From: Candidatus Eisenbergiella intestinipullorum
GTDB taxonomy: Bacteria; Bacillota; Clostridia; Lachnospirales; Lachnospiraceae
DNA: 64,000 bases
NCBI GenBank assembly: GCA_019119815.1
Contig: DWWH01000007.1
Coordinates: 62,001 to 126,000 of the forward strand
Direction: 5' to 3'
Positions 1-64,000 of this stretch are shown here, piece by piece (the stretch's first letter is position 1; each line of letters starts with the position of its first letter). A program made the position numbers and the translations under genes. A model generated the notes under the pieces. That model was not told the DNA's origin and searched no databases. It saw only the letters and a program-made list of their open reading frames with translations.

Positions 1-779
1 GCGGAGGAGCGATCACTCTGTTCGTGCTTCTGGTGGTGGCGGCCGGGGCTGTCTGGACGCCCTGGGATCCCAACGCCATGGATGAAACGGCGCGCTTCGC
101 CGGGATGAGCCTTTCCCATCCCTTCGGCTGTGACAATTTCGGCAGGGACATCCTGAGCCGGGTAATGAAGGGCGGCGGGATGACGCTTCTCATCGCGGCG
201 GCCACGGTGGCCTTCGGCACCTTTTTCGGCGTGCTGCTCGGCGCCGTTACCGGATATTTCGGCGGCTGGCTGGATGAGGTGCTGATGCGCATCAACGATG
301 TGCTTTTCGCCTTTCCCAGCATTTTGCTTGCGCTGGTGTTCATCAGCCTGCTCGGTTCGGGAAAGGGAAATGTGATCCTGGCTTTGGGCGTGGCCTTCAT
401 CCCCAGCTTTGCCAGGATCGTGCGGGGAGAATTCATTCGCTGCAAAACGATGGATTACGTGAAGCTGGCCAGGCTCGCCGGGGCGAAGGACCTGCGCATC
501 ATGTTCGTCCATATTCTGCCGAATACCATGCAGGTGCTGCTTCCGGCGGTGATGATCGGCTTTAATAATGCGGTGCTGGCGGAGGCGGGCATGAGCTATC
601 TGGGGATCGGCGTGCAGCCGCCGGATTCCAGCCTGGGGCGGATGCTTTCGGAATCCCAGAGCTATCTGTTCACCTCGCCCGGCTCCGCCCTGTTTCCGGG
701 ACTGTTTCTGGTCCTCATGGTTCTGGGCTTCAGCCTTCTGGCGGACGGGCTGAAGGAAAAGGGCGCGCAGCCCGTCTGA
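1..779 (+). CDS. ABC transporter permease, DppC/OppC/NikC family (5' partial)
   Basis: Membrane-spanning permease half of a dipeptide, oligopeptide or nickel importer. The frame is open to the left edge (GGAITLF before the first possible GTG at 24), so the true start lies outside the window. The N-terminal part has the family's hydrophobic helix followed by TPWDPNAMD, then HPFGCDNFGRDILSRV, the usual extracytoplasmic segment of DppC proteins. The coupling-helix (EAA-loop) region is visible around KLARLAGAKDLRIMFVHILPN, and there are about five further hydrophobic segments. Two ATPase genes follow at 798 and 1616, so this is the second permease of a five-part importer. The binding protein and first permease must be upstream. 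Substrate cannot be assigned: the short ATPases resemble NikD/NikE in length as much as DppD/DppF. Confidence 0.92.
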   Translation, partial: GGAITLFVLLVVAAGAVWTPWDPNAMDETARFAGMSLSHPFGCDNFGRDILSRVMKGGGMTLLIAAATVAFGTFFGVLLGAVTGYFGGWLDEVLMRINDVLFAFPSILLALVFISLLGSGKGNVILALGVAFIPSFARIVRGEFIRCKTMDYVKLARLAGAKDLRIMFVHILPNTMQVLLPAVMIGFNNAVLAEAGMSYLGIGVQPPDSSLGRMLSESQSYLFTSPGSALFPGLFLVLMVLGFSLLADGLKEKGAQPV

Positions 780-797
780 AAAAAGGAGGCTTGGGAT

Positions 798-1619
798 ATG
801 CTGGACGTGATCGATCTGAACCTGGTATTTTCCGATCATCTGGTCCCGGAAACGGTGGTACATCATCTGAATCTGCATATGGACGAGGGCGATCTGGTAG
901 GGCTGGTGGGAGAATCCGGTTCCGGAAAATCCATGACGGCCCTGGCGATCGCGGGGCTTCTTGCCCGGCATGATATGAAAAAGACGGGACAGATCCTGTT
1001 TCGCGGAACGGACCTTCTGACCTGTCCGAGAAAACAGCTGCGTTCCATCCAGGGAGACGGGATCGGGATCGTCTTTCAGGAGCCGCAGACCTCCCTGAAT
1101 CCGGTGTACCCGGTGGGCTGGCAGGTGGAGGAGAGCCTGCGCATCCACCGGCCCGGGATGAGTCCGGAGGAGAGAAGAAAGCGGGCGCTGCAGATGCTTT
1201 CCGAGGTGGAGCTCTCCGATCCGGAGCGCATTTATGTTTCCTACCCCCATCAGCTTTCCGGGGGACAGCGCCAGCGCGTCATGATCGCGGCGGCCATGAT
1301 CTGCACCCCTTCCCTCCTGATCGCGGACGAGCCCACCACGGCTCTGGATGTGACGGTCCAGCTTTCCATTGTGAAGCTCCTGGGCAGGCTGTCCCGGGAG
1401 CAGAAGACGGCCATCCTGTTCATTTCTCATGATCTGAGCCTGGTGCGGAGGCTGTGCGGACGGATCGTGGTGATGAAGGATGGGAGAGTGGTGGAGCAGG
1501 GAGAGACGGAGCAGATCTATACCTGTCCCCAGGCGGAATACACGAAAAAGCTGATCGCATCGATCCCCCGGATCGAAAGAAGGAAGAACATTCCGCAGAT
1601 AAAGGGAGGCGCAGAATGA
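798..1619 (+). CDS. ABC transporter ATP-binding protein, DppD/OppD/NikD type
   Basis: First ATPase of the importer, 273 aa, cytoplasmic. Walker A is GESGSGKS (residues 38-45), the Q-loop region is VFQEPQTSLNP (about 92-102), the signature LSGGQRQR is at 153-160, Walker B LLIADEP follows at about 173-179, and the switch histidine is in ISHD near 211. At 273 aa it lacks most of the roughly 50-residue C-terminal extension found in typical OppD/DppD proteins, which puts it nearer NikD-type ATPases. The ATG at 798 follows AAAAGGAGGCTTGGGAT, and the gene lies 18 bp after the permease. It ends in ATGA, where the next ATPase begins, so the two are translationally coupled. Confidence 0.93.
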   Translation: MLDVIDLNLVFSDHLVPETVVHHLNLHMDEGDLVGLVGESGSGKSMTALAIAGLLARHDMKKTGQILFRGTDLLTCPRKQLRSIQGDGIGIVFQEPQTSLNPVYPVGWQVEESLRIHRPGMSPEERRKRALQMLSEVELSDPERIYVSYPHQLSGGQRQRVMIAAAMICTPSLLIADEPTTALDVTVQLSIVKLLGRLSREQKTAILFISHDLSLVRRLCGRIVVMKDGRVVEQGETEQIYTCPQAEYTKKLIASIPRIERRKNIPQIKGGAE

Positions 1620-2485
1620 GGCAGAAAGGAAAAGGCCCCTTCCAGACGGTCCTTTCACAGGATCATATTCTGGAGGTGGAAAACCTGAGCGTTTCCTACG
1701 AACGCCAGAAAAACGGACTCTTTGAAAAAAAAGAGAAGATGCAGGTTCTGCATGATGTTTCTTTTTTTATCCAAAAGGGAGAGATGCTGGGCCTGGTGGG
1801 CGAGAGCGGCTGCGGAAAATCCACGCTTTCCCGGGCGATCCTTGGCCTGCTTCCCGGTTATGAAGGGACCATCCGCTGTGCGGCCAGCCGGCCGCAGATG
1901 GTGTTTCAGGATCCCTATAGCTCCTTAAACCCTGCCAGAAAGGTGGGCTGGATCCTGGAGGAGCCCCTGAAGCTGAACGCCGGCCTGCTGCGGAAAACGG
2001 ACGGAAGAAGCCGGCGCAGCGCGGGAGCGCAGGAAGCAGGGAGCTCCTGCAAAAAAACGTGCAGTGTAAAGGAAGCGCGCCGGCAGAAGGTGCTTTCCAT
2101 GCTGGAGAGGGTGGGGCTGGAGGAAAGGATCGCAGACCGCTATCCCCGCCAGCTTTCCGGAGGACAGCGCCAGCGGGTCTGCATTGCGGAGAGCCTGATG
2201 CTGGAGCCCTCCCTCCTGATCGCGGATGAGCCGGTTTCCGCTCTGGATGTGACCATCCAGGCACAGATCATCGAGCTTCTCGGCCGGCTGCAGAAGGAGC
2301 TGGGGCTGGCCGTGCTCTTCATTTCCCATGACATGCGGGTGGTATACCAGCTCTGTCAGAGAGTGATGGTCATGAAGGAAGGCCGTATCGTGGAAAGCGG
2401 AGATGTGGACGAGGTATATTTCAGCCCGAAGCACCCGTATACGAAGGAGCTTCTGGAGGCTGCGGGGATCGGAGAAGAGGAATAG
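1616..2485 (+). CDS. ABC transporter ATP-binding protein, DppF/OppF/NikE type
   Basis: Second ATPase, 289 aa. The start at 1616 overlaps the previous stop as ATGA and has AAAGGGAGG 6-15 bases upstream; an in-frame start at 1454 would lie far inside the previous gene and is rejected. Walker A is GESGCGKST (about 62-70), the Q-loop is VFQDPYSSLNP (96-106), the signature LSGGQRQR is at 180-187, and LIADEPVSALD and ISHDMR follow. Oddity: residues about 124-152, between the Q-loop and the helical domain, form a low-complexity Arg/Ser/Ala/Lys-rich insert with two Cys that is not part of the usual fold. It probably forms a surface loop. Last gene of the transporter operon; a yqeG-like gene follows 21 bp later. 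Confidence 0.92.
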   Translation: MRQKGKGPFQTVLSQDHILEVENLSVSYERQKNGLFEKKEKMQVLHDVSFFIQKGEMLGLVGESGCGKSTLSRAILGLLPGYEGTIRCAASRPQMVFQDPYSSLNPARKVGWILEEPLKLNAGLLRKTDGRSRRSAGAQEAGSSCKKTCSVKEARRQKVLSMLERVGLEERIADRYPRQLSGGQRQRVCIAESLMLEPSLLIADEPVSALDVTIQAQIIELLGRLQKELGLAVLFISHDMRVVYQLCQRVMVMKEGRIVESGDVDEVYFSPKHPYTKELLEAAGIGEEE

Positions 2486-2506
2486 ACAGACAAAAGGAGA
2501 CGGAGG

Positions 2507-3019
2507 ATGCTTCAGAGATTTTATCCGGATGAATACCGGGAAAGCGCTTACGGGCTGGATTATGAAGGGCTGTATGAAAAGGGCTACCGGGGCATCATAT
2601 TCGACATTGACAATACCCTGGTGCCGCACGGCGCTGCCGCGGACGAAAGGAGTATCGCTCTGTTCGGCCGGCTCAGAGGGATCGGTTATTCCTGCGTCCT
2701 TCTGTCCAACAATAAGGAGATGCGGGTGAAGCCCTTTGCGCAGGCGGTGGGCGCCATGTATATCCATAAGGCCAACAAGCCTGCCGCGGCAAATTACCGC
2801 AGGGCCATGGAGCGGATGAGAACGGTGCCGGAGAACACGCTGTTTGTGGGCGATCAGCTTTTTACCGATGTATGGGGAGCGAAAAAGGCGGGGATCCACA
2901 GCATCCTGGTAAGACCCATTCATCCGAAGGAAGAGATCCAGATCGTCTTTAAGCGGTATCTGGAACGGATCGTTCTTTATTTTTACCGGAAGGAAGAAAG
3001 GAAGGCGGAGCATGATTGA
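2507..3019 (+). CDS. YqeG-family HAD-superfamily phosphatase
   Basis: 170-aa soluble protein of the YqeG (HAD IIIA) family. HAD motif I is FDIDNTLV (D33 and D35 are the expected nucleophile and acid/base), motif II is LLSNN, the motif III lysine is in HKANKPA, and motif IV is VGDQLFTDVWGAKKAG. Physiological substrate is unknown for most Firmicutes members. The start at 2507 follows AAAGGAGACGGAGG. Its last 8 bases overlap aroE, so it is expected to be cotranslated with the shikimate genes; this yqeG-aroE adjacency is common in Clostridia. Family assignment is firm, the biological role is not. Confidence 0.9.
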   Translation: MLQRFYPDEYRESAYGLDYEGLYEKGYRGIIFDIDNTLVPHGAAADERSIALFGRLRGIGYSCVLLSNNKEMRVKPFAQAVGAMYIHKANKPAAANYRRAMERMRTVPENTLFVGDQLFTDVWGAKKAGIHSILVRPIHPKEEIQIVFKRYLERIVLYFYRKEERKAEHD

Positions 3020-3881
3020 CGGAAAGACAGCGGTCTGCGGCCTGATCGGCGATCCGGTGGAGCATACGCTCTCTCCGGTGATCCATAATACGCTGGCGCA
3101 GGAGACAGGGAAAAATCTGGTCTACGTTCCGTTCCCCGTGAAGGCGGAGCAGGTGGAAAATGCCGTAAAGGGAGCACGCGCTCTGTCCCTCTGCGGGCTG
3201 AACGTGACCGTCCCGCATAAGAGCGCGGTGATCCCTTATCTTCACAGCGTGGAACGGGAAGCCGCGCTGATCGGAGCAGTGAATACCCTCGTTCCGGAAG
3301 GAGACGGCTTTCGCGGCTACAACACGGATCTGACAGGGCTGGGACGGGCGCTCGCCTCAGACGGCGTGCAGCTTGCCGGAGAACGGGTGATCCTGCTGGG
3401 TGCGGGCGGAGCGGCGCGGGCGGCCGCCTTCCTGTGTGTCCTGCGGGGAGCAAAGGAGGTATGGCTGTTAAACCGCACGCTTTCCCGGGCACAGGCGCTT
3501 GCACAGGAGGTCTGCCGGGGGACGGGGCGTGACTGCATCAGACCCCTCGCGCTTTCCGACTGGAGGAAGATTCCGGAGGGCCGTTACCTCGCTATTCAGG
3601 GCACAAAGGTGGGGCTTTTCCCCGATACGGAATGTGCCCCCATCGAAGAGGAAGCCTTTTACCGCCTGATCCATACGGGCTGCGACCTCATCTACCGCCC
3701 CGCGCGCACGAAATTCATGCGTCTGGTGGAGAAGGCGGGCGGCCGGGCCTTTAACGGGCTGAAGATGCTGCTGTATCAGGGAGTGGAGGCATATGAGCTG
3801 TGGACCGGGGCGGCAGTGACGGAAGCGCAGGCCGGGCTCTGCTATGAACGGATGAAAAAGGAGCTGGGGCAGGATGGCTGA
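3012..3881 (+). CDS. aroE: Shikimate dehydrogenase
   Basis: 289-aa NADP-dependent enzyme reducing 3-dehydroshikimate to shikimate in chorismate biosynthesis. The substrate-binding segment is GDPVEHTLSPVIHN near the N-terminus. The catalytic lysine lies in NVTVPHK and the partner aspartate in NTDLTGLG. The Rossmann dinucleotide loop is GAGGAARAA, followed by NRT for cofactor phosphate binding. The C-terminal GLKMLLYQGVEAYELW is the conserved closing helix. Length is typical. It overlaps yqeG by 8 bp and aroK by 8 bp, so three genes are read as a coupled block. Only aroE, aroK and aroQ of the pathway are present; aroA, aroB, aroC and aroF must be elsewhere. Confidence 0.96.
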   Translation: MIDGKTAVCGLIGDPVEHTLSPVIHNTLAQETGKNLVYVPFPVKAEQVENAVKGARALSLCGLNVTVPHKSAVIPYLHSVEREAALIGAVNTLVPEGDGFRGYNTDLTGLGRALASDGVQLAGERVILLGAGGAARAAAFLCVLRGAKEVWLLNRTLSRAQALAQEVCRGTGRDCIRPLALSDWRKIPEGRYLAIQGTKVGLFPDTECAPIEEEAFYRLIHTGCDLIYRPARTKFMRLVEKAGGRAFNGLKMLLYQGVEAYELWTGAAVTEAQAGLCYERMKKELGQDG

Positions 3882-4485
3882 GAGACAGGACGGAACAGGA
3901 GCGCGCTGCGGGGCGCAAAAGGGGAGAACGGTTTTTCTGACGGGCTTTATGGGCTGCGGGAAAAGCACGGTGGGAAGGTGTCTTGCCCGCCGGCTGTCCC
4001 TTCCCTTTATGGATACGGACATCCGGATCGAGCAGGAACAGAAGAAAAGCATTTCTGATATTTTCGCACAGGAGGGGGAGGAAGCGTTCCGGAGGCTGGA
4101 GACGGAGAGCCTTTCCGCTTTAAAGAGGAAGGGACTGCGCCAGGTGGTCTCCACCGGCGGCGGACTTCCCCTGCGGGAAGAAAACCGCAGGCTTATGAAG
4201 GAGGCCGGAACGGTGGTATTTTTGCGGGTGCGTCCGGAAACGGTTTATCAGAGGCTGCGGGGAGATACCACCCGCCCTCTTCTGCAGAAGGAGGATCCGG
4301 AGGCGGAGATCCGCAGGCTTCTTGCGGAACGGACGCCCCTGTATGAGGAGGCTGCGGATCTGATCGTGGATGCGGACGATAAAACGCCGGAGGAACTGGC
4401 GGAGGCGGTCGCAGCGGCACTTTTCCCGGGCTTTCCGGACGGGCCTGCAGCGATCAGCATGGAAGAAAGGAAGAAAAAAGCATGA
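3874..4485 (+). CDS. aroK: Shikimate kinase
   Basis: 203-aa P-loop kinase phosphorylating shikimate at O3. The P-loop is GFMGCGKST, the substrate-binding Asp is in DTDIRIE, the substrate-binding glycines are in STGGGLP, and the lid arginines lie in RLRGDTTRPLL. The body of the enzyme ends near residue 180. The last 20 or so residues (FPGFPDGPAAISMEERKKKA) are an extra polar tail that overlaps the ribosome binding region of aroQ. The N-terminal 15 residues before the P-loop strand are also longer than average. It overlaps aroE by 8 bp and aroQ by 4 bp (ATGA). Confidence 0.95.
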   Translation: MAERQDGTGARCGAQKGRTVFLTGFMGCGKSTVGRCLARRLSLPFMDTDIRIEQEQKKSISDIFAQEGEEAFRRLETESLSALKRKGLRQVVSTGGGLPLREENRRLMKEAGTVVFLRVRPETVYQRLRGDTTRPLLQKEDPEAEIRRLLAERTPLYEEAADLIVDADDKTPEELAEAVAAALFPGFPDGPAAISMEERKKKA

Positions 4486-4931
4486 AGATACTGGTCATCA
4501 ACGGGCCGAACCTGAATTTTCTGGGAATCCGGGAAAAGGCGGTCTATGGAACGCAGGATTATGCCTGGCTTCTGTCCCTTTTAAAAAAGAAGGGAGAAGA
4601 GACGGGCTGTCAGATCGACACCTTTCAGAGCAATCATGAGGGAGCCATCATCGACCGGATCCAGGAGGCCTATTTTGACGGCACGGACGGCATCGTTATC
4701 AATCCCGGAGCCTATACCCATTACAGCTATGCCATTCGGGATGCTCTGGCCAGCGTACAGATGCCAAAGGTGGAGATCCATATATCGGACATCACGGCGA
4801 GAGAAGAGTTCCGCAAAGTGTCCGTTACGGCTCCGGCCTGTGACAGGCAGATCTACGGACACGGGCTGGACGGCTATCTGGAGGCCGTGGACTTTATTCT
4901 TGCCGCGGTTTGTCCGGAGGATGGGCAGTAA
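4482..4931 (+). CDS. aroQ: Type II 3-dehydroquinate dehydratase
   Basis: 149-aa dodecameric-type dehydratase converting 3-dehydroquinate to 3-dehydroshikimate. Diagnostic motifs are NGPNLNFLGIRE (with the catalytic Tyr just after, in AVYGTQDY), QSNHEGAIIDRI, INPGAYTHYSYAI, EIHISDITARE and the GHGLDGY end. Length is typical. Coupled to aroK by ATGA. Its TAA stop lies inside the left target-site duplication (AGTAAGTA) of the 135-bp mobile element that follows, so the insertion just spared the reading frame. It is the last gene of the yqeG-aro block. Confidence 0.96.
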   Translation: MKILVINGPNLNFLGIREKAVYGTQDYAWLLSLLKKKGEETGCQIDTFQSNHEGAIIDRIQEAYFDGTDGIVINPGAYTHYSYAIRDALASVQMPKVEIHISDITAREEFRKVSVTAPACDRQIYGHGLDGYLEAVDFILAAVCPEDGQ

Positions 4932-4934
4932 GTA

Positions 4935-5069
4935 GTTGCTACTCAGCCAGGTCTGCGCATTCCCTGTGCAGACCGTACGAAAACAGACCGGCTGGAAGCA
5001 TCCGGCCTGGCGCGAAGCGCCTGGAATGGCCGGATGCTGTTACAACTCTGCCGAAGGCTGAGCTGTAAC
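4935..5069 (+). mobile_element. 135-bp MITE-like element, copy 1
   Basis: Non-coding element with imperfect terminal inverted repeats: the left end is GTTGCTACTCAGCC, and the right end read in reverse is GTTACAGCTCAGCC. It is flanked by a perfect 8-bp direct repeat AGTAAGTA (4927-4934 and 5070-5077), the mark of a transposition. It folds into at least two hairpins. One pairs 4950-4959 with 4965-4974. The other pairs 4997-5007 with 5028-5038 perfectly over 11 bp and has an inner GGCGC-GAA-GCGCC stem. A second copy in opposite orientation lies at 16765-16899, the same length with 9 differences, all transitions. There is no coding capacity, so it must have been moved by a transposase elsewhere in the genome. 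Confidence 0.9.
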
Positions 5070-5101
5070 AGTAAGTAACTTGTTCTTCTTCAAAAAAAGA
5101 G

Positions 5102-5130
5102 TTGAAATATGAGAGTTTTTATTATAAACT
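5102..5130 (+). promoter_or_regulatory. Putative promoter of efp
   Basis: A TTGAAA at 5102-5107 and TAAACT at 5125-5130 are 17 bp apart, in an AT-rich stretch between the mobile element and the efp ribosome binding site (AGGAGGAAG at about 5156). TATAAA at 5123 is an alternative -10 with 15-bp spacing. Confidence 0.5.
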
Positions 5131-5171
5131 GGTAAAGAATTAAACGAAAAATTTCAGGAGGAAGATTTTTT

Positions 5172-5729
5172 ATGATTTCTGCAGGCGATTTCAGAAATGG
5201 CGTTACGATCGAAGTAGATGGCAATATTTTTCAGATCATTGAGTTTCAGCATGTGAAGCCCGGCAAGGGCGCCGCGTTCGTCAGAACCAAGCTGAAGAAC
5301 ATCATTAACGGCGGCGTGGTGGAGAAGACGTTCCGCCCCACTGAAAAATTCCCGCAGGCACGTATTGATAGAAAGGATATGCAGTATCTCTATGCGGACG
5401 GCGACCTGTTCACGTTCATGGATACGGAGACCTATGACCAGATTTCCCTGAATAAGGATACGGTGGGTGATGCCCTCAAGTTTGTGAAGGAGAATGAGGT
5501 CTGCAAGGTCTGCTCCCATAACGGCAGCGTATTCGCAGTGGAGCCTCCCCTGTTTGTAGAGCTGGAGATCACCGAAACCGAACCCGGCTTCAAGGGTGAT
5601 ACGGCGACCGGCGCTTCCAAGCCCGCTACCGTTGAAACCGGAGCGACTGTTTCTGTTCCGCTGTTCGTCAACCAGGGAGACAAGATCAAGATCGACACCA
5701 GAACGGGAGAGTATCTTTCCAGGGTATAA
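5172..5729 (+). CDS. efp: Translation elongation factor P
   Basis: 185-aa ribosome-associated factor that relieves stalling at polyproline stretches. It has the three-barrel layout: the N-terminal KOW-like domain with the tip loop [12 protein letters not shown], whose Lys32 is the residue modified in other species, then an OB domain ([13 protein letters not shown] onward, MDTETYDQI), and the C-terminal OB domain ending [13 protein letters not shown]. Length matches the family exactly. The ATG at 5172 follows AGGAGGAAGATTTTTT. It is transcribed alone: the mobile element lies upstream and an intrinsic terminator downstream at 5817. Confidence 0.98.
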
Positions 5730-6113
5730 GCCGGGATGAAGCCGGGCCTTCCGCCCGGAAAGAAAAGCGGTCCGCTACCTGCGGTGTCATACAGGCATTT
5801 TCTCAAGCAGCCTATAAGACAATAAAATTTCCTTGTTACCATCAGATGGAAGAAAGGGAGTTTTGTTGTCTTTTTTATTGCCGGCAGAAAGAACCGCCCG
5901 CAGCCTTCTGCGCACATATCCTTCCGTGCTCTGCAGATCCGTCCATCCGTACATCCGCGTCCGGCGGCCCGGACGGATGCGCACGGTCCGGACGGTCACA
6001 TCAGCAGTACATATCGAATGGGAGGCTCCCGGAGCGAGGGGACCTCCGGTCATACATGCAGGATAAAACCTGATTCTGTTATCACATCTGAAAAAAGAAA
6101 AGAGAGGAAGTTT
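5730..6113. other. 384-bp intergenic region between efp and the DUF5688 gene
   Basis: Just after the efp stop is a GC hairpin CCGGGC-CTTCC-GCCCGG without a T tail. A stronger intrinsic terminator lies at 5817-5876. From 5877 to 6100 I see no convincing gene: the short overlapping frames there have no ribosome binding site. The DUF5688 ribosome binding site (AGAGAGGAAG) is at 6101. Confidence 0.6.
5817..5876 (+). terminator. Intrinsic terminator after efp
   Basis: 18-bp stem with several G-T pairs (5817-5834 with 5854-5871), followed directly by a run of Ts at 5871-5876. The 87-nt distance from the efp stop suggests an efp transcript with a modest 3' leader. Confidence 0.75.
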
Positions 6114-7073
6114 ATGACACTGGAACAGTTTGCGAATAAAGTGAGAAATGCAGTCAGCGCCTACTTCGGAGAAGGCCCCGGGGTCACGGTGCAGAAGATC
6201 ATGAAGAATAACAGTGTGGAGATGACAGGACTGATCTTCATGGAAAACGGGAGCGACATCGCAGCCACCATCTATCTGGACAGCTATTATGAAGAATATG
6301 AAGAGGGAACGCCGTTAGGCGAGATCGTCGGAAGGCTCATCCGCGCCTACGAGGAACACAGGCCGTCGGAACGGCTGAGGCTTGACTTCTTCCGGGATTA
6401 TGAGCAGGTGCGCGGCCGGCTTGCCTGCAGGCTGATCAACCTGGAAAGGAACCGGGAGCTGCTGGAGCAGGTCCCGCATCAGGTATGGCTGGATTTGGCG
6501 GTGGTGCCCTGCTGCATCCTGATGGGAGACGAGCTGGGCTGTGCCTGCGTCCTGATCCGGTATGCGCATATGAAGCGGTGGGGCATCGGAGAAGAAAGCC
6601 TGATGGAGGACGCGCGGCGCAACATGCGTCAGATCCTCCGGCCGGAATGCACGCCGATGACGGACTTCCTGTATGAAATGATGTATCATGCCGAGATGGA
6701 CGGGCTGCCGGATCCGGGAGAGGCGGAGCAGAAGGAGCAGATCATGGAACAGATCGCCTCCCTTCTGTCGGGCTGCCGCAGAGCGCGGGAAAGGGAGCTG
6801 TTCATCCTTTCCAACACCCAGCATTTTTACGGGGCGTCCGCGCTCCTTTATCCGGACCTTCTCAGCTCTGTGGCCGGAAAGAGGAGGGGATTTTTCGTCC
6901 TTCCCAGCTCCGTCCATGAGGTGCTGCTCCTTGCGGACACGGGAAAGGAAAGCCGGTTTGAGCTGTACCGGATGGTAAATGAAGTGAATGCGAAAAACGT
7001 GCCCCAGGAGGAATTCCTTTCGGACAGCGTGTATTATTTTGACAGGGAAACGGGAAGGGTCCGGATCCTGTAA
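6114..7073 (+). CDS. DUF5688 family protein
   Basis: 319-aa protein with the DUF5688 pattern common in Lachnospiraceae: an N-terminal EQFANKVRNAVSAYFGE and VTVQKIMKNN segment, IYLDSYYEEYEEG, FFRDYEQVRGR, and a C-terminal half with LSNTQHFYGASALLYP. No signal peptide or membrane segment; no catalytic motif is recognisable. The start at 6114 is chosen for AGAGAGGAAG just upstream; an in-frame start at 6018 would lack one. Function unknown. It is a single gene: a terminator precedes it and the tRNA promoter follows. Confidence 0.85.
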   Translation: MTLEQFANKVRNAVSAYFGEGPGVTVQKIMKNNSVEMTGLIFMENGSDIAATIYLDSYYEEYEEGTPLGEIVGRLIRAYEEHRPSERLRLDFFRDYEQVRGRLACRLINLERNRELLEQVPHQVWLDLAVVPCCILMGDELGCACVLIRYAHMKRWGIGEESLMEDARRNMRQILRPECTPMTDFLYEMMYHAEMDGLPDPGEAEQKEQIMEQIASLLSGCRRARERELFILSNTQHFYGASALLYPDLLSSVAGKRRGFFVLPSSVHEVLLLADTGKESRFELYRMVNEVNAKNVPQEEFLSDSVYYFDRETGRVRIL

Positions 7074-7117
7074 AAGGAACCAAAAAATGAACTTTTTCTT
7101 AAATTGAAAAAAGGCGC

Positions 7118-7146
7118 TGGACATCGGGAGAAGGTTGTGCTATCAT
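7118..7146 (+). promoter_or_regulatory. Promoter of tRNA-Arg
   Basis: TGGACA (7118-7123) and TATCAT (7141-7146), 17 bp apart, about 65 bp before the tRNA 5' end. Nothing else between it and the tRNA looks like a gene. Confidence 0.65.
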
Positions 7147-7216
7147 ATGAAACTGTGATGCGCATGAAATAAGAAATGCACATGCACGGCAAAATCATAT
7201 TAAGCTTTACAGCTTT

Positions 7217-7288
7217 GCACCCGTAGTCTAATGGATAGAACGGAGGCCTCCGACGCCTTTAATGCAGGTTCGATTCCTGTCGGGTGCA
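7217..7288 (+). tRNA. tRNA-Arg (anticodon CCG)
   Basis: 72-nt cloverleaf: acceptor arms GCACCCG and CGGGTGC with discriminator A, D-arm region GTCTAATGGATAGAAC, anticodon arm GAGGC-CTCCGAC-GCCTT with CCG at the anticodon position, and T-arm with GGTTCGATTCC. CCA is not encoded. It reads CGG arginine codons. It is followed by a T-rich stretch, then the start of the SH3-repeat gene only 57 nt later, so the two may share a transcript. Confidence 0.93.
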
Positions 7289-7345
7289 TTTTTGTTATTT
7301 TTAAGAAACCTTTCATATGTATCAGAAGAAAAGAAGGTGTCAGTA

Positions 7346-8818
7346 TTGAGCGAAGAACGGAAGAAAGACGAAGAGGGAAGATCTGTACGGCAGGAGCAGG
7401 AGATGCAGGATTTCCGCGTTCAGCCCGGGCCGGGCAGACAGAAGCACAGCCTTCCCTGGTGGAAGGAACTGGCACAGATCCTGGGAAAGAACAAGAAAAG
7501 CCTGGCGTCTGTGATCGCTGCTGCGGTCGTGCTCCTTGGGGCCGGCGTTTTTCTCGGGGCCATGATCGGAAGGCATGATACGGCCGGTCAGACCGCTCTG
7601 ACGGAGACGCAGACGGCGCAGGCCGAATCGCAGACCTCCGGGACGGAGGCGGCTTATGCTCCTCTGGAGGAGAATGCCTATCCGGAGATCAACGCTCTGA
7701 TCGAGAAATATTATCAGGCGGCGGCAGCCGGGGATATTGACACGATCAATTCCATCAAGGATTATTCCGAACAGACGGAGCTGCTCCAGATCAAGGAAAA
7801 GAGTAAATACCTGGAGGGATATGAGGACATCAACTGTTATACCAAACCGGGCCCGCAGGAAGATTCCTATGTGGTTTACGCCAGCTATTACGCGAAGTTT
7901 AAGGATATAGACCGGCCGGTGTGCGGACTGAATACCTTTGTGGTCTGCCGGAACGGGGAAGGAGAATACTACATCCACGACTGCACCAATGATGAGACCA
8001 TGCGGGAATACCGCATCAGCGTTACGAAGCAGGACGATGTGGTCGAGCTTTTCAACAAAGTACAGGTGGAATACAACGAGGCAGTGACGGAGGATGAAGA
8101 GCTTGCCGCCTTTCTGACCAGCCTTTCCGAGGATCTGAAGGCTTCGGTGGGCGATGCGCTTGCCGAACTGGAAACGGAAACGCAGACGGAGGGCCAGACT
8201 GAGACGGAAACGGAAGGCGCTTCCGAGACGGCGCCGGCGGAGGAGACCGCACAGGAGGAAAGCACGGAAACGGAAAATGCCGGAGAAGGCTCTCTGGTGG
8301 AAGCCGTAGATGTGGTGAACATCCGAAGCTCTGACAGCGAGACGGCGGACGTGCTGGGAAAGGCCCAGCCGGGAGATACTTTCCCGCTGCTGGAAAACAG
8401 AGAAAACGGCTGGTCGAAGGTAGAATATGACGGCGGAGAGGCGTTTATCAAATCCGAGTACCTTGCTGCGGCAGAGGAAAGCGCAGGGGATGCTTCCGAT
8501 TCCTCCGGGCAGGAGGAATCGCCGGCAGGAGAGGCTTCTGAGGAGGAAGCGGAAGCTGCCGGGGACGATGGGCAGGATGATGCACCTGCGGCAGGCGAGG
8601 CCTCCGAGGGAGCAGACCTGGCTGATGTGCCGAACAGCGGAACCTACCGGCTGACCACTACCGTGAACATCAGAAGCAGTGCCAGCGAAAGCGCAGACCG
8701 GATCGCGGTCGGCTATTCGGGAGACGAAGTGGAGATCCTGATGAAGCAGGCGGACGGCTGGACAAAGGTCCGGTTCGACGGAGAGGTAGGATACATCAGA
8801 ACGGATGTGCTCAGATAG
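7346..8818 (+). CDS. Membrane-anchored protein with two SH3b-type domains
   Basis: About 490 aa. Start is uncertain: TTG at 7346 is chosen because AGAAGGTG lies 6 bases upstream; ATG at 7403 is the alternative. An in-frame start at 7262 would lie inside the tRNA. Layout: a short basic cytoplasmic segment; one membrane helix (SLASVIAAAVVLLGAGVFLG); an extracellular region of about 150 aa that looks NTF2-like or DUF4878-like (INALIEKYYQAAAAGDIDTI, then YYAKFKDIDRPVCGLNTFVV); a long Thr/Glu/Ala-rich linker; and two bacterial SH3 repeats (VNIRSSDSETADVLG and VNIRSSASESADRIA, each ending in a Tyr-Ile or Phe-Ile-Lys/Arg strand). SH3b domains usually bind the cell wall. Role: probable wall-binding surface protein; no catalytic domain. 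Confidence 0.85.
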   Translation: MSEERKKDEEGRSVRQEQEMQDFRVQPGPGRQKHSLPWWKELAQILGKNKKSLASVIAAAVVLLGAGVFLGAMIGRHDTAGQTALTETQTAQAESQTSGTEAAYAPLEENAYPEINALIEKYYQAAAAGDIDTINSIKDYSEQTELLQIKEKSKYLEGYEDINCYTKPGPQEDSYVVYASYYAKFKDIDRPVCGLNTFVVCRNGEGEYYIHDCTNDETMREYRISVTKQDDVVELFNKVQVEYNEAVTEDEELAAFLTSLSEDLKASVGDALAELETETQTEGQTETETEGASETAPAEETAQEESTETENAGEGSLVEAVDVVNIRSSDSETADVLGKAQPGDTFPLLENRENGWSKVEYDGGEAFIKSEYLAAAEESAGDASDSSGQEESPAGEASEEEAEAAGDDGQDDAPAAGEASEGADLADVPNSGTYRLTTTVNIRSSASESADRIAVGYSGDEVEILMKQADGWTKVRFDGEVGYIRTDVLR

Positions 8819-8843
8819 GAAACGGCCTGTATAAGAACGAAAG

Positions 8844-8886
8844 CCGGGGGAATGCTATGCAAAAAGGCATTCCTCCGGTTTTTTTT
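8844..8886 (+). terminator. Intrinsic terminator after the SH3-repeat gene
   Basis: 12-bp stem, CCGGGGGAATGC (8844-8855) with GCATTCCTCCGG (8867-8878), followed by eight Ts. Clear rho-independent terminator. Confidence 0.9.
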
Positions 8887-8924
8887 CTTCAATAGGAAAT
8901 TTCATTTCCTATTGAAGAAAAAAA
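8880..8924. repeat. 21-bp perfect inverted repeat with 3-nt loop
   Basis: 8880-8900 pairs perfectly with 8904-8924 around the loop TTC; arms carry CTTCAATAGGAAAT and its complement. It begins in the T tail of the terminator at 8844-8886 and ends in a run of As, so it could itself terminate transcription from either side. Confidence 0.85.
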
Positions 8925-9020
8925 GACGTTGATGCGCATGATGCGCACCGCATCAAGACGCATACTTTTTAGAAAAGCAGCGGCCGGGCAGAAGGGGAAT
9001 GCCGGGAAGGAGCGAGAAGA

Positions 9021-10998
<1,978 letters not shown>

Positions 10999-11044
10999 AA
11001 GGTGTGAGAGAGCGCCCGGCAATGCCGGGGACAGGAAACGGACA

Positions 11045-11093
11045 GGCCCCGTCTTTTCCCTTTTTGCGGAAAAGACGGGGCCACTTTCCTTTT
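11045..11093 (+). terminator. Terminator after gdhA
   Basis: 15-bp perfect stem (11045-11059 with 11068-11082) of sequence GGCCCCGTCTTTTCC and its complement, followed by a mixed T-rich tail ACTTTCCTTTT. Confidence 0.85.
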
Positions 11094-11149
11094 CTGTCTT
11101 CTTATGGTAAGATAGACACATTGAATGATTGGGAAAGGAGAAAAGCAAC

Positions 11150-12448
11150 ATGCAGAAAAGAGGGACAGAAAAAGCGGTCCTCATTTATATCTGTCTTGCC
11201 GCGTTCCTGATCCTATGCATCGTAAAAATTGATGCGATCGCGGCAGGAGCAGGGAAGCTCTGGAATGTGATCCTGCCGCTGGTTCTCGGCATGGGGATCG
11301 CTTACGTGCTGAACATCGTGCTGGTCAGAGTGGAGCGGCTGTATTTCCCGCGTTCCCGGAACCGTCTGATCCGGTCCACGCGGCGCGGAGCGGGGATCGT
11401 GATTTCCATGCTTCTGGTGCTCGCCCTGTTTACCCTGGTGGGACGGCTGGTCATTCCCGAGCTGGGAAAGGCCTTCGGCGTGATCGGACGGAGCATCCCT
11501 CCGTTTCTGGAGCAGGCGGCCGACTGGCTGGAAAAGAGCGGCACCTTCAACGCTTCGGAATACCTGCGGGATGTCGATTGGAACAGCATGATGGATAAGA
11601 TTATGGCTGTGGCGCAGTCCGGGATCAGCGGCATCCTGAATTCCACCATCAGCGTGGTGGGGAGCGTGGTCGGCACCGTGATCAACTTTTTTATCGGACT
11701 GATCTTCGGCATTTATATCCTGGTAAATAAAGAACGGCTGAGTTCTCAGGCGAAGCGGATCCTTAGTGCCTACCTGAAGGAGCGCACCGTGAAGCGGATC
11801 GCCCGCATCATCCGGACGGCGGACGAAACCTTTTCCAGCTTCATCATCGGACAGTGCACGGAGGCGGTGATCCTGGGCACGCTCTGTTCCGTGGGGATGC
11901 TGATCTTCGATTTCCCGTATGCGGTGATGATAGGCTCCTTTATCGGCGTGACCGCTCTGATCCCCGTTGTCGGCGCTTATCTGGGAGCTGGCGTGGGAGC
12001 CTTTATGATCCTGACCGTGGATCCTTTGAAGGCGGTCCTTTTTCTCATCTTCATCGTGGTCCTGCAGCAGCTGGAAGGCAATCTGATCTACCCCAGAGTG
12101 GTGGGATCCTCGATCGGTCTTCCCGGCATGTGGGTGCTGGCGGCCGTGACGGTGGGCGGAGGGCTGATGGGGATCGGCGGCATGCTGTTCGGCGTTCCGC
12201 TCACGGCTACCCTCTACAAGCTTTTCCGAAGCGATGTGAATAGGAGGAACGAAAAGAAGGACAGGTGGAAGGAGCGTGCGCCGGAAAGCAAACTCCCTCC
12301 GCCGGGGAATGGCTCCCGGGAGGAAGGAAAGGCTGCGGCCGGAAAACCCTCTCCGGAAAGGTCCGCCGCTTCTGACAGGCGCAGACGAACGGAAGCGGGA
12401 AGGGAAATGTCCGCAGACAGAAGGAAGAACAACGGGAAGGAAAGATAG
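11150..12448 (+). CDS. AI-2E family transporter (PerM-like permease)
   Basis: 432-aa polytopic membrane protein of the AI-2 exporter family (COG0628). It has about eight hydrophobic segments with the family pattern: two N-terminal helices (IYICLAAFLILCIVKI, VILPLVLGMGIAYVLNIV), a large amphipathic region (IPPFLEQAADWLEKS), and C-terminal helices with DFPYAVMIGSFIGVTALIPVVG and the LQQLEGNLIYPRVVG segment typical of the family. The last 70 residues form a hydrophilic Arg/Lys/Ser-rich tail that ordinary family members lack. The start at 11150 follows GGGAAAGGAG. Substrate is not predictable: only a few members move AI-2. Cardiolipin synthase follows 3 bp later. Confidence 0.88.
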   Translation: MQKRGTEKAVLIYICLAAFLILCIVKIDAIAAGAGKLWNVILPLVLGMGIAYVLNIVLVRVERLYFPRSRNRLIRSTRRGAGIVISMLLVLALFTLVGRLVIPELGKAFGVIGRSIPPFLEQAADWLEKSGTFNASEYLRDVDWNSMMDKIMAVAQSGISGILNSTISVVGSVVGTVINFFIGLIFGIYILVNKERLSSQAKRILSAYLKERTVKRIARIIRTADETFSSFIIGQCTEAVILGTLCSVGMLIFDFPYAVMIGSFIGVTALIPVVGAYLGAGVGAFMILTVDPLKAVLFLIFIVVLQQLEGNLIYPRVVGSSIGLPGMWVLAAVTVGGGLMGIGGMLFGVPLTATLYKLFRSDVNRRNEKKDRWKERAPESKLPPPGNGSREEGKAAAGKPSPERSAASDRRRRTEAGREMSADRRKNNGKER

Positions 12449-12451
12449 CGG

Positions 12452-13996
12452 ATGAAGGACAAATACAAAAGACTTGCGATGAACCGCATCATCATAACGG
12501 TAGTGCTCATCCTGATCCAAATCGTCTGGATCGTTTTCATGCTGGAAAAGCTGACGGAATATGTAAGCTGGATCACCACGGTCTTCACCATTTTAAGCAT
12601 ACTGATCGTTTTGTACATCATCGGAAAGGACGACAATTCCGCCTATAAGATCGGCTGGATCGTGCTGATCATGGCGCTGCCGCTGTTCGGCGGATTGTTC
12701 TATCTGTTCTCCGGAGACAAAAAGCCTGCGCGCAGGATGAGAAACAGGCTGCATGCCCAGCATGAGCAGTATCGGGGATGTCTGACCAAGAAGGAAGGGC
12801 TGCAGGAGCTGCCTCCTGAAATGAGAGAGCAGTGCGCCCGGGCGGCGGAGACCTTTCGGTATGTGAAAAATGTGAGTGACTTTCCCGCCTATACGGATAC
12901 GGAAGTGAAGTATTATCCGACGGGCGAGGAAATGTTCGTGGATATGATGGAGGATCTGAAGAGCGCGCAGCATTACATCTTTCTGGAGTATTTTATCGTT
13001 TCGGAGGGGAAGATGTGGGAGAGCATCCTGGAGGTGCTCAGACAGAAGGCGGCAGAGGGCGTGGAAGTCCGCATGATCTATGACGATATGGGCTGTGTCG
13101 CCAGACTGCCCGGAGGCTATGACAGCTGGCTGGAAAAATACGGCATCAAATGTATGGCCTTCAATCCGGTCATCCCCTTCTTTTCTCTGGTCATGAACAA
13201 CCGGGATCACAGAAAGATCCTGGTCATTGACGGACATACGGGCTATACCGGAGGCATCAATCTGGCGGACGAATACATCAATGAGATCGTGCGCTTCGGC
13301 TACTGGAAGGACACGGGGGTACGTCTGAAGGGAGAGGCGGTTTGGAGCTTTACGGTGATGTTCCTGGAAATGTGGAACGCATTTCGCAGAGAGGATACGG
13401 ACATCGAGCGGTTCCGGCCCCATGTATGGCATCCGGAACCCTTCGGCGGGACCGGACTTGTCCAGCCCTATACGGATTCCCCTCTGGACAGTGAAACGAT
13501 CGCGGAAAATGTTTATCTGGACATCCTGAACCAGGCCAGGGACTATGTCTACATTTTTACGCCCTATCTCATCGTGGACGATGTGATGAGAAATGCGCTC
13601 TGCCAGGCGGCGAAGAGAGGCGTAGACGTGCGGATCGTGACGCCGGGGATCCCGGATAAGCCTACCATCTTCCGGCTGACCCGATCCAATTTTCCGCCGC
13701 TGCTGCGGGCGGGGATCAGGATCTACGAATACACGCCCGGCTTCATTCACGCCAAAAGCTATATCAGCGACGATATTTTCGGCGTGGTGGGCAGCGTGAA
13801 CATGGATTTCCGCAGTCTGTACCTACATTTTGAATGCGCCACGCTTCTGTACCGGACCGAAGGACTGAAGGAGCTGAAGGAGGACAGCTTGCGGACCATC
13901 CGGCAGAGCAGGCAGATCACATTGGACGACTGCAAGAAGGGGCTCATCGGCGGGCTGGTGGATTCCGTCCTGCGGGTATTCGCGCCGCTGTGCTGA
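12452..13996 (+). CDS. cls: Cardiolipin synthase (phospholipase D family)
   Basis: 514-aa membrane enzyme condensing two phosphatidylglycerol molecules into cardiolipin. It has two N-terminal transmembrane helices (IIITVVLILIQIVWIVFML, KIGWIVLIMALPLFGGLFYL), then two PLD catalytic domains. The first HKD motif is degenerate in spacing but clear (NNRDHRKILVIDG with H, K and D), followed by GGINLADEY. The second is HAKSYISDD followed by GSVNMDFRS. Length is typical of Gram-positive Cls. It lies 3 bp after the AI-2E permease and is probably cotranscribed with it. Confidence 0.94.
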   Translation: MKDKYKRLAMNRIIITVVLILIQIVWIVFMLEKLTEYVSWITTVFTILSILIVLYIIGKDDNSAYKIGWIVLIMALPLFGGLFYLFSGDKKPARRMRNRLHAQHEQYRGCLTKKEGLQELPPEMREQCARAAETFRYVKNVSDFPAYTDTEVKYYPTGEEMFVDMMEDLKSAQHYIFLEYFIVSEGKMWESILEVLRQKAAEGVEVRMIYDDMGCVARLPGGYDSWLEKYGIKCMAFNPVIPFFSLVMNNRDHRKILVIDGHTGYTGGINLADEYINEIVRFGYWKDTGVRLKGEAVWSFTVMFLEMWNAFRREDTDIERFRPHVWHPEPFGGTGLVQPYTDSPLDSETIAENVYLDILNQARDYVYIFTPYLIVDDVMRNALCQAAKRGVDVRIVTPGIPDKPTIFRLTRSNFPPLLRAGIRIYEYTPGFIHAKSYISDDIFGVVGSVNMDFRSLYLHFECATLLYRTEGLKELKEDSLRTIRQSRQITLDDCKKGLIGGLVDSVLRVFAPLC

Positions 13997-14067
13997 GGAA
14001 GGCCGGCTCCCCGGAGGAGAGGCCGTACGTCTTTTGGGCAAGGAGGAAAGACGGCTTCCCGGGAACG

Positions 14068-14096
14068 TTGACAAGGGGAAAAATTGTATTTATAAT
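14068..14096 (+). promoter_or_regulatory. Consensus sigma-A promoter of alaS
   Basis: A perfect TTGACA (14068-14073) and TATAAT (14091-14096) with 17-bp spacing. The transcript would start near 14103, leaving a leader of under 30 nt, too short for a T-box riboswitch. Confidence 0.9.
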
Positions 14097-14130
14097 GGGA
14101 TAGATTCAGGCAATTTTGGAGGAAACTGAC

Positions 14131-16776
14131 GTGGAAAAATACGGTGTAAATGAATTGAGAAAGATGTTCCTGGATTTCTTTGAGAGCAAGGGACATCTGG
14201 TGATGAAGAGCTTTTCCCTGGTGCCGCACAACGACAACAGCCTGCTTCTGATCAATTCCGGCATGGCTCCCTTAAAGCCCTACTTCACGGGACAGGAGAT
14301 CCCGCCCAGGAGAAGGGTGACCACCTGCCAGAAGTGTATCCGTACGGGAGACATTGAGAATATCGGAAAGACGGACAGGCACGGTACCTTTTTTGAAATG
14401 CTGGGGAATTTTTCCTTCGGGGATTATTTCAAGCATGAGGCGATCGCCTGGTGCTGGGAGTTTTTGACCGAAGTGGTCGGACTGGATCCGGACAGGCTCT
14501 ATCCTTCCGTCTATTTGGATGATGACGAGGCCTTCGACATCTGGAATAAGGAGATCGGCATCGCGCCGGAGCGGATCTTCCGTTTTGGAAAAGAGGATAA
14601 TTTCTGGGAGCACGGCTCCGGCCCCTGCGGCCCCTGTTCCGAGGTCTACTATGACCGCGGAGAGAAGTACGGCTGCGGAAAGCCGACCTGTACGGTGGGC
14701 TGTGACTGCGACCGCTATATTGAGGTATGGAACAACGTGTTCTCCCAGTTCGACAACGACGGCCACGGCCATTATACGGACCTGATCCAGAAAAACATTG
14801 ATACAGGCATGGGCCTGGAGCGTCTTGCAACTGTGGTACAGGACGTGGATTCCATCTTTGATGTGGATACCATCCAGGCGCTGAGAAACCGGGTCTGCGA
14901 GCTGGCCGGCAAGACCTATAAGGAAAAGCACGAGTGGGATGTTTCCATCCGCATCGTGACGGATCATATCCGTTCTGCCACCTTCATGATTTCCGACGGC
15001 ATCATGCCCTCCAACGAGGGAAGGGGCTATGTGCTTCGCCGCATCATCCGCCGCGCCGCGCGCCACGGCAGGCTGCTGGGTATCGAAGGGGAATTCCTCT
15101 CCAACCTGAGCCATACCGTGATCGAAGGAAGCAGGGACGGCTATCCGGAGCTGGAAGAGAAGAAGGAGTTCATCTTCAAGGTGCTCTCCCAGGAGGAGGA
15201 CAAGTTCAACCGCACCATCGACCAGGGACTGAGCATCCTTTCCGAGCTGTCCGAGCAGATGGCGAAGGAGGGAAAGACGCAGCTTTCCGGCCAGGATGCC
15301 TTCCGTCTGTACGATACCTATGGCTTCCCGCTGGACCTGACCACGGAGATCCTGCAGGAAAAGGGCTTTTCCGTGGATGAGGACGGCTTTGCCGCCTGCA
15401 TGAAGGAACAGAAGGACAAGGCCCGTGCCGCCAGAAAGGTGACCAATTATATGGGAGCTGACGCGACGGTTTACGAGCAGATCGATCCCGCGATCACTTC
15501 CGAATTCGTGGGATATGATAAGCTGACCTGGACGTCCCCCATCGTAGCCATGACCACAGAGGATGAGGTGGTGGAGGCCCTGACCGACGGAGAGAGCGGC
15601 ACCATCATCGTGGAGCAGACCCCCTTCTACGGGACCATGGGCGGCCAGTGCGGAGATACGGGCGTGATCCGTACCGCAGAAGGAGAATTTGAGGTACAGG
15701 ATACCATCCATCTGATGGGCGGCAAGATCGGTCATGTGGGAAAGATGACGAAGGGCATGCTGCGCATGGGAGATCAGGCGGAGCTGACGGTGGATGCCGG
15801 AAAGCGTGCCGACATCTGTAAAAACCACAGCGCCACCCACCTTCTGCAGAAGGCGCTGCGCACGGTGCTGGGAACTCATGTGGAGCAGGCCGGTTCCTAT
15901 GTGGACCCTTATCGTCTGCGCTTTGACTTCAGCCACTTCTCCGCCATGACCGAAGAGGAGCTTGCCAGGGTGGAGCAGATTGTCAACGAAGAGATTTCCG
16001 CCCATCTTCCGGTGAAGACCAGCGTCATGACTCTGGAGGAGGCCAAGAAGACCGGAGCGATGGCTTTGTTCGGTGAAAAATACGGCGACAGGGTCCGCGT
16101 GGTGCAGATGGGAGATTTCTCCACGGAGCTGTGCGGCGGAACCCATGTGGCGAATACGGGAGACATTTCCGTTTTCAAGATCCTTTCCGAAAGCGGCGTG
16201 GCAGCCGGCGTCAGAAGGATCGAAGCGCTCACCGGCCCCGGCGTGTTCTCCTATTACAGAGAGCAGGAGAGCCGTCTGGAGGAAGCGGCGAAGATCGTGA
16301 AGGCGACGCCCGCGACCCTGACGGAAAAGCTGGAGCATCTGATGGCGGAAGTGAAGCGCCTGACCGCGGAAAATGAGTCCTTAAAGAGCAAAGCCGCGAA
16401 GGAAGCCCTGGGCGATGTGACGGATCAGGTACAGGAAGTGAAGGGCGTGAAGCTGATCGCTGCCCGGGCGGATGGCGTGGACATGAACGGACTGCGCGAG
16501 CTGGGAGACCAGCTGAAGGAGAAGCTGGGCGAAGGCGTGATCGTGCTCGCATCCGCACAGGATGGCAGGGTGAACCTGGTTGCCATGGCGACGGATGCTG
16601 CGATGAAGAAGGGCGCCCATGCGGGCAACCTGATCAAGGGAATCGCGGCTCTTGTGGGCGGCGGCGGCGGCGGAAGGCCGAATATGGCGCAGGCCGGCGG
16701 AAAGAAGCCGGAGGGGATCGAGGATGCGCTGAAAGCGGTATCCGGCGTTCTGGAAGGACAGATCGTTACAGCTTAG
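14131..16776 (+). CDS. alaS: Alanyl-tRNA synthetase
   Basis: 881-aa class II synthetase charging tRNA-Ala. Class II motifs are in the N-terminal part (HTFFEMLGNFSFGDYF; RRIIRRAARHGRLLG). The editing domain has HSATHLL and CGGTHVANTGDISVFKI, whose His and Cys bind zinc. A C-Ala domain ends in GGGGGGRPNMAQAGG. The start is GTG at 14131, placed 4-9 bases after TTTTGGAGGAAACTGAC; the in-frame TTG at 14116 overlaps that ribosome binding site and is rejected. Oddity: the last codons (IVTA-stop region) lie in the 135-bp mobile element. Removing it and one 8-bp duplication gives EGQIGC-stop, so the insertion replaced the final residues. Confidence 0.98.
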   Translation: MEKYGVNELRKMFLDFFESKGHLVMKSFSLVPHNDNSLLLINSGMAPLKPYFTGQEIPPRRRVTTCQKCIRTGDIENIGKTDRHGTFFEMLGNFSFGDYFKHEAIAWCWEFLTEVVGLDPDRLYPSVYLDDDEAFDIWNKEIGIAPERIFRFGKEDNFWEHGSGPCGPCSEVYYDRGEKYGCGKPTCTVGCDCDRYIEVWNNVFSQFDNDGHGHYTDLIQKNIDTGMGLERLATVVQDVDSIFDVDTIQALRNRVCELAGKTYKEKHEWDVSIRIVTDHIRSATFMISDGIMPSNEGRGYVLRRIIRRAARHGRLLGIEGEFLSNLSHTVIEGSRDGYPELEEKKEFIFKVLSQEEDKFNRTIDQGLSILSELSEQMAKEGKTQLSGQDAFRLYDTYGFPLDLTTEILQEKGFSVDEDGFAACMKEQKDKARAARKVTNYMGADATVYEQIDPAITSEFVGYDKLTWTSPIVAMTTEDEVVEALTDGESGTIIVEQTPFYGTMGGQCGDTGVIRTAEGEFEVQDTIHLMGGKIGHVGKMTKGMLRMGDQAELTVDAGKRADICKNHSATHLLQKALRTVLGTHVEQAGSYVDPYRLRFDFSHFSAMTEEELARVEQIVNEEISAHLPVKTSVMTLEEAKKTGAMALFGEKYGDRVRVVQMGDFSTELCGGTHVANTGDISVFKILSESGVAAGVRRIEALTGPGVFSYYREQESRLEEAAKIVKATPATLTEKLEHLMAEVKRLTAENESLKSKAAKEALGDVTDQVQEVKGVKLIAARADGVDMNGLRELGDQLKEKLGEGVIVLASAQDGRVNLVAMATDAAMKKGAHAGNLIKGIAALVGGGGGGRPNMAQAGGKKPEGIEDALKAVSGVLEGQIVTA

Positions 16777-16899
16777 TCTTCGGCAGAGCTGTAACGGCAT
16801 CCGGCCATTCCAAGCGCTTCGCGCCAGGCCGGATGCTTCCGGCCGGTCTGTTTTCGTACGGTCTGCGCAGGGAATGCGCAGACCTGGCTGAGCAGTAAC
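16765..16899 (-). mobile_element. 135-bp MITE-like element, copy 2 (inverted)
   Basis: Same 135-bp element as at 4935-5069, in opposite orientation, ungapped, 126 of 135 positions identical. Its terminal repeats are GTTACAGCTTAGTC at the left and, read in reverse, GTTACTGCTCAGCC at the right. It is flanked by a perfect 8-bp direct repeat GACAGATC (16757-16764 and 16900-16907), different from the duplication at copy 1, so the two copies inserted independently. The insertion is inside the alaS 3' end; the element variant GTTACAGCTTAG supplies the alaS stop codon. Hairpins are the same as in copy 1. Confidence 0.92.
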
Positions 16900-16927
16900 G
16901 ACAGATCGGCTGCTGATAAAAAAACTC

Positions 16928-16955
16928 TTGACGTGAGATCATTTTTTGGTATAAT
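16928..16955 (+). promoter_or_regulatory. Promoter of rpsU
   Basis: TTGACG (16928-16933) and TATAAT (16950-16955) spaced 16 bp, just downstream of the mobile element and about 80 bp before rpsU. Confidence 0.8.
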
Positions 16956-17034
16956 AATGGATGTGCATTGATGTGCGCTAAAAACCCAATCAGTCAAGAA
17001 CTTGAAGGGACTGAAGGGAGGTCAGGTGTGAGCT

Positions 17035-17211
17035 ATGTCTAATATCATCGTAAAAGAGAATGAGACTTTGGACAGCGCGCTTCGTCGTTTTAAAAGAAGC
17101 TGTGCAAAGGCGGGGATTCAGCAGGAGATCCGCAAGAGAGAGCATTACGAGAAGCCCAGCGTAAGGCGCAAGAAGAAGTCCGAAGCGGCAAGAAAGCGTA
17201 AATATAATTAA
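17035..17211 (+). CDS. rpsU: 30S ribosomal protein S21
   Basis: 58-aa small-subunit protein starting [19 protein letters not shown] and ending in a Lys/Arg-rich tail ([16 protein letters not shown]). The SALRRFKR core and [12 protein letters not shown] segment are diagnostic. A GGGAGGTCAGGTGTGAGCT ribosome binding region precedes the ATG. It has its own promoter and terminator, so it is a highly expressed single gene. Confidence 0.96.
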
Positions 17212-17219
17212 GCGAACGG

Positions 17220-17258
17220 AAGTCCTTGGCAGGCACTGTCAGGGACTTGTGTTTTATC
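17220..17258 (+). terminator. Terminator after rpsU
   Basis: 11-bp stem with two G-T pairs (17220-17230 with 17238-17248), then GTGTTTTATC. It begins 9 nt after the rpsU stop. Confidence 0.75.
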
Positions 17259-17345
17259 AGCAGGAAAAATTTGCCGGACGGATTCTGCTTCCCGGGAGGA
17301 TCCTTTCCTCTCCGGAGGCACGTCTTTGGAACGAGGGGATAAAAA

Positions 17346-17945
17346 TTGTTGCACATCATATCTTTTTTCACTGACATGCAGCCGGTGCGCCTGACCGCGG
17401 CCTTCTGCATTTACAGCGTCCTGGGATGGTGTATGGAATCCGCCTATATGTCGTTCTGCAACAGAAGGCTGACGAACAGGGGCTTTATGAAGGGCCCGTT
17501 CTGTCCGATTTACGGGGTAGGAGCGCTCGCCGGATATTTTCTTTTGAGGGGCTTTGCCGGAAATCTGTTTCTTCTGTATTTTGCGGGAGCATTCTGCGCG
17601 ACGGCTTTTGAGTATCTGGTCGGAAGACTGATGCTGAGACTGTTTGGAGAAGTCTGGTGGGACTATCACGAGAAGCCTTTTAACTATCAGGGCCTGATCT
17701 GCCTGGAGAGCACCATTGCATGGGGTTTTTATGCGGTGATCATCATCGGCTTTCTGCACGGAGCCGTGATGAAATATGCGGGCTGGTATACATATGGCAG
17801 GGGACGGCTGGTTCTGCGGGTGGTCCTTCTGGTAGTCCTGATCGATTTTTTCTGGCATCTGCTTGCGGCTCTGCACGTGGATGTGGCCGAAAAAAGGGAC
17901 AGGCTGATGGAAAGATGCCGCGGTTTTCTGAACCGCCGGTACTGA
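17346..17945 (+). CDS. Putative ABC transporter permease, CmpB-like (PF06541)
   Basis: 199-aa protein with about five hydrophobic segments and the CmpB-type signature: FCIYSVLGWCMESAYMSF near the N-terminus, NRGFMKGPFCPIYGVG, then YHEKPFNYQGLICLESTIAWG. The family is widespread in Clostridia, its transported substrate is unknown, and no cognate ATPase is adjacent. Start is uncertain: TTG at 17346 (or 17349) has GAGGGG nearby, while the ATG at 17376 lacks a ribosome binding site. It sits between rpsU and a GH25 lysozyme, with 70 bp to the latter, and may be cotranscribed with it. Confidence 0.85.
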   Translation: MLHIISFFTDMQPVRLTAAFCIYSVLGWCMESAYMSFCNRRLTNRGFMKGPFCPIYGVGALAGYFLLRGFAGNLFLLYFAGAFCATAFEYLVGRLMLRLFGEVWWDYHEKPFNYQGLICLESTIAWGFYAVIIIGFLHGAVMKYAGWYTYGRGRLVLRVVLLVVLIDFFWHLLAALHVDVAEKRDRLMERCRGFLNRRY

Positions 17946-18015
17946 CAGAGAAGAGAAACTGACAAAAGAACAGAAGCGGCGGCCGAAGGCCCGCTTCGGA
18001 AAGGTATGGGAGGAA

Positions 18016-19290
18016 ATGGAAAGAAACTGGAAGAGGAGACTTGCCGGTCTTGTGCTCGCCGCGTTCATCGGCCTGGGAACGCTGCTGGGGACCGGAGTGG
18101 ATGCAAAGGCGGCCGGAGTGCTCGCAAAGGGCATTGACGTTTCCAAATATCAGGAAGCGATCAACTGGAGCGCCGTGGCTGCGGAGGGCTATAGCTTTGC
18201 CTTCATCCGCGTGGGAAGCGCAAAGAGCGGACTGGATCCTTATTTTGCCCAGAACATGGTCGGCGCTGCTGCTGCGGGACTGAAGACCGGCGTATATCTG
18301 TATTCCTATGCCACCACAGTGGAGGCGGCCATGGCGGAAGCGCAGTTTACGCTGGCGGCGATCGCTCCCTTTACGGTGAATATGCCGGTTGTCTTTGATC
18401 TGGAGGATACGGTCCATAAGTCCATGTCCACGCAGGAGCTGGTATCGCTGGTGGTCGCGTTCTGCTCCGTCATTGAAAGCGCGGGCTATTATCCGATGGT
18501 CTATTCCAACAAGAATATGCTGGCAACACAGATCGGAGTGCTGCCTTACGACATATGGGTGGCACAGTATTCCGATGTCTGCGAGTATCCGAACCCGGCG
18601 TTCTGGCAGTTCACCAGCAGCGGCGCCGTGAGCGGCATCAGCGGAAGGGTGGATCTGAACTATCAGTTTAAGGATTACTCCGGCATTATCATTCCCTACG
18701 GCTTTACCACCAGGAACGGGAATACCTATTTTTACAATAACTACAGGATGCAGCGCGGCTGGGTGGATTATGAAGAAAACCGCTATTTTATGAACACGGA
18801 CGGAACCCTGTATAAGAACGGCTGGCTGACAGACGGTGTGAACACCTGGTATATGGACACTTCGGACGGCCATATGCTGCGCGATCTGGTGACGATTGCG
18901 GGAAAGAATTATTATTTCGATGCGAACGGCCTGATGCAGACCGGCCTGGTCAACATCGGCGGCCTGACCTATCTGTTCGGCGCGGACGGCTCCATGCAGT
19001 TCGGCTGGTATACGGATGCTCAGGGCCTGCGCTACTTCCAGGAGGATGGAAGCATGGCTGTGAACAAGACGCTGGTGCTGGATGGAAAGACCTATGTGTT
19101 TGATGCAAACGGCATCGGTACGGAATATGTGGCTCCCGAGATCGATCTGACCGGAGTGGATCCCTCTACCTGGGTTCTCGATCCGGCTACCGGAAATATG
19201 ATTGATTCCGCCACCGGGCAGGCGGTCGATCCTGCCATTGCGGCGGCGGTGATCGCTCAGGCCCAGGCGGCAGCCGCGGCCGCACAGTAA
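18016..19290 (+). CDS. GH25 lysozyme with choline-binding-type wall repeats
   Basis: 424-aa secreted muramidase. The signal peptide is MERNWKRRLAGLVLAAFIGL onward, with cleavage likely after VDAKA. The GH25 domain starts GIDVSKYQEAINW (D41 one catalytic-site residue) and includes VVFDLEDT, the conserved Asp-Glu pair. YDIWVAQYS and RVDLNYQF close the domain near residue 220. Four or more aromatic-glycine repeats follow (KNGWLTDGVNTWYMD, KNYYFDANGLMQTG, FGADGSMQFGWYT, TYVFDANGIG), of the choline- or glucan-binding type. The C-terminal 45 aa are Ala/Gln-rich. It hydrolyses muropeptide glycan strands at the surface, probably for wall turnover. Followed by a clear terminator. Confidence 0.94.
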   Translation: MERNWKRRLAGLVLAAFIGLGTLLGTGVDAKAAGVLAKGIDVSKYQEAINWSAVAAEGYSFAFIRVGSAKSGLDPYFAQNMVGAAAAGLKTGVYLYSYATTVEAAMAEAQFTLAAIAPFTVNMPVVFDLEDTVHKSMSTQELVSLVVAFCSVIESAGYYPMVYSNKNMLATQIGVLPYDIWVAQYSDVCEYPNPAFWQFTSSGAVSGISGRVDLNYQFKDYSGIIIPYGFTTRNGNTYFYNNYRMQRGWVDYEENRYFMNTDGTLYKNGWLTDGVNTWYMDTSDGHMLRDLVTIAGKNYYFDANGLMQTGLVNIGGLTYLFGADGSMQFGWYTDAQGLRYFQEDGSMAVNKTLVLDGKTYVFDANGIGTEYVAPEIDLTGVDPSTWVLDPATGNMIDSATGQAVDPAIAAAVIAQAQAAAAAAQ

Positions 19291-19318
19291 GTTCCGGGAC
19301 CCGCAGCATGACTGTTCT

Positions 19319-19354
19319 GCCCCATTTCTCAACAATGAGAAATGGGGCTTTTTT
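19319..19354 (+). terminator. Terminator after the GH25 lysozyme
   Basis: 13-bp perfect stem GCCCCATTTCTCA (19319-19331) with its complement (19336-19348), loop ACAA, then six Ts. Confidence 0.93.
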
Positions 19355-19415
19355 CATGAATCCGCAGGAAGAGTCATAGAATATTCCATAGACTGGATAG
19401 AGGGGAGATTCCCTT

Positions 19416-20684
19416 ATGTTGGACCGGAACGGACGAAGCGGTGGAAACGGGACAGGAAAGCGGCTGCTTTCTCTGATTCTTGTCATCTCTCTCCTGGCGG
19501 TAGCACCGGCGGCGCAGCTTTGTGCGCAGGAGGGACGGACAACGGCCTATGAAGAGCTGCAAAGCCGGGAGGAGCAGGAGGCAGAGACATCCGGCAGTAC
19601 GCCGGTGCAGCTTTCCGCGCCATCGGCTATCCTGATGGAGGCATCCACAGGGACCGTGATCTTCGAGCAGAATGCGGATGTGCTCTGTTCGCCGGCGAGC
19701 ATCACCAAGATCATGACTCTGCTTCTGATCTTTGAGGCGCTGGAGAGGGGTGACATCAGCCTGGAGGAGGAAGTGATGACCAGCGAACACGCCCAGTCCA
19801 TGGGCGGAAGTCAGGTTTTCCTGGAAGAGGGAGAAATGCAGACGGTGGATACGCTGATCAAGTGCATCACTGTCGCCAGCGGCAATGACGCGGCGGTCGC
19901 CATGGCAGAATTCATCGCCGGCAGCGAGGAAGAATTTGTTTCCCGCATGAATGAGAAGGCGCAGAAGCTGGGAATGGAAAACACGCATTTCGTGGACTGC
20001 TGCGGCCTGTCGGATTCGGATGACCATCATACGTCCGCCAGGGATGTGGCGGTGATGTCAAGAGAGCTGATCACAAAATATCCGCAGGTCTTCGACTATA
20101 CCACGATCTGGATGGAGGACATCACCCACAATACCGGCAGAGGAAGCAGTACCTTTACGCTTTCCAGCACCAATAAGCTGCTGAAGCAGTATCAGTGGAC
20201 CACCGGGCTGAAAACCGGCTCCACCAGCAAGGCGAAATACTGCGTTTCGGCGACGGCCAGAAAGAACGACATCGAGCTGATCGCGGTGATCATGGCCGCT
20301 CCGGATTACAAGGCCCGCTTTGACGATGCGGTAACGCTTCTGAACTACGGCTACAGCGTCAGTTCCCTTTACCGGGATGAAAACAGCGACAGAATCCCGG
20401 ACATCAGGGTTGCGGGCGGGGTGAAGGAGACGGCGGCTCTTTCCTATGAAAAGCCCTTCGTCTGGCTGGATACAAAGGGAAGCGATCTGAGCGGCGTGGA
20501 GAAAACGCTGAATCTCCCGGAATCGGTGCAGGCCCCGGTGGAGGCCGGACAGAAGGCGGGAGAGGCGGTCTACCGGCTGAACGGGGAAACGCTGGGGACC
20601 GTCAGCGTGGTCTATGCAGAATCCGTTGCCAGCGCGGGCTTTGGGGATTATCTGAAAAAAGTTCTCACAGATTTTCTTTTATAA
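19416..20684 (+). CDS. D-alanyl-D-alanine carboxypeptidase (PBP5/DacA type)
   Basis: 422-aa low-molecular-weight penicillin-binding protein trimming the terminal D-Ala of peptidoglycan pentapeptides. It has a signal peptide (KRLLSLILVISLLAVAPAA). The catalytic motifs are SITK (S95, K98), SGN in VASGNDAAVAM, and KTG in GLKTGSTSKAKYC. The C-terminal PBP5_C-like domain (about 310-400) is followed by an amphipathic end (YLKKVLTDFLL) expected to anchor it to the membrane. The start at 19416 follows AGAGGGGAG. A second member of the family is at 24736. The pair suggests division of labour between growth and sporulation or septation. Confidence 0.94.
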   Translation: MLDRNGRSGGNGTGKRLLSLILVISLLAVAPAAQLCAQEGRTTAYEELQSREEQEAETSGSTPVQLSAPSAILMEASTGTVIFEQNADVLCSPASITKIMTLLLIFEALERGDISLEEEVMTSEHAQSMGGSQVFLEEGEMQTVDTLIKCITVASGNDAAVAMAEFIAGSEEEFVSRMNEKAQKLGMENTHFVDCCGLSDSDDHHTSARDVAVMSRELITKYPQVFDYTTIWMEDITHNTGRGSSTFTLSSTNKLLKQYQWTTGLKTGSTSKAKYCVSATARKNDIELIAVIMAAPDYKARFDDAVTLLNYGYSVSSLYRDENSDRIPDIRVAGGVKETAALSYEKPFVWLDTKGSDLSGVEKTLNLPESVQAPVEAGQKAGEAVYRLNGETLGTVSVVYAESVASAGFGDYLKKVLTDFLL

Positions 20685-20693
20685 CGGACCGGA

Positions 20694-20705
20694 ATATGGT
20701 ATACT
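20694..20705 (+). promoter_or_regulatory. Extended -10 promoter of the metallophosphoesterase gene
   Basis: TGGTATACT with TATACT at 20700-20705. The -35 region (TTTTAT at 20677) is weak, which suits an extended -10 promoter. Confidence 0.45.
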
Positions 20706-20763
20706 GAACTACGGTTCCGGCTTTTGCGGCCGGACCGCATTTCAGGAAAAAAGGAGTAAACGA

Positions 20764-21618
20764 GTGATCTGTTTTTTCATTGGCCTTCTGTGCGCGGCGG
20801 CGTTGATCCTGTTCGGGGTGATGCTGTATGATTCCAACCGGTTTGTTACGGTGGAATATCGGATCCGCTGCAGAGGCCTGAAAAGAAAATATCGGTTTGT
20901 CATGCTTTCCGACCTTCATAATAAATGCTACGGAAAGCACAATGAAAGGCTCTTTGCGGCGATCTGCGCACAGAAGCCGGAAAGCGTCCTGATCGCGGGA
21001 GATATGCTCACTTCCAGGCTGCCGGAGCGCTTCGGCCCGGCGCTGGAACTGACGGAAAGGCTGGCAGAGCGCTTTCCGGTATATTATGCCAACGGAAATC
21101 ACGAATACCGGATGAAAACGGACGAGGAGTGCTATGGGACCGGCTATGTCCGTTATCATGATGAGCTTGTGAAAAAGGGCGTCGTTTTTCTGGAAAATGA
21201 CAGCGTGTGCCTTTCGGAGGCCGGGATCCGTCTGTATGGGGCGGAGATCGGAAAGGAATATTACCAGAAAATGAAACAGGGAAGGATGACCGTTTCCTAT
21301 CTGGAGAGTCTGATCGGAAGACCCGAAAAAGGGGCATACAACATTCTCATCGCTCATAATCCGGATTATTTTCCTGTCTACGCCGGGTGGGGAGCCGATC
21401 TGGTGCTTTCCGGGCATGTGCACGGCGGCATCATGCGCCTGCCCGTGCTGGGAGGAGTGATCTCCCCTTCTCTGCGGCTCTTTCCCAAATATGACGGCGG
21501 CTGTTTCCGGGAAGGGGAAAGCACCATGATCCTGGGAAGAGGGCTGGGAAGCCATACGGTCCCCATCCGTATTTTCAATCCGGGCGAGCTGATCGTGGTC
21601 AGCCTGGAGCCGGAATGA
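20764..21618 (+). CDS. Membrane-anchored metallophosphoesterase
   Basis: 284-aa calcineurin-like phosphoesterase of the YkuE/YaeI type. One N-terminal membrane helix (FFIGLLCAAALILFGVML) anchors it. Metal-binding motifs in order: SDLHN, IAGDML, YANGNHEY, LIAHNPDYF and LSGHVHGGIM, the complete dimetal set. The GTG at 20764 follows AAAAAAGGAG. Substrate is unknown: family members include UDP-diacylglucosamine pyrophosphatase-like and lipid phosphatases. It lies 35 bp before scpA and may be cotranscribed with it. Confidence 0.9.
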   Translation: MICFFIGLLCAAALILFGVMLYDSNRFVTVEYRIRCRGLKRKYRFVMLSDLHNKCYGKHNERLFAAICAQKPESVLIAGDMLTSRLPERFGPALELTERLAERFPVYYANGNHEYRMKTDEECYGTGYVRYHDELVKKGVVFLENDSVCLSEAGIRLYGAEIGKEYYQKMKQGRMTVSYLESLIGRPEKGAYNILIAHNPDYFPVYAGWGADLVLSGHVHGGIMRLPVLGGVISPSLRLFPKYDGGCFREGESTMILGRGLGSHTVPIRIFNPGELIVVSLEPE

Positions 21619-21653
21619 GCGTGCGGCGGGAAAAAAGAAAGGAGGGCCCGTGA

Positions 21654-22502
21654 ATGGCGCTTGAGGTAAAGCTGCAGGTGTTTGAAGGCCCTCTGGACCT
21701 TCTGCTGCATCTGATCGAAAAAAACAAGGTGGATATTTATGACATTCCCATCGCAGAGATCACGGATCAGTATCTGGAGACCATCCGCCGGATGGAAGAG
21801 GCGGATATGAACGTGATGAGCGAGTTTTTGGTGATGGCAGCCACTCTTCTTGACATCAAATGCCGGATGCTCCTGCCGCGGGAGGCGGACGAGGAGGGAC
21901 AGGAGCAGGATCCCCGTTCAGAGCTGGTGGAGAAGCTTCTGGAATACAAGGCGTACAAGTATATGGCGATGGAGCTTGCGGACATGGAGGAGGATGCCCA
22001 GAGGGCCTTTTACAGAGAGCCCTCCCTGCCGCCGGAGGTGGCAGACTACAGGCAGCCTGTGGACTATGAGGAGCTCCTCGGCGGCGTGACCCTGACCCTG
22101 CTGCATGAGGTGTTTGAGGCCTGTCTGAAGCGGCAGGAGGACAGGCAGGATCCGGTCCGCAGCCATTTCGGACGGATCGAAAAGGACGAGGTGAGCATCG
22201 AGCATAAGGCGGGCTATGTGGCTGCCTATATCAGAAGCCACCGGAGGCTGAATTTCCGGGAGCTTCTGGAGAACCGGAAAAGCCGGATGGACGTGATCGT
22301 GACCTTCCTGGTGGTGCTGGAGCTGATGAAGACAGGAGCGGTCAGCGCAAGCCAGGAGGGGATCGAGGAGGACATCATCCTTACGGTCAATGACACGGCA
22401 GAGGGACTGGAAAATCTGCGGCTGACCTCCCTGGGAGAGGAAGGAAAGGCCGGAAGAAAGGAAGCGGAGGATGGAAGAAGGACAGAAGAAGGCGGCGCTT
22501 GA
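21654..22502 (+). CDS. scpA: Segregation and condensation protein A
   Basis: 282-aa kleisin subunit of the SMC-ScpAB condensin that compacts and segregates the chromosome. The N-terminal helical domain has FEGPLDLLLHLIEKNKVDIY and IPIAEITDQYL, diagnostic of ScpA. The C-terminal winged helix includes FRELLENRKSRMDVIVTFLV and LELMKTGAV. The final 30 residues (about 253-282) are charged and overlap scpB. The ATG at 21654 follows AAGGAGGG. smc is not nearby. Confidence 0.96.
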   Translation: MALEVKLQVFEGPLDLLLHLIEKNKVDIYDIPIAEITDQYLETIRRMEEADMNVMSEFLVMAATLLDIKCRMLLPREADEEGQEQDPRSELVEKLLEYKAYKYMAMELADMEEDAQRAFYREPSLPPEVADYRQPVDYEELLGGVTLTLLHEVFEACLKRQEDRQDPVRSHFGRIEKDEVSIEHKAGYVAAYIRSHRRLNFRELLENRKSRMDVIVTFLVVLELMKTGAVSASQEGIEEDIILTVNDTAEGLENLRLTSLGEEGKAGRKEAEDGRRTEEGGA

Positions 22503-23043
22503 GGCGATCCTGTTCGCCATGGGAGATTCCGTGGAGCTGGACAGGCTTGCGGCCGCTGTCGGAGAGACGCCGGAGGAGACCGGGCGGCTGCTGTCTCAGA
22601 TGAAGGAAAGCTGGGAAGCGGAGGGAAGGGGCGTCTGCCTGGTGGAATATGAGGGCTCTTTTCAGATGTGTACCAGAGGGGACCTGTATGAATACCTGAT
22701 CCGCGTGGCGAAGGCGCCGAAAAAGTATGCGCTGACGGACACGCTTCTGGAAACGCTGTCCATTGTCGCTTATAAGCAGCCGGTCACCAGACTGGATGTG
22801 GAGAAGATCCGCGGGGTGAACAGCGATCATGCCATCAGCCGCCTGGTGGAGTACGGGCTGGTGACAGAGCTGGGAAGGCTGGACGCTCCGGGAAGGCCGC
22901 TTCTGTTTGGCACCACGGAACAGTTCCTGCGTACCTTCGGGGTGAAATCCCTGGAGGAGCTTCCCCGGCTGAACGAGATGAAGCTGGAGGAATTCCGCGC
23001 TGAAGCGGAAAAAGAGGCAGAACAGCTGAATGAAAGCTCCTGA
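22471..23043 (+). CDS. scpB: Segregation and condensation protein B
   Basis: 190-aa partner of ScpA, made of two winged-helix domains: ALEAILFAMGDSVELDRLA, then ALTDTLLETLSIVAYKQPVTR and VEKIRGVNSDHAISRLVEYG. LGRLDAPGRPLLFGTTEQFLR closes the second domain. The gene overlaps scpA by 32 bp, so its translation is coupled. A weak hairpin and T-run follow at about 23065-23090, so the flotillin gene may be partly insulated. Confidence 0.96.
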   Translation: MEEGQKKAALEAILFAMGDSVELDRLAAAVGETPEETGRLLSQMKESWEAEGRGVCLVEYEGSFQMCTRGDLYEYLIRVAKAPKKYALTDTLLETLSIVAYKQPVTRLDVEKIRGVNSDHAISRLVEYGLVTELGRLDAPGRPLLFGTTEQFLRTFGVKSLEELPRLNEMKLEEFRAEAEKEAEQLNESS

Positions 23044-23163
23044 AGAAGGATTTTGAAAAGAACCTTCGGAAAAAGGTGGAAGCGTTTTTTTGCGGAGGCA
23101 AAAAGCGTTTGCATAGACAGGACAATTTTACAAGGCCGCCTGCAGGCGGAGAAGGAGGAGGGT

Positions 23164-24702
23164 ATGCTTTTTATCATCATTGGGATCGTCGTGATCCTGG
23201 TCATCGCCGTGCTGTTTTCCGGGTATAAGAAGGCTCCGCCGGACACGGCCTTCATCATTTCCGGCATGAGAAAGAAGATCATCATCGGGAAGGCCAGCGT
23301 GAAGATCCCCTTCCTGGAGCGGATGGACAAGCTGAGCCTGAAGCTGATCGCTATCGACGTAAAGACCACCAACGCGGTGCCCACGGCGGACTACATCAAT
23401 ATCCAGGTGGACGCGGCGGTCAATGTGAAGATCTCCAGCGAGCCGGCCAAGCTGGCGCTTGCGGCGGAAAACTTTCTGAACCAGAACACTCAGTATATCG
23501 CCAACATTGCCAGAGAGGTCCTGGAAGGAAACATGCGTGAGATCGTGGGGCGTATGCGTCTGGAGGAAATGGTCAGCGACCGGCAGAAATTCGCCAACCT
23601 GGTCAAGGAGAATGCGGAGCCGGATCTGGCGGCCATGGGTCTGGACATCGTCAGCTTCAACGTGCAGAATTTTTCCGATGGAAACGGCGTGATCGAGGAC
23701 CTGGGCATCGACAATATTTCCCAGATCAAGAAAAAGGCCGCCATTGCCAAGGCGGAGGCGGAAAAGGAGATCGCGGTGGCAAAGGCGGAAGCGGACCGTC
23801 AGGCCAACGACGCCAGGATCAATGCGGAGAGGGAGATCGCAAAGAAGAACAATGAGCTGTCTCTGCAGAAATCCGAGCTGAAGAAGCTGGAGGATACCAA
23901 GAAAGCGGAAGCGGACGCAGCCTACAGCATCCAGGAGCAGCAGCAGAGAAAGACCATCGAGATCGCAACGGCTGAGGCCAGCATCGCCAAGCAGGAAAAG
24001 GAAGTCATCCTGAAGGAACGGGAGGCTGAGGTCCAGGAAAAGGAGCTGGACGCCCAGGTGAAGAAGAAAGCCGAGGCGGAAAGATATGCGAGGCAGCAGC
24101 AGTCTGAAGCCGACCTGTATGAGCGCCAGAAGCGGGCGGAAGCGGAAACGTTTGAAACGGAAAAGAATGCCATCGCGATGAAGGCCACGGCCGAAGCGCA
24201 GAAGTTCGCCAAGGAACAGGAGGCGGCCGGAATCCGTATGGTCGGAGAAGCGGAGGCGGAGGCCATCCGCGCGAAGGGAATCGCAGAAGCCGAAGCCATG
24301 GAAAAGAAGGCGATGGCCTATCAGAAATACAACAAGGCGGCCATGGCAGAGATGCTGATCGGCGTGCTTCCGGACATTGCCGGAAAGATCGCAGAGCCGC
24401 TTGCCCGGATCGATAAGATCACGATCATCGGAGGCGGCAGCGAAAAGGGTGTGGAAAGCGTGGCGGATCACGTCCCTGCGGTCATGGCCAAGCTGTTTGA
24501 GACCATGAAGGAGACGGTGGGGATTGACATGGGTGAGCTGGTGAAGGCGGGGACCTATGATGCCGCCGTGACGAGGAACATCAATATCAGCAATGTTCCC
24601 GGGCCGTCGCCCGATCAGGAGAAGGACGCTGCCGGGGAGGCGAATCCGGGGGAGGAGAGAACCGGAAAAACGGAGGAAGAGGCCGGCAGAACGGAAGCAT
24701 AA
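23164..24702 (+). CDS. Flotillin-like SPFH-domain protein
   Basis: 512-aa membrane scaffold of the flotillin/YqiK class, associated with membrane microdomains. An N-terminal hairpin helix (FIIIGIVVILVIAVLFSGY) anchors it. The SPFH/PHB domain covers roughly residues 25-200 (YKKAPPDTAFIISG, VPTADYINIQVDAAV, LEEMVSDRQKF). An extended Ala/Glu/Lys heptad region (about 195-400, rich in KAEAE repeats) follows, and the end (MLIGVLPDIAGKIAEPLARI) is the flotillin C-terminal signature. A GGAGAAGGAGGAGGG ribosome binding site fixes the start at 23164; an in-frame start at 23053 would lie in the preceding hairpin region. A polar acidic tail of 30 aa is extra. No NfeD gene is adjacent. Confidence 0.92.
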   Translation: MLFIIIGIVVILVIAVLFSGYKKAPPDTAFIISGMRKKIIIGKASVKIPFLERMDKLSLKLIAIDVKTTNAVPTADYINIQVDAAVNVKISSEPAKLALAAENFLNQNTQYIANIAREVLEGNMREIVGRMRLEEMVSDRQKFANLVKENAEPDLAAMGLDIVSFNVQNFSDGNGVIEDLGIDNISQIKKKAAIAKAEAEKEIAVAKAEADRQANDARINAEREIAKKNNELSLQKSELKKLEDTKKAEADAAYSIQEQQQRKTIEIATAEASIAKQEKEVILKEREAEVQEKELDAQVKKKAEAERYARQQQSEADLYERQKRAEAETFETEKNAIAMKATAEAQKFAKEQEAAGIRMVGEAEAEAIRAKGIAEAEAMEKKAMAYQKYNKAAMAEMLIGVLPDIAGKIAEPLARIDKITIIGGGSEKGVESVADHVPAVMAKLFETMKETVGIDMGELVKAGTYDAAVTRNINISNVPGPSPDQEKDAAGEANPGEERTGKTEEEAGRTEA

Positions 24703-24735
24703 ACCGGGACGGACGGCATAGAATGTAACAATTCG

Positions 24736-26127
24736 ATGTGGTCAGGTAACGGTATGCGTCTGAACGATCCCGATTGTTTCAAAAAATCCCGGAGGTTTTT
24801 CGGCTTCCGCAGGATTTCTCAGAATCAGAAAAAAGCGGCGGTTTTCCTTTCCGTCCTCCTGTTCTCCTGCAGCCTTGCGGTCCTTCCCGGAGGAAGGGTC
24901 TGCGGGGGGCAGGAGACGGCCGTTGTTTCAGAAGAACGGAAGGATCCGGCAGACGAGCTGTACGCCCTGTCCGCAGTCCTGATGGATGCGGACAACGGGC
25001 GTATTTTGCTGCAGAAAAACGAGACTCAGGTGCTTCCCATGGCCAGTACCACCAAGATCATGACCTGTATCCTGGCCCTGGAGCTTGCGGATATGGAAGA
25101 ATATGTCACTGTGTCCTCCTATGCGGCGGGCATGCCGAAGGTGCATCTGGGGACGAGGGAAGGACAGGTGTTTCTGCTGAAGGACCTTCTGTATTCGCTG
25201 ATGCTGGAATCCCATAACGATTCTGCGGTGATCATCGCAGAGCATATCGGGAGGAAGCTTTCCGGGAATACGCAGACGGAAAGCAGGGACGCGGTATTAT
25301 GCTTTGCAGAAAAAATGAATGAAAAGGCGGAAGCGATCGGCTGCACGGACACCTTCTTTGTCACACCGAACGGCCTGGATGCCATCCTGACGCTCACGGA
25401 CGAAACGGGACGCACCGTGGAAAAGCAGCATTCCACCACGGCTGCGGACCTTGCAAGGATCATGAGCTACTGTGTGACGGATTCTCCCCAAAAGGAGGCG
25501 TTTTTGGAGATCACCCGGACGGACTCCTACACCTTTACGGACTATGTCCCTGCAAAAGAAGAGGGCGGAGGCTGGACGGCGGGAAGCAGCAGCTATTCCT
25601 GCACCAATCACAATGCCTTTCTGTCCATGATGGAAGGCGCTCTCACCGGGAAAACGGGATTTACCGCAAAAGCCGGCTACTGCTACGTAGGGGCGCTCAG
25701 ACGGGACGGAAAGACCTTTTCCATCGCCCTGCTGGCCTGCGGCTGGCCGGGCAACAGGAGCTGGAAATGGCACGATGCCCGTCTGCTGTACGAATATGGC
25801 CTGGCCCATTATGAAAAGCAGGACATCTACCGCAGGGAAACGCTTCCTGCCCTCCCGGTCCTGGAAGGGGTGAAGGACCACGCAGAAATTTCCCAGGAGC
25901 AGGCGCAGATCCGGCTGCTGCTCGGAGCCTCCGACGAGGTGTGCACGCAGCTGCAGCTTACAGAGAGCCTGGAAGCGCCCGTGGAAGAGGGACAGACGGT
26001 GGGATGGCAGAATTATTATGTGAACGGGACGCTGTATGCGAGCCTTCCCATACGCACCGCAGAGCGCGTGGAGAAGCGGACCTTCCGCTACTGCCTGGAG
26101 GAGCTTCTGAAACAGGTCTGGCTGTGA
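24736..26127 (+). CDS. D-alanyl-D-alanine carboxypeptidase, second paralog
   Basis: 463-aa penicillin-binding protein of the DacF/DacB type. After a basic N-terminus there is a signal anchor (KKAAVFLSVLLFSCSLAVL) beginning near residue 32. Catalytic motifs are STTK (S104, K107), SHN in LESHNDSAVI in place of SGN, and KTGFTAKAGYC. An SHN second motif is frequent in sporulation-type DD-carboxypeptidases. The C-terminal domain ends RYCLEELLKQVWL, an amphipathic membrane anchor. Start is uncertain: ATG 24736 or the in-frame ATG at 24754; neither has a strong ribosome binding site. It lies 33 bp after the flotillin gene. Confidence 0.9.
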   Translation: MWSGNGMRLNDPDCFKKSRRFFGFRRISQNQKKAAVFLSVLLFSCSLAVLPGGRVCGGQETAVVSEERKDPADELYALSAVLMDADNGRILLQKNETQVLPMASTTKIMTCILALELADMEEYVTVSSYAAGMPKVHLGTREGQVFLLKDLLYSLMLESHNDSAVIIAEHIGRKLSGNTQTESRDAVLCFAEKMNEKAEAIGCTDTFFVTPNGLDAILTLTDETGRTVEKQHSTTAADLARIMSYCVTDSPQKEAFLEITRTDSYTFTDYVPAKEEGGGWTAGSSSYSCTNHNAFLSMMEGALTGKTGFTAKAGYCYVGALRRDGKTFSIALLACGWPGNRSWKWHDARLLYEYGLAHYEKQDIYRRETLPALPVLEGVKDHAEISQEQAQIRLLLGASDEVCTQLQLTESLEAPVEEGQTVGWQNYYVNGTLYASLPIRTAERVEKRTFRYCLEELLKQVWL

Positions 26128-26154
26128 AAAAAATGTGTTTTTGCATCTGGTAGA

Positions 26155-26184
26155 TTTTTCGGTTTCGTGGTATACTTTTATAAT
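26155..26184 (+). promoter_or_regulatory. Putative promoter of the decarboxylase locus
   Basis: TATAAT at 26179-26184 with a weak TTTTTC at 26155-26160, 18 bp upstream. It would leave a leader of about 120 nt before the carboxyltransferase gene. Confidence 0.5.
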
Positions 26185-26312
26185 ACGGGTGCTTATGGAA
26201 CAGACAGAAACGGACAAGCTGTTTTTGAACCGCAGATTTCAGCCTGCAGTGCTCCCGGAGCGGCCGTAGCTCAAGTTCAATTTTAAGTAAAGATAAAATG
26301 GAGGGCTGAAAA

Positions 26313-27743
26313 ATGAGTATTACTTCACAAGCGAGCCAAAGGATCAACGCTTTGCTCGACGACAACAGTTTCGTTGAGATCGGGGCGATGGTGACAGCCA
26401 GAGCGACCGACTTCAATCTGAAACAGACAGAAACTCCATCCGACGGGTGCATCACCGGTTATGGAGTGATCGAAGGCAATCTCGTGTACGTGTACAGCCA
26501 GGACGCCTCCGTGCTTGGGGGAAGCATCGGCGAAATGCACGCGAAGAAGATCACCGGACTCTATGACCTGGCGATGAAGACGGGCGCTCCCGTGATCGGT
26601 CTGATCGATTCCGCGGGCCTGCGGCTTCAGGAAGCATCCGACGCGCTGAACGCTTTCGGTGAGATCTACATGAAGCAGACGCTGGCTTCCGGTGTGATCC
26701 CTCAGATCACGGCCGTATTCGGTACCTGCGGCGGCGGTCTCGCCCTGGTTCCTGCGCTCACCGACTTCACCTTCATGGAGGGAAAGAAGGCGAAGCTGTT
26801 CGTGAACGCGCCCAACGCGCTCGCAGGAAACGAGATCTCCAAGTGTGATACTTCGGACGCTGCATTCCAGAGCGAAGAGGCGGGACTGGTGGATTTTGTC
26901 GGAGAGGAATCCGAGATCCTGGCTCAGATCAGAAATCTGGTATGTATGCTTCCTTCCAATAATGAGGACGACAACTCCTATGTGGAGTGCACGGATGATC
27001 TGAACCGTGCGGATGCTTCGATGGCAGACTGCGCGCTCGACAGTTCCATCGCGCTTTCCATGATCGCGGATGACCGTCTTTTTGTTGAAGTGAAGGCCGC
27101 ATACGCGAAGGAAATGGTGACCGGCTTTATGAAACTGAACGGCATGACCGTAGGCGCGATCGCCAACCGCAGCGAGATCTATAACGAAAACGGGGAAAAG
27201 ACGGCCTCCTTCGACGCTGCGCTTTCTCCCGCGGGCTGCGATAAGGCTGCGGACTTCGTGAATTTCTGCGACGCCTTCAGCATCCCGGTGCTCACCCTGA
27301 CCAACGTGAACGGCTTTACGGCGGACAAGTGCTCCGAGAAAAAGATCGCAAAGGCTGCTGCGCGCCTTACATATGCATTTGCCAGCGCGACGGTTCCGAA
27401 GGTCAACGTGATCACGAAAATGGCTTATGGAAGCGCTTACGTGGTGATGAACTCCAAGGCGCTCGGAGCGGACATCACCTATTGCTGGCCGGATGCGAAG
27501 ATCGGCACGATGGATGCCCGTCTTGCGGCCAAGATCATCTGCGACGGACAGGGAGCGGATGCGGTAAACGAATGTGCGAAGGAGTATGAAGCCCTGCAGA
27601 CGAGCGCGACTGGCGCTGCAAGAAGGGGATATGTGGACACCATTATTGAGCCTGCCGATACGAGAAAGTATGTGATCGGCGCGTTCGAAATGCTCTTCAC
27701 AAAGAGGGAAGACCGCCCTGCGAAAAAACACGGCACGGTTTAA
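26313..27743 (+). CDS. Carboxyltransferase subunit, acyl-CoA carboxylase/12S type (PF01039)
   Basis: 476-aa crotonase-fold carboxyltransferase with two halves. The N-half has VLGGSIGEMHAKKITG, GLIDSAGLRLQEA and the oxyanion segment FGTCGGGLALVPALTDF. The C-half has LTNVNGFT (cf. the family's P-G-F) and MAYGSAYVVMNSK, then YCWPDAKIGTMDARLAAKI. This family moves carboxyl groups between biotin and acyl-CoAs (propionyl-CoA/methylmalonyl-CoA, or glutaconyl-CoA). At 476 aa it is slightly shorter than MmdA or the 12S transcarboxylase subunit (about 510-530). The ATG at 26313 follows TGGAGGGCTGAAAA. It heads the operon with an OadG-like protein, a biotin carrier, OadB and OadA. The acyl-CoA substrate is not determinable from sequence. 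Confidence 0.88.
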   Translation: MSITSQASQRINALLDDNSFVEIGAMVTARATDFNLKQTETPSDGCITGYGVIEGNLVYVYSQDASVLGGSIGEMHAKKITGLYDLAMKTGAPVIGLIDSAGLRLQEASDALNAFGEIYMKQTLASGVIPQITAVFGTCGGGLALVPALTDFTFMEGKKAKLFVNAPNALAGNEISKCDTSDAAFQSEEAGLVDFVGEESEILAQIRNLVCMLPSNNEDDNSYVECTDDLNRADASMADCALDSSIALSMIADDRLFVEVKAAYAKEMVTGFMKLNGMTVGAIANRSEIYNENGEKTASFDAALSPAGCDKAADFVNFCDAFSIPVLTLTNVNGFTADKCSEKKIAKAAARLTYAFASATVPKVNVITKMAYGSAYVVMNSKALGADITYCWPDAKIGTMDARLAAKIICDGQGADAVNECAKEYEALQTSATGAARRGYVDTIIEPADTRKYVIGAFEMLFTKREDRPAKKHGTV

Positions 27744-27779
27744 ATGGCCGCAGACTTTGAAAGGAGCATGTCGATTCAT

Positions 27780-28553
27780 ATGAAAAGGAAGTTGTTAACA
27801 TTAGGAATGGCTCTCATCTGCGTTTTCAGTATGACGGCCTGCGGCGGGACGGAGGATATCTCCGCAAATGCGGAGAGCCTGTACGGCATCACGCAGGATT
27901 CCGCCATCAGCTATGCGGATCAGGTGATCGGCTCCATTCAGACCATCGTGGCGCAGAACATGCAGGAGCAGTATGCGTCTGATGCGGTGATTTCCGCCGC
28001 ACTGGACAGCTGGGAAAGCGCTCTTGAGGACATCGGAGAGGTGCAGGGCATGTCCGGCCATACGGTAGCTGCGGATGAGGACGGCGTTACCATCGACGTC
28101 CATGTGGACGGCAGCGAGCATGACGCGGACATCGTGATCACGCTGGACGATGAACTGGCCCTCAGCAGCGTTACGACGAATGTGGAGTATTCTTTTGGGG
28201 AACTGATGCAGAATGCGGCTCTGAACACGATCCTCGGCATGGGTACCGTGTTTGTGATCCTGATTCTGATCTGCCTGATCATTTACTGCTTTAATTTTAT
28301 CCCGAAGATCCAGGCATCCTTCTCTGGAAGCGGAAAAGAGCCGGAGGAGAAGAAGGAAGCGGCGCCCGCAGCGCCCGTCCCTGCGGTATCTGCAGCAGCG
28401 CCTGCAGCGCAGGAAAATCCCATGGATGACTGTGAGCTTGTGGCTGTGATCGCAGCGGCGGTCGCGGCAAGCGAGGGAGCGCCGTCTCCGGAGGGCTTCG
28501 TGGTAAGAAGCATCAGACGGGTGCCGGTAAGCAGATGGAAAGCGAACAAATAA
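27780..28553 (+). CDS. OadG-like subunit with N-terminal lipoprotein domain
   Basis: 257-aa membrane protein. A lipoprotein signal (MKRKLLTLGMALICVFSM, lipobox MTAC) is followed by an extracellular domain of about 130 aa (ending near SVTTNVEYSFGELM). One transmembrane helix follows (MGTVFVILILICLIIYCF), then a cytoplasmic Pro/Ala-rich linker and the OadG-type end DDCELVAVIAAAVAA...GFVVRSIRRVP. Ordinary OadG/MmdD subunits are under 130 aa, with only the helix and the C-terminal tail. The start at 27780 is chosen because it opens the lipoprotein signal; ATG 27768 would put GAAAGGAG only one base away. It is expected to hold the carboxyltransferase and biotin carrier on the membrane beta subunit. 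Confidence 0.85.
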   Translation: MKRKLLTLGMALICVFSMTACGGTEDISANAESLYGITQDSAISYADQVIGSIQTIVAQNMQEQYASDAVISAALDSWESALEDIGEVQGMSGHTVAADEDGVTIDVHVDGSEHDADIVITLDDELALSSVTTNVEYSFGELMQNAALNTILGMGTVFVILILICLIIYCFNFIPKIQASFSGSGKEPEEKKEAAPAAPVPAVSAAAPAAQENPMDDCELVAVIAAAVAASEGAPSPEGFVVRSIRRVPVSRWKANK

Positions 28554-28584
28554 AGGAAAGGACGATACAGGAGGAAACAGTATC

Positions 28585-28998
28585 ATGAAGAATTATAGGA
28601 TTACCGTGAATGGAAATGTGTACGATGTTGTAGTGGAAGAGGGTGCACAGGGCGCAGCGCCCGCATACGCGCCCAAGGCAGCTCCCAGACCGGCAGCGCC
28701 CGCTCCCGCTCCTGCGGCGGCACCTGCGCCCGCGCCGGCAGCACCGGCTCCCGCCCCTGCGGCAGCACCTGCCGGAGCGGCCGGAAGCATCCGCGTGGAA
28801 GCCGGAGCAGCAGGAAAGGTCTACAGCATTGATGCGAAGGTGGGACAGGCTGTTAAGGCCGGAGATTCCGTTGTGACCATCGAAGCCATGAAGATGGAGA
28901 TCCCCGTGGTCGCTCCTCAGGACGGTACCGTAGCCAGCATTGACGTAGCGGTTGGCGATGCCATCGAAGCAGGCGCTCTGCTCGCAACGTTAAACTAG
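28585..28998 (+). CDS. Biotin carboxyl carrier protein of a decarboxylase
   Basis: 137-aa carrier. A short N-terminal strand segment (MKNYRITVNGNVYDVVVEEG) is followed by a 45-residue Ala/Pro repeat linker (residues about 22-66, in PAPAPA steps), then a biotinyl domain with EAMKMEI, the biotinylated lysine being K103. The DNA of the linker is repetitive and prone to length change. It carries CO2 between the carboxyltransferase and the membrane beta subunit. The start follows AGGAGGAAACAGTATC. An 87-bp structured insert separates it from oadB. Confidence 0.95.
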   Translation: MKNYRITVNGNVYDVVVEEGAQGAAPAYAPKAAPRPAAPAPAPAAAPAPAPAAPAPAPAAAPAGAAGSIRVEAGAAGKVYSIDAKVGQAVKAGDSVVTIEAMKMEIPVVAPQDGTVASIDVAVGDAIEAGALLATLN

Positions 28999-29011
28999 CA
29001 CGGAAGGAATG

Positions 29012-29098
29012 TCCTGCCAATCCCATAGGGCTGCACCGTTTTGACACCGCACATGCGGAAACGGCGCAGCCGGGCACTCAGGCCTGTGAGTTTGGCAA
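29012..29098 (+). mobile_element. 87-bp structured insert with 8-bp flanking repeats (MITE-like candidate)
   Basis: The segment is flanked by the direct repeat AAGGAATG (29004-29011 and 29099-29106). It folds as a branched structure: outer arms TGCCAA (29015-29020) and TTGGCA (29092-29097), a long inner arm (GGCTGCACCGTTT with AAACGGCGCAGCC, capped by CCGCA-CA-TGCGG), and a short ACTCA/TGAGT arm. Excising it with one repeat leaves a compact intercistronic gap with AAGGAATGGGAGG as the oadB ribosome binding site. Only one copy is in the window, so its mobility is inferred from the flanking repeat. Confidence 0.6.
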
Positions 29099-29120
29099 AA
29101 GGAATGGGAGGTCAACATAA

Positions 29121-30272
29121 ATGGACTATATTGTAACTACACTGGACAATCTGATCCATCAGACGGCGTTCTTCAATCTGACCTGGGGAAACTATCTGAT
29201 GATCCTGATCGCCTGCGTGTTCCTTTATCTGGCGATTGCCAGAGGCTTTGAACCCCTGCTTCTGCTTCCGATCGCCTTCGGAATGCTGCTGGTGAATATC
29301 TATCCGGACATCATGCTCCGTCCGGAGGATGCTGCAAACGGTACGGGCGGCCTGCTCTATTATTTCTATGTGCTGGATGAATGGTCGATCCTGCCGTCGC
29401 TGATCTTCATGGGCGTCGGCGCGATGACGGATTTCGGCCCGCTGATTGCAAATCCGAAGAGCTTCCTGCTGGGAGCTGCCGCACAGTTCGGTATTTTTGC
29501 CGCCTACTTCGGCGCGATCGCCCTCGGCTTTAACGACAGGGCTGCGGCCGCCATCTCCATCATCGGCGGAGCGGACGGACCCACCTCCATCTTCCTGTGC
29601 GGCAAGCTGGGACAGACGGAACTGCTGGGGCCCATCGCCGTCGCGGCTTACTCCTATATGTCTCTGGTTCCGATCATCCAGCCCCCGATCATGCGGCTGT
29701 TCACGACGGAGAAGGAAAGAAAGATCAAGATGGAACAGCTTCGTCCGGTTTCCAAGCTGGAGAAGATCCTGTTCCCCATCATTGTTACCATTGTCGTATC
29801 TCTGATCCTTCCCACTACGGCTCCCCTGGTCGGTATGCTGATGCTGGGCAACCTGTTTAAGGAATCCGGCGTGGTGAGACAGCTGACGGAAACGGCCGGC
29901 AATGCGCTGATGTATTCCGTTGTTATCCTGCTGGGTACCTCCGTAGGAGCTACCACCAGTGCGGAAGCTTTCCTGAACAAGGAGACTCTGTACATCGTTG
30001 CGCTGGGCCTGGTCGCATTCGCCTTCGGCACGGCGGCTGGCGTTCTGTTCGGCAAGCTGATGTGCATCCTGACGCACGGAAAGGTCAATCCTCTGATCGG
30101 TTCGGCGGGTGTGTCCGCAGTTCCCATGGCCGCCAGAGTTTCCCAGAAGGTGGGCGCGGAAGCGGATCCGACCAACTTCCTGCTGATGCACGCCATGGGA
30201 CCCAACGTGGCAGGCGTGATCGGTACGGCTGTTGTGGCCGGAACCTTTATGGCAATCTTTGGCGTATTCTGA
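29121..30272 (+). CDS. oadB: Sodium-translocating decarboxylase beta subunit
   Basis: 383-aa integral membrane protein that decarboxylates carboxybiotin and exports sodium. It has about nine hydrophobic segments. The hallmark [12 protein letters not shown] (with the essential Asp) lies near residue 150, and the end has [16 protein letters not shown], also family-diagnostic. The ATG at 29121 follows GGGAGGTCAACATAA. It forms the core of the pump with the OadG-like and biotin carrier subunits. Sodium as coupling ion is family knowledge, not shown here. Confidence 0.95.
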
Positions 30273-30387
30273 TGCAGCCGTTCAGAATGCGGAGGATGAA
30301 TACAGAAATTTAGGAGGATAACACGGACCGTTGTCCGTGAAAAATTCCAATGCCGTCTCAGGCGGCAGAAATCAGGAGGAAATGGAA

Positions 30388-31794
30388 ATGTCAGACCCGA
30401 AACCCATTAAGATTATGGAAACTGTACTGCGTGACGCACACCAGTCCCTGATCGCGACCAGAATGCCTACCGAGATGATGCTTCCCATTGCGGAGAAGAT
30501 GGATCAGGTCGGCTATGCGGCAGTGGAGTGCTGGGGCGGCGCAACCTTTGATGCATCCCTTCGTTTCCTGCATGAGGATCCCTGGGAGAGACTGAGAAAG
30601 CTGAGAGCGGCCTTCAAGAACACGAAGCTGCAGATGCTTTTCAGAGGCCAGAACATCCTGGGCTACCGTCACTATGCGGACGATGTGGTAGAATATTTTG
30701 TTCAGAAATCCATCGCGAACGGAATCGATATTATCCGTATCTTTGACTGCCTGAACGATCTGCGCAACCTGGAGTGTGCAGTAAAGGCCTGCAATAAGGA
30801 AGGCGGCCATGCGCAGGTTGCCCTGTCCTATACGCTGGGCGATGCGTATACGCTGGATTACTGGATGAACATCGCAAAAGAGATCGAAAACATGGGAGCC
30901 AATTCCATCTGTATCAAGGATATGGCAGGACTGCTGGTTCCTTATGAGGCAGACAGACTGATCCGCGCTCTGAAATCCGCGACGAAGCTGCCGATCCAGC
31001 TGCACACCCACTATACCTCCGGCGTGGCCAGCATGACCTATCTGAAGGCTGTGGAAGCAGGCGTAGACATCATCGACTGCGCGATCTCCCCGTTCGCTCT
31101 GGGAACCTCCCAGCCTGCGACCGAGGTTATGGTGGAAACCTTCCGCGGAACGCCTTATGACAGCGGCTACGATCAGAACCTGCTGGCGGAGATCGCAGAT
31201 TATTTCCGGCCTTACAGAGAAGAGTGCTTAAAGAGCGGACTGATGGATCCCAAGGTGCTGGGCGTAAACATCAAGACCCTGATGTATCAGGTACCCGGAG
31301 GAATGCTTTCCAACATGGTGAGCCAGTTAAAGGAGCAGAACGCCAGCAACCGCTACGACGATGTGCTCCAGGAGATCCCCCGCGTGAGAAAGGATCTCGG
31401 AGAGCCCCCGCTGGTTACGCCTTCTTCCCAGATCGTCGGCACGCAGGCTGTGCTTAACGTACTGATGGGAGAGAGATACAAGGTTGCCACCGATCAGACC
31501 AAGGATCTGCTTGCCGGCGGATACGGAAAGACCGTTAAGCCCTTCAATCCGGAAGTACAGAAGAAGGTCATCGGCGACAGGAAAGTGATCACCTGCCGTC
31601 CTGCGGACCTGATCCCTAACGAGCTGGACAAGATCGAATCGGAGATGAAGGAATGGAAGCAGCAGGATGAGGACGTGCTTACCTATGCCCTGTTCCCGCA
31701 GGTTGCCATGGACTTCTTCAAATATCGTCAGGCACAGCAGGAAAAGGTTGATATGACCCAGGCAGATACCAAGAATGCGGCCTATCCGGCTTAA
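30388..31794 (+). CDS. oadA: Oxaloacetate decarboxylase alpha / 5S-type carboxyltransferase
   Basis: 468-aa TIM-barrel carboxyltransferase of the pyruvate-carboxylase/OadA family acting on oxaloacetate/pyruvate. Active-site features include METVLRDAHQSLIATRM (metal-binding Asp and the start of the barrel), ECWGGATFDAS, KDMAGLLVPYEA (catalytic Lys in the loop) and QLHTHYTSGVAS (metal-ligand histidines). The PYC_OADA domain follows. It lacks the C-terminal biotinyl domain of classic OadA, which is encoded separately at 28585. ATG 30388 is preferred over 30382 because AGGAGG lies 8 bases upstream. It is the last gene of the locus. Confidence 0.93.
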   Translation: MSDPKPIKIMETVLRDAHQSLIATRMPTEMMLPIAEKMDQVGYAAVECWGGATFDASLRFLHEDPWERLRKLRAAFKNTKLQMLFRGQNILGYRHYADDVVEYFVQKSIANGIDIIRIFDCLNDLRNLECAVKACNKEGGHAQVALSYTLGDAYTLDYWMNIAKEIENMGANSICIKDMAGLLVPYEADRLIRALKSATKLPIQLHTHYTSGVASMTYLKAVEAGVDIIDCAISPFALGTSQPATEVMVETFRGTPYDSGYDQNLLAEIADYFRPYREECLKSGLMDPKVLGVNIKTLMYQVPGGMLSNMVSQLKEQNASNRYDDVLQEIPRVRKDLGEPPLVTPSSQIVGTQAVLNVLMGERYKVATDQTKDLLAGGYGKTVKPFNPEVQKKVIGDRKVITCRPADLIPNELDKIESEMKEWKQQDEDVLTYALFPQVAMDFFKYRQAQQEKVDMTQADTKNAAYPA

Positions 31795-31855
31795 CTGCCG
31801 TTTGGCGCGGGCGGCGGATCGGCTCCGCCGTCCTGATGAGGGATCTGTGCCGGTA

Positions 31856-31893
31856 AACGGGCGGGCGTTTCTGAAAACGTCCGCCCGTTCTGA
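31856..31893 (+). terminator. Hairpin after oadA
   Basis: 15-bp stem (31856-31870 with 31875-31889) of AACGGGCGGGCGTTT with one G-T pair. The tail is only TCTGAC, so it may terminate weakly or act as a 3' stabiliser. Confidence 0.6.
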
Positions 31894-31938
31894 CAGAAGA
31901 TGAAAAAAAGAAAGCATGAAAAAAGGAAAGGATGGAAA

Positions 31939-32379
31939 ATGATCGAAATAGAAAACTACGGACGCAAGATCCAGTATTATGAAACGGACCGCATGGGGAT
32001 CGTGCATCATTCCAACTACATCCGCTGGATGGAGGAGGCGCGGATCGATACGCTCAGGCAGATCGGAATTCCCTATGACAAAATAGAAGCGGCCGGGATC
32101 CTGATCCCCGTCCTCGAGGCTTCCTGTGAATACCGTATTTCTTTCCGCTTTGGAGAGGCATTTTCCATTCGGGTCCTTCCGGACCGTTTCAGCGGGATCA
32201 AGATGAGCATGAAGTATGAAATTTACGGTGCTCAGGACGGCCTTCTGCATGCAGCGGGACATACCGGCCACTGCTTTCTGGACCGGAGCATGAAGCCGGT
32301 TCATCTGAAACGGGATTATCCGGAGATTTATGAGCGGCTGTCGGAGTACATGCACACAGAAGAGGAAACCTCTCTGTAG
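31939..32379 (+). CDS. Acyl-CoA thioesterase, YbgC/FadM hot-dog family
   Basis: 146-aa hot-dog-fold thioesterase. The active-site segment YYETDRMGIVHHSNYIRWMEEAR holds the conserved Asp and the adjacent Gly-Val-Val/His motif of the 4HBT family. Start 31939 is chosen because AAAGGAAAGGATGG precedes it. The last 52 bp overlap the 3' end of the AraC gene on the other strand. Acyl-chain preference is unknown. Confidence 0.88.
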   Translation: MIEIENYGRKIQYYETDRMGIVHHSNYIRWMEEARIDTLRQIGIPYDKIEAAGILIPVLEASCEYRISFRFGEAFSIRVLPDRFSGIKMSMKYEIYGAQDGLLHAAGHTGHCFLDRSMKPVHLKRDYPEIYERLSEYMHTEEETSL

Positions 32380-33134
32380 GCTCTGGGAGAATAGCCGCAG
32401 TATTTCCTGAAGTATCGGGAAAAATGAGCCAGATTGCCAAAACCGCACAGCCGTGCTACTTCGCTGACCTGCAGAGCTTCATTGCTCAGCAGGTTTTTTG
32501 CTTTTTCCAGCCGGACCTGCAGCAGATCGTTTTTCGGCGTGGAGGAAAAAAAGCTGTGATAGTAGCTGTAAAACTGGCTCTTTTCCAGACTGACCGCTCT
32601 GCAGAGCCGTTCCAGGCTCCAGTCCTGTTCACAGTTGGAAAGCATCTCCAGACGCAGCTTCTGAAAGGACGGATACAGAGCGGCCATCTCCTCTTTCCGG
32701 CCCGCCGGGTGCGCGAGACTTCTGGAGAGAGCGATAAAAAGCTCTGTTGCCAGACAGTGCGCAGCTTCCTCCCGGTAGGGGGAGGCAGAAAAGAATTCCT
32801 GCTGGAGCCGGCAGAAATAAGGATCCAGCTCCTGGGGCCGGGCCGGATAAAACACCTGATTTTCCGGCAGACAGAACCGGGAAGCGGGATTTTCATCGGA
32901 AGAAAAATGAAGATAGCTGTTGCAGAACCGGCGGACCGCCTGATAATGCTGGGGATAGCCGGGTGTATAGAGGATGCAGGCATTTTCCCTGGTAACGGAA
33001 AGCCCTTCCTTCCCATAAACCTTCATGGGGGTTTTCAGAAGGAGAAGAAGGTAATCGCCGCTTCCGGAGGGGCGGAAGATGGTATCATAATCATGATTGG
33101 AACGGTTATATTCACAGAAATGCAGCTCGATCAA
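32328..33134 (-). CDS. AraC-family transcriptional regulator
   Basis: 268-aa regulator with an N-terminal cupin-like sensing domain (residues about 1-150) and two C-terminal helix-turn-helix motifs (SLERLCRAVSLEKSQFYSYY and VSEVARLCGFGNLAHFSRYF, then FRKYCGYSPRAYRE, the AraC signature). The start is TTG at 33134, 8 bases after AAAAAAGGAGG. It diverges from the GH51 arabinofuranosidase gene, a layout typical of a local sugar-responsive activator. The 3' end overlaps the thioesterase gene tail-to-tail. The inducer (arabinose or arabino-oligosaccharide) is an inference from the neighbour. Confidence 0.9.
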   Translation of the reverse strand: MIELHFCEYNRSNHDYDTIFRPSGSGDYLLLLLKTPMKVYGKEGLSVTRENACILYTPGYPQHYQAVRRFCNSYLHFSSDENPASRFCLPENQVFYPARPQELDPYFCRLQQEFFSASPYREEAAHCLATELFIALSRSLAHPAGRKEEMAALYPSFQKLRLEMLSNCEQDWSLERLCRAVSLEKSQFYSYYHSFFSSTPKNDLLQVRLEKAKNLLSNEALQVSEVARLCGFGNLAHFSRYFRKYCGYSPRAYREVSSSVCMYSDSRS

Positions 33135-33165
33135 GGGAAGCCTCCTTTTTTATATGAGGACGGAA

Positions 33166-33199
33166 AGCCTCCGGCAGCGTTTGAGGCCTGCCGGAGGCT
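33166..33199. other. 12-bp perfect hairpin in the araC-abfA divergent region
   Basis: AGCCTCCGGCAG (33166-33177) pairs with CTGCCGGAGGCT (33188-33199) across a 10-nt loop. It lies about 32 bp before the AraC start on the minus strand, in its leader. It could be a leader attenuator or, as DNA, an operator palindrome. No -35/-10 pair for abfA is convincing. Confidence 0.5.
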
Positions 33200-33287
33200 G
33201 CGCCCGGCTTCAGCATAGCACAGCACCGGAAGAAAAGTCAATTAGACCGGAAAAAAGGAGATGGAAAGTCACGCCGGATTCCGGTAA

Positions 33288-34863
<1,576 letters not shown>

Positions 34864-34933
34864 GGCACTGAAAAAAAGGGCCGGATGATCGCGGCCCCTG
34901 TGCAGAAACATCAGATTCAGTATGCAGGGTTCG

Positions 34934-34969
34934 GCCGTCAACTATTTGCGGTAGTTGACGGCTGTTTTT
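34934..34969 (+). terminator. Intrinsic terminator upstream of the RsmF-like gene
   Basis: 10-bp perfect stem GCCGTCAACT (34934-34943) with AGTTGACGGC (34953-34962), then TGTTTTTC. It lies about 95 bp past the abfA stop and only 70 bp past the promoter at 34835. Confidence 0.85.
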
Positions 34970-35028
34970 CCGCTCCTCATAAGGAACCGGCGGCTGTTTT
35001 TCCGCCGCCGGTTCCTTATGAGGAGCGG
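34970..35028. repeat. 25-bp perfect inverted repeat
   Basis: 34970-34994 pairs perfectly with 35004-35028 around a 9-nt T-rich loop (TGTTTTTCC). The 15-mer CGGCTGTTTTTCCGC occurs twice, at 34959-34973 and 34991-35005, linking the preceding terminator to this palindrome. No target duplication flanks it. Confidence 0.85.
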
Positions 35029-35084
35029 AAGAGCCTGATCATGATCTCGCTTTTTACTTTGGTATTCAGGAAAGGAACAAAGGC

Positions 35085-36611
35085 ATGATTCCGGAAAAAT
35101 TCATGGAAAGAATGAAACTGCTGCTGGGAGAAGAGTATGAGGAATTTATGGGCGCGCTGGAGCAGGAAAGATACCAGGCGCTTCGGATAAATCCCATGAA
35201 AACGGACCGGGAGGAGTTCCTTCGGAAAGCGCCGTTTTCCCTGAGTCCGGTTCCATGGGAGGAAAACGGATTCTATTACGAAAGATCCGCAGAAGGCGTT
35301 CAGCCCGGCAAGCATCCCTGGCATGAAGCCGGCGTGTATTACATCCAGGAGCCCAGCGCCATGGCTGCGGTTCCCTTTCTGGAGGCACAGCCGGGAGAGC
35401 GGATCCTGGATCTGTGCGCGGCGCCGGGCGGCAAGAGCACCCAGATCGCGGCAGCCATGCAGGGAGAGGGACTGCTCGTCTGCAATGAGATCCATCCGGC
35501 AAGAGCAGCGGTCCTTTCGGAAAATATCGAACGGATGGGAGTGCGCAACGCTCTGGTCCTGAATGAGACGCCGGACCGGCTGGCAGAGCGCTTCCCCGGC
35601 TTCTTTGACCGGATCCTGGTGGATGCTCCCTGCTCCGGAGAAGGGATGTTCCGCAAAAATGAAGCGGCGGGAGAGGAATGGAGCCCGGAAAATGTGCGGA
35701 TGTGCGCAAAGCGGCAGAGAGAGATCCTGGAATATGCGTATCAGATGCTCCGCCCGGGCGGACGGCTCTGCTATTCCACCTGCACCTTCGCCCCGGCGGA
35801 GGACGAGGGAAGCGTGGGCTGGCTGGTAAAAAAGCATCCGGATATGCATGTGCTTTCCGTCCCCATGCCGGAGGGCTTCGCGCCCGGACGCCCGGAATGG
35901 GCGGTTAGGGAAAATCCTGAGAAGAGGGAAGAGATCGAAGAAACGCCCGCTCCGGATTCCTGTCCGTTGTCCGAAACAGCATCCATTTGCGCCTCTGAAC
36001 TGGAGCGTACCATGAGGCTCTGGCCGCATAGACTCCGGGGAGAGGGGCATTTTGTGGCAGTGCTGGAAAAGGCAGGGATGGCCGGGACGAAAGGACAGAC
36101 AAAAGAGGCCGGGATGAACGGGCGGACGGCAGGACAGGAGGCAGAGAAGCTTTCCGCAAAACGGACGCGCCGCAGAGACGGGGAAAAAGGACTGGGAGAA
36201 AAAGAGTATGCGGAGTTTTCCGCATTCGCCCAGGAGAATCTGCGCGCGCAGCTTCCCGGAATCTATCTGCGCTTTGGAGAGCAGCTTTATCTGGCACCGG
36301 AAGAGACGCCTGCCCTTCGGGGGCTGAAGGTGCTGCGTCCCGGCCTGCATCTGGGAACCGTAAAGAAGAATCGTTTTGAGCCATCTCATGCGCTGGCTCT
36401 TACCCTGAAACCGGAGGATGTGATCCATGCGGTCAGCCTGGACACAGAAGGCCGCCAGGTAAGGGATTACCTGAACGGCCTGACCTTTCCCGCAGACGGG
36501 GAAAAGGGCTGGTATCTGATCTGCGCGGACGGCTGCAGCCTTGGCTGGGGAAAGCTGGCCGGCGGGGTCATGAAGAACCATTATCCAAAGGGACTGCGGA
36601 AAAACTGGTGA
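35085..36611 (+). CDS. RsmF/YebU-like RNA cytosine-C5 methyltransferase
   Basis: 508-aa NSUN-type SAM-dependent methyltransferase expected to modify 16S rRNA or tRNA cytosine. Motifs: RYQALRINPMK N-terminal segment, IQEPSAMAAVPFL, SAM-binding DLCAAPGGKSTQIAA, the PC motif DAPCSGEGMF with the releasing Cys, and the catalytic TC in YSTCTFAPAEDEG. The C-terminal domain (about 370-508, with LYLAPEETPALRGLKVLRPG and a PUA-like fold) is linked by a Lys/Arg/Gly-rich spacer of about 55 aa that is longer than in most relatives. Its stop lies in the terminator stem. Confidence 0.93.
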   Translation: MIPEKFMERMKLLLGEEYEEFMGALEQERYQALRINPMKTDREEFLRKAPFSLSPVPWEENGFYYERSAEGVQPGKHPWHEAGVYYIQEPSAMAAVPFLEAQPGERILDLCAAPGGKSTQIAAAMQGEGLLVCNEIHPARAAVLSENIERMGVRNALVLNETPDRLAERFPGFFDRILVDAPCSGEGMFRKNEAAGEEWSPENVRMCAKRQREILEYAYQMLRPGGRLCYSTCTFAPAEDEGSVGWLVKKHPDMHVLSVPMPEGFAPGRPEWAVRENPEKREEIEETPAPDSCPLSETASICASELERTMRLWPHRLRGEGHFVAVLEKAGMAGTKGQTKEAGMNGRTAGQEAEKLSAKRTRRRDGEKGLGEKEYAEFSAFAQENLRAQLPGIYLRFGEQLYLAPEETPALRGLKVLRPGLHLGTVKKNRFEPSHALALTLKPEDVIHAVSLDTEGRQVRDYLNGLTFPADGEKGWYLICADGCSLGWGKLAGGVMKNHYPKGLRKNW

Positions 36612-36633
36612 AGGAAAACCTTCACTGGTTTTT
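36603..36633. terminator. Bidirectional terminator between convergent genes
   Basis: 12-bp stem AACTGGTGAAGG (36603-36614) with CCTTCACTGGTT (36619-36630), loop AAAA, T tail on the plus side and a matching T tail on the minus side. It holds the TGA of the methyltransferase and also lies at the 3' side of the YHYH gene. Confidence 0.8.
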
Positions 36634-36680
36634 CTTCCCGAAATTACCGGCCCATGATTGATTGCCCCATGTCCGTTTCC

Positions 36681-37610
36681 TCAGACTGTGATTCCCAGAA
36701 CGGTTATTACCTGCTGACTGATCACGCCGTCCGGTGTGAGACCGCAGGCAGTCTGGAACTGAATCAGAGCCTGCCGGGTTTCCGTGTCAAAAACACCGTT
36801 GATCTCACCGGCGTAGAAGCCAAGCTCTGTAAGCCTTGTCTGAGTCTGGAACACCAGACGGTACAGCAGGTCATCCTGTCCGGAGTTTGCCTGGGAATCG
36901 GCGGAGGATACGGCCTGCGTGCCATTCGCAGAAGCGTCCGGTGCGCCGAAAGCTGCCTGCGGGGAAGCGGCGGACGCCTGTGCCTGTACCTGGGCGGCAA
37001 AGGTTTCATACAGACGCATATAGATGATTTTGGAAGCGATTTCTGCCTGCTCGGCAGTGACGGACGGATAGAGATCCGCGGCCTCTTCCGGAGTCAGAAA
37101 GCCTGCAAGAAAGGCGTCGGATACGCCTCCTTCGGCCAAAAAGCTGTTGACGAGCTGGTTGATTTCCGGAGTAAAATAGCCATTCTGTTTTGCGTCAAAA
37201 TCTGCAAGCACACTCTGATATTTATCCGGAAGAGCCTGATCCGCGTTCGCTGCCGCCTGATTCTGCTGCGGAAGCTGCGCAGATGGGGCGCTGCTGCTGC
37301 CGGGATTTGCTGTCTGAGCGGAAGCGGAGACGGAAGGCTGAGATACAGCCGCCTGCGGGGCGGAAGACTGTCCGGAATAGGGGCAGACTCCGTTGGGATG
37401 CAGGTGGGCAGGATGCCCGCCGCAGTGGTAATGATAGCTCCCCAGCCCGCTCTTGTTCTTATTATCGCGATGCCCGCCTCTCGCATCCGTTCTTCCGCTG
37501 TGAGCCTCTGCGGTGACAGCCGCAGAGTACGGAAGGCTGGAAGATGGCAGCGAGGACAGCAGGACGATGGACGCCAAAAGTGCCAGAAATCCTTTTTTGA
37601 TTTTTCTCAT
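36681..37610 (-). CDS. Secreted YHYH-motif protein with peptidoglycan-binding domain
   Basis: 309-aa exported protein. The signal peptide is MRKIKKGFLALLASIVLLSS with cleavage expected near the AVTAEAHSG segment. The YHYH-type motif is SYHYHCGGHPAHLHPNG, common in Firmicutes wall-associated proteins and often next to nuclease or wall-binding domains. A long Gln/Ala/Ser-rich linker follows. The C-terminal PG_binding_1-like domain is LTELGFYAGEINGVFDTETR and TACGLTPDGVISQQV. The start is set at 37610 by AGGAGGGAG; the upstream in-frame extension to 37757 has no ribosome binding site. Catalytic role not evident. Confidence 0.85.
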   Translation of the reverse strand: MRKIKKGFLALLASIVLLSSLPSSSLPYSAAVTAEAHSGRTDARGGHRDNKNKSGLGSYHYHCGGHPAHLHPNGVCPYSGQSSAPQAAVSQPSVSASAQTANPGSSSAPSAQLPQQNQAAANADQALPDKYQSVLADFDAKQNGYFTPEINQLVNSFLAEGGVSDAFLAGFLTPEEAADLYPSVTAEQAEIASKIIYMRLYETFAAQVQAQASAASPQAAFGAPDASANGTQAVSSADSQANSGQDDLLYRLVFQTQTRLTELGFYAGEINGVFDTETRQALIQFQTACGLTPDGVISQQVITVLGITV

Positions 37611-37818
37611 ATCATTTCTCCCTCCTGTCAATAAAAAAGGAAAGCTGCCGAATGCAAACCATAAGATAGAAAATGGCTGATTTTCAGTTATTGACAGGCT
37701 CCCTTTCAGGCAGACAAGCAAAATATAAAACCGGTTACCCAGAAGGGAGCATATCAAATCATATATTCGGCAGTCCTGTCAGATTTTTCCTGACACATGC
37801 CACAGAAGTCCTGACCGG

Positions 37819-40800
37819 TTACGCCTCCGGCTTATCCTGGATCATCCCGTGAAGGGCCTGCAGGGAATGTACCTCGCCGCGGCCGTGCTTCTGCACATAG
37901 AGGATACCCTCTGCGGTGGCAAAGCCGGCGGCCATGGTGGTGATGTAGGAGATCTTGTTTTTAATGGCGGCCTTGCGCAGGTAGCTGTCGTCATTGGCGC
38001 TGTCCTTTCCCACCGGTGTGTTGACGATGAGCTGGATCTTGCCATTGGTGATCAGATCCAGAATGTTCGGACGGCCTTCGGAGAGCTTTTTCACCTGCTC
38101 CACCGGAATGCCGGCCTCCCGGATGAGGGCGGCGGTGCCTGCGGTGGCGACAATGGAAAAGCCGGCTTTATGAAAAGCCTCAGCCAGCGCCTTCACTTCG
38201 GGCTTGTCCTTGCGGCTGACGGAAATGAGAACCGTGCCGGAGAGCGGAAGAGTGGACTTGGTAGCTTCCTGCGCCTTGTAGAAGGCCTCTCCGAAGGAGG
38301 AAGCCAGGCCCAGCACCTCGCCGGTGGAACGCATTTCAGGTCCAAGCACCGGGTCCACCTCCGGGAACATATTGAAGGGGAAGACCGCTTCTTTTACCCC
38401 GTAGTAGGGAATCTGCTTTTCCGAAAGGGAGGGCACGGGCGAAGGATTATGGGTGTAATCCTGCATGATCACGTCGATGGCAAGGGGCACCATGCGGATG
38501 TCGCAGACCTTGGAAACCAGGGGGACCGTACGGGATGCGCGGGGGTTGGCTTCCAGAACGTAAACCTTTCCGTTCTCGATGGCGTACTGCATGTTCATCA
38601 GGCCCTGGACGTGCATCTCCTCCGCGATCTTCCTGGTGTATTCCTTGATGGTCTCCAGGTTGTCCTGCGGAATATGAACCGAAGGCAGGATGCAGGCGGA
38701 GTCGCCGGAATGGATGCCGGCCAGCTCGATGTGCTCCATGACGGCGGGAACAAAGGCGTGGGTGCCGTCGCTGATGGCGTCTGCCTCGCACTCGGTGGCG
38801 TGGTTCAGGAAACGGTCGATGAGGATCGGACGGTCCGGCGTAACGCCCACGGCAGCCTTCATATAGCCTTCCATGCTTTCCGGATCATAGACCACCTCCA
38901 TGCCCCGGCCGCCCAGCACATAGGAAGGACGCACCATGACAGGGTAGCCGATGCTTTCCGCGATGGAAAGGGCTTCCTCCACGGTGGTCGCCATACCGGA
39001 TTCCGGCATGGGAATGTGGAGCTTATCCATCATGGCGCGGAACAGATCACGGTCCTCCGCCAGGTCGATGACAGAAGGGGAGGTTCCCAGGATCTTCACA
39101 CCGTTTTTCTCCAGCTCAGAAGCCAGGTTCAAAGGAGTCTGACCGCCAAATTGAGCGATGACGCCCACGGGCTTTTCTTTTTCATAGATGCTGAGCACAT
39201 CCTCCAGGGTGAGGGGCTCGAAATAGAGCTTATCGGAGGTATCATAGTCCGTGGAAACGGTTTCCGGGTTGCAGTTGACGATGATGGTTTCAAAGCCCAG
39301 CTTTTTCAGAGCGAGGGAAGCGTGCACACAGCAGTAGTCAAACTCGATGCCCTGGCCGATGCGGTTCGGCCCTCCGCCCAGGATCATCACCTTCGGCTTG
39401 CCGGTGCTCACCGGATTTTTATCGGAGGCATTGTAGGTGGAATAATAGTAGGCGCTGTCCGGCGTGCCGCTCACATGAACGCCCTCCCAGGCCTCTGTGA
39501 CGCCGAGAGCCAGGCGGCGGGAACGGACTGCCGCTTCGGGGATCTCCAGAAGCTGGCTTAAATATTTATCGGAAAAACCGTCCTTCTTTGCGCAAACAAG
39601 CAGCTCGTCGGGAGGAAGGCTGCCGCGGAAGGAAAGCAGCGATGTTTCTTCCTCTGTCAGCTCCTTCATCTGTTCGATAAACCACTTTTTCACACTGGTG
39701 ATCTCATGGATCTCATCCACGGTCGCTCCCTTCAGAAGAGCCTCATACATCTGAAAATGCCGCTCGCTGGAAGGGGTCGCCAGCATGGAAAGGAGCTGCT
39801 CCTTTGTTTTGGTGCGGAACTGCTTCAGGCCGCCCAGGCCGTAGCGGCCGGTTTCCAGGCTGCGGATGGCCTTCTGGAAGGCTTCCTTATAGGTTTTGCC
39901 GATGCTCATGACCTCGCCCACCGCGCGCATCTGGGTGCCCAGCTTATCCTCTACGCCCTTGAATTTTTCAAAGGCCCAGCGGGCGAACTTGATGACCACG
40001 TAGTCTCCGTCCGGTACATATTTGTCCAGTGTTCCGTATTTGCCGCAGGGGATGTCCTTTAAGGTCAGGCCGCAGGCCAGCATGGCGGAAACGAGGGCGA
40101 TGGGGAAGCCCGTCGCCTTGGACGCCAGCGCGGAGGAACGGGAGGTGCGGGGATTGATCTCGATGACCACGATGCGGTCCGTTTTCGGGTCATGAGCGAA
40201 CTGCACGTTGGTCCCGCCGATGACCCGGACGCTTTCCACGATTTTGTAGGCCGCCTCCTGCAGACGCTTCTGGCATTCTTCGGAAATGGTGAGCATGGGA
40301 GCGGCGCAGAAGGAATCGCCGGTATGTACGCCCAGGGGATCGATATTTTCAATGAAGCAGACGGTGATCATATTATTGTCTGCGTCTCGTACCACCTCCA
40401 GCTCCAGCTCCTCCCAGCCCAGGATGGATTCCTCCACCAGGACCTGGCCCACCAGACTGGCCTGAAGACCTCTGGCGCAGACGGTTTTCAGCTCGTCCAC
40501 ATTGTAGACCAGGCCGCCGCCCGCGCCGCCCATGGTATAGGCGGGACGCAGCACCACCGGATAACCCAGCCGGTCCGCGATGGACAGCGCTTCCTCCACG
40601 CTGTAGGCCACTTCGCTCCTGGCCATTTCGATGCCGAGGGCATTCATGGCCTTTTTGAATTCGATCCGGTCCTCTCCCCGCTCGATGGCGTCTACCTGAA
40701 CGCCGATGACCTTCACGTTGTATTTGTCCAGAATGCCTGCCTTGCTCAGCTCCGAACACAGGTTCAGACCGGACTGGCCGCCCAGGTTGGGAAGCAGGGC

Positions 40801-41052
40801 ATCGGGGCGCTCTTTGGCGATGATCTGCTCCAGACGCGCCACATTTAACGGCTCAATGTAGGTAACGTCGGCTGTTTCCGGGTCTGTCATGATGGTGGCC
40901 GGGTTGGAATTGACCAGCACGATCTCATAGCCCAGTTTTTTTAAGGCCTTGCAGGCCTGGGTGCCGGAATAGTCAAATTCGCAGGCCTGGCCGATGATGA
41001 TCGGACCGGAGCCGATGATCAGAACTTTGTGGATGTCGGTTCTCTTTGGCAT
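37819..41052 (-). CDS. carB: Carbamoyl phosphate synthase, large subunit
   Basis: 1077-aa enzyme making carbamoyl phosphate from ammonia, bicarbonate and two ATP for pyrimidine and arginine synthesis. It has two homologous ATP-grasp halves: first IIGSGPIIIGQACEFDYSG, ENIDPLGVHTGD and EINPRTSRSSALASKATG; second ILGGGPNRIGQGIEFDYCC and EANPRASRTVPL. The C-terminal MGS-like allosteric domain ends near residue 1077. The partner small subunit gene carA is not in the window: downstream is the YHYH gene, and upstream is a divergent beta-galactosidase. The ribosome binding site is a moderate AATGGAGGAAAT on the minus strand. Confidence 0.97.
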   Translation of the reverse strand: MPKRTDIHKVLIIGSGPIIIGQACEFDYSGTQACKALKKLGYEIVLVNSNPATIMTDPETADVTYIEPLNVARLEQIIAKERPDALLPNLGGQSGLNLCSELSKAGILDKYNVKVIGVQVDAIERGEDRIEFKKAMNALGIEMARSEVAYSVEEALSIADRLGYPVVLRPAYTMGGAGGGLVYNVDELKTVCARGLQASLVGQVLVEESILGWEELELEVVRDADNNMITVCFIENIDPLGVHTGDSFCAAPMLTISEECQKRLQEAAYKIVESVRVIGGTNVQFAHDPKTDRIVVIEINPRTSRSSALASKATGFPIALVSAMLACGLTLKDIPCGKYGTLDKYVPDGDYVVIKFARWAFEKFKGVEDKLGTQMRAVGEVMSIGKTYKEAFQKAIRSLETGRYGLGGLKQFRTKTKEQLLSMLATPSSERHFQMYEALLKGATVDEIHEITSVKKWFIEQMKELTEEETSLLSFRGSLPPDELLVCAKKDGFSDKYLSQLLEIPEAAVRSRRLALGVTEAWEGVHVSGTPDSAYYYSTYNASDKNPVSTGKPKVMILGGGPNRIGQGIEFDYCCVHASLALKKLGFETIIVNCNPETVSTDYDTSDKLYFEPLTLEDVLSIYEKEKPVGVIAQFGGQTPLNLASELEKNGVKILGTSPSVIDLAEDRDLFRAMMDKLHIPMPESGMATTVEEALSIAESIGYPVMVRPSYVLGGRGMEVVYDPESMEGYMKAAVGVTPDRPILIDRFLNHATECEADAISDGTHAFVPAVMEHIELAGIHSGDSACILPSVHIPQDNLETIKEYTRKIAEEMHVQGLMNMQYAIENGKVYVLEANPRASRTVPLVSKVCDIRMVPLAIDVIMQDYTHNPSPVPSLSEKQIPYYGVKEAVFPFNMFPEVDPVLGPEMRSTGEVLGLASSFGEAFYKAQEATKSTLPLSGTVLISVSRKDKPEVKALAEAFHKAGFSIVATAGTAALIREAGIPVEQVKKLSEGRPNILDLITNGKIQLIVNTPVGKDSANDDSYLRKAAIKNKISYITTMAAGFATAEGILYVQKHGRGEVHSLQALHGMIQDKPEA

Positions 41053-41117
41053 ATTTCCTCCATTCTGCTTGCAGCATTGTGTTTGTCTTTTGTGGGAACA
41101 ACAGTCCCGTTTTCCCT

Positions 41118-41123
41118 ATTATA
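41118..41123 (-). promoter_or_regulatory. -10 element of the carB promoter
   Basis: On the minus strand TATAAT at 41123-41118, preceded by TTCCTC at 17-bp spacing as a weak -35. It is about 65 bp before the carB start. No PyrR-binding attenuator sequence was seen in the short leader. Confidence 0.55.
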
Positions 41124-41191
41124 TACGAAATAAGGGAGAAGAGGAAGGGAAAAGAAGAAAGAAAAAATCTTCCTGCGGCTGTTCGCCGTAT

Positions 41192-41253
41192 GCCTGAACG
41201 GAGAGGAAATCTTCTGCAAGCAAGCTTGCGACAGATTTCCTCTCCGTTCAGGC
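41192..41253. repeat. 21-bp perfect inverted repeat between carB and lacZ
   Basis: 41192-41212 pairs perfectly with 41233-41253, and the loop adds a second 6-bp stem GCAAGC-AA-GCTTGC. The structure is symmetrical on both strands and lies between divergent carB and beta-galactosidase, upstream of both. No 8-bp direct repeat flanks it, so it is not scored as a mobile element. Confidence 0.8.
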
Positions 41254-41309
41254 GCATGGCTTCATAGTAAACAAGATTTTCCATTCCCTTGGCAGGAAAA
41301 TCGGGGTAG

Positions 41310-44441
<3,132 letters not shown>

Positions 44442-44506
44442 CCGGTAACGGCAGCCGGACGGCACGCATATACTGGTAGAGAAAGGAAGAAGGAAGGAAC
44501 CCGAAA

Positions 44507-45034
44507 ATGGAGTTTCATTACAACCAGTTCGGCATGTCACAGCGGCCCGTTTATATGAGCTTTTCCGGCGTGATCACCGGCATTGAAACGGCGGGAAATA
44601 TGGGAAGATATGACGGCTGTTCCCAGGTGGTCACAGTGGAGAACGAGTCCGGAAATGTGATCCATTTTTTCGTGAATGCGGATACCTTCGTGGTGGATTA
44701 TACGACCCTGTATGAAAGCCTGCCCGTTACCGTTTTTTACAATGGAAACGCTGCGGCTCCCCTGATCTATCCGCCTCAGTACGTGGCGGCGGTTATCGCG
44801 CCGCAGACGGAGGGGCAGATGGTATATGTGGGCTACTTCAACAATGTATTTTTAAGCAGCGACCAGGGGCTGAAGCTCAATCTCGCCCCCTCTACCGTTG
44901 TGGTGACGCAGAATAACCAGACCTTTATGGGAAATCCCGGCGGCCATACGCTGGTGGTCCTTTACAGTCAGACCACCAGGAGCATCCCGCCGCAGACCAC
45001 GCCGGATAAGATCATCGTCCTGTGCGGACAGTAA
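44507..45034 (+). CDS. Uncharacterised protein
   Basis: 175-aa protein of beta-strand character (YMSFSGVITGIET, CSQVVTVENESGNVIHFFVNADTFVV, KLNLAPSTVVVTQNNQTF) without signal peptide or membrane helix. A VITGI-type N-terminus is sometimes seen in small OB- or barrel-like proteins of Lachnospiraceae; I cannot name the family. The ATG at 44507 follows AAGGAAGGAACCC. It is followed by a clear terminator and separated from lacZ by 65 bp, so it may be the second gene of that transcript. Confidence 0.72.
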   Translation: MEFHYNQFGMSQRPVYMSFSGVITGIETAGNMGRYDGCSQVVTVENESGNVIHFFVNADTFVVDYTTLYESLPVTVFYNGNAAAPLIYPPQYVAAVIAPQTEGQMVYVGYFNNVFLSSDQGLKLNLAPSTVVVTQNNQTFMGNPGGHTLVVLYSQTTRSIPPQTTPDKIIVLCGQ

Positions 45035-45041
45035 GCGGCGG

Positions 45042-45082
45042 CGCCGCACTTTGTTCAGAGTCTGACAAAGTGCGGCGTCCGT
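45042..45082 (+). terminator. Terminator after the uncharacterised gene, overlapping the PHP gene end
   Basis: 13-bp perfect stem CGCCGCACTTTGT (45042-45054) with its complement (45065-45077), then TCCGTTTTTC on the plus strand. The last codons of the PHP gene on the minus strand lie inside the hairpin. Confidence 0.9.
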
Positions 45083-45873
45083 TTTTCAAATACGGTATAA
45101 TAGCGGAAGCCACAGGACTTCAGGACCTCCTGCGCCCGGTCAAAGAAACGGCACAGATCTTCGGGACGGTGAGCGTCAGACCCGACGGTCACGATTTCTC
45201 CGCCCTTTTTCCGGTAACGCTGAAGCAGGGCGGTGCAGGGATGAAGCTCCTTCAGCCCGTAGCCGACGCTGCCCGTATTGACCTCCAGCCCGATGCCGTT
45301 TTCCAGAAGAAGATCCAGTATTTTCTCAAACAGATCCGCATATTTTTCATAGGAATAGTCTCTGTCCTTCCGGGGCGCATAACGGACGATATAATCCAGA
45401 TGCCCGTAGATGTCGAAATCCGAAAAATGCTCCAGATTCTCTATAATGGAAGAAAAATATTCCCGCAGCGCTTCCTCTTCGCTGCGCCCTTCCCAGAAAC
45501 TGGGCTGATAGGGATCCTTCCCCGCACACAGATGGGAGGAGCCGATGATGAAGTCAAAGGGCCTGGAAGCTGCATAGGCGGCCTGCAGCGGGGCAAGGTG
45601 CGGCTGAAGGCCCAGCTCCACGCCGAACAGGATCCGGATCCGGTCCCCGTAGAGCGCCCGGTATTTCAGCAGGTCGTAAAGATAGGAATCCGTATTGACC
45701 TCATAGCATCCGGCCGGAGAAATATCCGATACCGGAAATTCCGGGTCCATATGTTCCGTAAAGCACATCCGTTCAAGTCCCAGCTCGATGCCCCGCCGGA
45801 TCATGGTCTCCATCGGGGCGTCCGAGTCTCCGGAAAAAGAGGAATGCAGGTGATAATCGGCAAGAATCGCCAT
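45055..45873 (-). CDS. PHP-domain phosphatase, histidinol-phosphatase type
   Basis: 272-aa PHP metallo-phosphoesterase of the HisK/HisJ family. Metal ligands: LADYHLHSSFSGDSD at the N-terminus, FTEHMDPEF, FGVELGLQPHLA, GSSHL, DIYGHLDYIVRY and GSDAHRPEDL near the end; together these are the PHP four-motif set. The start at 45873 follows AGAAGGGAG. Histidinol phosphatase is the family role; no his operon is nearby, so a different phosphoester substrate is possible. Its end overlaps a plus-strand terminator. Confidence 0.87.
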   Translation of the reverse strand: MAILADYHLHSSFSGDSDAPMETMIRRGIELGLERMCFTEHMDPEFPVSDISPAGCYEVNTDSYLYDLLKYRALYGDRIRILFGVELGLQPHLAPLQAAYAASRPFDFIIGSSHLCAGKDPYQPSFWEGRSEEEALREYFSSIIENLEHFSDFDIYGHLDYIVRYAPRKDRDYSYEKYADLFEKILDLLLENGIGLEVNTGSVGYGLKELHPCTALLQRYRKKGGEIVTVGSDAHRPEDLCRFFDRAQEVLKSCGFRYYTVFEKRTPHFVRL

Positions 45874-46044
45874 AATATTCTCCCTTCTGCCGCCCGTCTG
45901 TGATGGAAAAGAACGATAACAGGGCGGCTTTGTCCAAAGTATAGCGCATGTGAGAGGAAATGGCAATGAGGGAGAAGACAGGCCGGTACAAGTCTAAAAT
46001 TTTTGTAAAATTTGTTCATTTTCCAATATTTTTCGATTTACATC

Positions 46045-46073
46045 TTGATATTTTTAGGTGAATTAGGTACAAT
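46045..46073 (+). promoter_or_regulatory. Promoter of gapA
   Basis: TTGATA (46045-46050) and TACAAT (46068-46073) with 17-bp spacing, embedded in an AT-rich stretch (46000-46070) that would act as an UP element. Leader of about 105 nt. Confidence 0.8.
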
Positions 46074-46074
46074 G

Positions 46075-46105
46075 ATTCTGCTGATAAAATTTTGTCAAGC
46101 AGAAT
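46075..46105. promoter_or_regulatory. Palindrome over the gapA transcription start (putative operator)
   Basis: ATTCTGCT (46075-46082) and AGCAGAAT (46098-46105) with an inner GATAAAA/TTTTGTC near-palindrome and one unpaired base. It starts 2 bp after the -10, so it covers the expected start site, a classical operator position. It could equally form a leader stem-loop. The regulator is unknown; no CggR gene precedes gapA here. Confidence 0.55.
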
Positions 46106-46185
46106 GGGACAGGCCGTGCCGGACACGGCAGTCTTTGTTATGTCTGGCAGAATGATATAAAAAACATTTTTAGGAGGAATTAAAA

Positions 46186-47205
46186 ATGGCAGTCAAAGTA
46201 GCAATTAATGGTTTTGGCCGTATTGGACGTCTGGCATTCAGACAGATGTTCGGTGCAGAGGGATTTGAAATCGTTGCGATCAACGACCTTACCTCTCCCG
46301 AGATGCTTGCTCACCTGCTGAAGTATGATTCTACTCAGGGCAGATATGAACTGGCTGACAAGGTTTCCTACGGTGAGGATTCCATCACTGTTGATGGAAA
46401 GGAGATCAAGATTTATAAGGAGGCTGACGCCAAGAATCTTCCCTGGAAGGCTCTTGATGTTGACGTAGTTCTGGAGTGCACCGGCTTCTACACCTCCAAG
46501 GCTAAGGCACAGGCTCATATCGATGCCGGCGCTAAGCATGTTGTGATTTCTGCACCTGCCGGAAACGATCTTCCTACCATCGTTTACAATGTTAACCATG
46601 AGACCCTGAGCAAGGACGATCACATCATCTCCGCTGCTTCCTGCACCACCAACTGCCTGGCTCCTATGGCGAAGGCTCTGAACGATGCTTTCCCGATCCA
46701 GAGCGGTATCATGTGCACGATCCACGCTTACACCGGAGATCAGATGACTCTGGATGGCCCTCAGAGAAAGGGTGACAAGAGAAGAAGCCGTGCTGCAGCT
46801 GTGAACATCGTTCCCAACAGCACCGGCGCTGCAAAGGCAATCGGCCTGGTTATCCCTGAACTGAACGGCAAGCTGATCGGTTCCGCTCAGCGTGTTCCTA
46901 CCCCTACCGGATCTACCACGATCCTGACCGCTGTTGTTAAGGGACAGCCCACCAAGGAGTCCATCAACGCTGCCATGAAGGCTGCTTCCAACGAGTCCTT
47001 CGGCTACAACGAGGATGAGATCGTATCCAGCGATATTGTTGGTATGAGATATGGTTCCCTGTTTGATGCTACCCAGACCATGGTTCTGCCCATCGACGAG
47101 AACACTGCTGAAGTACAGGTTGTTTCCTGGTACGACAACGAGAATTCCTATACCAGCCAGATGGTTCGCACCATCAAGCACTTCGGCAAGCTGCTGAACG
47201 CTTAA
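46186..47205 (+). CDS. gapA: Glyceraldehyde-3-phosphate dehydrogenase
   Basis: 339-aa glycolytic enzyme. NAD-binding [14 protein letters not shown] near the N-terminus, the catalytic Cys in [15 protein letters not shown], and the substrate-binding [15 protein letters not shown]. Ends [19 protein letters not shown]. Codon use is strongly biased and AGGAGGAATTAAAA precedes the ATG, as for a highly expressed gene. It has its own promoter and is followed by a terminator, then pgk and tpiA; the three form the central glycolytic cluster. Confidence 0.98.
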
Positions 47206-47238
47206 TCCGTTCGTATGCGAAAGGCATAGGCTCATTAA

Positions 47239-47271
47239 GGGTCCGGTCTGAAAAGGACCGGACCCTTTTTT
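47239..47271 (+). terminator. Terminator between gapA and pgk
   Basis: 10-bp perfect stem GGGTCCGGTC (47239-47248) with GACCGGACCC (47256-47265), then six Ts. Confidence 0.9.
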
Positions 47272-47326
47272 AACGGATGCCGCACACGGCGCCGTCCGTT
47301 CTTTTATTTTGCGGGGATTTCCCCGC
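47272..47326 (+). other. Two further hairpins before the pgk ribosome binding site
   Basis: AACGGATGCCG (47272-47282) pairs with CGCCGTCCGTT (47290-47300) and is followed by CTTTTATTTT, a second terminator-like structure. GCGGGG-ATTT-CCCCGC (47311-47326) then ends 4 bases before AAGGAGG. I see no clear promoter between gapA and pgk. Confidence 0.6.
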
Positions 47327-47345
47327 AGTCAAGGAGGTTTTCACC

Positions 47346-48554
47346 ATGTCATTAAACAAGAAATCCATTGATGATATCAATGTAAAGGGGAAAAGAGTTC
47401 TCTGCAGATGTGACTTCAACGTTCCGCTGAAGGATGGAAAGATCACCGATGAGAACCGTCTGGTTGCAGCCCTTCCCACCATTAAGAAGCTGATCGCTGA
47501 CGGCGGAAAGGTGATCCTGTGCTCTCATCTTGGAAAGCCCAAGGGAGAGCCGAAGCCCGAGCTGTCTCTGGCTCCCGTTGCCGCCCGCCTGTCCGAGCTG
47601 CTCGGCCAGGAAGTGAAGTTCGCGGCTGATCCGGAAGTGGTAGGACCCAACGCAAAGGCTGCTGTTGCCGCCATGAAGGACGGAGATGTGATCCTGCTGG
47701 AGAACACCCGTTACAGAGCGGAAGAGACCAAGAACGGAGAAGCTTTCTCCAAGGAGCTGGCTTCCCTGTGCGACGTATTTGTAAACGACGCTTTCGGAAC
47801 CGCTCACAGAGCACACTGCTCCAATGTCGGCGTAGCGCAGCTGGTTGACACCGCTGTTGTGGGCTACCTGATGGAGAAGGAGATCAACTTCCTGGGCAAT
47901 GCGGTTGAGAATCCGGTGAGACCCTTCGTTGCCATCCTGGGCGGCGCAAAGGTTGCGGACAAGCTGAACGTAATCTCCAACCTGCTTGAGAAGTGCGATA
48001 CCCTGATCATCGGCGGCGGCATGGCTTTCACCTTCCTGAAGGCGAAGGGCTATGAGATCGGCGCTTCCCTGGTGGACGATGAGAAGATCGGCTACTGCAA
48101 GGAAATGATGGAGAAGGCGGAGAAGCTGGGCAAGAAGCTGCTGCTTCCGGTTGATGCTGTCTGCGCCAAGGCTTTCCCGAACCCCATCGACGCTGAGATC
48201 GAAGTGACTGTCTGCGCGGCAGATGCCATTCCCGCTGATATGCTGGGCCTGGACATCGGACCCAAGTCCGCAGAGGAGTTTGCTGAGGCGGTAAAGACTG
48301 CCAAGACCGTAGTGTGGAACGGACCCATGGGCGTATTTGAGAACCCGATCCTGGCAAAAGGAACCATCGCTGTGGCGAAGGCTCTCGCTGAAACGGATGC
48401 TACCACCATCATCGGCGGCGGCGATTCCGCGGCGGCTGTGAACCAGCTCGGCTTCGGCGACAAGATGACCCATATCTCCACCGGCGGCGGCGCTTCCCTG
48501 GAATTCCTTGAGGGCAAGGAGCTTCCCGGCGTAGCTGCGGCAAACGATAAATAA
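47346..48554 (+). CDS. pgk: Phosphoglycerate kinase
   Basis: 402-aa enzyme making ATP and 3-phosphoglycerate. N-domain: [29 protein letters not shown] and ENTRYRAEE. Nucleotide-binding C-domain: [14 protein letters not shown] and [13 protein letters not shown], then [20 protein letters not shown]. Start 47346 has AAGGAGG 8 bases upstream; the upstream in-frame ATG at 47277 lies in the hairpins. tpiA follows 18 bp later. Confidence 0.98.
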
Positions 48555-48572
48555 GAAGGAGGCCATTATATC

Positions 48573-49322
48573 ATGGCAAGAAGAAAAATTATCGCTGGCA
48601 ACTGGAAGATGAACATGACTCCCAGCCAGGCTGTTGAACTGATCAATACCTTAAAGCCTCTCGTGGTTACGGATGAGGCAGACGTGGTATTCTGCGTACC
48701 TGCCATCGACATCATTCCCGCTGTGGAGGCTGCAAAGGGAACCAATATCGAGATCGGCGCAGAGAACATGTATTTTGAGGAGAAGGGCGCCTACACGGGC
48801 GAGATCGCTCCCGATATGCTGACCGATGCGGGCGTGAAGTACGTGATCATCGGACATTCCGAGAGAAGAGAGTATTTCGCTGAGACCGATGAGACCGTAA
48901 ATAAGAAGGTTCTCAAGGCCTTCGAGCACGGCCTTACTCCCATCATCTGCTGCGGTGAGACGCTGACTCAGAGAGAGCAGGGAATCACCATCGACTGGAT
49001 CCGCCAGCAGATCAAGATCGCGTTCCAGAATGTGACCGCAGATCAGGCAAAGACCGCTGTGATCGCTTACGAGCCCATCTGGGCAATCGGTACCGGCAAG
49101 ACCGCTACCACGGAGCAGGCGCAGGAGGTATGCGCGGCAATCCGTGCGTGCATCGGCGAGATCTATGATGAGGCGACCGCAGAAGCCATCCGCATCCAGT
49201 ACGGCGGATCTGTGAACGCGGCTACGGCTCCCGAGCTTTTCGCTCAGCCCGACATCGACGGCGGCCTGGTAGGCGGCGCGTCCCTGAAGGCTGATTTTGG
49301 GAAGATCGTCAACTATAAATAA
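48573..49322 (+). CDS. tpiA: Triosephosphate isomerase
   Basis: 249-aa TIM-barrel enzyme interconverting dihydroxyacetone phosphate and glyceraldehyde 3-phosphate. AGNWKMNM carries the N-terminal Asn-Lys; the catalytic His is in [11 protein letters not shown] and the catalytic Glu in [15 protein letters not shown]. The phosphate-binding end is YGGSVNAA and [17 protein letters not shown]. Length is exactly typical. It is the last gene of pgk-tpiA, with a clear terminator. Confidence 0.98.
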
Positions 49323-49335
49323 GCCTTAAATGGAA

Positions 49336-49371
49336 TCGGACAGGGAAACATTTTCCCTGTCCGAAATTTTT
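49336..49371 (+). terminator. Terminator after tpiA
   Basis: 13-bp perfect stem TCGGACAGGGAAA (49336-49348) with its complement (49352-49364), loop CAT, then AATTTTTTTG. Confidence 0.93.
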
Positions 49372-49405
49372 TTGTATGGATTCAGGTATCGCTTCCGCAA
49401 AGCAC

Positions 49406-49443
49406 AGCCGCTTCTGCCAAAAAAAGTTATGGCGGAAGCGGCT
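49406..49443 (-). terminator. Terminator of the minus-strand exopolysaccharide operon
   Basis: 14-bp stem (49406-49419 with 49430-49443, one G-T pair). It is 14 bp past the stop of the last DivIVA-type gene. On the minus strand the tail is GTGCTTTGCG, only weakly T-rich; the loop carries the T-run instead. Confidence 0.6.
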
Positions 49444-49457
49444 GCTGTCCATTCCGG

Positions 49458-50360
49458 TCATTTGCTTTGGGGATCGGAAGATTTTCCGGCGTTTTTCTCC
49501 GGATCCTCTAGCAGTTCGAAAGGCTCGTCAGAGAAAACGTCGCCCAGTCTGAGGGGGAGCTGCCCTACCAGGTGGCCAAACTCCTCATACACCGAGATCA
49601 GTTTGTTCTGGGAGCGGTTCAGGGACTCCAGATATTCGGAAATGCGGAAGCGGGCGAGCTGGAATTTCAGGGATTCGTCTTCTTTCTTTTTCTTCAGCTC
49701 CTTTTCCACATTCTGGCGGTAATCCAGGGCCTCAAGCTTTGCCTGGTCCGTGATCTTTTCCGCTTCGGAGTGAGCGGTAGAGGTAATGTCGTCCGCATCC
49801 TTTTTGGCCATGAGAAGGATTTCCTCCGCGTCAGACTGGGCGTCGGTAACGATCTGTCTGGCCTGTGATTTCATATTGACCATAAGATCCATAAAAGACG
49901 AATAGTCGTTTTCATAACGCTTCAGCTTTTCCTCATTTTCTTCATATTGGTCGTTCAGGCTGGCAAAGCGCTGACGCTCTGCTTCCAGGGCTTTCTCCCG
50001 CTCGAGAAGCTTTTGCAGCTCTTCTTCCTTCTCTTTTAGCTGCTGCTCTCTGGCCTGCAGTTCACGGTCAATGTCAGCGAGGCGCTGCTTCCCCTCGGAA
50101 AGCTGCTTTTCGTGTTCCGCGGCCAGACGCTGATTCTGCGCGGTTTCCTCCTCCAGCCTTTGGGATTTTTCCTGCAGGCTTTCCTGGAGGCGCTCATTTT
50201 CCTGTCTGACCTCTTCCAGTTGGGTACGCAGTTGGCCTGCGGCCTGCGCCTTCAGGGCGTCTTCCCGGAGATCTTCCAGCTCACGCATCAGATCCTCCAC
50301 ATATTCGTCAACGGTGTCTTTCCGGTAGCCGTTAAATAAAGCGGTGCGAAATTTTTTCAT
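49458..50360 (-). CDS. DivIVA-type coiled-coil protein 1
   Basis: 300-aa protein. The N-terminal FRTALFNGYRKDTVDEYVEDL is the DivIVA/GpsB membrane-curvature-binding signature (F...GY.K..VD.Y). It is followed by 200 residues of heptad coiled coil (about 30-230; QLKEKEEELQKLLEREKALEAE and similar) and a helical end (FRISEYLESLNRSQNKLI). Such proteins scaffold the cell pole or septum. Start 50360 follows GGGAGGAAATCAG. It is the last of eleven same-strand genes, 30 bp after its paralog. Confidence 0.85.
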   Translation of the reverse strand: MKKFRTALFNGYRKDTVDEYVEDLMRELEDLREDALKAQAAGQLRTQLEEVRQENERLQESLQEKSQRLEEETAQNQRLAAEHEKQLSEGKQRLADIDRELQAREQQLKEKEEELQKLLEREKALEAERQRFASLNDQYEENEEKLKRYENDYSSFMDLMVNMKSQARQIVTDAQSDAEEILLMAKKDADDITSTAHSEAEKITDQAKLEALDYRQNVEKELKKKKEDESLKFQLARFRISEYLESLNRSQNKLISVYEEFGHLVGQLPLRLGDVFSDEPFELLEDPEKNAGKSSDPQSK

Positions 50361-50390
50361 CTGATTTCCTCCCATAGATTCAGGTATCTG

Positions 50391-51365
50391 TTAAAAATCA
50401 TCCAGCTTCAGGAGCAGGTCCGAGGCACGTTTCTGGGTCTGGCTGATCGATGCGTCAGCCTTCTGGACATATTCAGCTTTCTGGATAGGTTCCGCCTGCT
50501 GCGGTTCTTCTTCGTCCTGCGCGGGGGCGGCGGGCTCCTCCTGAGCCGTCTCATTTTCAGAAAAGAAAAGCTCTGATGCGGCAGGAGAGGAGGCGGCCGG
50601 AACGATGTCCTGGGCTGCATCCGGAGCAACATCCGGAACCGCATCCTGCATCACATCCGGGGCCGCACCCAGTATCGTATCCGGAGCAACATCCGGAACC
50701 GCATCCTGCATCGTATCAGGAACCACATCCCGGGCCGTATCCTCTGTCACATCCGAAACGCCATCCTGCGGCCCGTCAGAGGAGGCGGGAGAGGGCTGTG
50801 CGGTTTCAGGAGGCCGGTTCTCCGGCTGTGCAGGGCTCTCCTCTGTCGGCGCTGTTTCCGGGCAACATGCCGCAGCGGGCGCGGGGCCGGTGTTGGTATC
50901 CTGCGGATCGCGGGCAGGCTGTTTCAGGTTGGTCTGGATCGCTTCCAGCGTGCTTCGTAGCTGCTGCAATTCGTTCTGCCACAGGGACTGCATATCCTGC
51001 TGCATCTTTGCCAGGTTGTCGGCCCACTGCTGTCTGTCCTCCCGGATCGCCTTCCGCTCTTCTTCCAGGCTGTATTTCAGGGCGTCCCCGCGGGCGGCTC
51101 CGGATGGGGCAGGAGAGGGCGGCGCTTCCTCTGGCCGGTCTTTTTCCAGATCAGAAAGCCTGTTATGCAGGGCGGCAAGAGAGGCTTTCAGTTCTTCGCT
51201 CACGGCCTTCTCTTTTTCCAACTGTGTTTTGAGATCGCTTTTTTCTTTGTTCGCCAGGATGCGGATCGTTTCGTTCTCGTTTTCCAGAGACCGGATGTAA
51301 TCCGTCACATCGTCCTTCTGGTATCCGCCAAATACCGCAGTCCGGAAAATGTCTTTTTCTTCCAT
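50391..51365 (-). CDS. DivIVA-type protein 2 with acidic repeat region
   Basis: 324-aa protein starting FRTAVFGGYQKDDVTDYI, the DivIVA signature, followed by coiled coil (about 30-150). From about residue 155 to 290 it is a Pro/Asp/Ala/Glu-rich disordered region with a repeated DAVPDVAPD unit (VPDTMQDAVPDVAPD, PDVMQDAVPDVAPD). It ends with a short helix (KRASDLLLKLDDF). Start 51365 follows AAAGGAGGACGGATA. It lies 25 bp after the DUF4832 gene with no terminator, so it probably belongs to the same transcript. Confidence 0.82.
   Translation of the reverse strand: MEEKDIFRTAVFGGYQKDDVTDYIRSLENENETIRILANKEKSDLKTQLEKEKAVSEELKASLAALHNRLSDLEKDRPEEAPPSPAPSGAARGDALKYSLEEERKAIREDRQQWADNLAKMQQDMQSLWQNELQQLRSTLEAIQTNLKQPARDPQDTNTGPAPAAACCPETAPTEESPAQPENRPPETAQPSPASSDGPQDGVSDVTEDTARDVVPDTMQDAVPDVAPDTILGAAPDVMQDAVPDVAPDAAQDIVPAASSPAASELFFSENETAQEEPAAPAQDEEEPQQAEPIQKAEYVQKADASISQTQKRASDLLLKLDDF
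50615..50725. repeat. Imperfect 60-bp tandem repeat in the DivIVA2 gene
   Basis: ATCCGGAGCAACATCCGGAA recurs at about 50620 and 50680, 60 bp apart, together with GCATCCTGCATC; shorter ACATCC/GTATCC units fill the region. In protein it is the DAVPDVAPD repeat. Such repeats change length by slippage. Confidence 0.7.
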
Positions 51366-51390
51366 TTATCCGTCCTCCTTTATCTGAAAT

Positions 51391-52794
51391 TTAAAATGTT
51401 ACCCCTTCTTTTCCGTCGTAGGTATAAATAATATTGACGCCGTCGCGATAGTCCTTATTCATACACAGTTCCACTGCGGGCAGCTCCGTCAGGGGATCCA
51501 GGATACCGATCCCGATGCTGTAGCCCGCCCGGAACAGATCGTTAAAGGGGATGGAATTTACAGTAGTGACCGAGGCGCCGGGAAGCAGGTCGGGAAGGGA
51601 CAGGTCGACGCTTTCCCAGTATTTCCGGTTCCCGTCTTTGTCGTAGACGTACATCATGGCGGGCCATTCCAGATATGAGGGCGCGCTTCCCGAATTTTCC
51701 CAGGTCAGCGAGATCTCAAAGGTCTGCTGCACATAGTTGATATCCACCGACATGTGGGAGATCCAGTAGCGGTAACCAAGAAGAGCCTCCACCGCTTCCC
51801 GTCCTTCCTCCACGCCCTCATCCTCCAGAGGGGTATGGGGGCCAAGGAACGTCATGTGCGACTGTTCGATGAGAGAGAGCGTCTGGTCCAGGTCCTGGAC
51901 GAGCATCTGTTCCATGGGAAGAGAGCCGGTAAATTCCCCGCCCACAGGCGCGCTGTTCCAGACCTCCTCCATGGGCTTGTAGGGAAGCTCTCCCTCCGGC
52001 AGTTCATAATATCCGCCGTCCTTCTGCCAGTCCAGCCATTCCTGCGTATCTCCGGCATGGCCGACCATGTCGTTGTACAGTCCCATGTTTCCGTCTGCTG
52101 CGATCACATAATTGCGCCGCATCAGAAAGCGGACATTGAGGAAGGAATCGGAATAGTGGTTCGCGTACTGCCAGCAGGTTTCAATATCGGGCATGGGCGG
52201 AAGGCCTTCCTCATGAAGCGTGTGCCATTCGCCCCAGTGGCCGAGGCTTCCAAGCTCCACATAGGCAAGGAAGGTATCCTGGCTGAAATACGAGCCGAGC
52301 GCCTGCATGGCAGCCTGGTGGGCCGCGATGAAGTCTTCATTGGAATAATCGGGGCAGTAGCCTTTTCCATACTCCGTATCATAGAAAATGCCGTCCCCGG
52401 TCCGCTCATACAGCCATTCGGGGATATCCATGTGGGATTCTTCGCCAGGCCTGTCGCAGACAAAGCGCAGGACCGCGTGTTTTCCCGCTTCCCTCCAGCG
52501 GTCAAGCTGGTATTTTTCTTCCAGCCCTTCGATATCGTATTCCCCTTCCTCCGGCTCCCATTCCGCCCAGGTCATGTTGATGAAGACAAGCTGGGCCTTT
52601 TGGGCGTAATCCTCTTCGGCGGAAGGGGCATAGCCGGTCAGAGGCAGGCCGGAGACGGAATCATCGTAGGAAAAATCCTCTTCCACGGAAAGGTCGTACA
52701 TCCCTGGGATCAGGTAAATGGCGACGGCGGCAAAGAGAACGCCAAGCAGGATGGCAACAGCCGCCGCGATTTTCCATTTCATGCTTTTATCCAT
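51391..52794 (-). CDS. DUF4832 putative glycoside-hydrolase-like surface protein
   Basis: 467-aa protein with one N-terminal membrane helix (WKIAAAVAILLGVLFAAVAI) and a large extracellular domain. It matches the DUF4832 pattern: VFINMTWAEWEPEEGEYDIE (as in TIM-barrel glycosidases that start WAELEP), RFVCDRPGEESHMDIPEWLY, FLAYVELGSLGHWGEWH (WGEW motif), and a C-terminal beta-sandwich (VQQTFEISLTWENSGSAPS). The Glu residues in VELGSLGHWGEW suggest a catalytic site. Start 52794 is set by ATGGAG 7 bases upstream, and it overlaps the DUF4956 stop by 8 bp. Possible polysaccharide hydrolase of the operon; catalytic function unproved. Confidence 0.8.
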   Translation of the reverse strand: MDKSMKWKIAAAVAILLGVLFAAVAIYLIPGMYDLSVEEDFSYDDSVSGLPLTGYAPSAEEDYAQKAQLVFINMTWAEWEPEEGEYDIEGLEEKYQLDRWREAGKHAVLRFVCDRPGEESHMDIPEWLYERTGDGIFYDTEYGKGYCPDYSNEDFIAAHQAAMQALGSYFSQDTFLAYVELGSLGHWGEWHTLHEEGLPPMPDIETCWQYANHYSDSFLNVRFLMRRNYVIAADGNMGLYNDMVGHAGDTQEWLDWQKDGGYYELPEGELPYKPMEEVWNSAPVGGEFTGSLPMEQMLVQDLDQTLSLIEQSHMTFLGPHTPLEDEGVEEGREAVEALLGYRYWISHMSVDINYVQQTFEISLTWENSGSAPSYLEWPAMMYVYDKDGNRKYWESVDLSLPDLLPGASVTTVNSIPFNDLFRAGYSIGIGILDPLTELPAVELCMNKDYRDGVNIIYTYDGKEGVTF

Positions 52795-53470
52795 GATATT
52801 CTCCATTATACTGAATCAGAGTAACATCCTTCACACCTTCCAGAGTCTTGATATTCTCCAGGAAAACGGTATTGTCGCTTCGGCAGTACACTTCCAGCGT
52901 CATTTCCGTCAGATCCCCGCGGAAGGTTTTGGATTTTAACTGATAGCGAAGCTTTTTCATGGCGCGCAGCACCGCGTCGCCGGTCAGCTCGCCCTCATAA
53001 TGGACCACCATGATATAGATCATGCCCCGTTTCTGCCTGTGGTATAAAATATGGATCAGGATCACCATGATGATGCTCGCCGTGATGACCAGGACGTACA
53101 TGCCGGCTCCCGCCGTGATCCCCACGGAAATGGACCAGAAGAGATAGAGAAGATCCATGGGATCCTTGATGGCGGTGCGGTAACGCACGATGGAAAGGGC
53201 GCCGACCATACCGAGGGAGATCACGATATTGGTGCTGATCGCCAGCGTCAGCATACAGGTCAGCACCGACATGCCGACCAGGGTGGTGGCAAAGGAGCGG
53301 GAGAAGACCACCCCTCCGAAATAGATCTGATAGATCTTGTAGATGAAAAGTCCCATCAGCAGCGCGATCAGCATGGAAACGAGGATCTGCGTGGCCGTAT
53401 CCATGGTCAGCCCCTGGCTGCTGGTAAAGGATTCCCATACCGAGTTTTTGAAGTAATCCTGTAGTCTCAT
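52787..53470 (-). CDS. DUF4956 multi-pass membrane protein
   Basis: 227-aa protein with a cluster of hydrophobic segments: ILVSMLIALLMGLFIYKIY, LVGMSVLTCMLTLAI, NIVISLGMVGALSIVRYRTA and YVLVITASIIMVILIHILY. The GMVGALSIVRYRTAIKDPMD segment is diagnostic of DUF4956. A soluble ferredoxin-like C-terminal domain of about 75 aa follows (MIYIMVVHYEGELTGDAVL). Elsewhere this family is found beside VTC-domain and CotH genes, as it is here. An alternative start at 53491 adds 7 residues. Function unknown; a membrane partner of the VTC protein is the main idea. Confidence 0.85.
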   Translation of the reverse strand: MRLQDYFKNSVWESFTSSQGLTMDTATQILVSMLIALLMGLFIYKIYQIYFGGVVFSRSFATTLVGMSVLTCMLTLAISTNIVISLGMVGALSIVRYRTAIKDPMDLLYLFWSISVGITAGAGMYVLVITASIIMVILIHILYHRQKRGMIYIMVVHYEGELTGDAVLRAMKKLRYQLKSKTFRGDLTEMTLEVYCRSDNTVFLENIKTLEGVKDVTLIQYNGEYHG

Positions 53471-53517
53471 AGTCTGTATTTTTCCTCTCATTCTGCCGCA
53501 ACGGGCGTTTCTGGTGA

Positions 53518-54288
53518 TTACCAGGACTTTTCTGATCTGGAGACCAGGAACAGAGCGTCCGTCCGGTAATATAGCTTTTCATAGCACAGCGTGTATTTGG
53601 AGATCGCGGAAAATTCCTGTTCTCCCGTCGGAACGACCTCCTTGACGACCAGGGGGAGGAATTCCGTAAATTTGACTTCCATGATGGTCTTCCCGGGCGG
53701 GATCATCTCGTAGGAAGGAATGTCCGGATCGAAGAGGTCGTTTTCCGGGGCGCAGGCCCTCACATTGGAATCAAAGGTGACCCGCACATCCCCTTCCGGC
53801 AGGATAAACGGCTCTCTTTCATAATCCACGATCACCTTCGGCCGCATCAGATTGGAGGTGCATTCAAACCAGAACTCCCTGCAGAGCGGCTCCTGGTGTT
53901 CCAGAAGGAAATCGTACTTTCCCTCCATGATCCGATCGTATTCCTGTCTGGTCAGGCGGGCGGAATCCTTGTGGATGTAGTTGCCGATCTTGAGCTTGCG
54001 CTCCAGCCGGATGGTGGAATCGCTGCAGTTGTAAATGCGGATCCGGTACTTCTTACGGCAGTTGACGCCCGCCATCTTGTCGTTGTAGGAGCTGTTCCAG
54101 TAATCGTCAAAATAGAGGCTGCGGATGGAATACAGGCCGCCCGCCGCATGGGGATCCCGCTGCATCACGGCCTGGAACCTTTCCTTCAGCGGCTGGCAGT
54201 CCCAGAGGGAAAGATAGTATTTCCATTCGTTGCGGAAAGGACCGCGGATGGAACCTCTGTTGGAGCCGGGATCATTCGTCTTCCACAT
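53518..54288 (-). CDS. VTC-domain protein (polyphosphate polymerase fold)
   Basis: 256-aa member of the VTC/triphosphate-tunnel fold that in yeast Vtc4 makes polyphosphate. The tunnel's charged strands are all present: NEWKYYLSL, YSIRSLYFDD, KKYRIRIYNCS, LERKLKIGNYIHKD, VIVDYEREPFI, GDVRVTFDSNVRA, IMEVKFTEFLP and AISKYTLCYEKLYYR. Basic residues of the strands R.R.., E.K and Y.R are conserved. No transmembrane segment. Start 54288 is chosen because AGGAGG lies 6 bases upstream and the gene overlaps CotH by 17 bp. Whether the bacterial paralogs make polyphosphate or bind phosphate-rich polymers is not known. Confidence 0.87.
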   Translation of the reverse strand: MWKTNDPGSNRGSIRGPFRNEWKYYLSLWDCQPLKERFQAVMQRDPHAAGGLYSIRSLYFDDYWNSSYNDKMAGVNCRKKYRIRIYNCSDSTIRLERKLKIGNYIHKDSARLTRQEYDRIMEGKYDFLLEHQEPLCREFWFECTSNLMRPKVIVDYEREPFILPEGDVRVTFDSNVRACAPENDLFDPDIPSYEMIPPGKTIMEVKFTEFLPLVVKEVVPTGEQEFSAISKYTLCYEKLYYRTDALFLVSRSEKSW

Positions 54289-56077
54289 AGACATCCTCCT
54301 CGATCGTGCCGTCAGCAAGGACGTAGAAGCATTTGGTGCTGGGAATATCTTCCTCATCCGTCCTGTAATGGTCAAACGATTCCTGTATTTTCCCGGATTC
54401 GTTTTTCGCGTAGATCCGGATAAAATACTGCCCTTCCGGAAGAAGGTCGATCTCCGTCTGCGAAACGCGCAGGGCAGGCTCGGAATAGAGGACATTCCGG
54501 AACAGATAATCGGAAGCGATCTCCACGCTGTAGGTAATATTTTCGCTGTCAAAATCATAGGAGGGTTCCCAACTGATAAAAAGCTTTCCATCCGATACGG
54601 AAGGAACGTTGATGTAAAAAGGCATCGGCTTTTCGAGGGATTCCATATAATTCTGATAATTCACGCTGATCTGAGCGCCGATGGAAGAGGCCATCCGGTC
54701 ATATTCTTCTTCCGTAAAGCGCTCATGTACAATATCAGGCATACGATATACGAAAGGCTTTACCGTGGGAGTGTAAGTGTTTATCAGCTCATTGATCCGG
54801 TCCTCCGTCAGATATTCCGTCATCAGGGTCTGGATCGTCTGCGTCAGGAGATTTCGGTATTCCTCATTTTTAAACATCCGCTGATAGAGGACGTTTCCCC
54901 AGTAATTGCTGATCCCAAAGGACCAGCCGGAGTAGGTCTGATCTCCCAGGATGGAATCCTGCAGCGATTTGAAAGAGCCGTCATTGTCCCATGAGATCAT
55001 GTAAAATTTGTCAATGTTTTTGGGGCTGTACAGGAAGTAGTTGCGCGACTGCGTATCAACGTTCCCCATCAGGATATGGAAGCCCATCCAGTAGAACAGG
55101 TTTTCCGTATCAAACCATTTCTCAACCGTGTCTTCAATGGGGATGGAATAATCATTCACATCCTCCAGCATCGAGATCAGCTTGCTGTGATCGGTATCGC
55201 CCTTTACTTCCAGGTAATCTTCAAACGTATCCAGATCATAGGCCGGATCCGTTTCCAGCATGATGGCGTCCTCATATCTGTAAAATTCAAAAAATTCAAT
55301 TTTGTAGAGCTGCCCGTTGTTATCCAGGCCGTGCGTCCGCAGATATTTCTTATTGATCTGCTCCACCTGGGTATAAAGGCCATAGTCCTCAAAGACGCCG
55401 CTTCCGCCCGCAGTTTCATCCTTTACGTACAGATGGACAAACTGCGTACGCGCGGACATCATTTCCGGAATGTCCTTCATCAGGTCGTAGGCCAGTTTAT
55501 TGGTAAAACGGGTTCCGTCAGAAACATGCTTATTGAGGTTGATGGTCCGCTGGTCTCTCCATTCGCCCTTTCCTTCCTTTAATTCGATTTTGTAGTTTTT
55601 CTGTTCGTTTCTGGAAGAGGACTGGCCGCGTATCTTTATGATCGCGTTGGGAACGGTTTCCCCGTAGCCGAGCTCGCCCGGGATCAGCCCGTTTTCATCA
55701 CCGATCTGCAGGATTCCCTCCACCGCGTACTGAGGGATATTATTGTCTTCATACCAGTATTTGGAATAGGTATTCACCTCCGTCCAGGTATGATCCGTAT
55801 TTTCAGCGGAATTTCCCTCCCGGACCGTCAGATACATGGTGACGACGCTGTCCTCGTCATCATCTTCATATACGGATTTATTATCCCGCAGATGATAATC
55901 CTCCACGGACTGGGTAACCTTCTCCACGCCTTCTGCTGCCGAGGATTCCGGGGCTTCGGTTTCCGAAACGGAACCGTCCGGCGACAGGCTGTCAACCGGT
56001 CCTATGAGAAAGACACAGCCGGCCAGCAGCAGAAGCAGAGCACCGACAATGATGAACATCTGCAGATTATTTTTCAT
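54272..56077 (-). CDS. CotH-kinase lipoprotein 1
   Basis: 601-aa exported protein. The N-terminal lipoprotein signal (MKNNLQMFIIVGALLLLLAGC) has an LAGC lipobox. A Ser/Glu-rich spacer follows, then the CotH kinase domain (about 110-470): KIRGQSSSRNEQKNYKIEL, NKLAYDLMKDIPEM, GLYTQVEQINKKYL and the catalytic region GNVDTQSRNYFLYSP with MISWDNDGS (metal-binding Asp). A C-terminal fibronectin-like domain (PSYDFDSENITYSVEIA and GQYFIRIYAKNESG) ends it. CotH proteins phosphorylate proteins of the spore coat; here an exopolysaccharide context suggests a surface target. It is a tandem paralog of the next gene upstream. Confidence 0.88.
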   Translation of the reverse strand: MKNNLQMFIIVGALLLLLAGCVFLIGPVDSLSPDGSVSETEAPESSAAEGVEKVTQSVEDYHLRDNKSVYEDDDEDSVVTMYLTVREGNSAENTDHTWTEVNTYSKYWYEDNNIPQYAVEGILQIGDENGLIPGELGYGETVPNAIIKIRGQSSSRNEQKNYKIELKEGKGEWRDQRTINLNKHVSDGTRFTNKLAYDLMKDIPEMMSARTQFVHLYVKDETAGGSGVFEDYGLYTQVEQINKKYLRTHGLDNNGQLYKIEFFEFYRYEDAIMLETDPAYDLDTFEDYLEVKGDTDHSKLISMLEDVNDYSIPIEDTVEKWFDTENLFYWMGFHILMGNVDTQSRNYFLYSPKNIDKFYMISWDNDGSFKSLQDSILGDQTYSGWSFGISNYWGNVLYQRMFKNEEYRNLLTQTIQTLMTEYLTEDRINELINTYTPTVKPFVYRMPDIVHERFTEEEYDRMASSIGAQISVNYQNYMESLEKPMPFYINVPSVSDGKLFISWEPSYDFDSENITYSVEIASDYLFRNVLYSEPALRVSQTEIDLLPEGQYFIRIYAKNESGKIQESFDHYRTDEEDIPSTKCFYVLADGTIEEDVYVEDE

Positions 56078-56119
56078 GAATCGCTCCTTTCCTTTATTCG
56101 GACAAAATGTTATTCACCC

Positions 56120-57922
56120 TCAACCCTCCGCTATCGTGCCGTCGGTCAGGATGTAAAAGCATTTGGTGGCATAGACCTTGCTTCCGCTGTCCAGGGCATA
56201 GTAGTCAAACGCATCCTGCGTTTTCCCGGATTCATTGGTCGACCGTACTCTGATGAAATACTGGCCTTCCGGAAGAATGTCCATTTCCGTCTCCGGCACG
56301 CGCAGGTCCTGCTGAGAAAACAGGATATTTTCGAACAGGTAGTCAGAAGCAACTTCAACGTTGTAGGTGATTTCCTCATTATCAAAATCATAGGAGGCGT
56401 CCCAGACAAACCGCAGTTTTCCGTTTTCTACCGTCGGAACGCCGATATAAAAGGGAAGCGGCTTTTCCAGAGATTCCAGATACGCCTGATAATTTTCCCA
56501 GATCTCATCCGCCAGATGATCCGCTATCTGCTCATACTGTTCGGGCGTGAGAGGGGCGTACAGGAGATCCGGCATGCTGTATACATAAGGCTTTACCACA
56601 TCACAATAGGTATCGACCAGGCGGTTCACCTTTTCCTTTGTCAGATACTGCGAACGCAGGGTTTCTATGGCCTGCGTCAGGCCGTCCCTGTACTCTTTGA
56701 CCTTGTACATCCTCTGAAAGAGGATATTTCCCCAGTAATTGCTGATCCCCGCTTCCCAGCTTCCGGCGAATCCGTTCATTCCATGGATTGGATCCTCCAG
56801 CGCAGTAAGCGAAGCGTCGTTATCCCAGGAAATGATGTAGAACTTATCCAGATTCAAGGGGCTGTACAGGAAATAATTTCTTGCGTTCGTATCCTCATTT
56901 CCCATCAGGATCTGAAACCCCATCCAGTAGAACAGGTTCTCCGTATCAAACCATTTTTCTACGGTATCTTCGATCGGAACCGAGTAATCGTTCACGTCCT
57001 CCAGCATTTCGATCAGCTTGGAATGATCCGTATTGCCCTTGACCTCCAGATAGGTTTCAAAGGCATCCAGATCGAAAGTGGGGTCAGTGGCAAGCTTTAT
57101 GGCGTCTTCATATCTCAGAAATTCAAAAAACTCGTTTTTATATAACTGGCCGTTGTTGTCCAGTCCGTGCGTTTTCAGATAACGTCCGTTGATCTGCTCC
57201 ACCTGGGTATACAGGCCGTAATCTTCAAAAACACCGCTGCCGCCTTTCGTTTCATCCTTTACATACAGATGGACGAACTGGGTTCTGGCAGACATCATCT
57301 GCGGGATCTCCTTCATCAGGTCATAGGCCAGCTTATTGCGGAAGCGCAGCCCTTCTCCGCCATGCTTGTTCAGATTGATCGTTCTCTGATCACGCCATTC
57401 TCCCTTTCCTTCCTTTAATTCAATCTTATAATTTTTCTGTTCCCTCTTTGTGGAAGTCTGTCCCCTGATCTTCACAATGGCGTTCGGGACATTTTCCCCG
57501 TACCCGACTTCTCCGGGCAGAGGCCCGTTCTCATCGCCGACCTGAAGGATCCCTTCCACCGCGTATTGTTCCAGATCCCGCTCCTCATACCAATATTTGG
57601 AATAGGTATTGACTTCCGTCCAGGTGTGATCCGTATGTTCGGCCGGATTGCCTTCCCGGACGGTCAGATACATGGTGACCACACTGTCTTCCTCATCATC
57701 CTCATAAACGGACTTATTATCCCGCAGGCGATAATCCTCTACGGAAAGCGTCACCTTTTCCACGCTTTCCGACGCGGGAGGGCCGGAAGCTTCCTCTCCG
57801 GAAGCGGCGTCCTCTGAGGACGGACTGCCGTCTCCGCCGGCGGGCACGCTTACCAGGGCGCTGCCGCCAAGCAGCAGGAGCAGAGCGCCGATCAGGAAAA
57901 ACATCTGCAGATTATTCTTCAC
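56120..57922 (-). CDS. CotH-kinase surface protein 2 (paralog)
   Basis: 600-aa paralog of the 54272-56077 protein, alignable along its full length (same KIRGQTSTKREQKNYKIEL, GLYTQVEQINGRYL, GNEDTNARNYFLYSP, IISWDNDAS and fibronectin-like end). The N-terminal helix (NLQMFFLIGALLLLLGGSALV) lacks the Cys of the first paralog's lipobox, so it may be a membrane anchor or cleaved signal instead. The start is GTG at 57922, six bases after GGAAGGAG; it overlaps pelG by 11 bp. Two copies side by side imply a duplication followed by divergence, most clear in the signal and spacer regions. Confidence 0.88.
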   Translation of the reverse strand: MKNNLQMFFLIGALLLLLGGSALVSVPAGGDGSPSSEDAASGEEASGPPASESVEKVTLSVEDYRLRDNKSVYEDDEEDSVVTMYLTVREGNPAEHTDHTWTEVNTYSKYWYEERDLEQYAVEGILQVGDENGPLPGEVGYGENVPNAIVKIRGQTSTKREQKNYKIELKEGKGEWRDQRTINLNKHGGEGLRFRNKLAYDLMKEIPQMMSARTQFVHLYVKDETKGGSGVFEDYGLYTQVEQINGRYLKTHGLDNNGQLYKNEFFEFLRYEDAIKLATDPTFDLDAFETYLEVKGNTDHSKLIEMLEDVNDYSVPIEDTVEKWFDTENLFYWMGFQILMGNEDTNARNYFLYSPLNLDKFYIISWDNDASLTALEDPIHGMNGFAGSWEAGISNYWGNILFQRMYKVKEYRDGLTQAIETLRSQYLTKEKVNRLVDTYCDVVKPYVYSMPDLLYAPLTPEQYEQIADHLADEIWENYQAYLESLEKPLPFYIGVPTVENGKLRFVWDASYDFDNEEITYNVEVASDYLFENILFSQQDLRVPETEMDILPEGQYFIRVRSTNESGKTQDAFDYYALDSGSKVYATKCFYILTDGTIAEG

Positions 57923-59375
57923 GGGCCGCTCCTTCCCTGCGTTCCAGATAATTGCATAATCTGGAGAAAACGCCAAGCTTTTTATTTTCTACCAGGGCGC
58001 TCTTGCACAGCAGATAGTAGGGAAGCCTTCTGGTGTACCACTCCAGACGGATCCAACTGATCAGGTAGAAGGCCAGGCCGCCGAGGAGAAAACCGAAACC
58101 GAAGTAATTAACCTGCCCGAACAGGATCTGCCAGATGGTGGCGAGGATGCTGACGGCGGCAAAGGCAAAGGTGGCAAACAGGGCGCCCACATAGTCCTCG
58201 TAGTACAGCAGGATCAGCATGATCGTGTTGCTGACGGCATACAGGCCGTAGCCCGCGCAGAGCAGGCGGTAGATCCCCATGGAGGTATCGTTGAAGCCCA
58301 GCGGGAGCTGTTCCAGGACGAGGGAGCCGATCACGATGAACAGGAGAGTGGTGATCAACTGCTTGTGCGCGTTGAAGGCGAGCTCCTGGCGCAGCACGGA
58401 GAGCATCTCGTTTTCCGCCTGATCGATGTCCCGGATGGAACCGTTATCGTTGAAAAGGCTGTAATAGTTCCGGTACAGGGGATAGAACCGGACCTCCACC
58501 GAGGTCACGAAATTGATGGTGGTGATCAGGATGGAGAAAAAGGCGCACAGGGCCGGGACATCGTGCATGGGAGCCCCCCAGAACAGGCCTTCCACCTGAA
58601 CCTGGAGCGGGCCGAAATACATGATCACAAGGTGCGCAAACAGTCCCAGGTTGATGAAGATCCCGACAAGGGTCAGCAGCCGGTATTTATCGAGCCAGCG
58701 CAGGAAGGAAAAACGGCTTCCTTCGCTTCTGGGGAAATATTTCAGAAGCTGGCGGAAATACAGGGTCATCAGAAGCCCGTAGGCCAGGATCACGCACAGG
58801 AACAGGGTGGTGATCGTGACCTGTCTGGTCAGCACCAGAAGCAGGGCGAGCAGCAGGCCGCAGGCCAGGGAAATGGCGAAGTCCCGGACCAGGACCTGAT
58901 AGTCCTTCAGGGCCGTCAGGTAATTCATCTCCATCCATACGATGACCAGGATGAGATAGAACCACAGGCAGAGCAGACGGTAGATCACGAGCACCCCGGA
59001 AAAGTGCAGGAAGACGGCCCAGATCAGTCCGCCTCCCACCAGAAGGATGGAGGTGCTGCCGTAGAGGCTCGGGATGATCCGTTCCGGCCTTTCCTCGTAC
59101 AGCATGTCGGAAACGTAACGGGTGACCGGCATGTTGAAAACGCTGGTGGTGGTCAGGGAGGCCAGCAGGCAGTAGGTGAGCATACAGTTTAAAAGCTCCC
59201 TGTCGTGCCGGGACATACCGGCAAGCTGGGACAGGAAAGCCACGCTGACCAAGAGCACCACGCCCAGGATCATGGGCCCTGCGCAGATCAGGCCGGCATA
59301 GCCATACGCGCGGCACAGGCTGAACAGTCCTTTTTTTGTAAACAGTTTTTTCAGTGAGAAGCCGATCCCAGCCAA
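57912..59375 (-). CDS. pelG: PelG-like exopolysaccharide transporter
   Basis: 487-aa polytopic protein with about twelve hydrophobic segments, of the PelG family (MOP-type exporters). The N-terminus MAGIGFSLKKLFTKKG and GYAGLICAGPMILGVVLL are diagnostic. In Pseudomonas, PelG with PelD and PelE exports Pel polysaccharide. Here it lies next to pelF and overlaps it by 25 bp, as in Pel operons. pelD and pelE are not in the window and may lie upstream (right of 64000). Confidence 0.9.
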   Translation of the reverse strand: MAGIGFSLKKLFTKKGLFSLCRAYGYAGLICAGPMILGVVLLVSVAFLSQLAGMSRHDRELLNCMLTYCLLASLTTTSVFNMPVTRYVSDMLYEERPERIIPSLYGSTSILLVGGGLIWAVFLHFSGVLVIYRLLCLWFYLILVIVWMEMNYLTALKDYQVLVRDFAISLACGLLLALLLVLTRQVTITTLFLCVILAYGLLMTLYFRQLLKYFPRSEGSRFSFLRWLDKYRLLTLVGIFINLGLFAHLVIMYFGPLQVQVEGLFWGAPMHDVPALCAFFSILITTINFVTSVEVRFYPLYRNYYSLFNDNGSIRDIDQAENEMLSVLRQELAFNAHKQLITTLLFIVIGSLVLEQLPLGFNDTSMGIYRLLCAGYGLYAVSNTIMLILLYYEDYVGALFATFAFAAVSILATIWQILFGQVNYFGFGFLLGGLAFYLISWIRLEWYTRRLPYYLLCKSALVENKKLGVFSRLCNYLERREGAAREE

Positions 59376-60775
59376 TTTGTCATCACCTCTGTATAAGCGT
59401 TTTTGTAGTTTCGTATCATGTCATTGTGGCGGAAATAAAGCTCCACCCGTTTCTTTCCGATCTGCCCCATCTGGTAGCGTTCCTCCGTATGGGTGCACAT
59501 GCGTTCCATGGCGTTACAGAGCGCCTCCCGGTCCATGGGGGGCACGCAGTAGCCGGCGCAGCCCAGCTCGTCGCCCTCCATTCCGTTCAGAAGCTCTCTG
59601 CAGCAGCCCACGTCCGTGGTCACACAGGGACGGCCCGCGGCAAAGGATTCCAGGACGGAGAGGGGCTGCCCCTCCGAGATGCTTGTGAGGATGGTAAAAT
59701 CCAGCTTTTCCATATATTCCAGGACGTTTACCATACCGGTAAAATAGATCTCCTGGACACCGAGCTGTTCCGCCAGTTCATAGCATTCCTTTGCGTACTG
59801 CTCATCGTCCTCCGGCCCGATCACATGGAGCCGGACGTTTGTCATCCGGAACCGCAGCTCGTAGAAGGAATAGATCAGCGTCTTGATATCCTTGATGGGA
59901 GCCAGCCGGACGATGGCTCCGATATCAACCCAGCCATCCGCCTTTTTCAGCGGGATGTTGCAGAAGCGTTCGTAATGGATCCCGTTTGTGACCACGCGGC
60001 AGCGCTCCGGGGAGCAGCCGATCTCAATCTGGGTCTTCCTGGCGTTGTCAAACAGGCTGGTGATCATGGATGCCTTGCTGTATATGGCATCGGAGAGCAT
60101 GTAGAAAAAGCGCACCCAGAACCGTTTGAAGGCGGCGGGAACCCATCTGGCCCGGATGATCTCTTCTTCCCGTTCCCTGGTATAGATCCCGTGTTCCGTC
60201 AGCATGAACGGGGCGTGGTATTTATAGCTTCCCAGCCTGGCCATCAGGCCGCTGTAGCCAGTGGCAATGGCATGGTAGAGATCCGCCTTCGGGATATCCT
60301 GGCTGATGGTATACAGCACGGGAAGGAACATGGAACGCAGCGTATGGAACATGTCGGAAAACGCCGTATAGGGATAGTCCTTCTCGCAGATCCGGATCAG
60401 GATATTGAGGAATTCCTCACTGGTCAGAAAGGACATGGGCGGTATTTTCTTATCGTTGTACATTTCAAAGAGCACCTCCCAGTCCGGGCTCTTACAATGT
60501 ACGAAATCTGTCAGCGCCTGCAGCTCCTTTCCCGCAAATTTATATTTTTTTCCGTCGGAGGTAAGCTTCAGGGCGTCCTGCAGGAAGATTTCCTTTACTT
60601 CCACGATGTTTTCCGGCAGTTCGTACTTGAACTTCCCTCTGTCCTCGGAGGAAGCGCCAATGGTCAGGAGCACGAATTCATGCTCCGGCATGGCCTTGAT
60701 ATACTGGTGCATCCAGGTGGACACGCCGCCGGTTACATAAGGGTAGCACCCTTCAAGAATGACACAGATACGCAT
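59351..60775 (-). CDS. pelF: PelF-like glycosyltransferase (GT4)
   Basis: 474-aa retaining glycosyltransferase of the PelF family, the polymerase of Pel-type exopolysaccharides. The N-terminal MRICVILEGCYPYVTGGVST (loop with the conserved GGV-S) is diagnostic. The GT-B fold's second half has IVRLAPIKDIKTLIYSF and the donor-binding E-x7-E motif SEGQPLSVLESFAAG with PCVTTDVGCCRELL. The start at 60775 follows AGAGGGAAAAC; an extension to 61036 has no ribosome binding site. It lies 25 bp after a DUF2194 gene. Sugar donor unknown (UDP-GlcNAc/GalNAc in known systems). Confidence 0.92.
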   Translation of the reverse strand: MRICVILEGCYPYVTGGVSTWMHQYIKAMPEHEFVLLTIGASSEDRGKFKYELPENIVEVKEIFLQDALKLTSDGKKYKFAGKELQALTDFVHCKSPDWEVLFEMYNDKKIPPMSFLTSEEFLNILIRICEKDYPYTAFSDMFHTLRSMFLPVLYTISQDIPKADLYHAIATGYSGLMARLGSYKYHAPFMLTEHGIYTREREEEIIRARWVPAAFKRFWVRFFYMLSDAIYSKASMITSLFDNARKTQIEIGCSPERCRVVTNGIHYERFCNIPLKKADGWVDIGAIVRLAPIKDIKTLIYSFYELRFRMTNVRLHVIGPEDDEQYAKECYELAEQLGVQEIYFTGMVNVLEYMEKLDFTILTSISEGQPLSVLESFAAGRPCVTTDVGCCRELLNGMEGDELGCAGYCVPPMDREALCNAMERMCTHTEERYQMGQIGKKRVELYFRHNDMIRNYKNAYTEVMTNWLGSASH

Positions 60776-60800
60776 GTTTTCCCTCTGTTTTTTGTTGCCG

Positions 60801-62705
60801 TCAGTGGTTCGTATTGTCGGTTTCTGTTTCCGGCGTCCCCCGCCGGATGACCACATGGGACGAGGCGGCGGAGACCAGATACAGGCCGCCGCCCATATCC
60901 TGCAGCGTGCCTCCGCTGATGCAGGTTTCAGGATCTTCCGGAAGCCTTCCGTTGATGCGCAGGAAAAGAAAGGCCTCGTCCTGGAAATTGTCCAGATCCA
61001 GGATGATCTCCTCCTGCGTGACCATCTGGTCCACATCCAGATAGTAATATCGCTGTACCGCGCCGGCCATTTCCGATGCGGTCAGGTTGCGGATCTCCGG
61101 GGCGGCCGTATACAGCCAGTCCAGATATTCCTCCAGCCGGCCGCGCATCGCTTCCCAGCCGGCTTCGGCGCCGCGGTCCACGTCCAGCACATCGTCCGGA
61201 TGCTGGAAATGGGAGTTGACATAGTGGAGGTTCAGCTCGGAAAGGGCGGAAATCTCCATAAACGGATCGATGATCAGGCCGGAGATCACACGGGGGGTTT
61301 CCACGATGCCGTCCTGCGCCACCTCGAATTCCTGGGTATATTCCACGTCTCCTTCAAAGTAGATGCTGGCGATGGCCCGGATTTGAGGAAAATCCTCCGA
61401 CAGGATCTGCCTTCCTTCCTCCGACAGGATATTGGAGGGCGGAACATAAACCTGGGGCGTGACGCCGGGATACAGGTCTTCCGTAAAGGAGATCAGCTCT
61501 TCGATGGAAGCGCGCATGTCTTCCCGGCTCTCCCAGTAATCATAGTCAAACAGACGTTCATAGGTTCCCGGAACATAATCTTCCCCGAAACCGGCGTCAA
61601 AGCCTTCCCTGCACAGTGGGATGTGGTTATAGCCGTGCAGCCCGATCTCGCCTCCCAGACGCAGAAGGGAGGAACCGAAATACTGGAACCGCTGGGTATT
61701 CATATTGGAGGAAAAGGGACCTTCCAGATTGTCCGAATAATCCTCGATGACCATCCCGCTGTAGCGGATGCCGTATTCCTGTGCAAGCTCCTGCAGATCC
61801 GGCCACCAGATATTGGTATAAAAATCGGAAACGCTCAGCCCGTAATCCCGTTCAATATAGGTGCTGGTACCGGAGGGGACGGGAGAGGGGAAATCATCCA
61901 GGTAAAAGGCGCTCGCGTTGATCACCGGCCAGGAAAAAGCGTCGGAAAGAAGGCTGTACGCAGCGGCGTACAGGCCGCGGTAGGCCTTCCCGGTGATCCC
62001 GAAGTTCATGAACACCACCCTGCCGTCCCCATGCTCCCGTTCCCAGAGGATGGGAAGCTCCCGTTCGTCGCTGCTGACGAGGTGAACGGTGCAGTCGCCG
62101 GACAGGCTCAGGGTCAGCGCGGATTCAAAGGGCTCTTCGATGAGAAAATCCTTTCCCTGTCCTCCCAGCAGCAGGTCGGAGCTGCACCGGAAGCCGGGAA
62201 GCTCATACATTTCCCAGCCGGATTCCTGAATCCCCATCTGGACGCCGAGAGAACGGAAGAAGTTATCGCCCTGGGGCGGGATATAGATCATGAGGCCGCC
62301 GCCGTCCGCCACCCAGTCCATGAGCGCAAAGGCCTGGTCGCCAAGGATATCATATTCCTTGATGGCGGCCACCACCTTCTCATACCGGCCGGGGGAGGGC
62401 ATGGCCTGTTTGGACAGATCCACGAAATCCGCGGTCACATGGAGCTGCCCGAACAGGGAACGGACATCCTCTTCGGCAAGGACGGATTCCGGCTCCGCGC
62501 TGTTGCAGAGGACCAGACATTCCGCCCGCCCGTCTGTTTCCTTCTGGATCTCCGAAAAGGTCTCCCCGGGAAGGAGCGAAACCAGCGGTTCCTCCTGCGC
62601 ATAACGCCCGTAGAACTGCTGGCCGATCAGGGCGACGGAAAGCAGGACGAACGCCAGACATATGATGATGACAGGGAAAAAGCGAAATCTTTTGTGGGTT
62701 CCCAC
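60801..62705 (-). CDS. DUF2194 putative polysaccharide deacetylase 1
   Basis: 634-aa protein with one N-terminal membrane helix (FFPVIIICLAFVLLSVALIG) and an extracellular body. A flavodoxin- or glutamine-amidotransferase-like region covers about 50-260. The deacetylase-like half carries SAFYLDDFPSP (metal-ligand Asp pair), GLHGYNHIP and NSHFQHPDDV (His and Asp ligands), resembling the DUF2334/NodB family. The GTG at 62705 follows AAGGAGGATTTAA. In Pel systems PelA carries a deacetylase, so this is a good functional stand-in; activity is inferred. Tandem paralog follows upstream. Confidence 0.85.
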   Translation of the reverse strand: MGTHKRFRFFPVIIICLAFVLLSVALIGQQFYGRYAQEEPLVSLLPGETFSEIQKETDGRAECLVLCNSAEPESVLAEEDVRSLFGQLHVTADFVDLSKQAMPSPGRYEKVVAAIKEYDILGDQAFALMDWVADGGGLMIYIPPQGDNFFRSLGVQMGIQESGWEMYELPGFRCSSDLLLGGQGKDFLIEEPFESALTLSLSGDCTVHLVSSDERELPILWEREHGDGRVVFMNFGITGKAYRGLYAAAYSLLSDAFSWPVINASAFYLDDFPSPVPSGTSTYIERDYGLSVSDFYTNIWWPDLQELAQEYGIRYSGMVIEDYSDNLEGPFSSNMNTQRFQYFGSSLLRLGGEIGLHGYNHIPLCREGFDAGFGEDYVPGTYERLFDYDYWESREDMRASIEELISFTEDLYPGVTPQVYVPPSNILSEEGRQILSEDFPQIRAIASIYFEGDVEYTQEFEVAQDGIVETPRVISGLIIDPFMEISALSELNLHYVNSHFQHPDDVLDVDRGAEAGWEAMRGRLEEYLDWLYTAAPEIRNLTASEMAGAVQRYYYLDVDQMVTQEEIILDLDNFQDEAFLFLRINGRLPEDPETCISGGTLQDMGGGLYLVSAASSHVVIRRGTPETETDNTNH

Positions 62706-62745
62706 TTAAATCCTCCTTCCTTCCGATACAGACAGCCGACAGCCT

Positions 62746-64000
62746 TCAGTCCCCGGACGCAAGGCCGATCGAGATCTCAGCCGCATCCGCCCTTAACAGA
62801 TACAGTCCCCCGGCCAGCTCCGTCAGCTCCCCGCCCTGTACGCCGGCGGGGCTGCCTTCGTTGATCCGGACGAAAAGCCAGGCTTCATCCTGAAAATTGG
62901 AAAGGCTGATGCGGATCTCGTCTTCCAGCCGTTCCACCTGCGGATCCAGATAATAATACCGCTGTACGGCTCCGGCCGTTTCCGTCCCGGTGAGATTCCG
63001 GATCATGGGAGCGGAGGTATACAGCCAGTCCATATAGTGATCCAGGTTATTTCTCATGGTCTCCCAGCCCAGCGCCGCGCCGCGGTCTTCGTCCAGCGTA
63101 TCGTCCGGGTGCTGGAAATGGGAGCTGACAAAGTGCATGTTCAGCTCGGAAAGCGCCGCGATCTGCATATAGGAATCCAGGACATAGCCGGAGATCACCC
63201 GCGGGGTCTCCACGATGCCGTCCGCCGCGACCTCAAATTCCTGCTCGTATTCCTGCTCGCCGGTAAAATAAATACTGGCGATCGCCTTCACATCCAGGAA
63301 ATCCTCGGCCAGGATCTGCCGTCCTTCTTTGGAGAGGATGTTGGAGGGCGGGACATAGACCTGGAAGGCTTCGTCGGGATAAAGCTCCCGGCAGAAACGG
63401 TCCAGCTCCGCCATCGCGGCCCGGATGTCGTCGGGGCTTTCCCACGGTTTATAGGTGTCGAATTCATCCCCATAGTCAAAATTATCCAGTACCAGGGGCA
63501 TGTGGTTATAGCCGTGGTAGCCGATCTCGCCGCCCATATCCAGAAGATCGTTGCCGAAATACCGGAAGCGCTGGATATCGCTGCTTCCCTCCAGCGGAGC
63601 ACTGTTTTCATCGGAATAGTTCTCAATGACCAGCCCGGTGTAGCGGACGCCGTATTTTTCCGCCAGGTCCTTCACGTCCGGCCACCAGACGTTGGTGTAG
63701 AAGGTCCCGATATCCATATGGTAGTCCTGTTCGATATATTTTCCTTCTCCCACGGGAACGGGAGAGGGGAAATCGTCCAGATAAAAAGCGGAGGCATTGA
63801 TCACCGGATAGACGCAGACGTCGGAGAGAAGACTGTAGGAGGCGGCGTAAAAACCGCGGTAAGCCTTCTCAAAATAGTTCAGGTTATTGACGACGACCGT
63901 CCCTTTGCCGTAGCTGCATTCCCAGATGATGGGAAGCTCCCGGTCGTCCGCGCTGACCAGATGGATGGTGCAGTCTTCATAGAGGGAAACGGTGCTGGAG
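62746..64000 (-). CDS. DUF2194 putative polysaccharide deacetylase 2 (5' partial)
   Basis: Paralog of the 60801-62705 protein. Reading continues uninterrupted through the right window edge, so the N-terminus is missing; the last 418 or so residues are present. Before the first visible ATG at 63804, the frame reads LVSADDRELPIIWECSYG and KAYRGFYAASYSLLSD, matching the paralog, so it is coding there too. Same ligand motifs: ASAFYLDDFPSP, YHGYNHMP, SSHFQHPDDTL. The 40 bp to its paralog and shared orientation make it the first gene of the operon visible here. Two deacetylase-type proteins may act on different sugars or steps. Confidence 0.82.
   Translation of the reverse strand, partial: SSTVSLYEDCTIHLVSADDRELPIIWECSYGKGTVVVNNLNYFEKAYRGFYAASYSLLSDVCVYPVINASAFYLDDFPSPVPVGEGKYIEQDYHMDIGTFYTNVWWPDVKDLAEKYGVRYTGLVIENYSDENSAPLEGSSDIQRFRYFGNDLLDMGGEIGYHGYNHMPLVLDNFDYGDEFDTYKPWESPDDIRAAMAELDRFCRELYPDEAFQVYVPPSNILSKEGRQILAEDFLDVKAIASIYFTGEQEYEQEFEVAADGIVETPRVISGYVLDSYMQIAALSELNMHFVSSHFQHPDDTLDEDRGAALGWETMRNNLDHYMDWLYTSAPMIRNLTGTETAGAVQRYYYLDPQVERLEDEIRISLSNFQDEAWLFVRINEGSPAGVQGGELTELAGGLYLLRADAAEISIGLASGD

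Follow-up and report, generated by a model that had tools for sequence, protein, structure and literature searches.

The minus-strand genes at the end of the window (the whole stretch of 64,000 nucleotides that was analysed) very probably belong to a complete Gram-positive Pel operon of an already published type, in the branch characterised by an epimerase-type PelD. This assessment covers jointly the identity of the locus and the first four steps of the mechanism proposed below, and it draws on sequence comparisons and on the published biochemistry of homologues. The product of the operon would most likely be a GalNAc-rich Pel matrix induced by c-di-GMP. Within the operon lies a set of three genes (CotH, VTC, and DUF4956) that is not specific to Pel, against what was stated in 2025. 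The source is a draft genome (94 contigs) of a gut bacterium of the genus Eisenbergiella. The features of the locus are the following:

62746 to 64000, minus strand: PelADA-type deacetylase, copy 1 (DUF2194; PF09960, 523 bits), with its 5' end outside the window; the whole gene is L005:16746-18623 (625 aa)
60801 to 62705, minus strand: PelADA-type deacetylase, copy 2 (DUF2194; PF09960, 495 bits)
59351 to 60775, minus strand: pelF, GT4 glycosyltransferase, the Pel polymerase (NF038011, 351 bits, cut-off 100)
57912 to 59375, minus strand: pelG, MOP-type exporter with about 12 TM (PF16933, 423 bits)
56120 to 57919, minus strand: cotH copy 1, membrane-anchored, predicted extracellular CotH kinase (PF08757, 235 bits)
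54272 to 56077, minus strand: cotH copy 2, predicted CotH kinase (PF08757, 242 bits)
53518 to 54288, minus strand: VTC-domain polyphosphate polymerase, predicted (PF09359, 122 bits)
52787 to 53491, minus strand: DUF4956, five predicted membrane-region helices and a C-terminal ACT/MgtC-like domain (PF16316, 46.5 bits)
51391 to 52806, minus strand: DUF4832, extracellular TIM-barrel glycoside hydrolase type (PF16116, 56 bits)
50391 to 51365, minus strand: coiled-coil protein with a DivIVA/GpsB-like N-terminal signature (FRTAVFGGYQKDDVTDYI) that is kept in homologous loci
49458 to 50375, minus strand: DivIVA-like coiled coil, last gene of the operon (PF05103, 37 bits, cut-off 28)
49336 to 49364, no strand assigned: strong terminator hairpin of 13 pairs in the interval separating the operon from the convergent tpiA, with its T tract on the plus-strand side

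The first-pass annotation had described an operon of eleven genes. The eleven open reading frames are all present on the minus strand, and profile matches (Pfam, and NF038011 for PelF) confirm the families proposed for the two DUF2194 proteins, PelF, PelG, the two CotH, VTC, DUF4956, and DUF4832. The first DUF2194 gene runs on beyond position 64000, and the search for pelD and pelE upstream, which had been recommended, found both. The operon thus has 13 genes because these two stand at its start, outside the window. Its order in Eisenbergiella (Lachnospiraceae) is pelD, pelE, two deacetylase genes, pelF, pelG, two cotH, VTC, DUF4956, DUF4832, and two DivIVA-like genes. The tight spacing largely stands, with gaps of at most 44 bp and overlaps of 25 bp (pelF/pelG), 8 bp (pelG/cotH, with a GTG start at 57919), and 17 bp (cotH/VTC, with an ATG at 54288); an overlap of 11 bp was not borne out, and that between DUF4956 and DUF4832 measures either 20 or 8 bp, according to which start codon is used. 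The pelF start is placed at about 60775 rather than at an upstream ATG in the open frame. As had been proposed, there is no convincing internal terminator: minus-strand terminator-like sites within the genes are about as numerous as in shuffled sequences, and neither a promoter nor a terminator stood out above the shuffle background within the operon genes.

The identification as Pel relies on the adjacency of PelF and PelG, on PelD and PelE upstream, and on deacetylases with an intact metal site. PelF is 56% identical to its homologue in Streptococcus intermedius. PelE has two TM and is 27% identical to its positional counterpart in S. intermedius, and PelD combines an N-terminal epimerase-like part with DUF4118 matches; the full-length PelD had no match in a search of the PDB. 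The suggestion that DUF2194 fills the deacetylase role is well founded. DUF2194 here shows 42% identity to the protein that occupies the PelADA position in S. intermedius, copy 2 matches the solved structure of the Bacillus cereus PelADA (PDB 9ZAU, PMC13254593) with an E-value of 4e-53, and the catalytic residues, with the D-H-H metal site, are retained in both copies. The two copies are 50% identical to each other, and the first carries the motifs LDDFP, HGYNH, PRVISG, and SHFQHPDD.

The combination of genes highlighted in the first-pass annotation is not supported as a novelty. A Gram-positive pelDEADAFG operon with cotH, a polyphosphate polymerase, DUF4956, and DUF4832 was published by Whitfield in 2020 (PMC7112168), and the same accessory set is here contiguous with pelG. 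Since the core arrangement was published and DUF2194 is the PelADA of a solved structure, the headline combination is not new. The order from pelD to DUF4832 is identical in S. intermedius and in dozens of Clostridia. The locus shares with these systems (PMC7112168, PMC12345266) the genes, their order, the epimerase-type PelD, and the separate PelADA, but differs in having two PelADA, two CotH, and two DivIVA-like genes, a leader with a c-di-GMP-I riboswitch, and a PelD whose c-di-GMP site is intact, where streptococci have lost it. The pel operon of B. cereus ATCC 10987 (PMC7112168, PMC13254593) has the same PelD site and PelADA family, but differs by an adjacent PelAH-type hydrolase and GalE; the CotH/VTC/DUF4956 set has been reported from streptococci and clostridia, not from B. 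cereus (PMC7112168).

The regulation of the operon by c-di-GMP seems to involve two levels. Just 5' of pelD there is a match to the c-di-GMP-I riboswitch (50.5 bits, for an Rfam gathering score of 35), the sole one found in a search of the draft genome, and such a riboswitch also precedes pelD in five other loci (L129, L130, L131, L137, and L149). In four Eisenbergiella loci, the 5' half of a terminator overlaps the final 10 nt of the aptamer. We therefore predict that the riboswitch is a c-di-GMP ON switch, the direction being deduced from this overlap. In the literature that we searched, no c-di-GMP-I riboswitch is described before pelD in a Pel operon of this type. At the protein level, the RxxD...R site of PelD is retained (R689xxD692...R720). 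The corresponding residues R363, D366, and R395 are required for c-di-GMP binding in B. cereus PelD, and the site is found in 53 of the 63 aligned PelD, being missing in streptococci.

The association of the accessory genes with Pel, and their occurrence elsewhere, are both clear from gene neighbourhoods in related genomes, which bear out the view of CotH/VTC/DUF4956 as a recurring module. Among the PelF loci with enough downstream sequence to be counted as complete, 50 out of 56 carry cotH, VTC, and DUF4956 directly after pelG, so the association is not due to chance. One could still regard the three genes as passengers co-inherited with Pel by chance, given that the module is missing, wholly or partly, from 6 of the 56 complete loci and that the majority of its copies are found elsewhere. 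This is highly improbable, and already disfavoured, because the three genes stand immediately 3' of pelG in nearly all complete loci, VTC was never seen there without DUF4956, the genes overlap, PelG and CotH form a single frame in seven loci, and deletion of two of the genes affects Pel in S. intermedius. Of the 103 VTC genes, 99 adjoin DUF4956 and 56 have CotH at 4 kb or less, and PelF is absent within 15 kb for 52 of the 56 module copies (98 related genomes). The partners outside Pel are secreted-glycan or carbohydrate-binding genes, and two-component genes often lie 5' of VTC-DUF4956. Seven of these loci show a GT2-synthase arrangement as in NELoc-2 of Clostridium perfringens (PMC2879425), where VTC, DUF4956 (annotated as tubulin/FtsZ), and CotH also stand beside a processive glycan synthase, but with a GT2 'chitin synthase', a HEAT-repeat protein, and a protein of about 700 aa in place of PelF/PelG. 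The 722-aa (c8) and HEAT (c7) proteins of this context were considered as diverged PelD/PelE, and profile comparison revealed no similarity; c8 had no match in the PDB search. The literature searched contains no account of the spread of the module beyond Pel.

The sequences of the module proteins are informative on what it might do. Residues K124, R183, R185, R259, R270, E305, and K332 of VTC align, in a computed alignment, with the active-site and tunnel residues K200, R264, R266, R361, R373, E426, and K458 of Vtc4, and the profile matches the Vtc4 structure 3G3Q (E-value 1.6e-20). The likeness to the eukaryotic VTC complex thus concerns the polymerase fold and its active site, but here there is no SPX domain, and the 50 fold matches listed for the DUF4956 partner, whose membrane part was compared in this respect, include no VTC-complex membrane domain. 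The matches listed for the AF2 model of DUF4956 (pLDDT 84) are ACT-like, including ACT and MgtC, and ferredoxin-like only, all to the C-terminal domain. The two CotH copies are 69% identical, and CotH here has the fold and the N-x-D/W-D-x-D site of the crystallised CotH (5JD9/5JDA). Copy 1 (E-value 2.6e-10 to 5JD9) retains N-x-D-x4-N and W-D-x-D behind a single N-terminal TM, and copy 2 has a LAGC lipobox-like signal at its N-terminus and a weak FN3 match at its C-terminus. CotH most likely acts outside the cell, at the exit of the exporter. In the AF2 model of one single-frame PelG-CotH protein, the PelG part matches MATE/Wzx transporters. We found no such fusion in the literature searched. 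The fusion state changes six times on the tree; a fusion may thus form readily, and it lends modest support to an interaction.

Deletions of the genes of the S. intermedius operon, one at a time, published in 2025, left aggregation and Pel intact for the polyphosphate polymerase, and shifted the level of Pel in opposite directions for DUF4956 and CotH, a pattern that fits poorly with one simple linear pathway. That the latter two mutants alter the amount of Pel and do not abolish it could mean that the three genes are regulatory or stress genes, sensing phosphate or tuning PelD/PelF by phosphorylation, with no action on the polymer or matrix. The ACT/MgtC-like domain, whose fold often serves to sense small molecules, and the two-component genes that frequently precede VTC-DUF4956 elsewhere point the same way. 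We nevertheless regard this as rather unlikely: CotH is predicted to be extracellular, with its N-terminal TM or lipobox-like anchor, and cannot reach the cytosolic PelD/PelF, VTC retains a complete polymerase tunnel, and the non-Pel partners are genes for secreted glycans or carbohydrate binding. We favour an action on the polymer or matrix, in which VTC-DUF4956 would most likely produce polyphosphate at the membrane. It is possible, as suggested earlier, that the polymer or its anchor is phosphorylated. That CotH might phosphorylate a component of the matrix, acting together with polyphosphate, is a tentative proposal that we hold at slightly less than an even chance. A bolder version, which we find improbable, would give the module the role of a general machine for the exo-phosphorylation of secreted glycans, with VTC polyphosphate crossing via DUF4956 and being used by CotH instead of ATP, because ATP is absent outside. 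In that version, the polymer is made from cytosolic ATP, and CotH phosphorylates the emerging polysaccharide or matrix proteins. If true, polyphosphate itself might be displayed in some lineages, where a Cthe_2159-type carbohydrate-binding protein replaces CotH.

The proposed role of DUF4832 as the hydrolase agrees with the activity of its S. intermedius homologue, which degrades Pel (PMC12345266); the gene at the same place there is 34% identical over the full length. The last two proteins share the signature FxGYxKxxVxxY, and their N-termini are 41% identical over 66 aa. The first had no Pfam DivIVA match (PF05103), and the last falls below cut-off with TIGR03544, the DivIVA N-terminal model (18.7 for 22), and with PF05103 in the genome-level scan. 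Genes with this DivIVA/GpsB signature close the operon in one Lachnospiraceae subgroup only, and no such genes are described at the end of a Pel operon in the literature searched. Their absence from 49 of the 56 complete Pel loci would be expected if they were a separate housekeeping division locus lying 3' of the operon. This is unlikely, since they follow closely behind DUF4832 in every Eisenbergiella locus reaching that far and in related genera. The PF05103 search of the genome finds only this DivIVA protein and gives no match in three relatives that lack these genes (G003, G011, and G012), which argues against its being a housekeeping gene present throughout the genus. The N-terminal signature, conserved across a small number of relatives, is a weak hint of polar or septal placement.

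We propose the following mechanism. Binding of c-di-GMP to the leader aptamer would block the overlapping intrinsic terminator and allow transcription of the 13 genes (1). The same molecule at R689xxD692...R720 of PelD would activate PelF, which PelD, PelE, and PelG would keep at the membrane (2). PelF would make GalNAc-rich Pel, PelG would export it, and the two PelADA copies on the outer face would strip some of its acetyl groups (3). The DUF4832 hydrolase would then trim or release the polymer (4). Conservation and synteny suggest that the two membrane-anchored CotH kinases work at the PelG exit, with VTC-DUF4956 as a membrane pair making polyphosphate for a phosphate-dependent step there, the three forming a portable module that may serve several secreted glycans and not only Pel (5). 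Finally, and more doubtfully, the two DivIVA-like coiled coils might anchor the complex where the membrane is curved or forms the septum (6).

Gut Lachnospiraceae, whose c-di-GMP outputs are poorly known, would thus have a predicted transcriptional control by c-di-GMP added to the known control through PelD. The unexplained trio of a CotH kinase, a bacterial VTC, and DUF4956 is tied to several secreted-polysaccharide machines beyond Pel, and its role may therefore be tested across Pel, NELoc-2-like GT2-synthase, and capsule-type hosts.

The eleven minus-strand genes recognised at 49458-64000 in the first-pass annotation are present, with the gene families it named. The window end (64000) falls within the first deacetylase gene, and pelD and pelE, which had been suggested as an upstream check, are both found beyond it. 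Because the contig runs on into these two genes, the unit has 13 genes. The flanking features are:

49336-49364: 13-pair terminator hairpin, at the meeting point of the pgk/tpiA end and the Pel operon
Beyond the window end, same contig: PelE-like gene, 306 aa
Beyond the window end, same contig: PelD-like gene, 736 aa, with an epimerase-like N-terminus and DUF4118
Contig 94, 129741-129836, minus strand: c-di-GMP-I riboswitch before pelD (50.5 bits, gathering 35)
Contig 94, 129958-138778 (L006:3958-12778, same genome), outside the window, divergent and adjoining pelD: genes for EAL, GGDEF, GGDEF-EAL, hybrid histidine kinase and response regulator-HD proteins

The glycolysis genes pgk and tpiA (47277-49322) are convergent with the operon.

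The operon is a known type in a new variant. The gene combination is already published, since two studies describe the same core. Whitfield et al. 2020 (PMC7112168) described the pelDEADAFG operons of Gram-positives. One group of these, found among streptococci and clostridia, also carries cotH, a polyphosphate-polymerase gene, DUF4956 and DUF4832, and was linked to a longer PelD whose N-terminal domain is epimerase-like. In S. intermedius, where every gene was deleted, Pel requires pelDEADAFG, its amount is altered by deletion of DUF4956 or CotH, and aggregation persists after deletion of the polyphosphate-polymerase gene (PMC12345266). Gene order in the S. intermedius locus (L208) is identical to that found here; PelF, PelG, CotH, VTC, DUF4956, DUF4832 and both ADA proteins share 34-57% identity, PelD and PelE 22-27%. 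The enzymatic roles proposed from the window are supported: DUF2194 is the PelADA deacetylase, as it matches PDB 9ZAU, the B. cereus PelADA structure (PMC13254593), at E 4e-53 and both copies retain the catalytic residues, and the DUF4832 protein of S. intermedius is an active hydrolase (PMC12345266).

We searched 84,980 species genomes using a PelF alignment and retained the best 80 of more than 588 loci, 56 of which had enough downstream sequence for gene-content counts. As the loci counted are those most similar to the query, the fractions are valid for this branch, not for all Pel operons: cotH, VTC and DUF4956 occur together in 50/56, VTC without DUF4956 in none of the 56, DUF4832 in 42, two CotH in 15, two ADA in seven, and the DivIVA-like genes in seven, all seven with doubled ADA or CotH. 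A rearranged Pel locus of the same genus (L113, G003:C2:116000-133181) has a chimeric ADA-PelF frame, PelG joined to DUF4956, a broken DUF4832 and neither CotH nor VTC; it looks like a decayed locus or remnant.

A 2025 publication stated that the CotH/VTC/DUF4956 trio occurs only in Pel loci. This is incorrect for these genomes, because copies occur in non-Pel settings. In 98 related genomes, 99 of 103 VTC genes have a same-strand DUF4956 no more than 2 kb away and 56 have CotH within 4 kb, which bears out the recurring neighbourhood noted earlier. PelF above cut-off lies within 15 kb of only four of these 56, a count that misses a few Pel neighbours since some copies sit on short contigs (e.g. 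G009:C174, a Pel operon fragment). The window's own genome has two further modules (L007:9212-14594 and L008:7636-13635), one between a polysaccharide pyruvyl-transferase/glycosyltransferase cluster and YfhO, the other before MBOAT and DltD-like genes. Seven loci have the order VTC-DUF4956-CotH-c8-HEAT-GT2 synthase (c8, a 722-aa protein; HEAT, a HEAT-repeat protein), the same as in C. perfringens NELoc-2 (PMC2879425). At some 15 loci the gene after VTC-DUF4956 encodes a Cthe_2159-type carbohydrate-binding protein rather than CotH; such loci include L078, L097, L103, L104, L106, L214, L216-L220, L222 and L223, sometimes behind a two-component pair. Among 14 control genomes, VTC and DUF4956 match in exactly the same three (a Bacteroides, Corynebacterium glutamicum and Methanosarcina acetivorans), and the pair thus crosses phyla and domains.

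The VTC active-site residues align with those of yeast Vtc4. In DUF4956, five helices are predicted in the membrane region, and the invariant residues R103 and R105 lie where one of them ends; the C-terminal domain is ACT/MgtC-like. CotH retains site residues aligned with crystallised CotH (fold match 5JD9/5JDA) and should be outside the cell, given its N-terminal transmembrane or lipobox-like signal. In our reading, VTC-DUF4956 would make polyphosphate at the membrane and so support an external phosphate step involving the putative CotH kinase; the S. intermedius VTC deletion is a warning. PelG and CotH form a single open frame of 1069-1103 aa in seven loci (L137, L139, L140, L141, L144, L151 and L166), with a lipobox-like segment between the parts that signal peptidase II might cleave; the AF2 model shows 12 long helices for PelG, then a linker of low confidence and the CotH domain. 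Seven separate assemblies make a single sequencing error unlikely. The fusion supports PelG and CotH acting close together but falls short of proof, because fused and unfused states interchange (six changes on a tree of 83 rows).

Both coiled-coil genes carry F...(V/L)(F/L)(G/N)G(Y/F).K..V.(E/D)Y near the start, which resembles the DivIVA/GpsB signature. They are confined to Eisenbergiella and a few related Lachnospiraceae (two changes on the tree). A PF05103 search found no other DivIVA in the window's genome and no clear full-length canonical DivIVA in G001, G003, G010, G011 and G012 of the same genus, one of which passes the cut-off only with fragments summed. DivIVA beside a polysaccharide synthase has a precedent in CslA of Streptomyces; a role in tethering is plausible, though weakly supported.

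The riboswitch ahead of pelD is the only c-di-GMP-I riboswitch found in the genome. Others lie immediately ahead of pelD in L129, L130, L131, L137 and L149, and in L148 ahead of the gene preceding pelD; three streptococcal loci tested had none at the gathering threshold. In four Eisenbergiella loci a T-tract terminator begins exactly 10 nt inside the aptamer. The ligand-bound aptamer would mask the terminator's 5' half, from which we infer an ON switch. PelD retains R689xxD692 and R720 (R363, D366 and R395 in B. cereus); these c-di-GMP site residues are kept in 53 of 63 PelD and lost in streptococci. The divergent EAL/GGDEF/HD cluster is probably a local c-di-GMP supply. Upstream of the Pel operon, two relatives, L129 (1577-1673, minus) and L130 (252-348, minus), have an additional c-di-GMP-I riboswitch, which lies on the divergent strand; no such second copy was above threshold in the window's genome. 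The variant brings a testable extension of the operon's regulation, and the survey corrects the range published for the accessory module.
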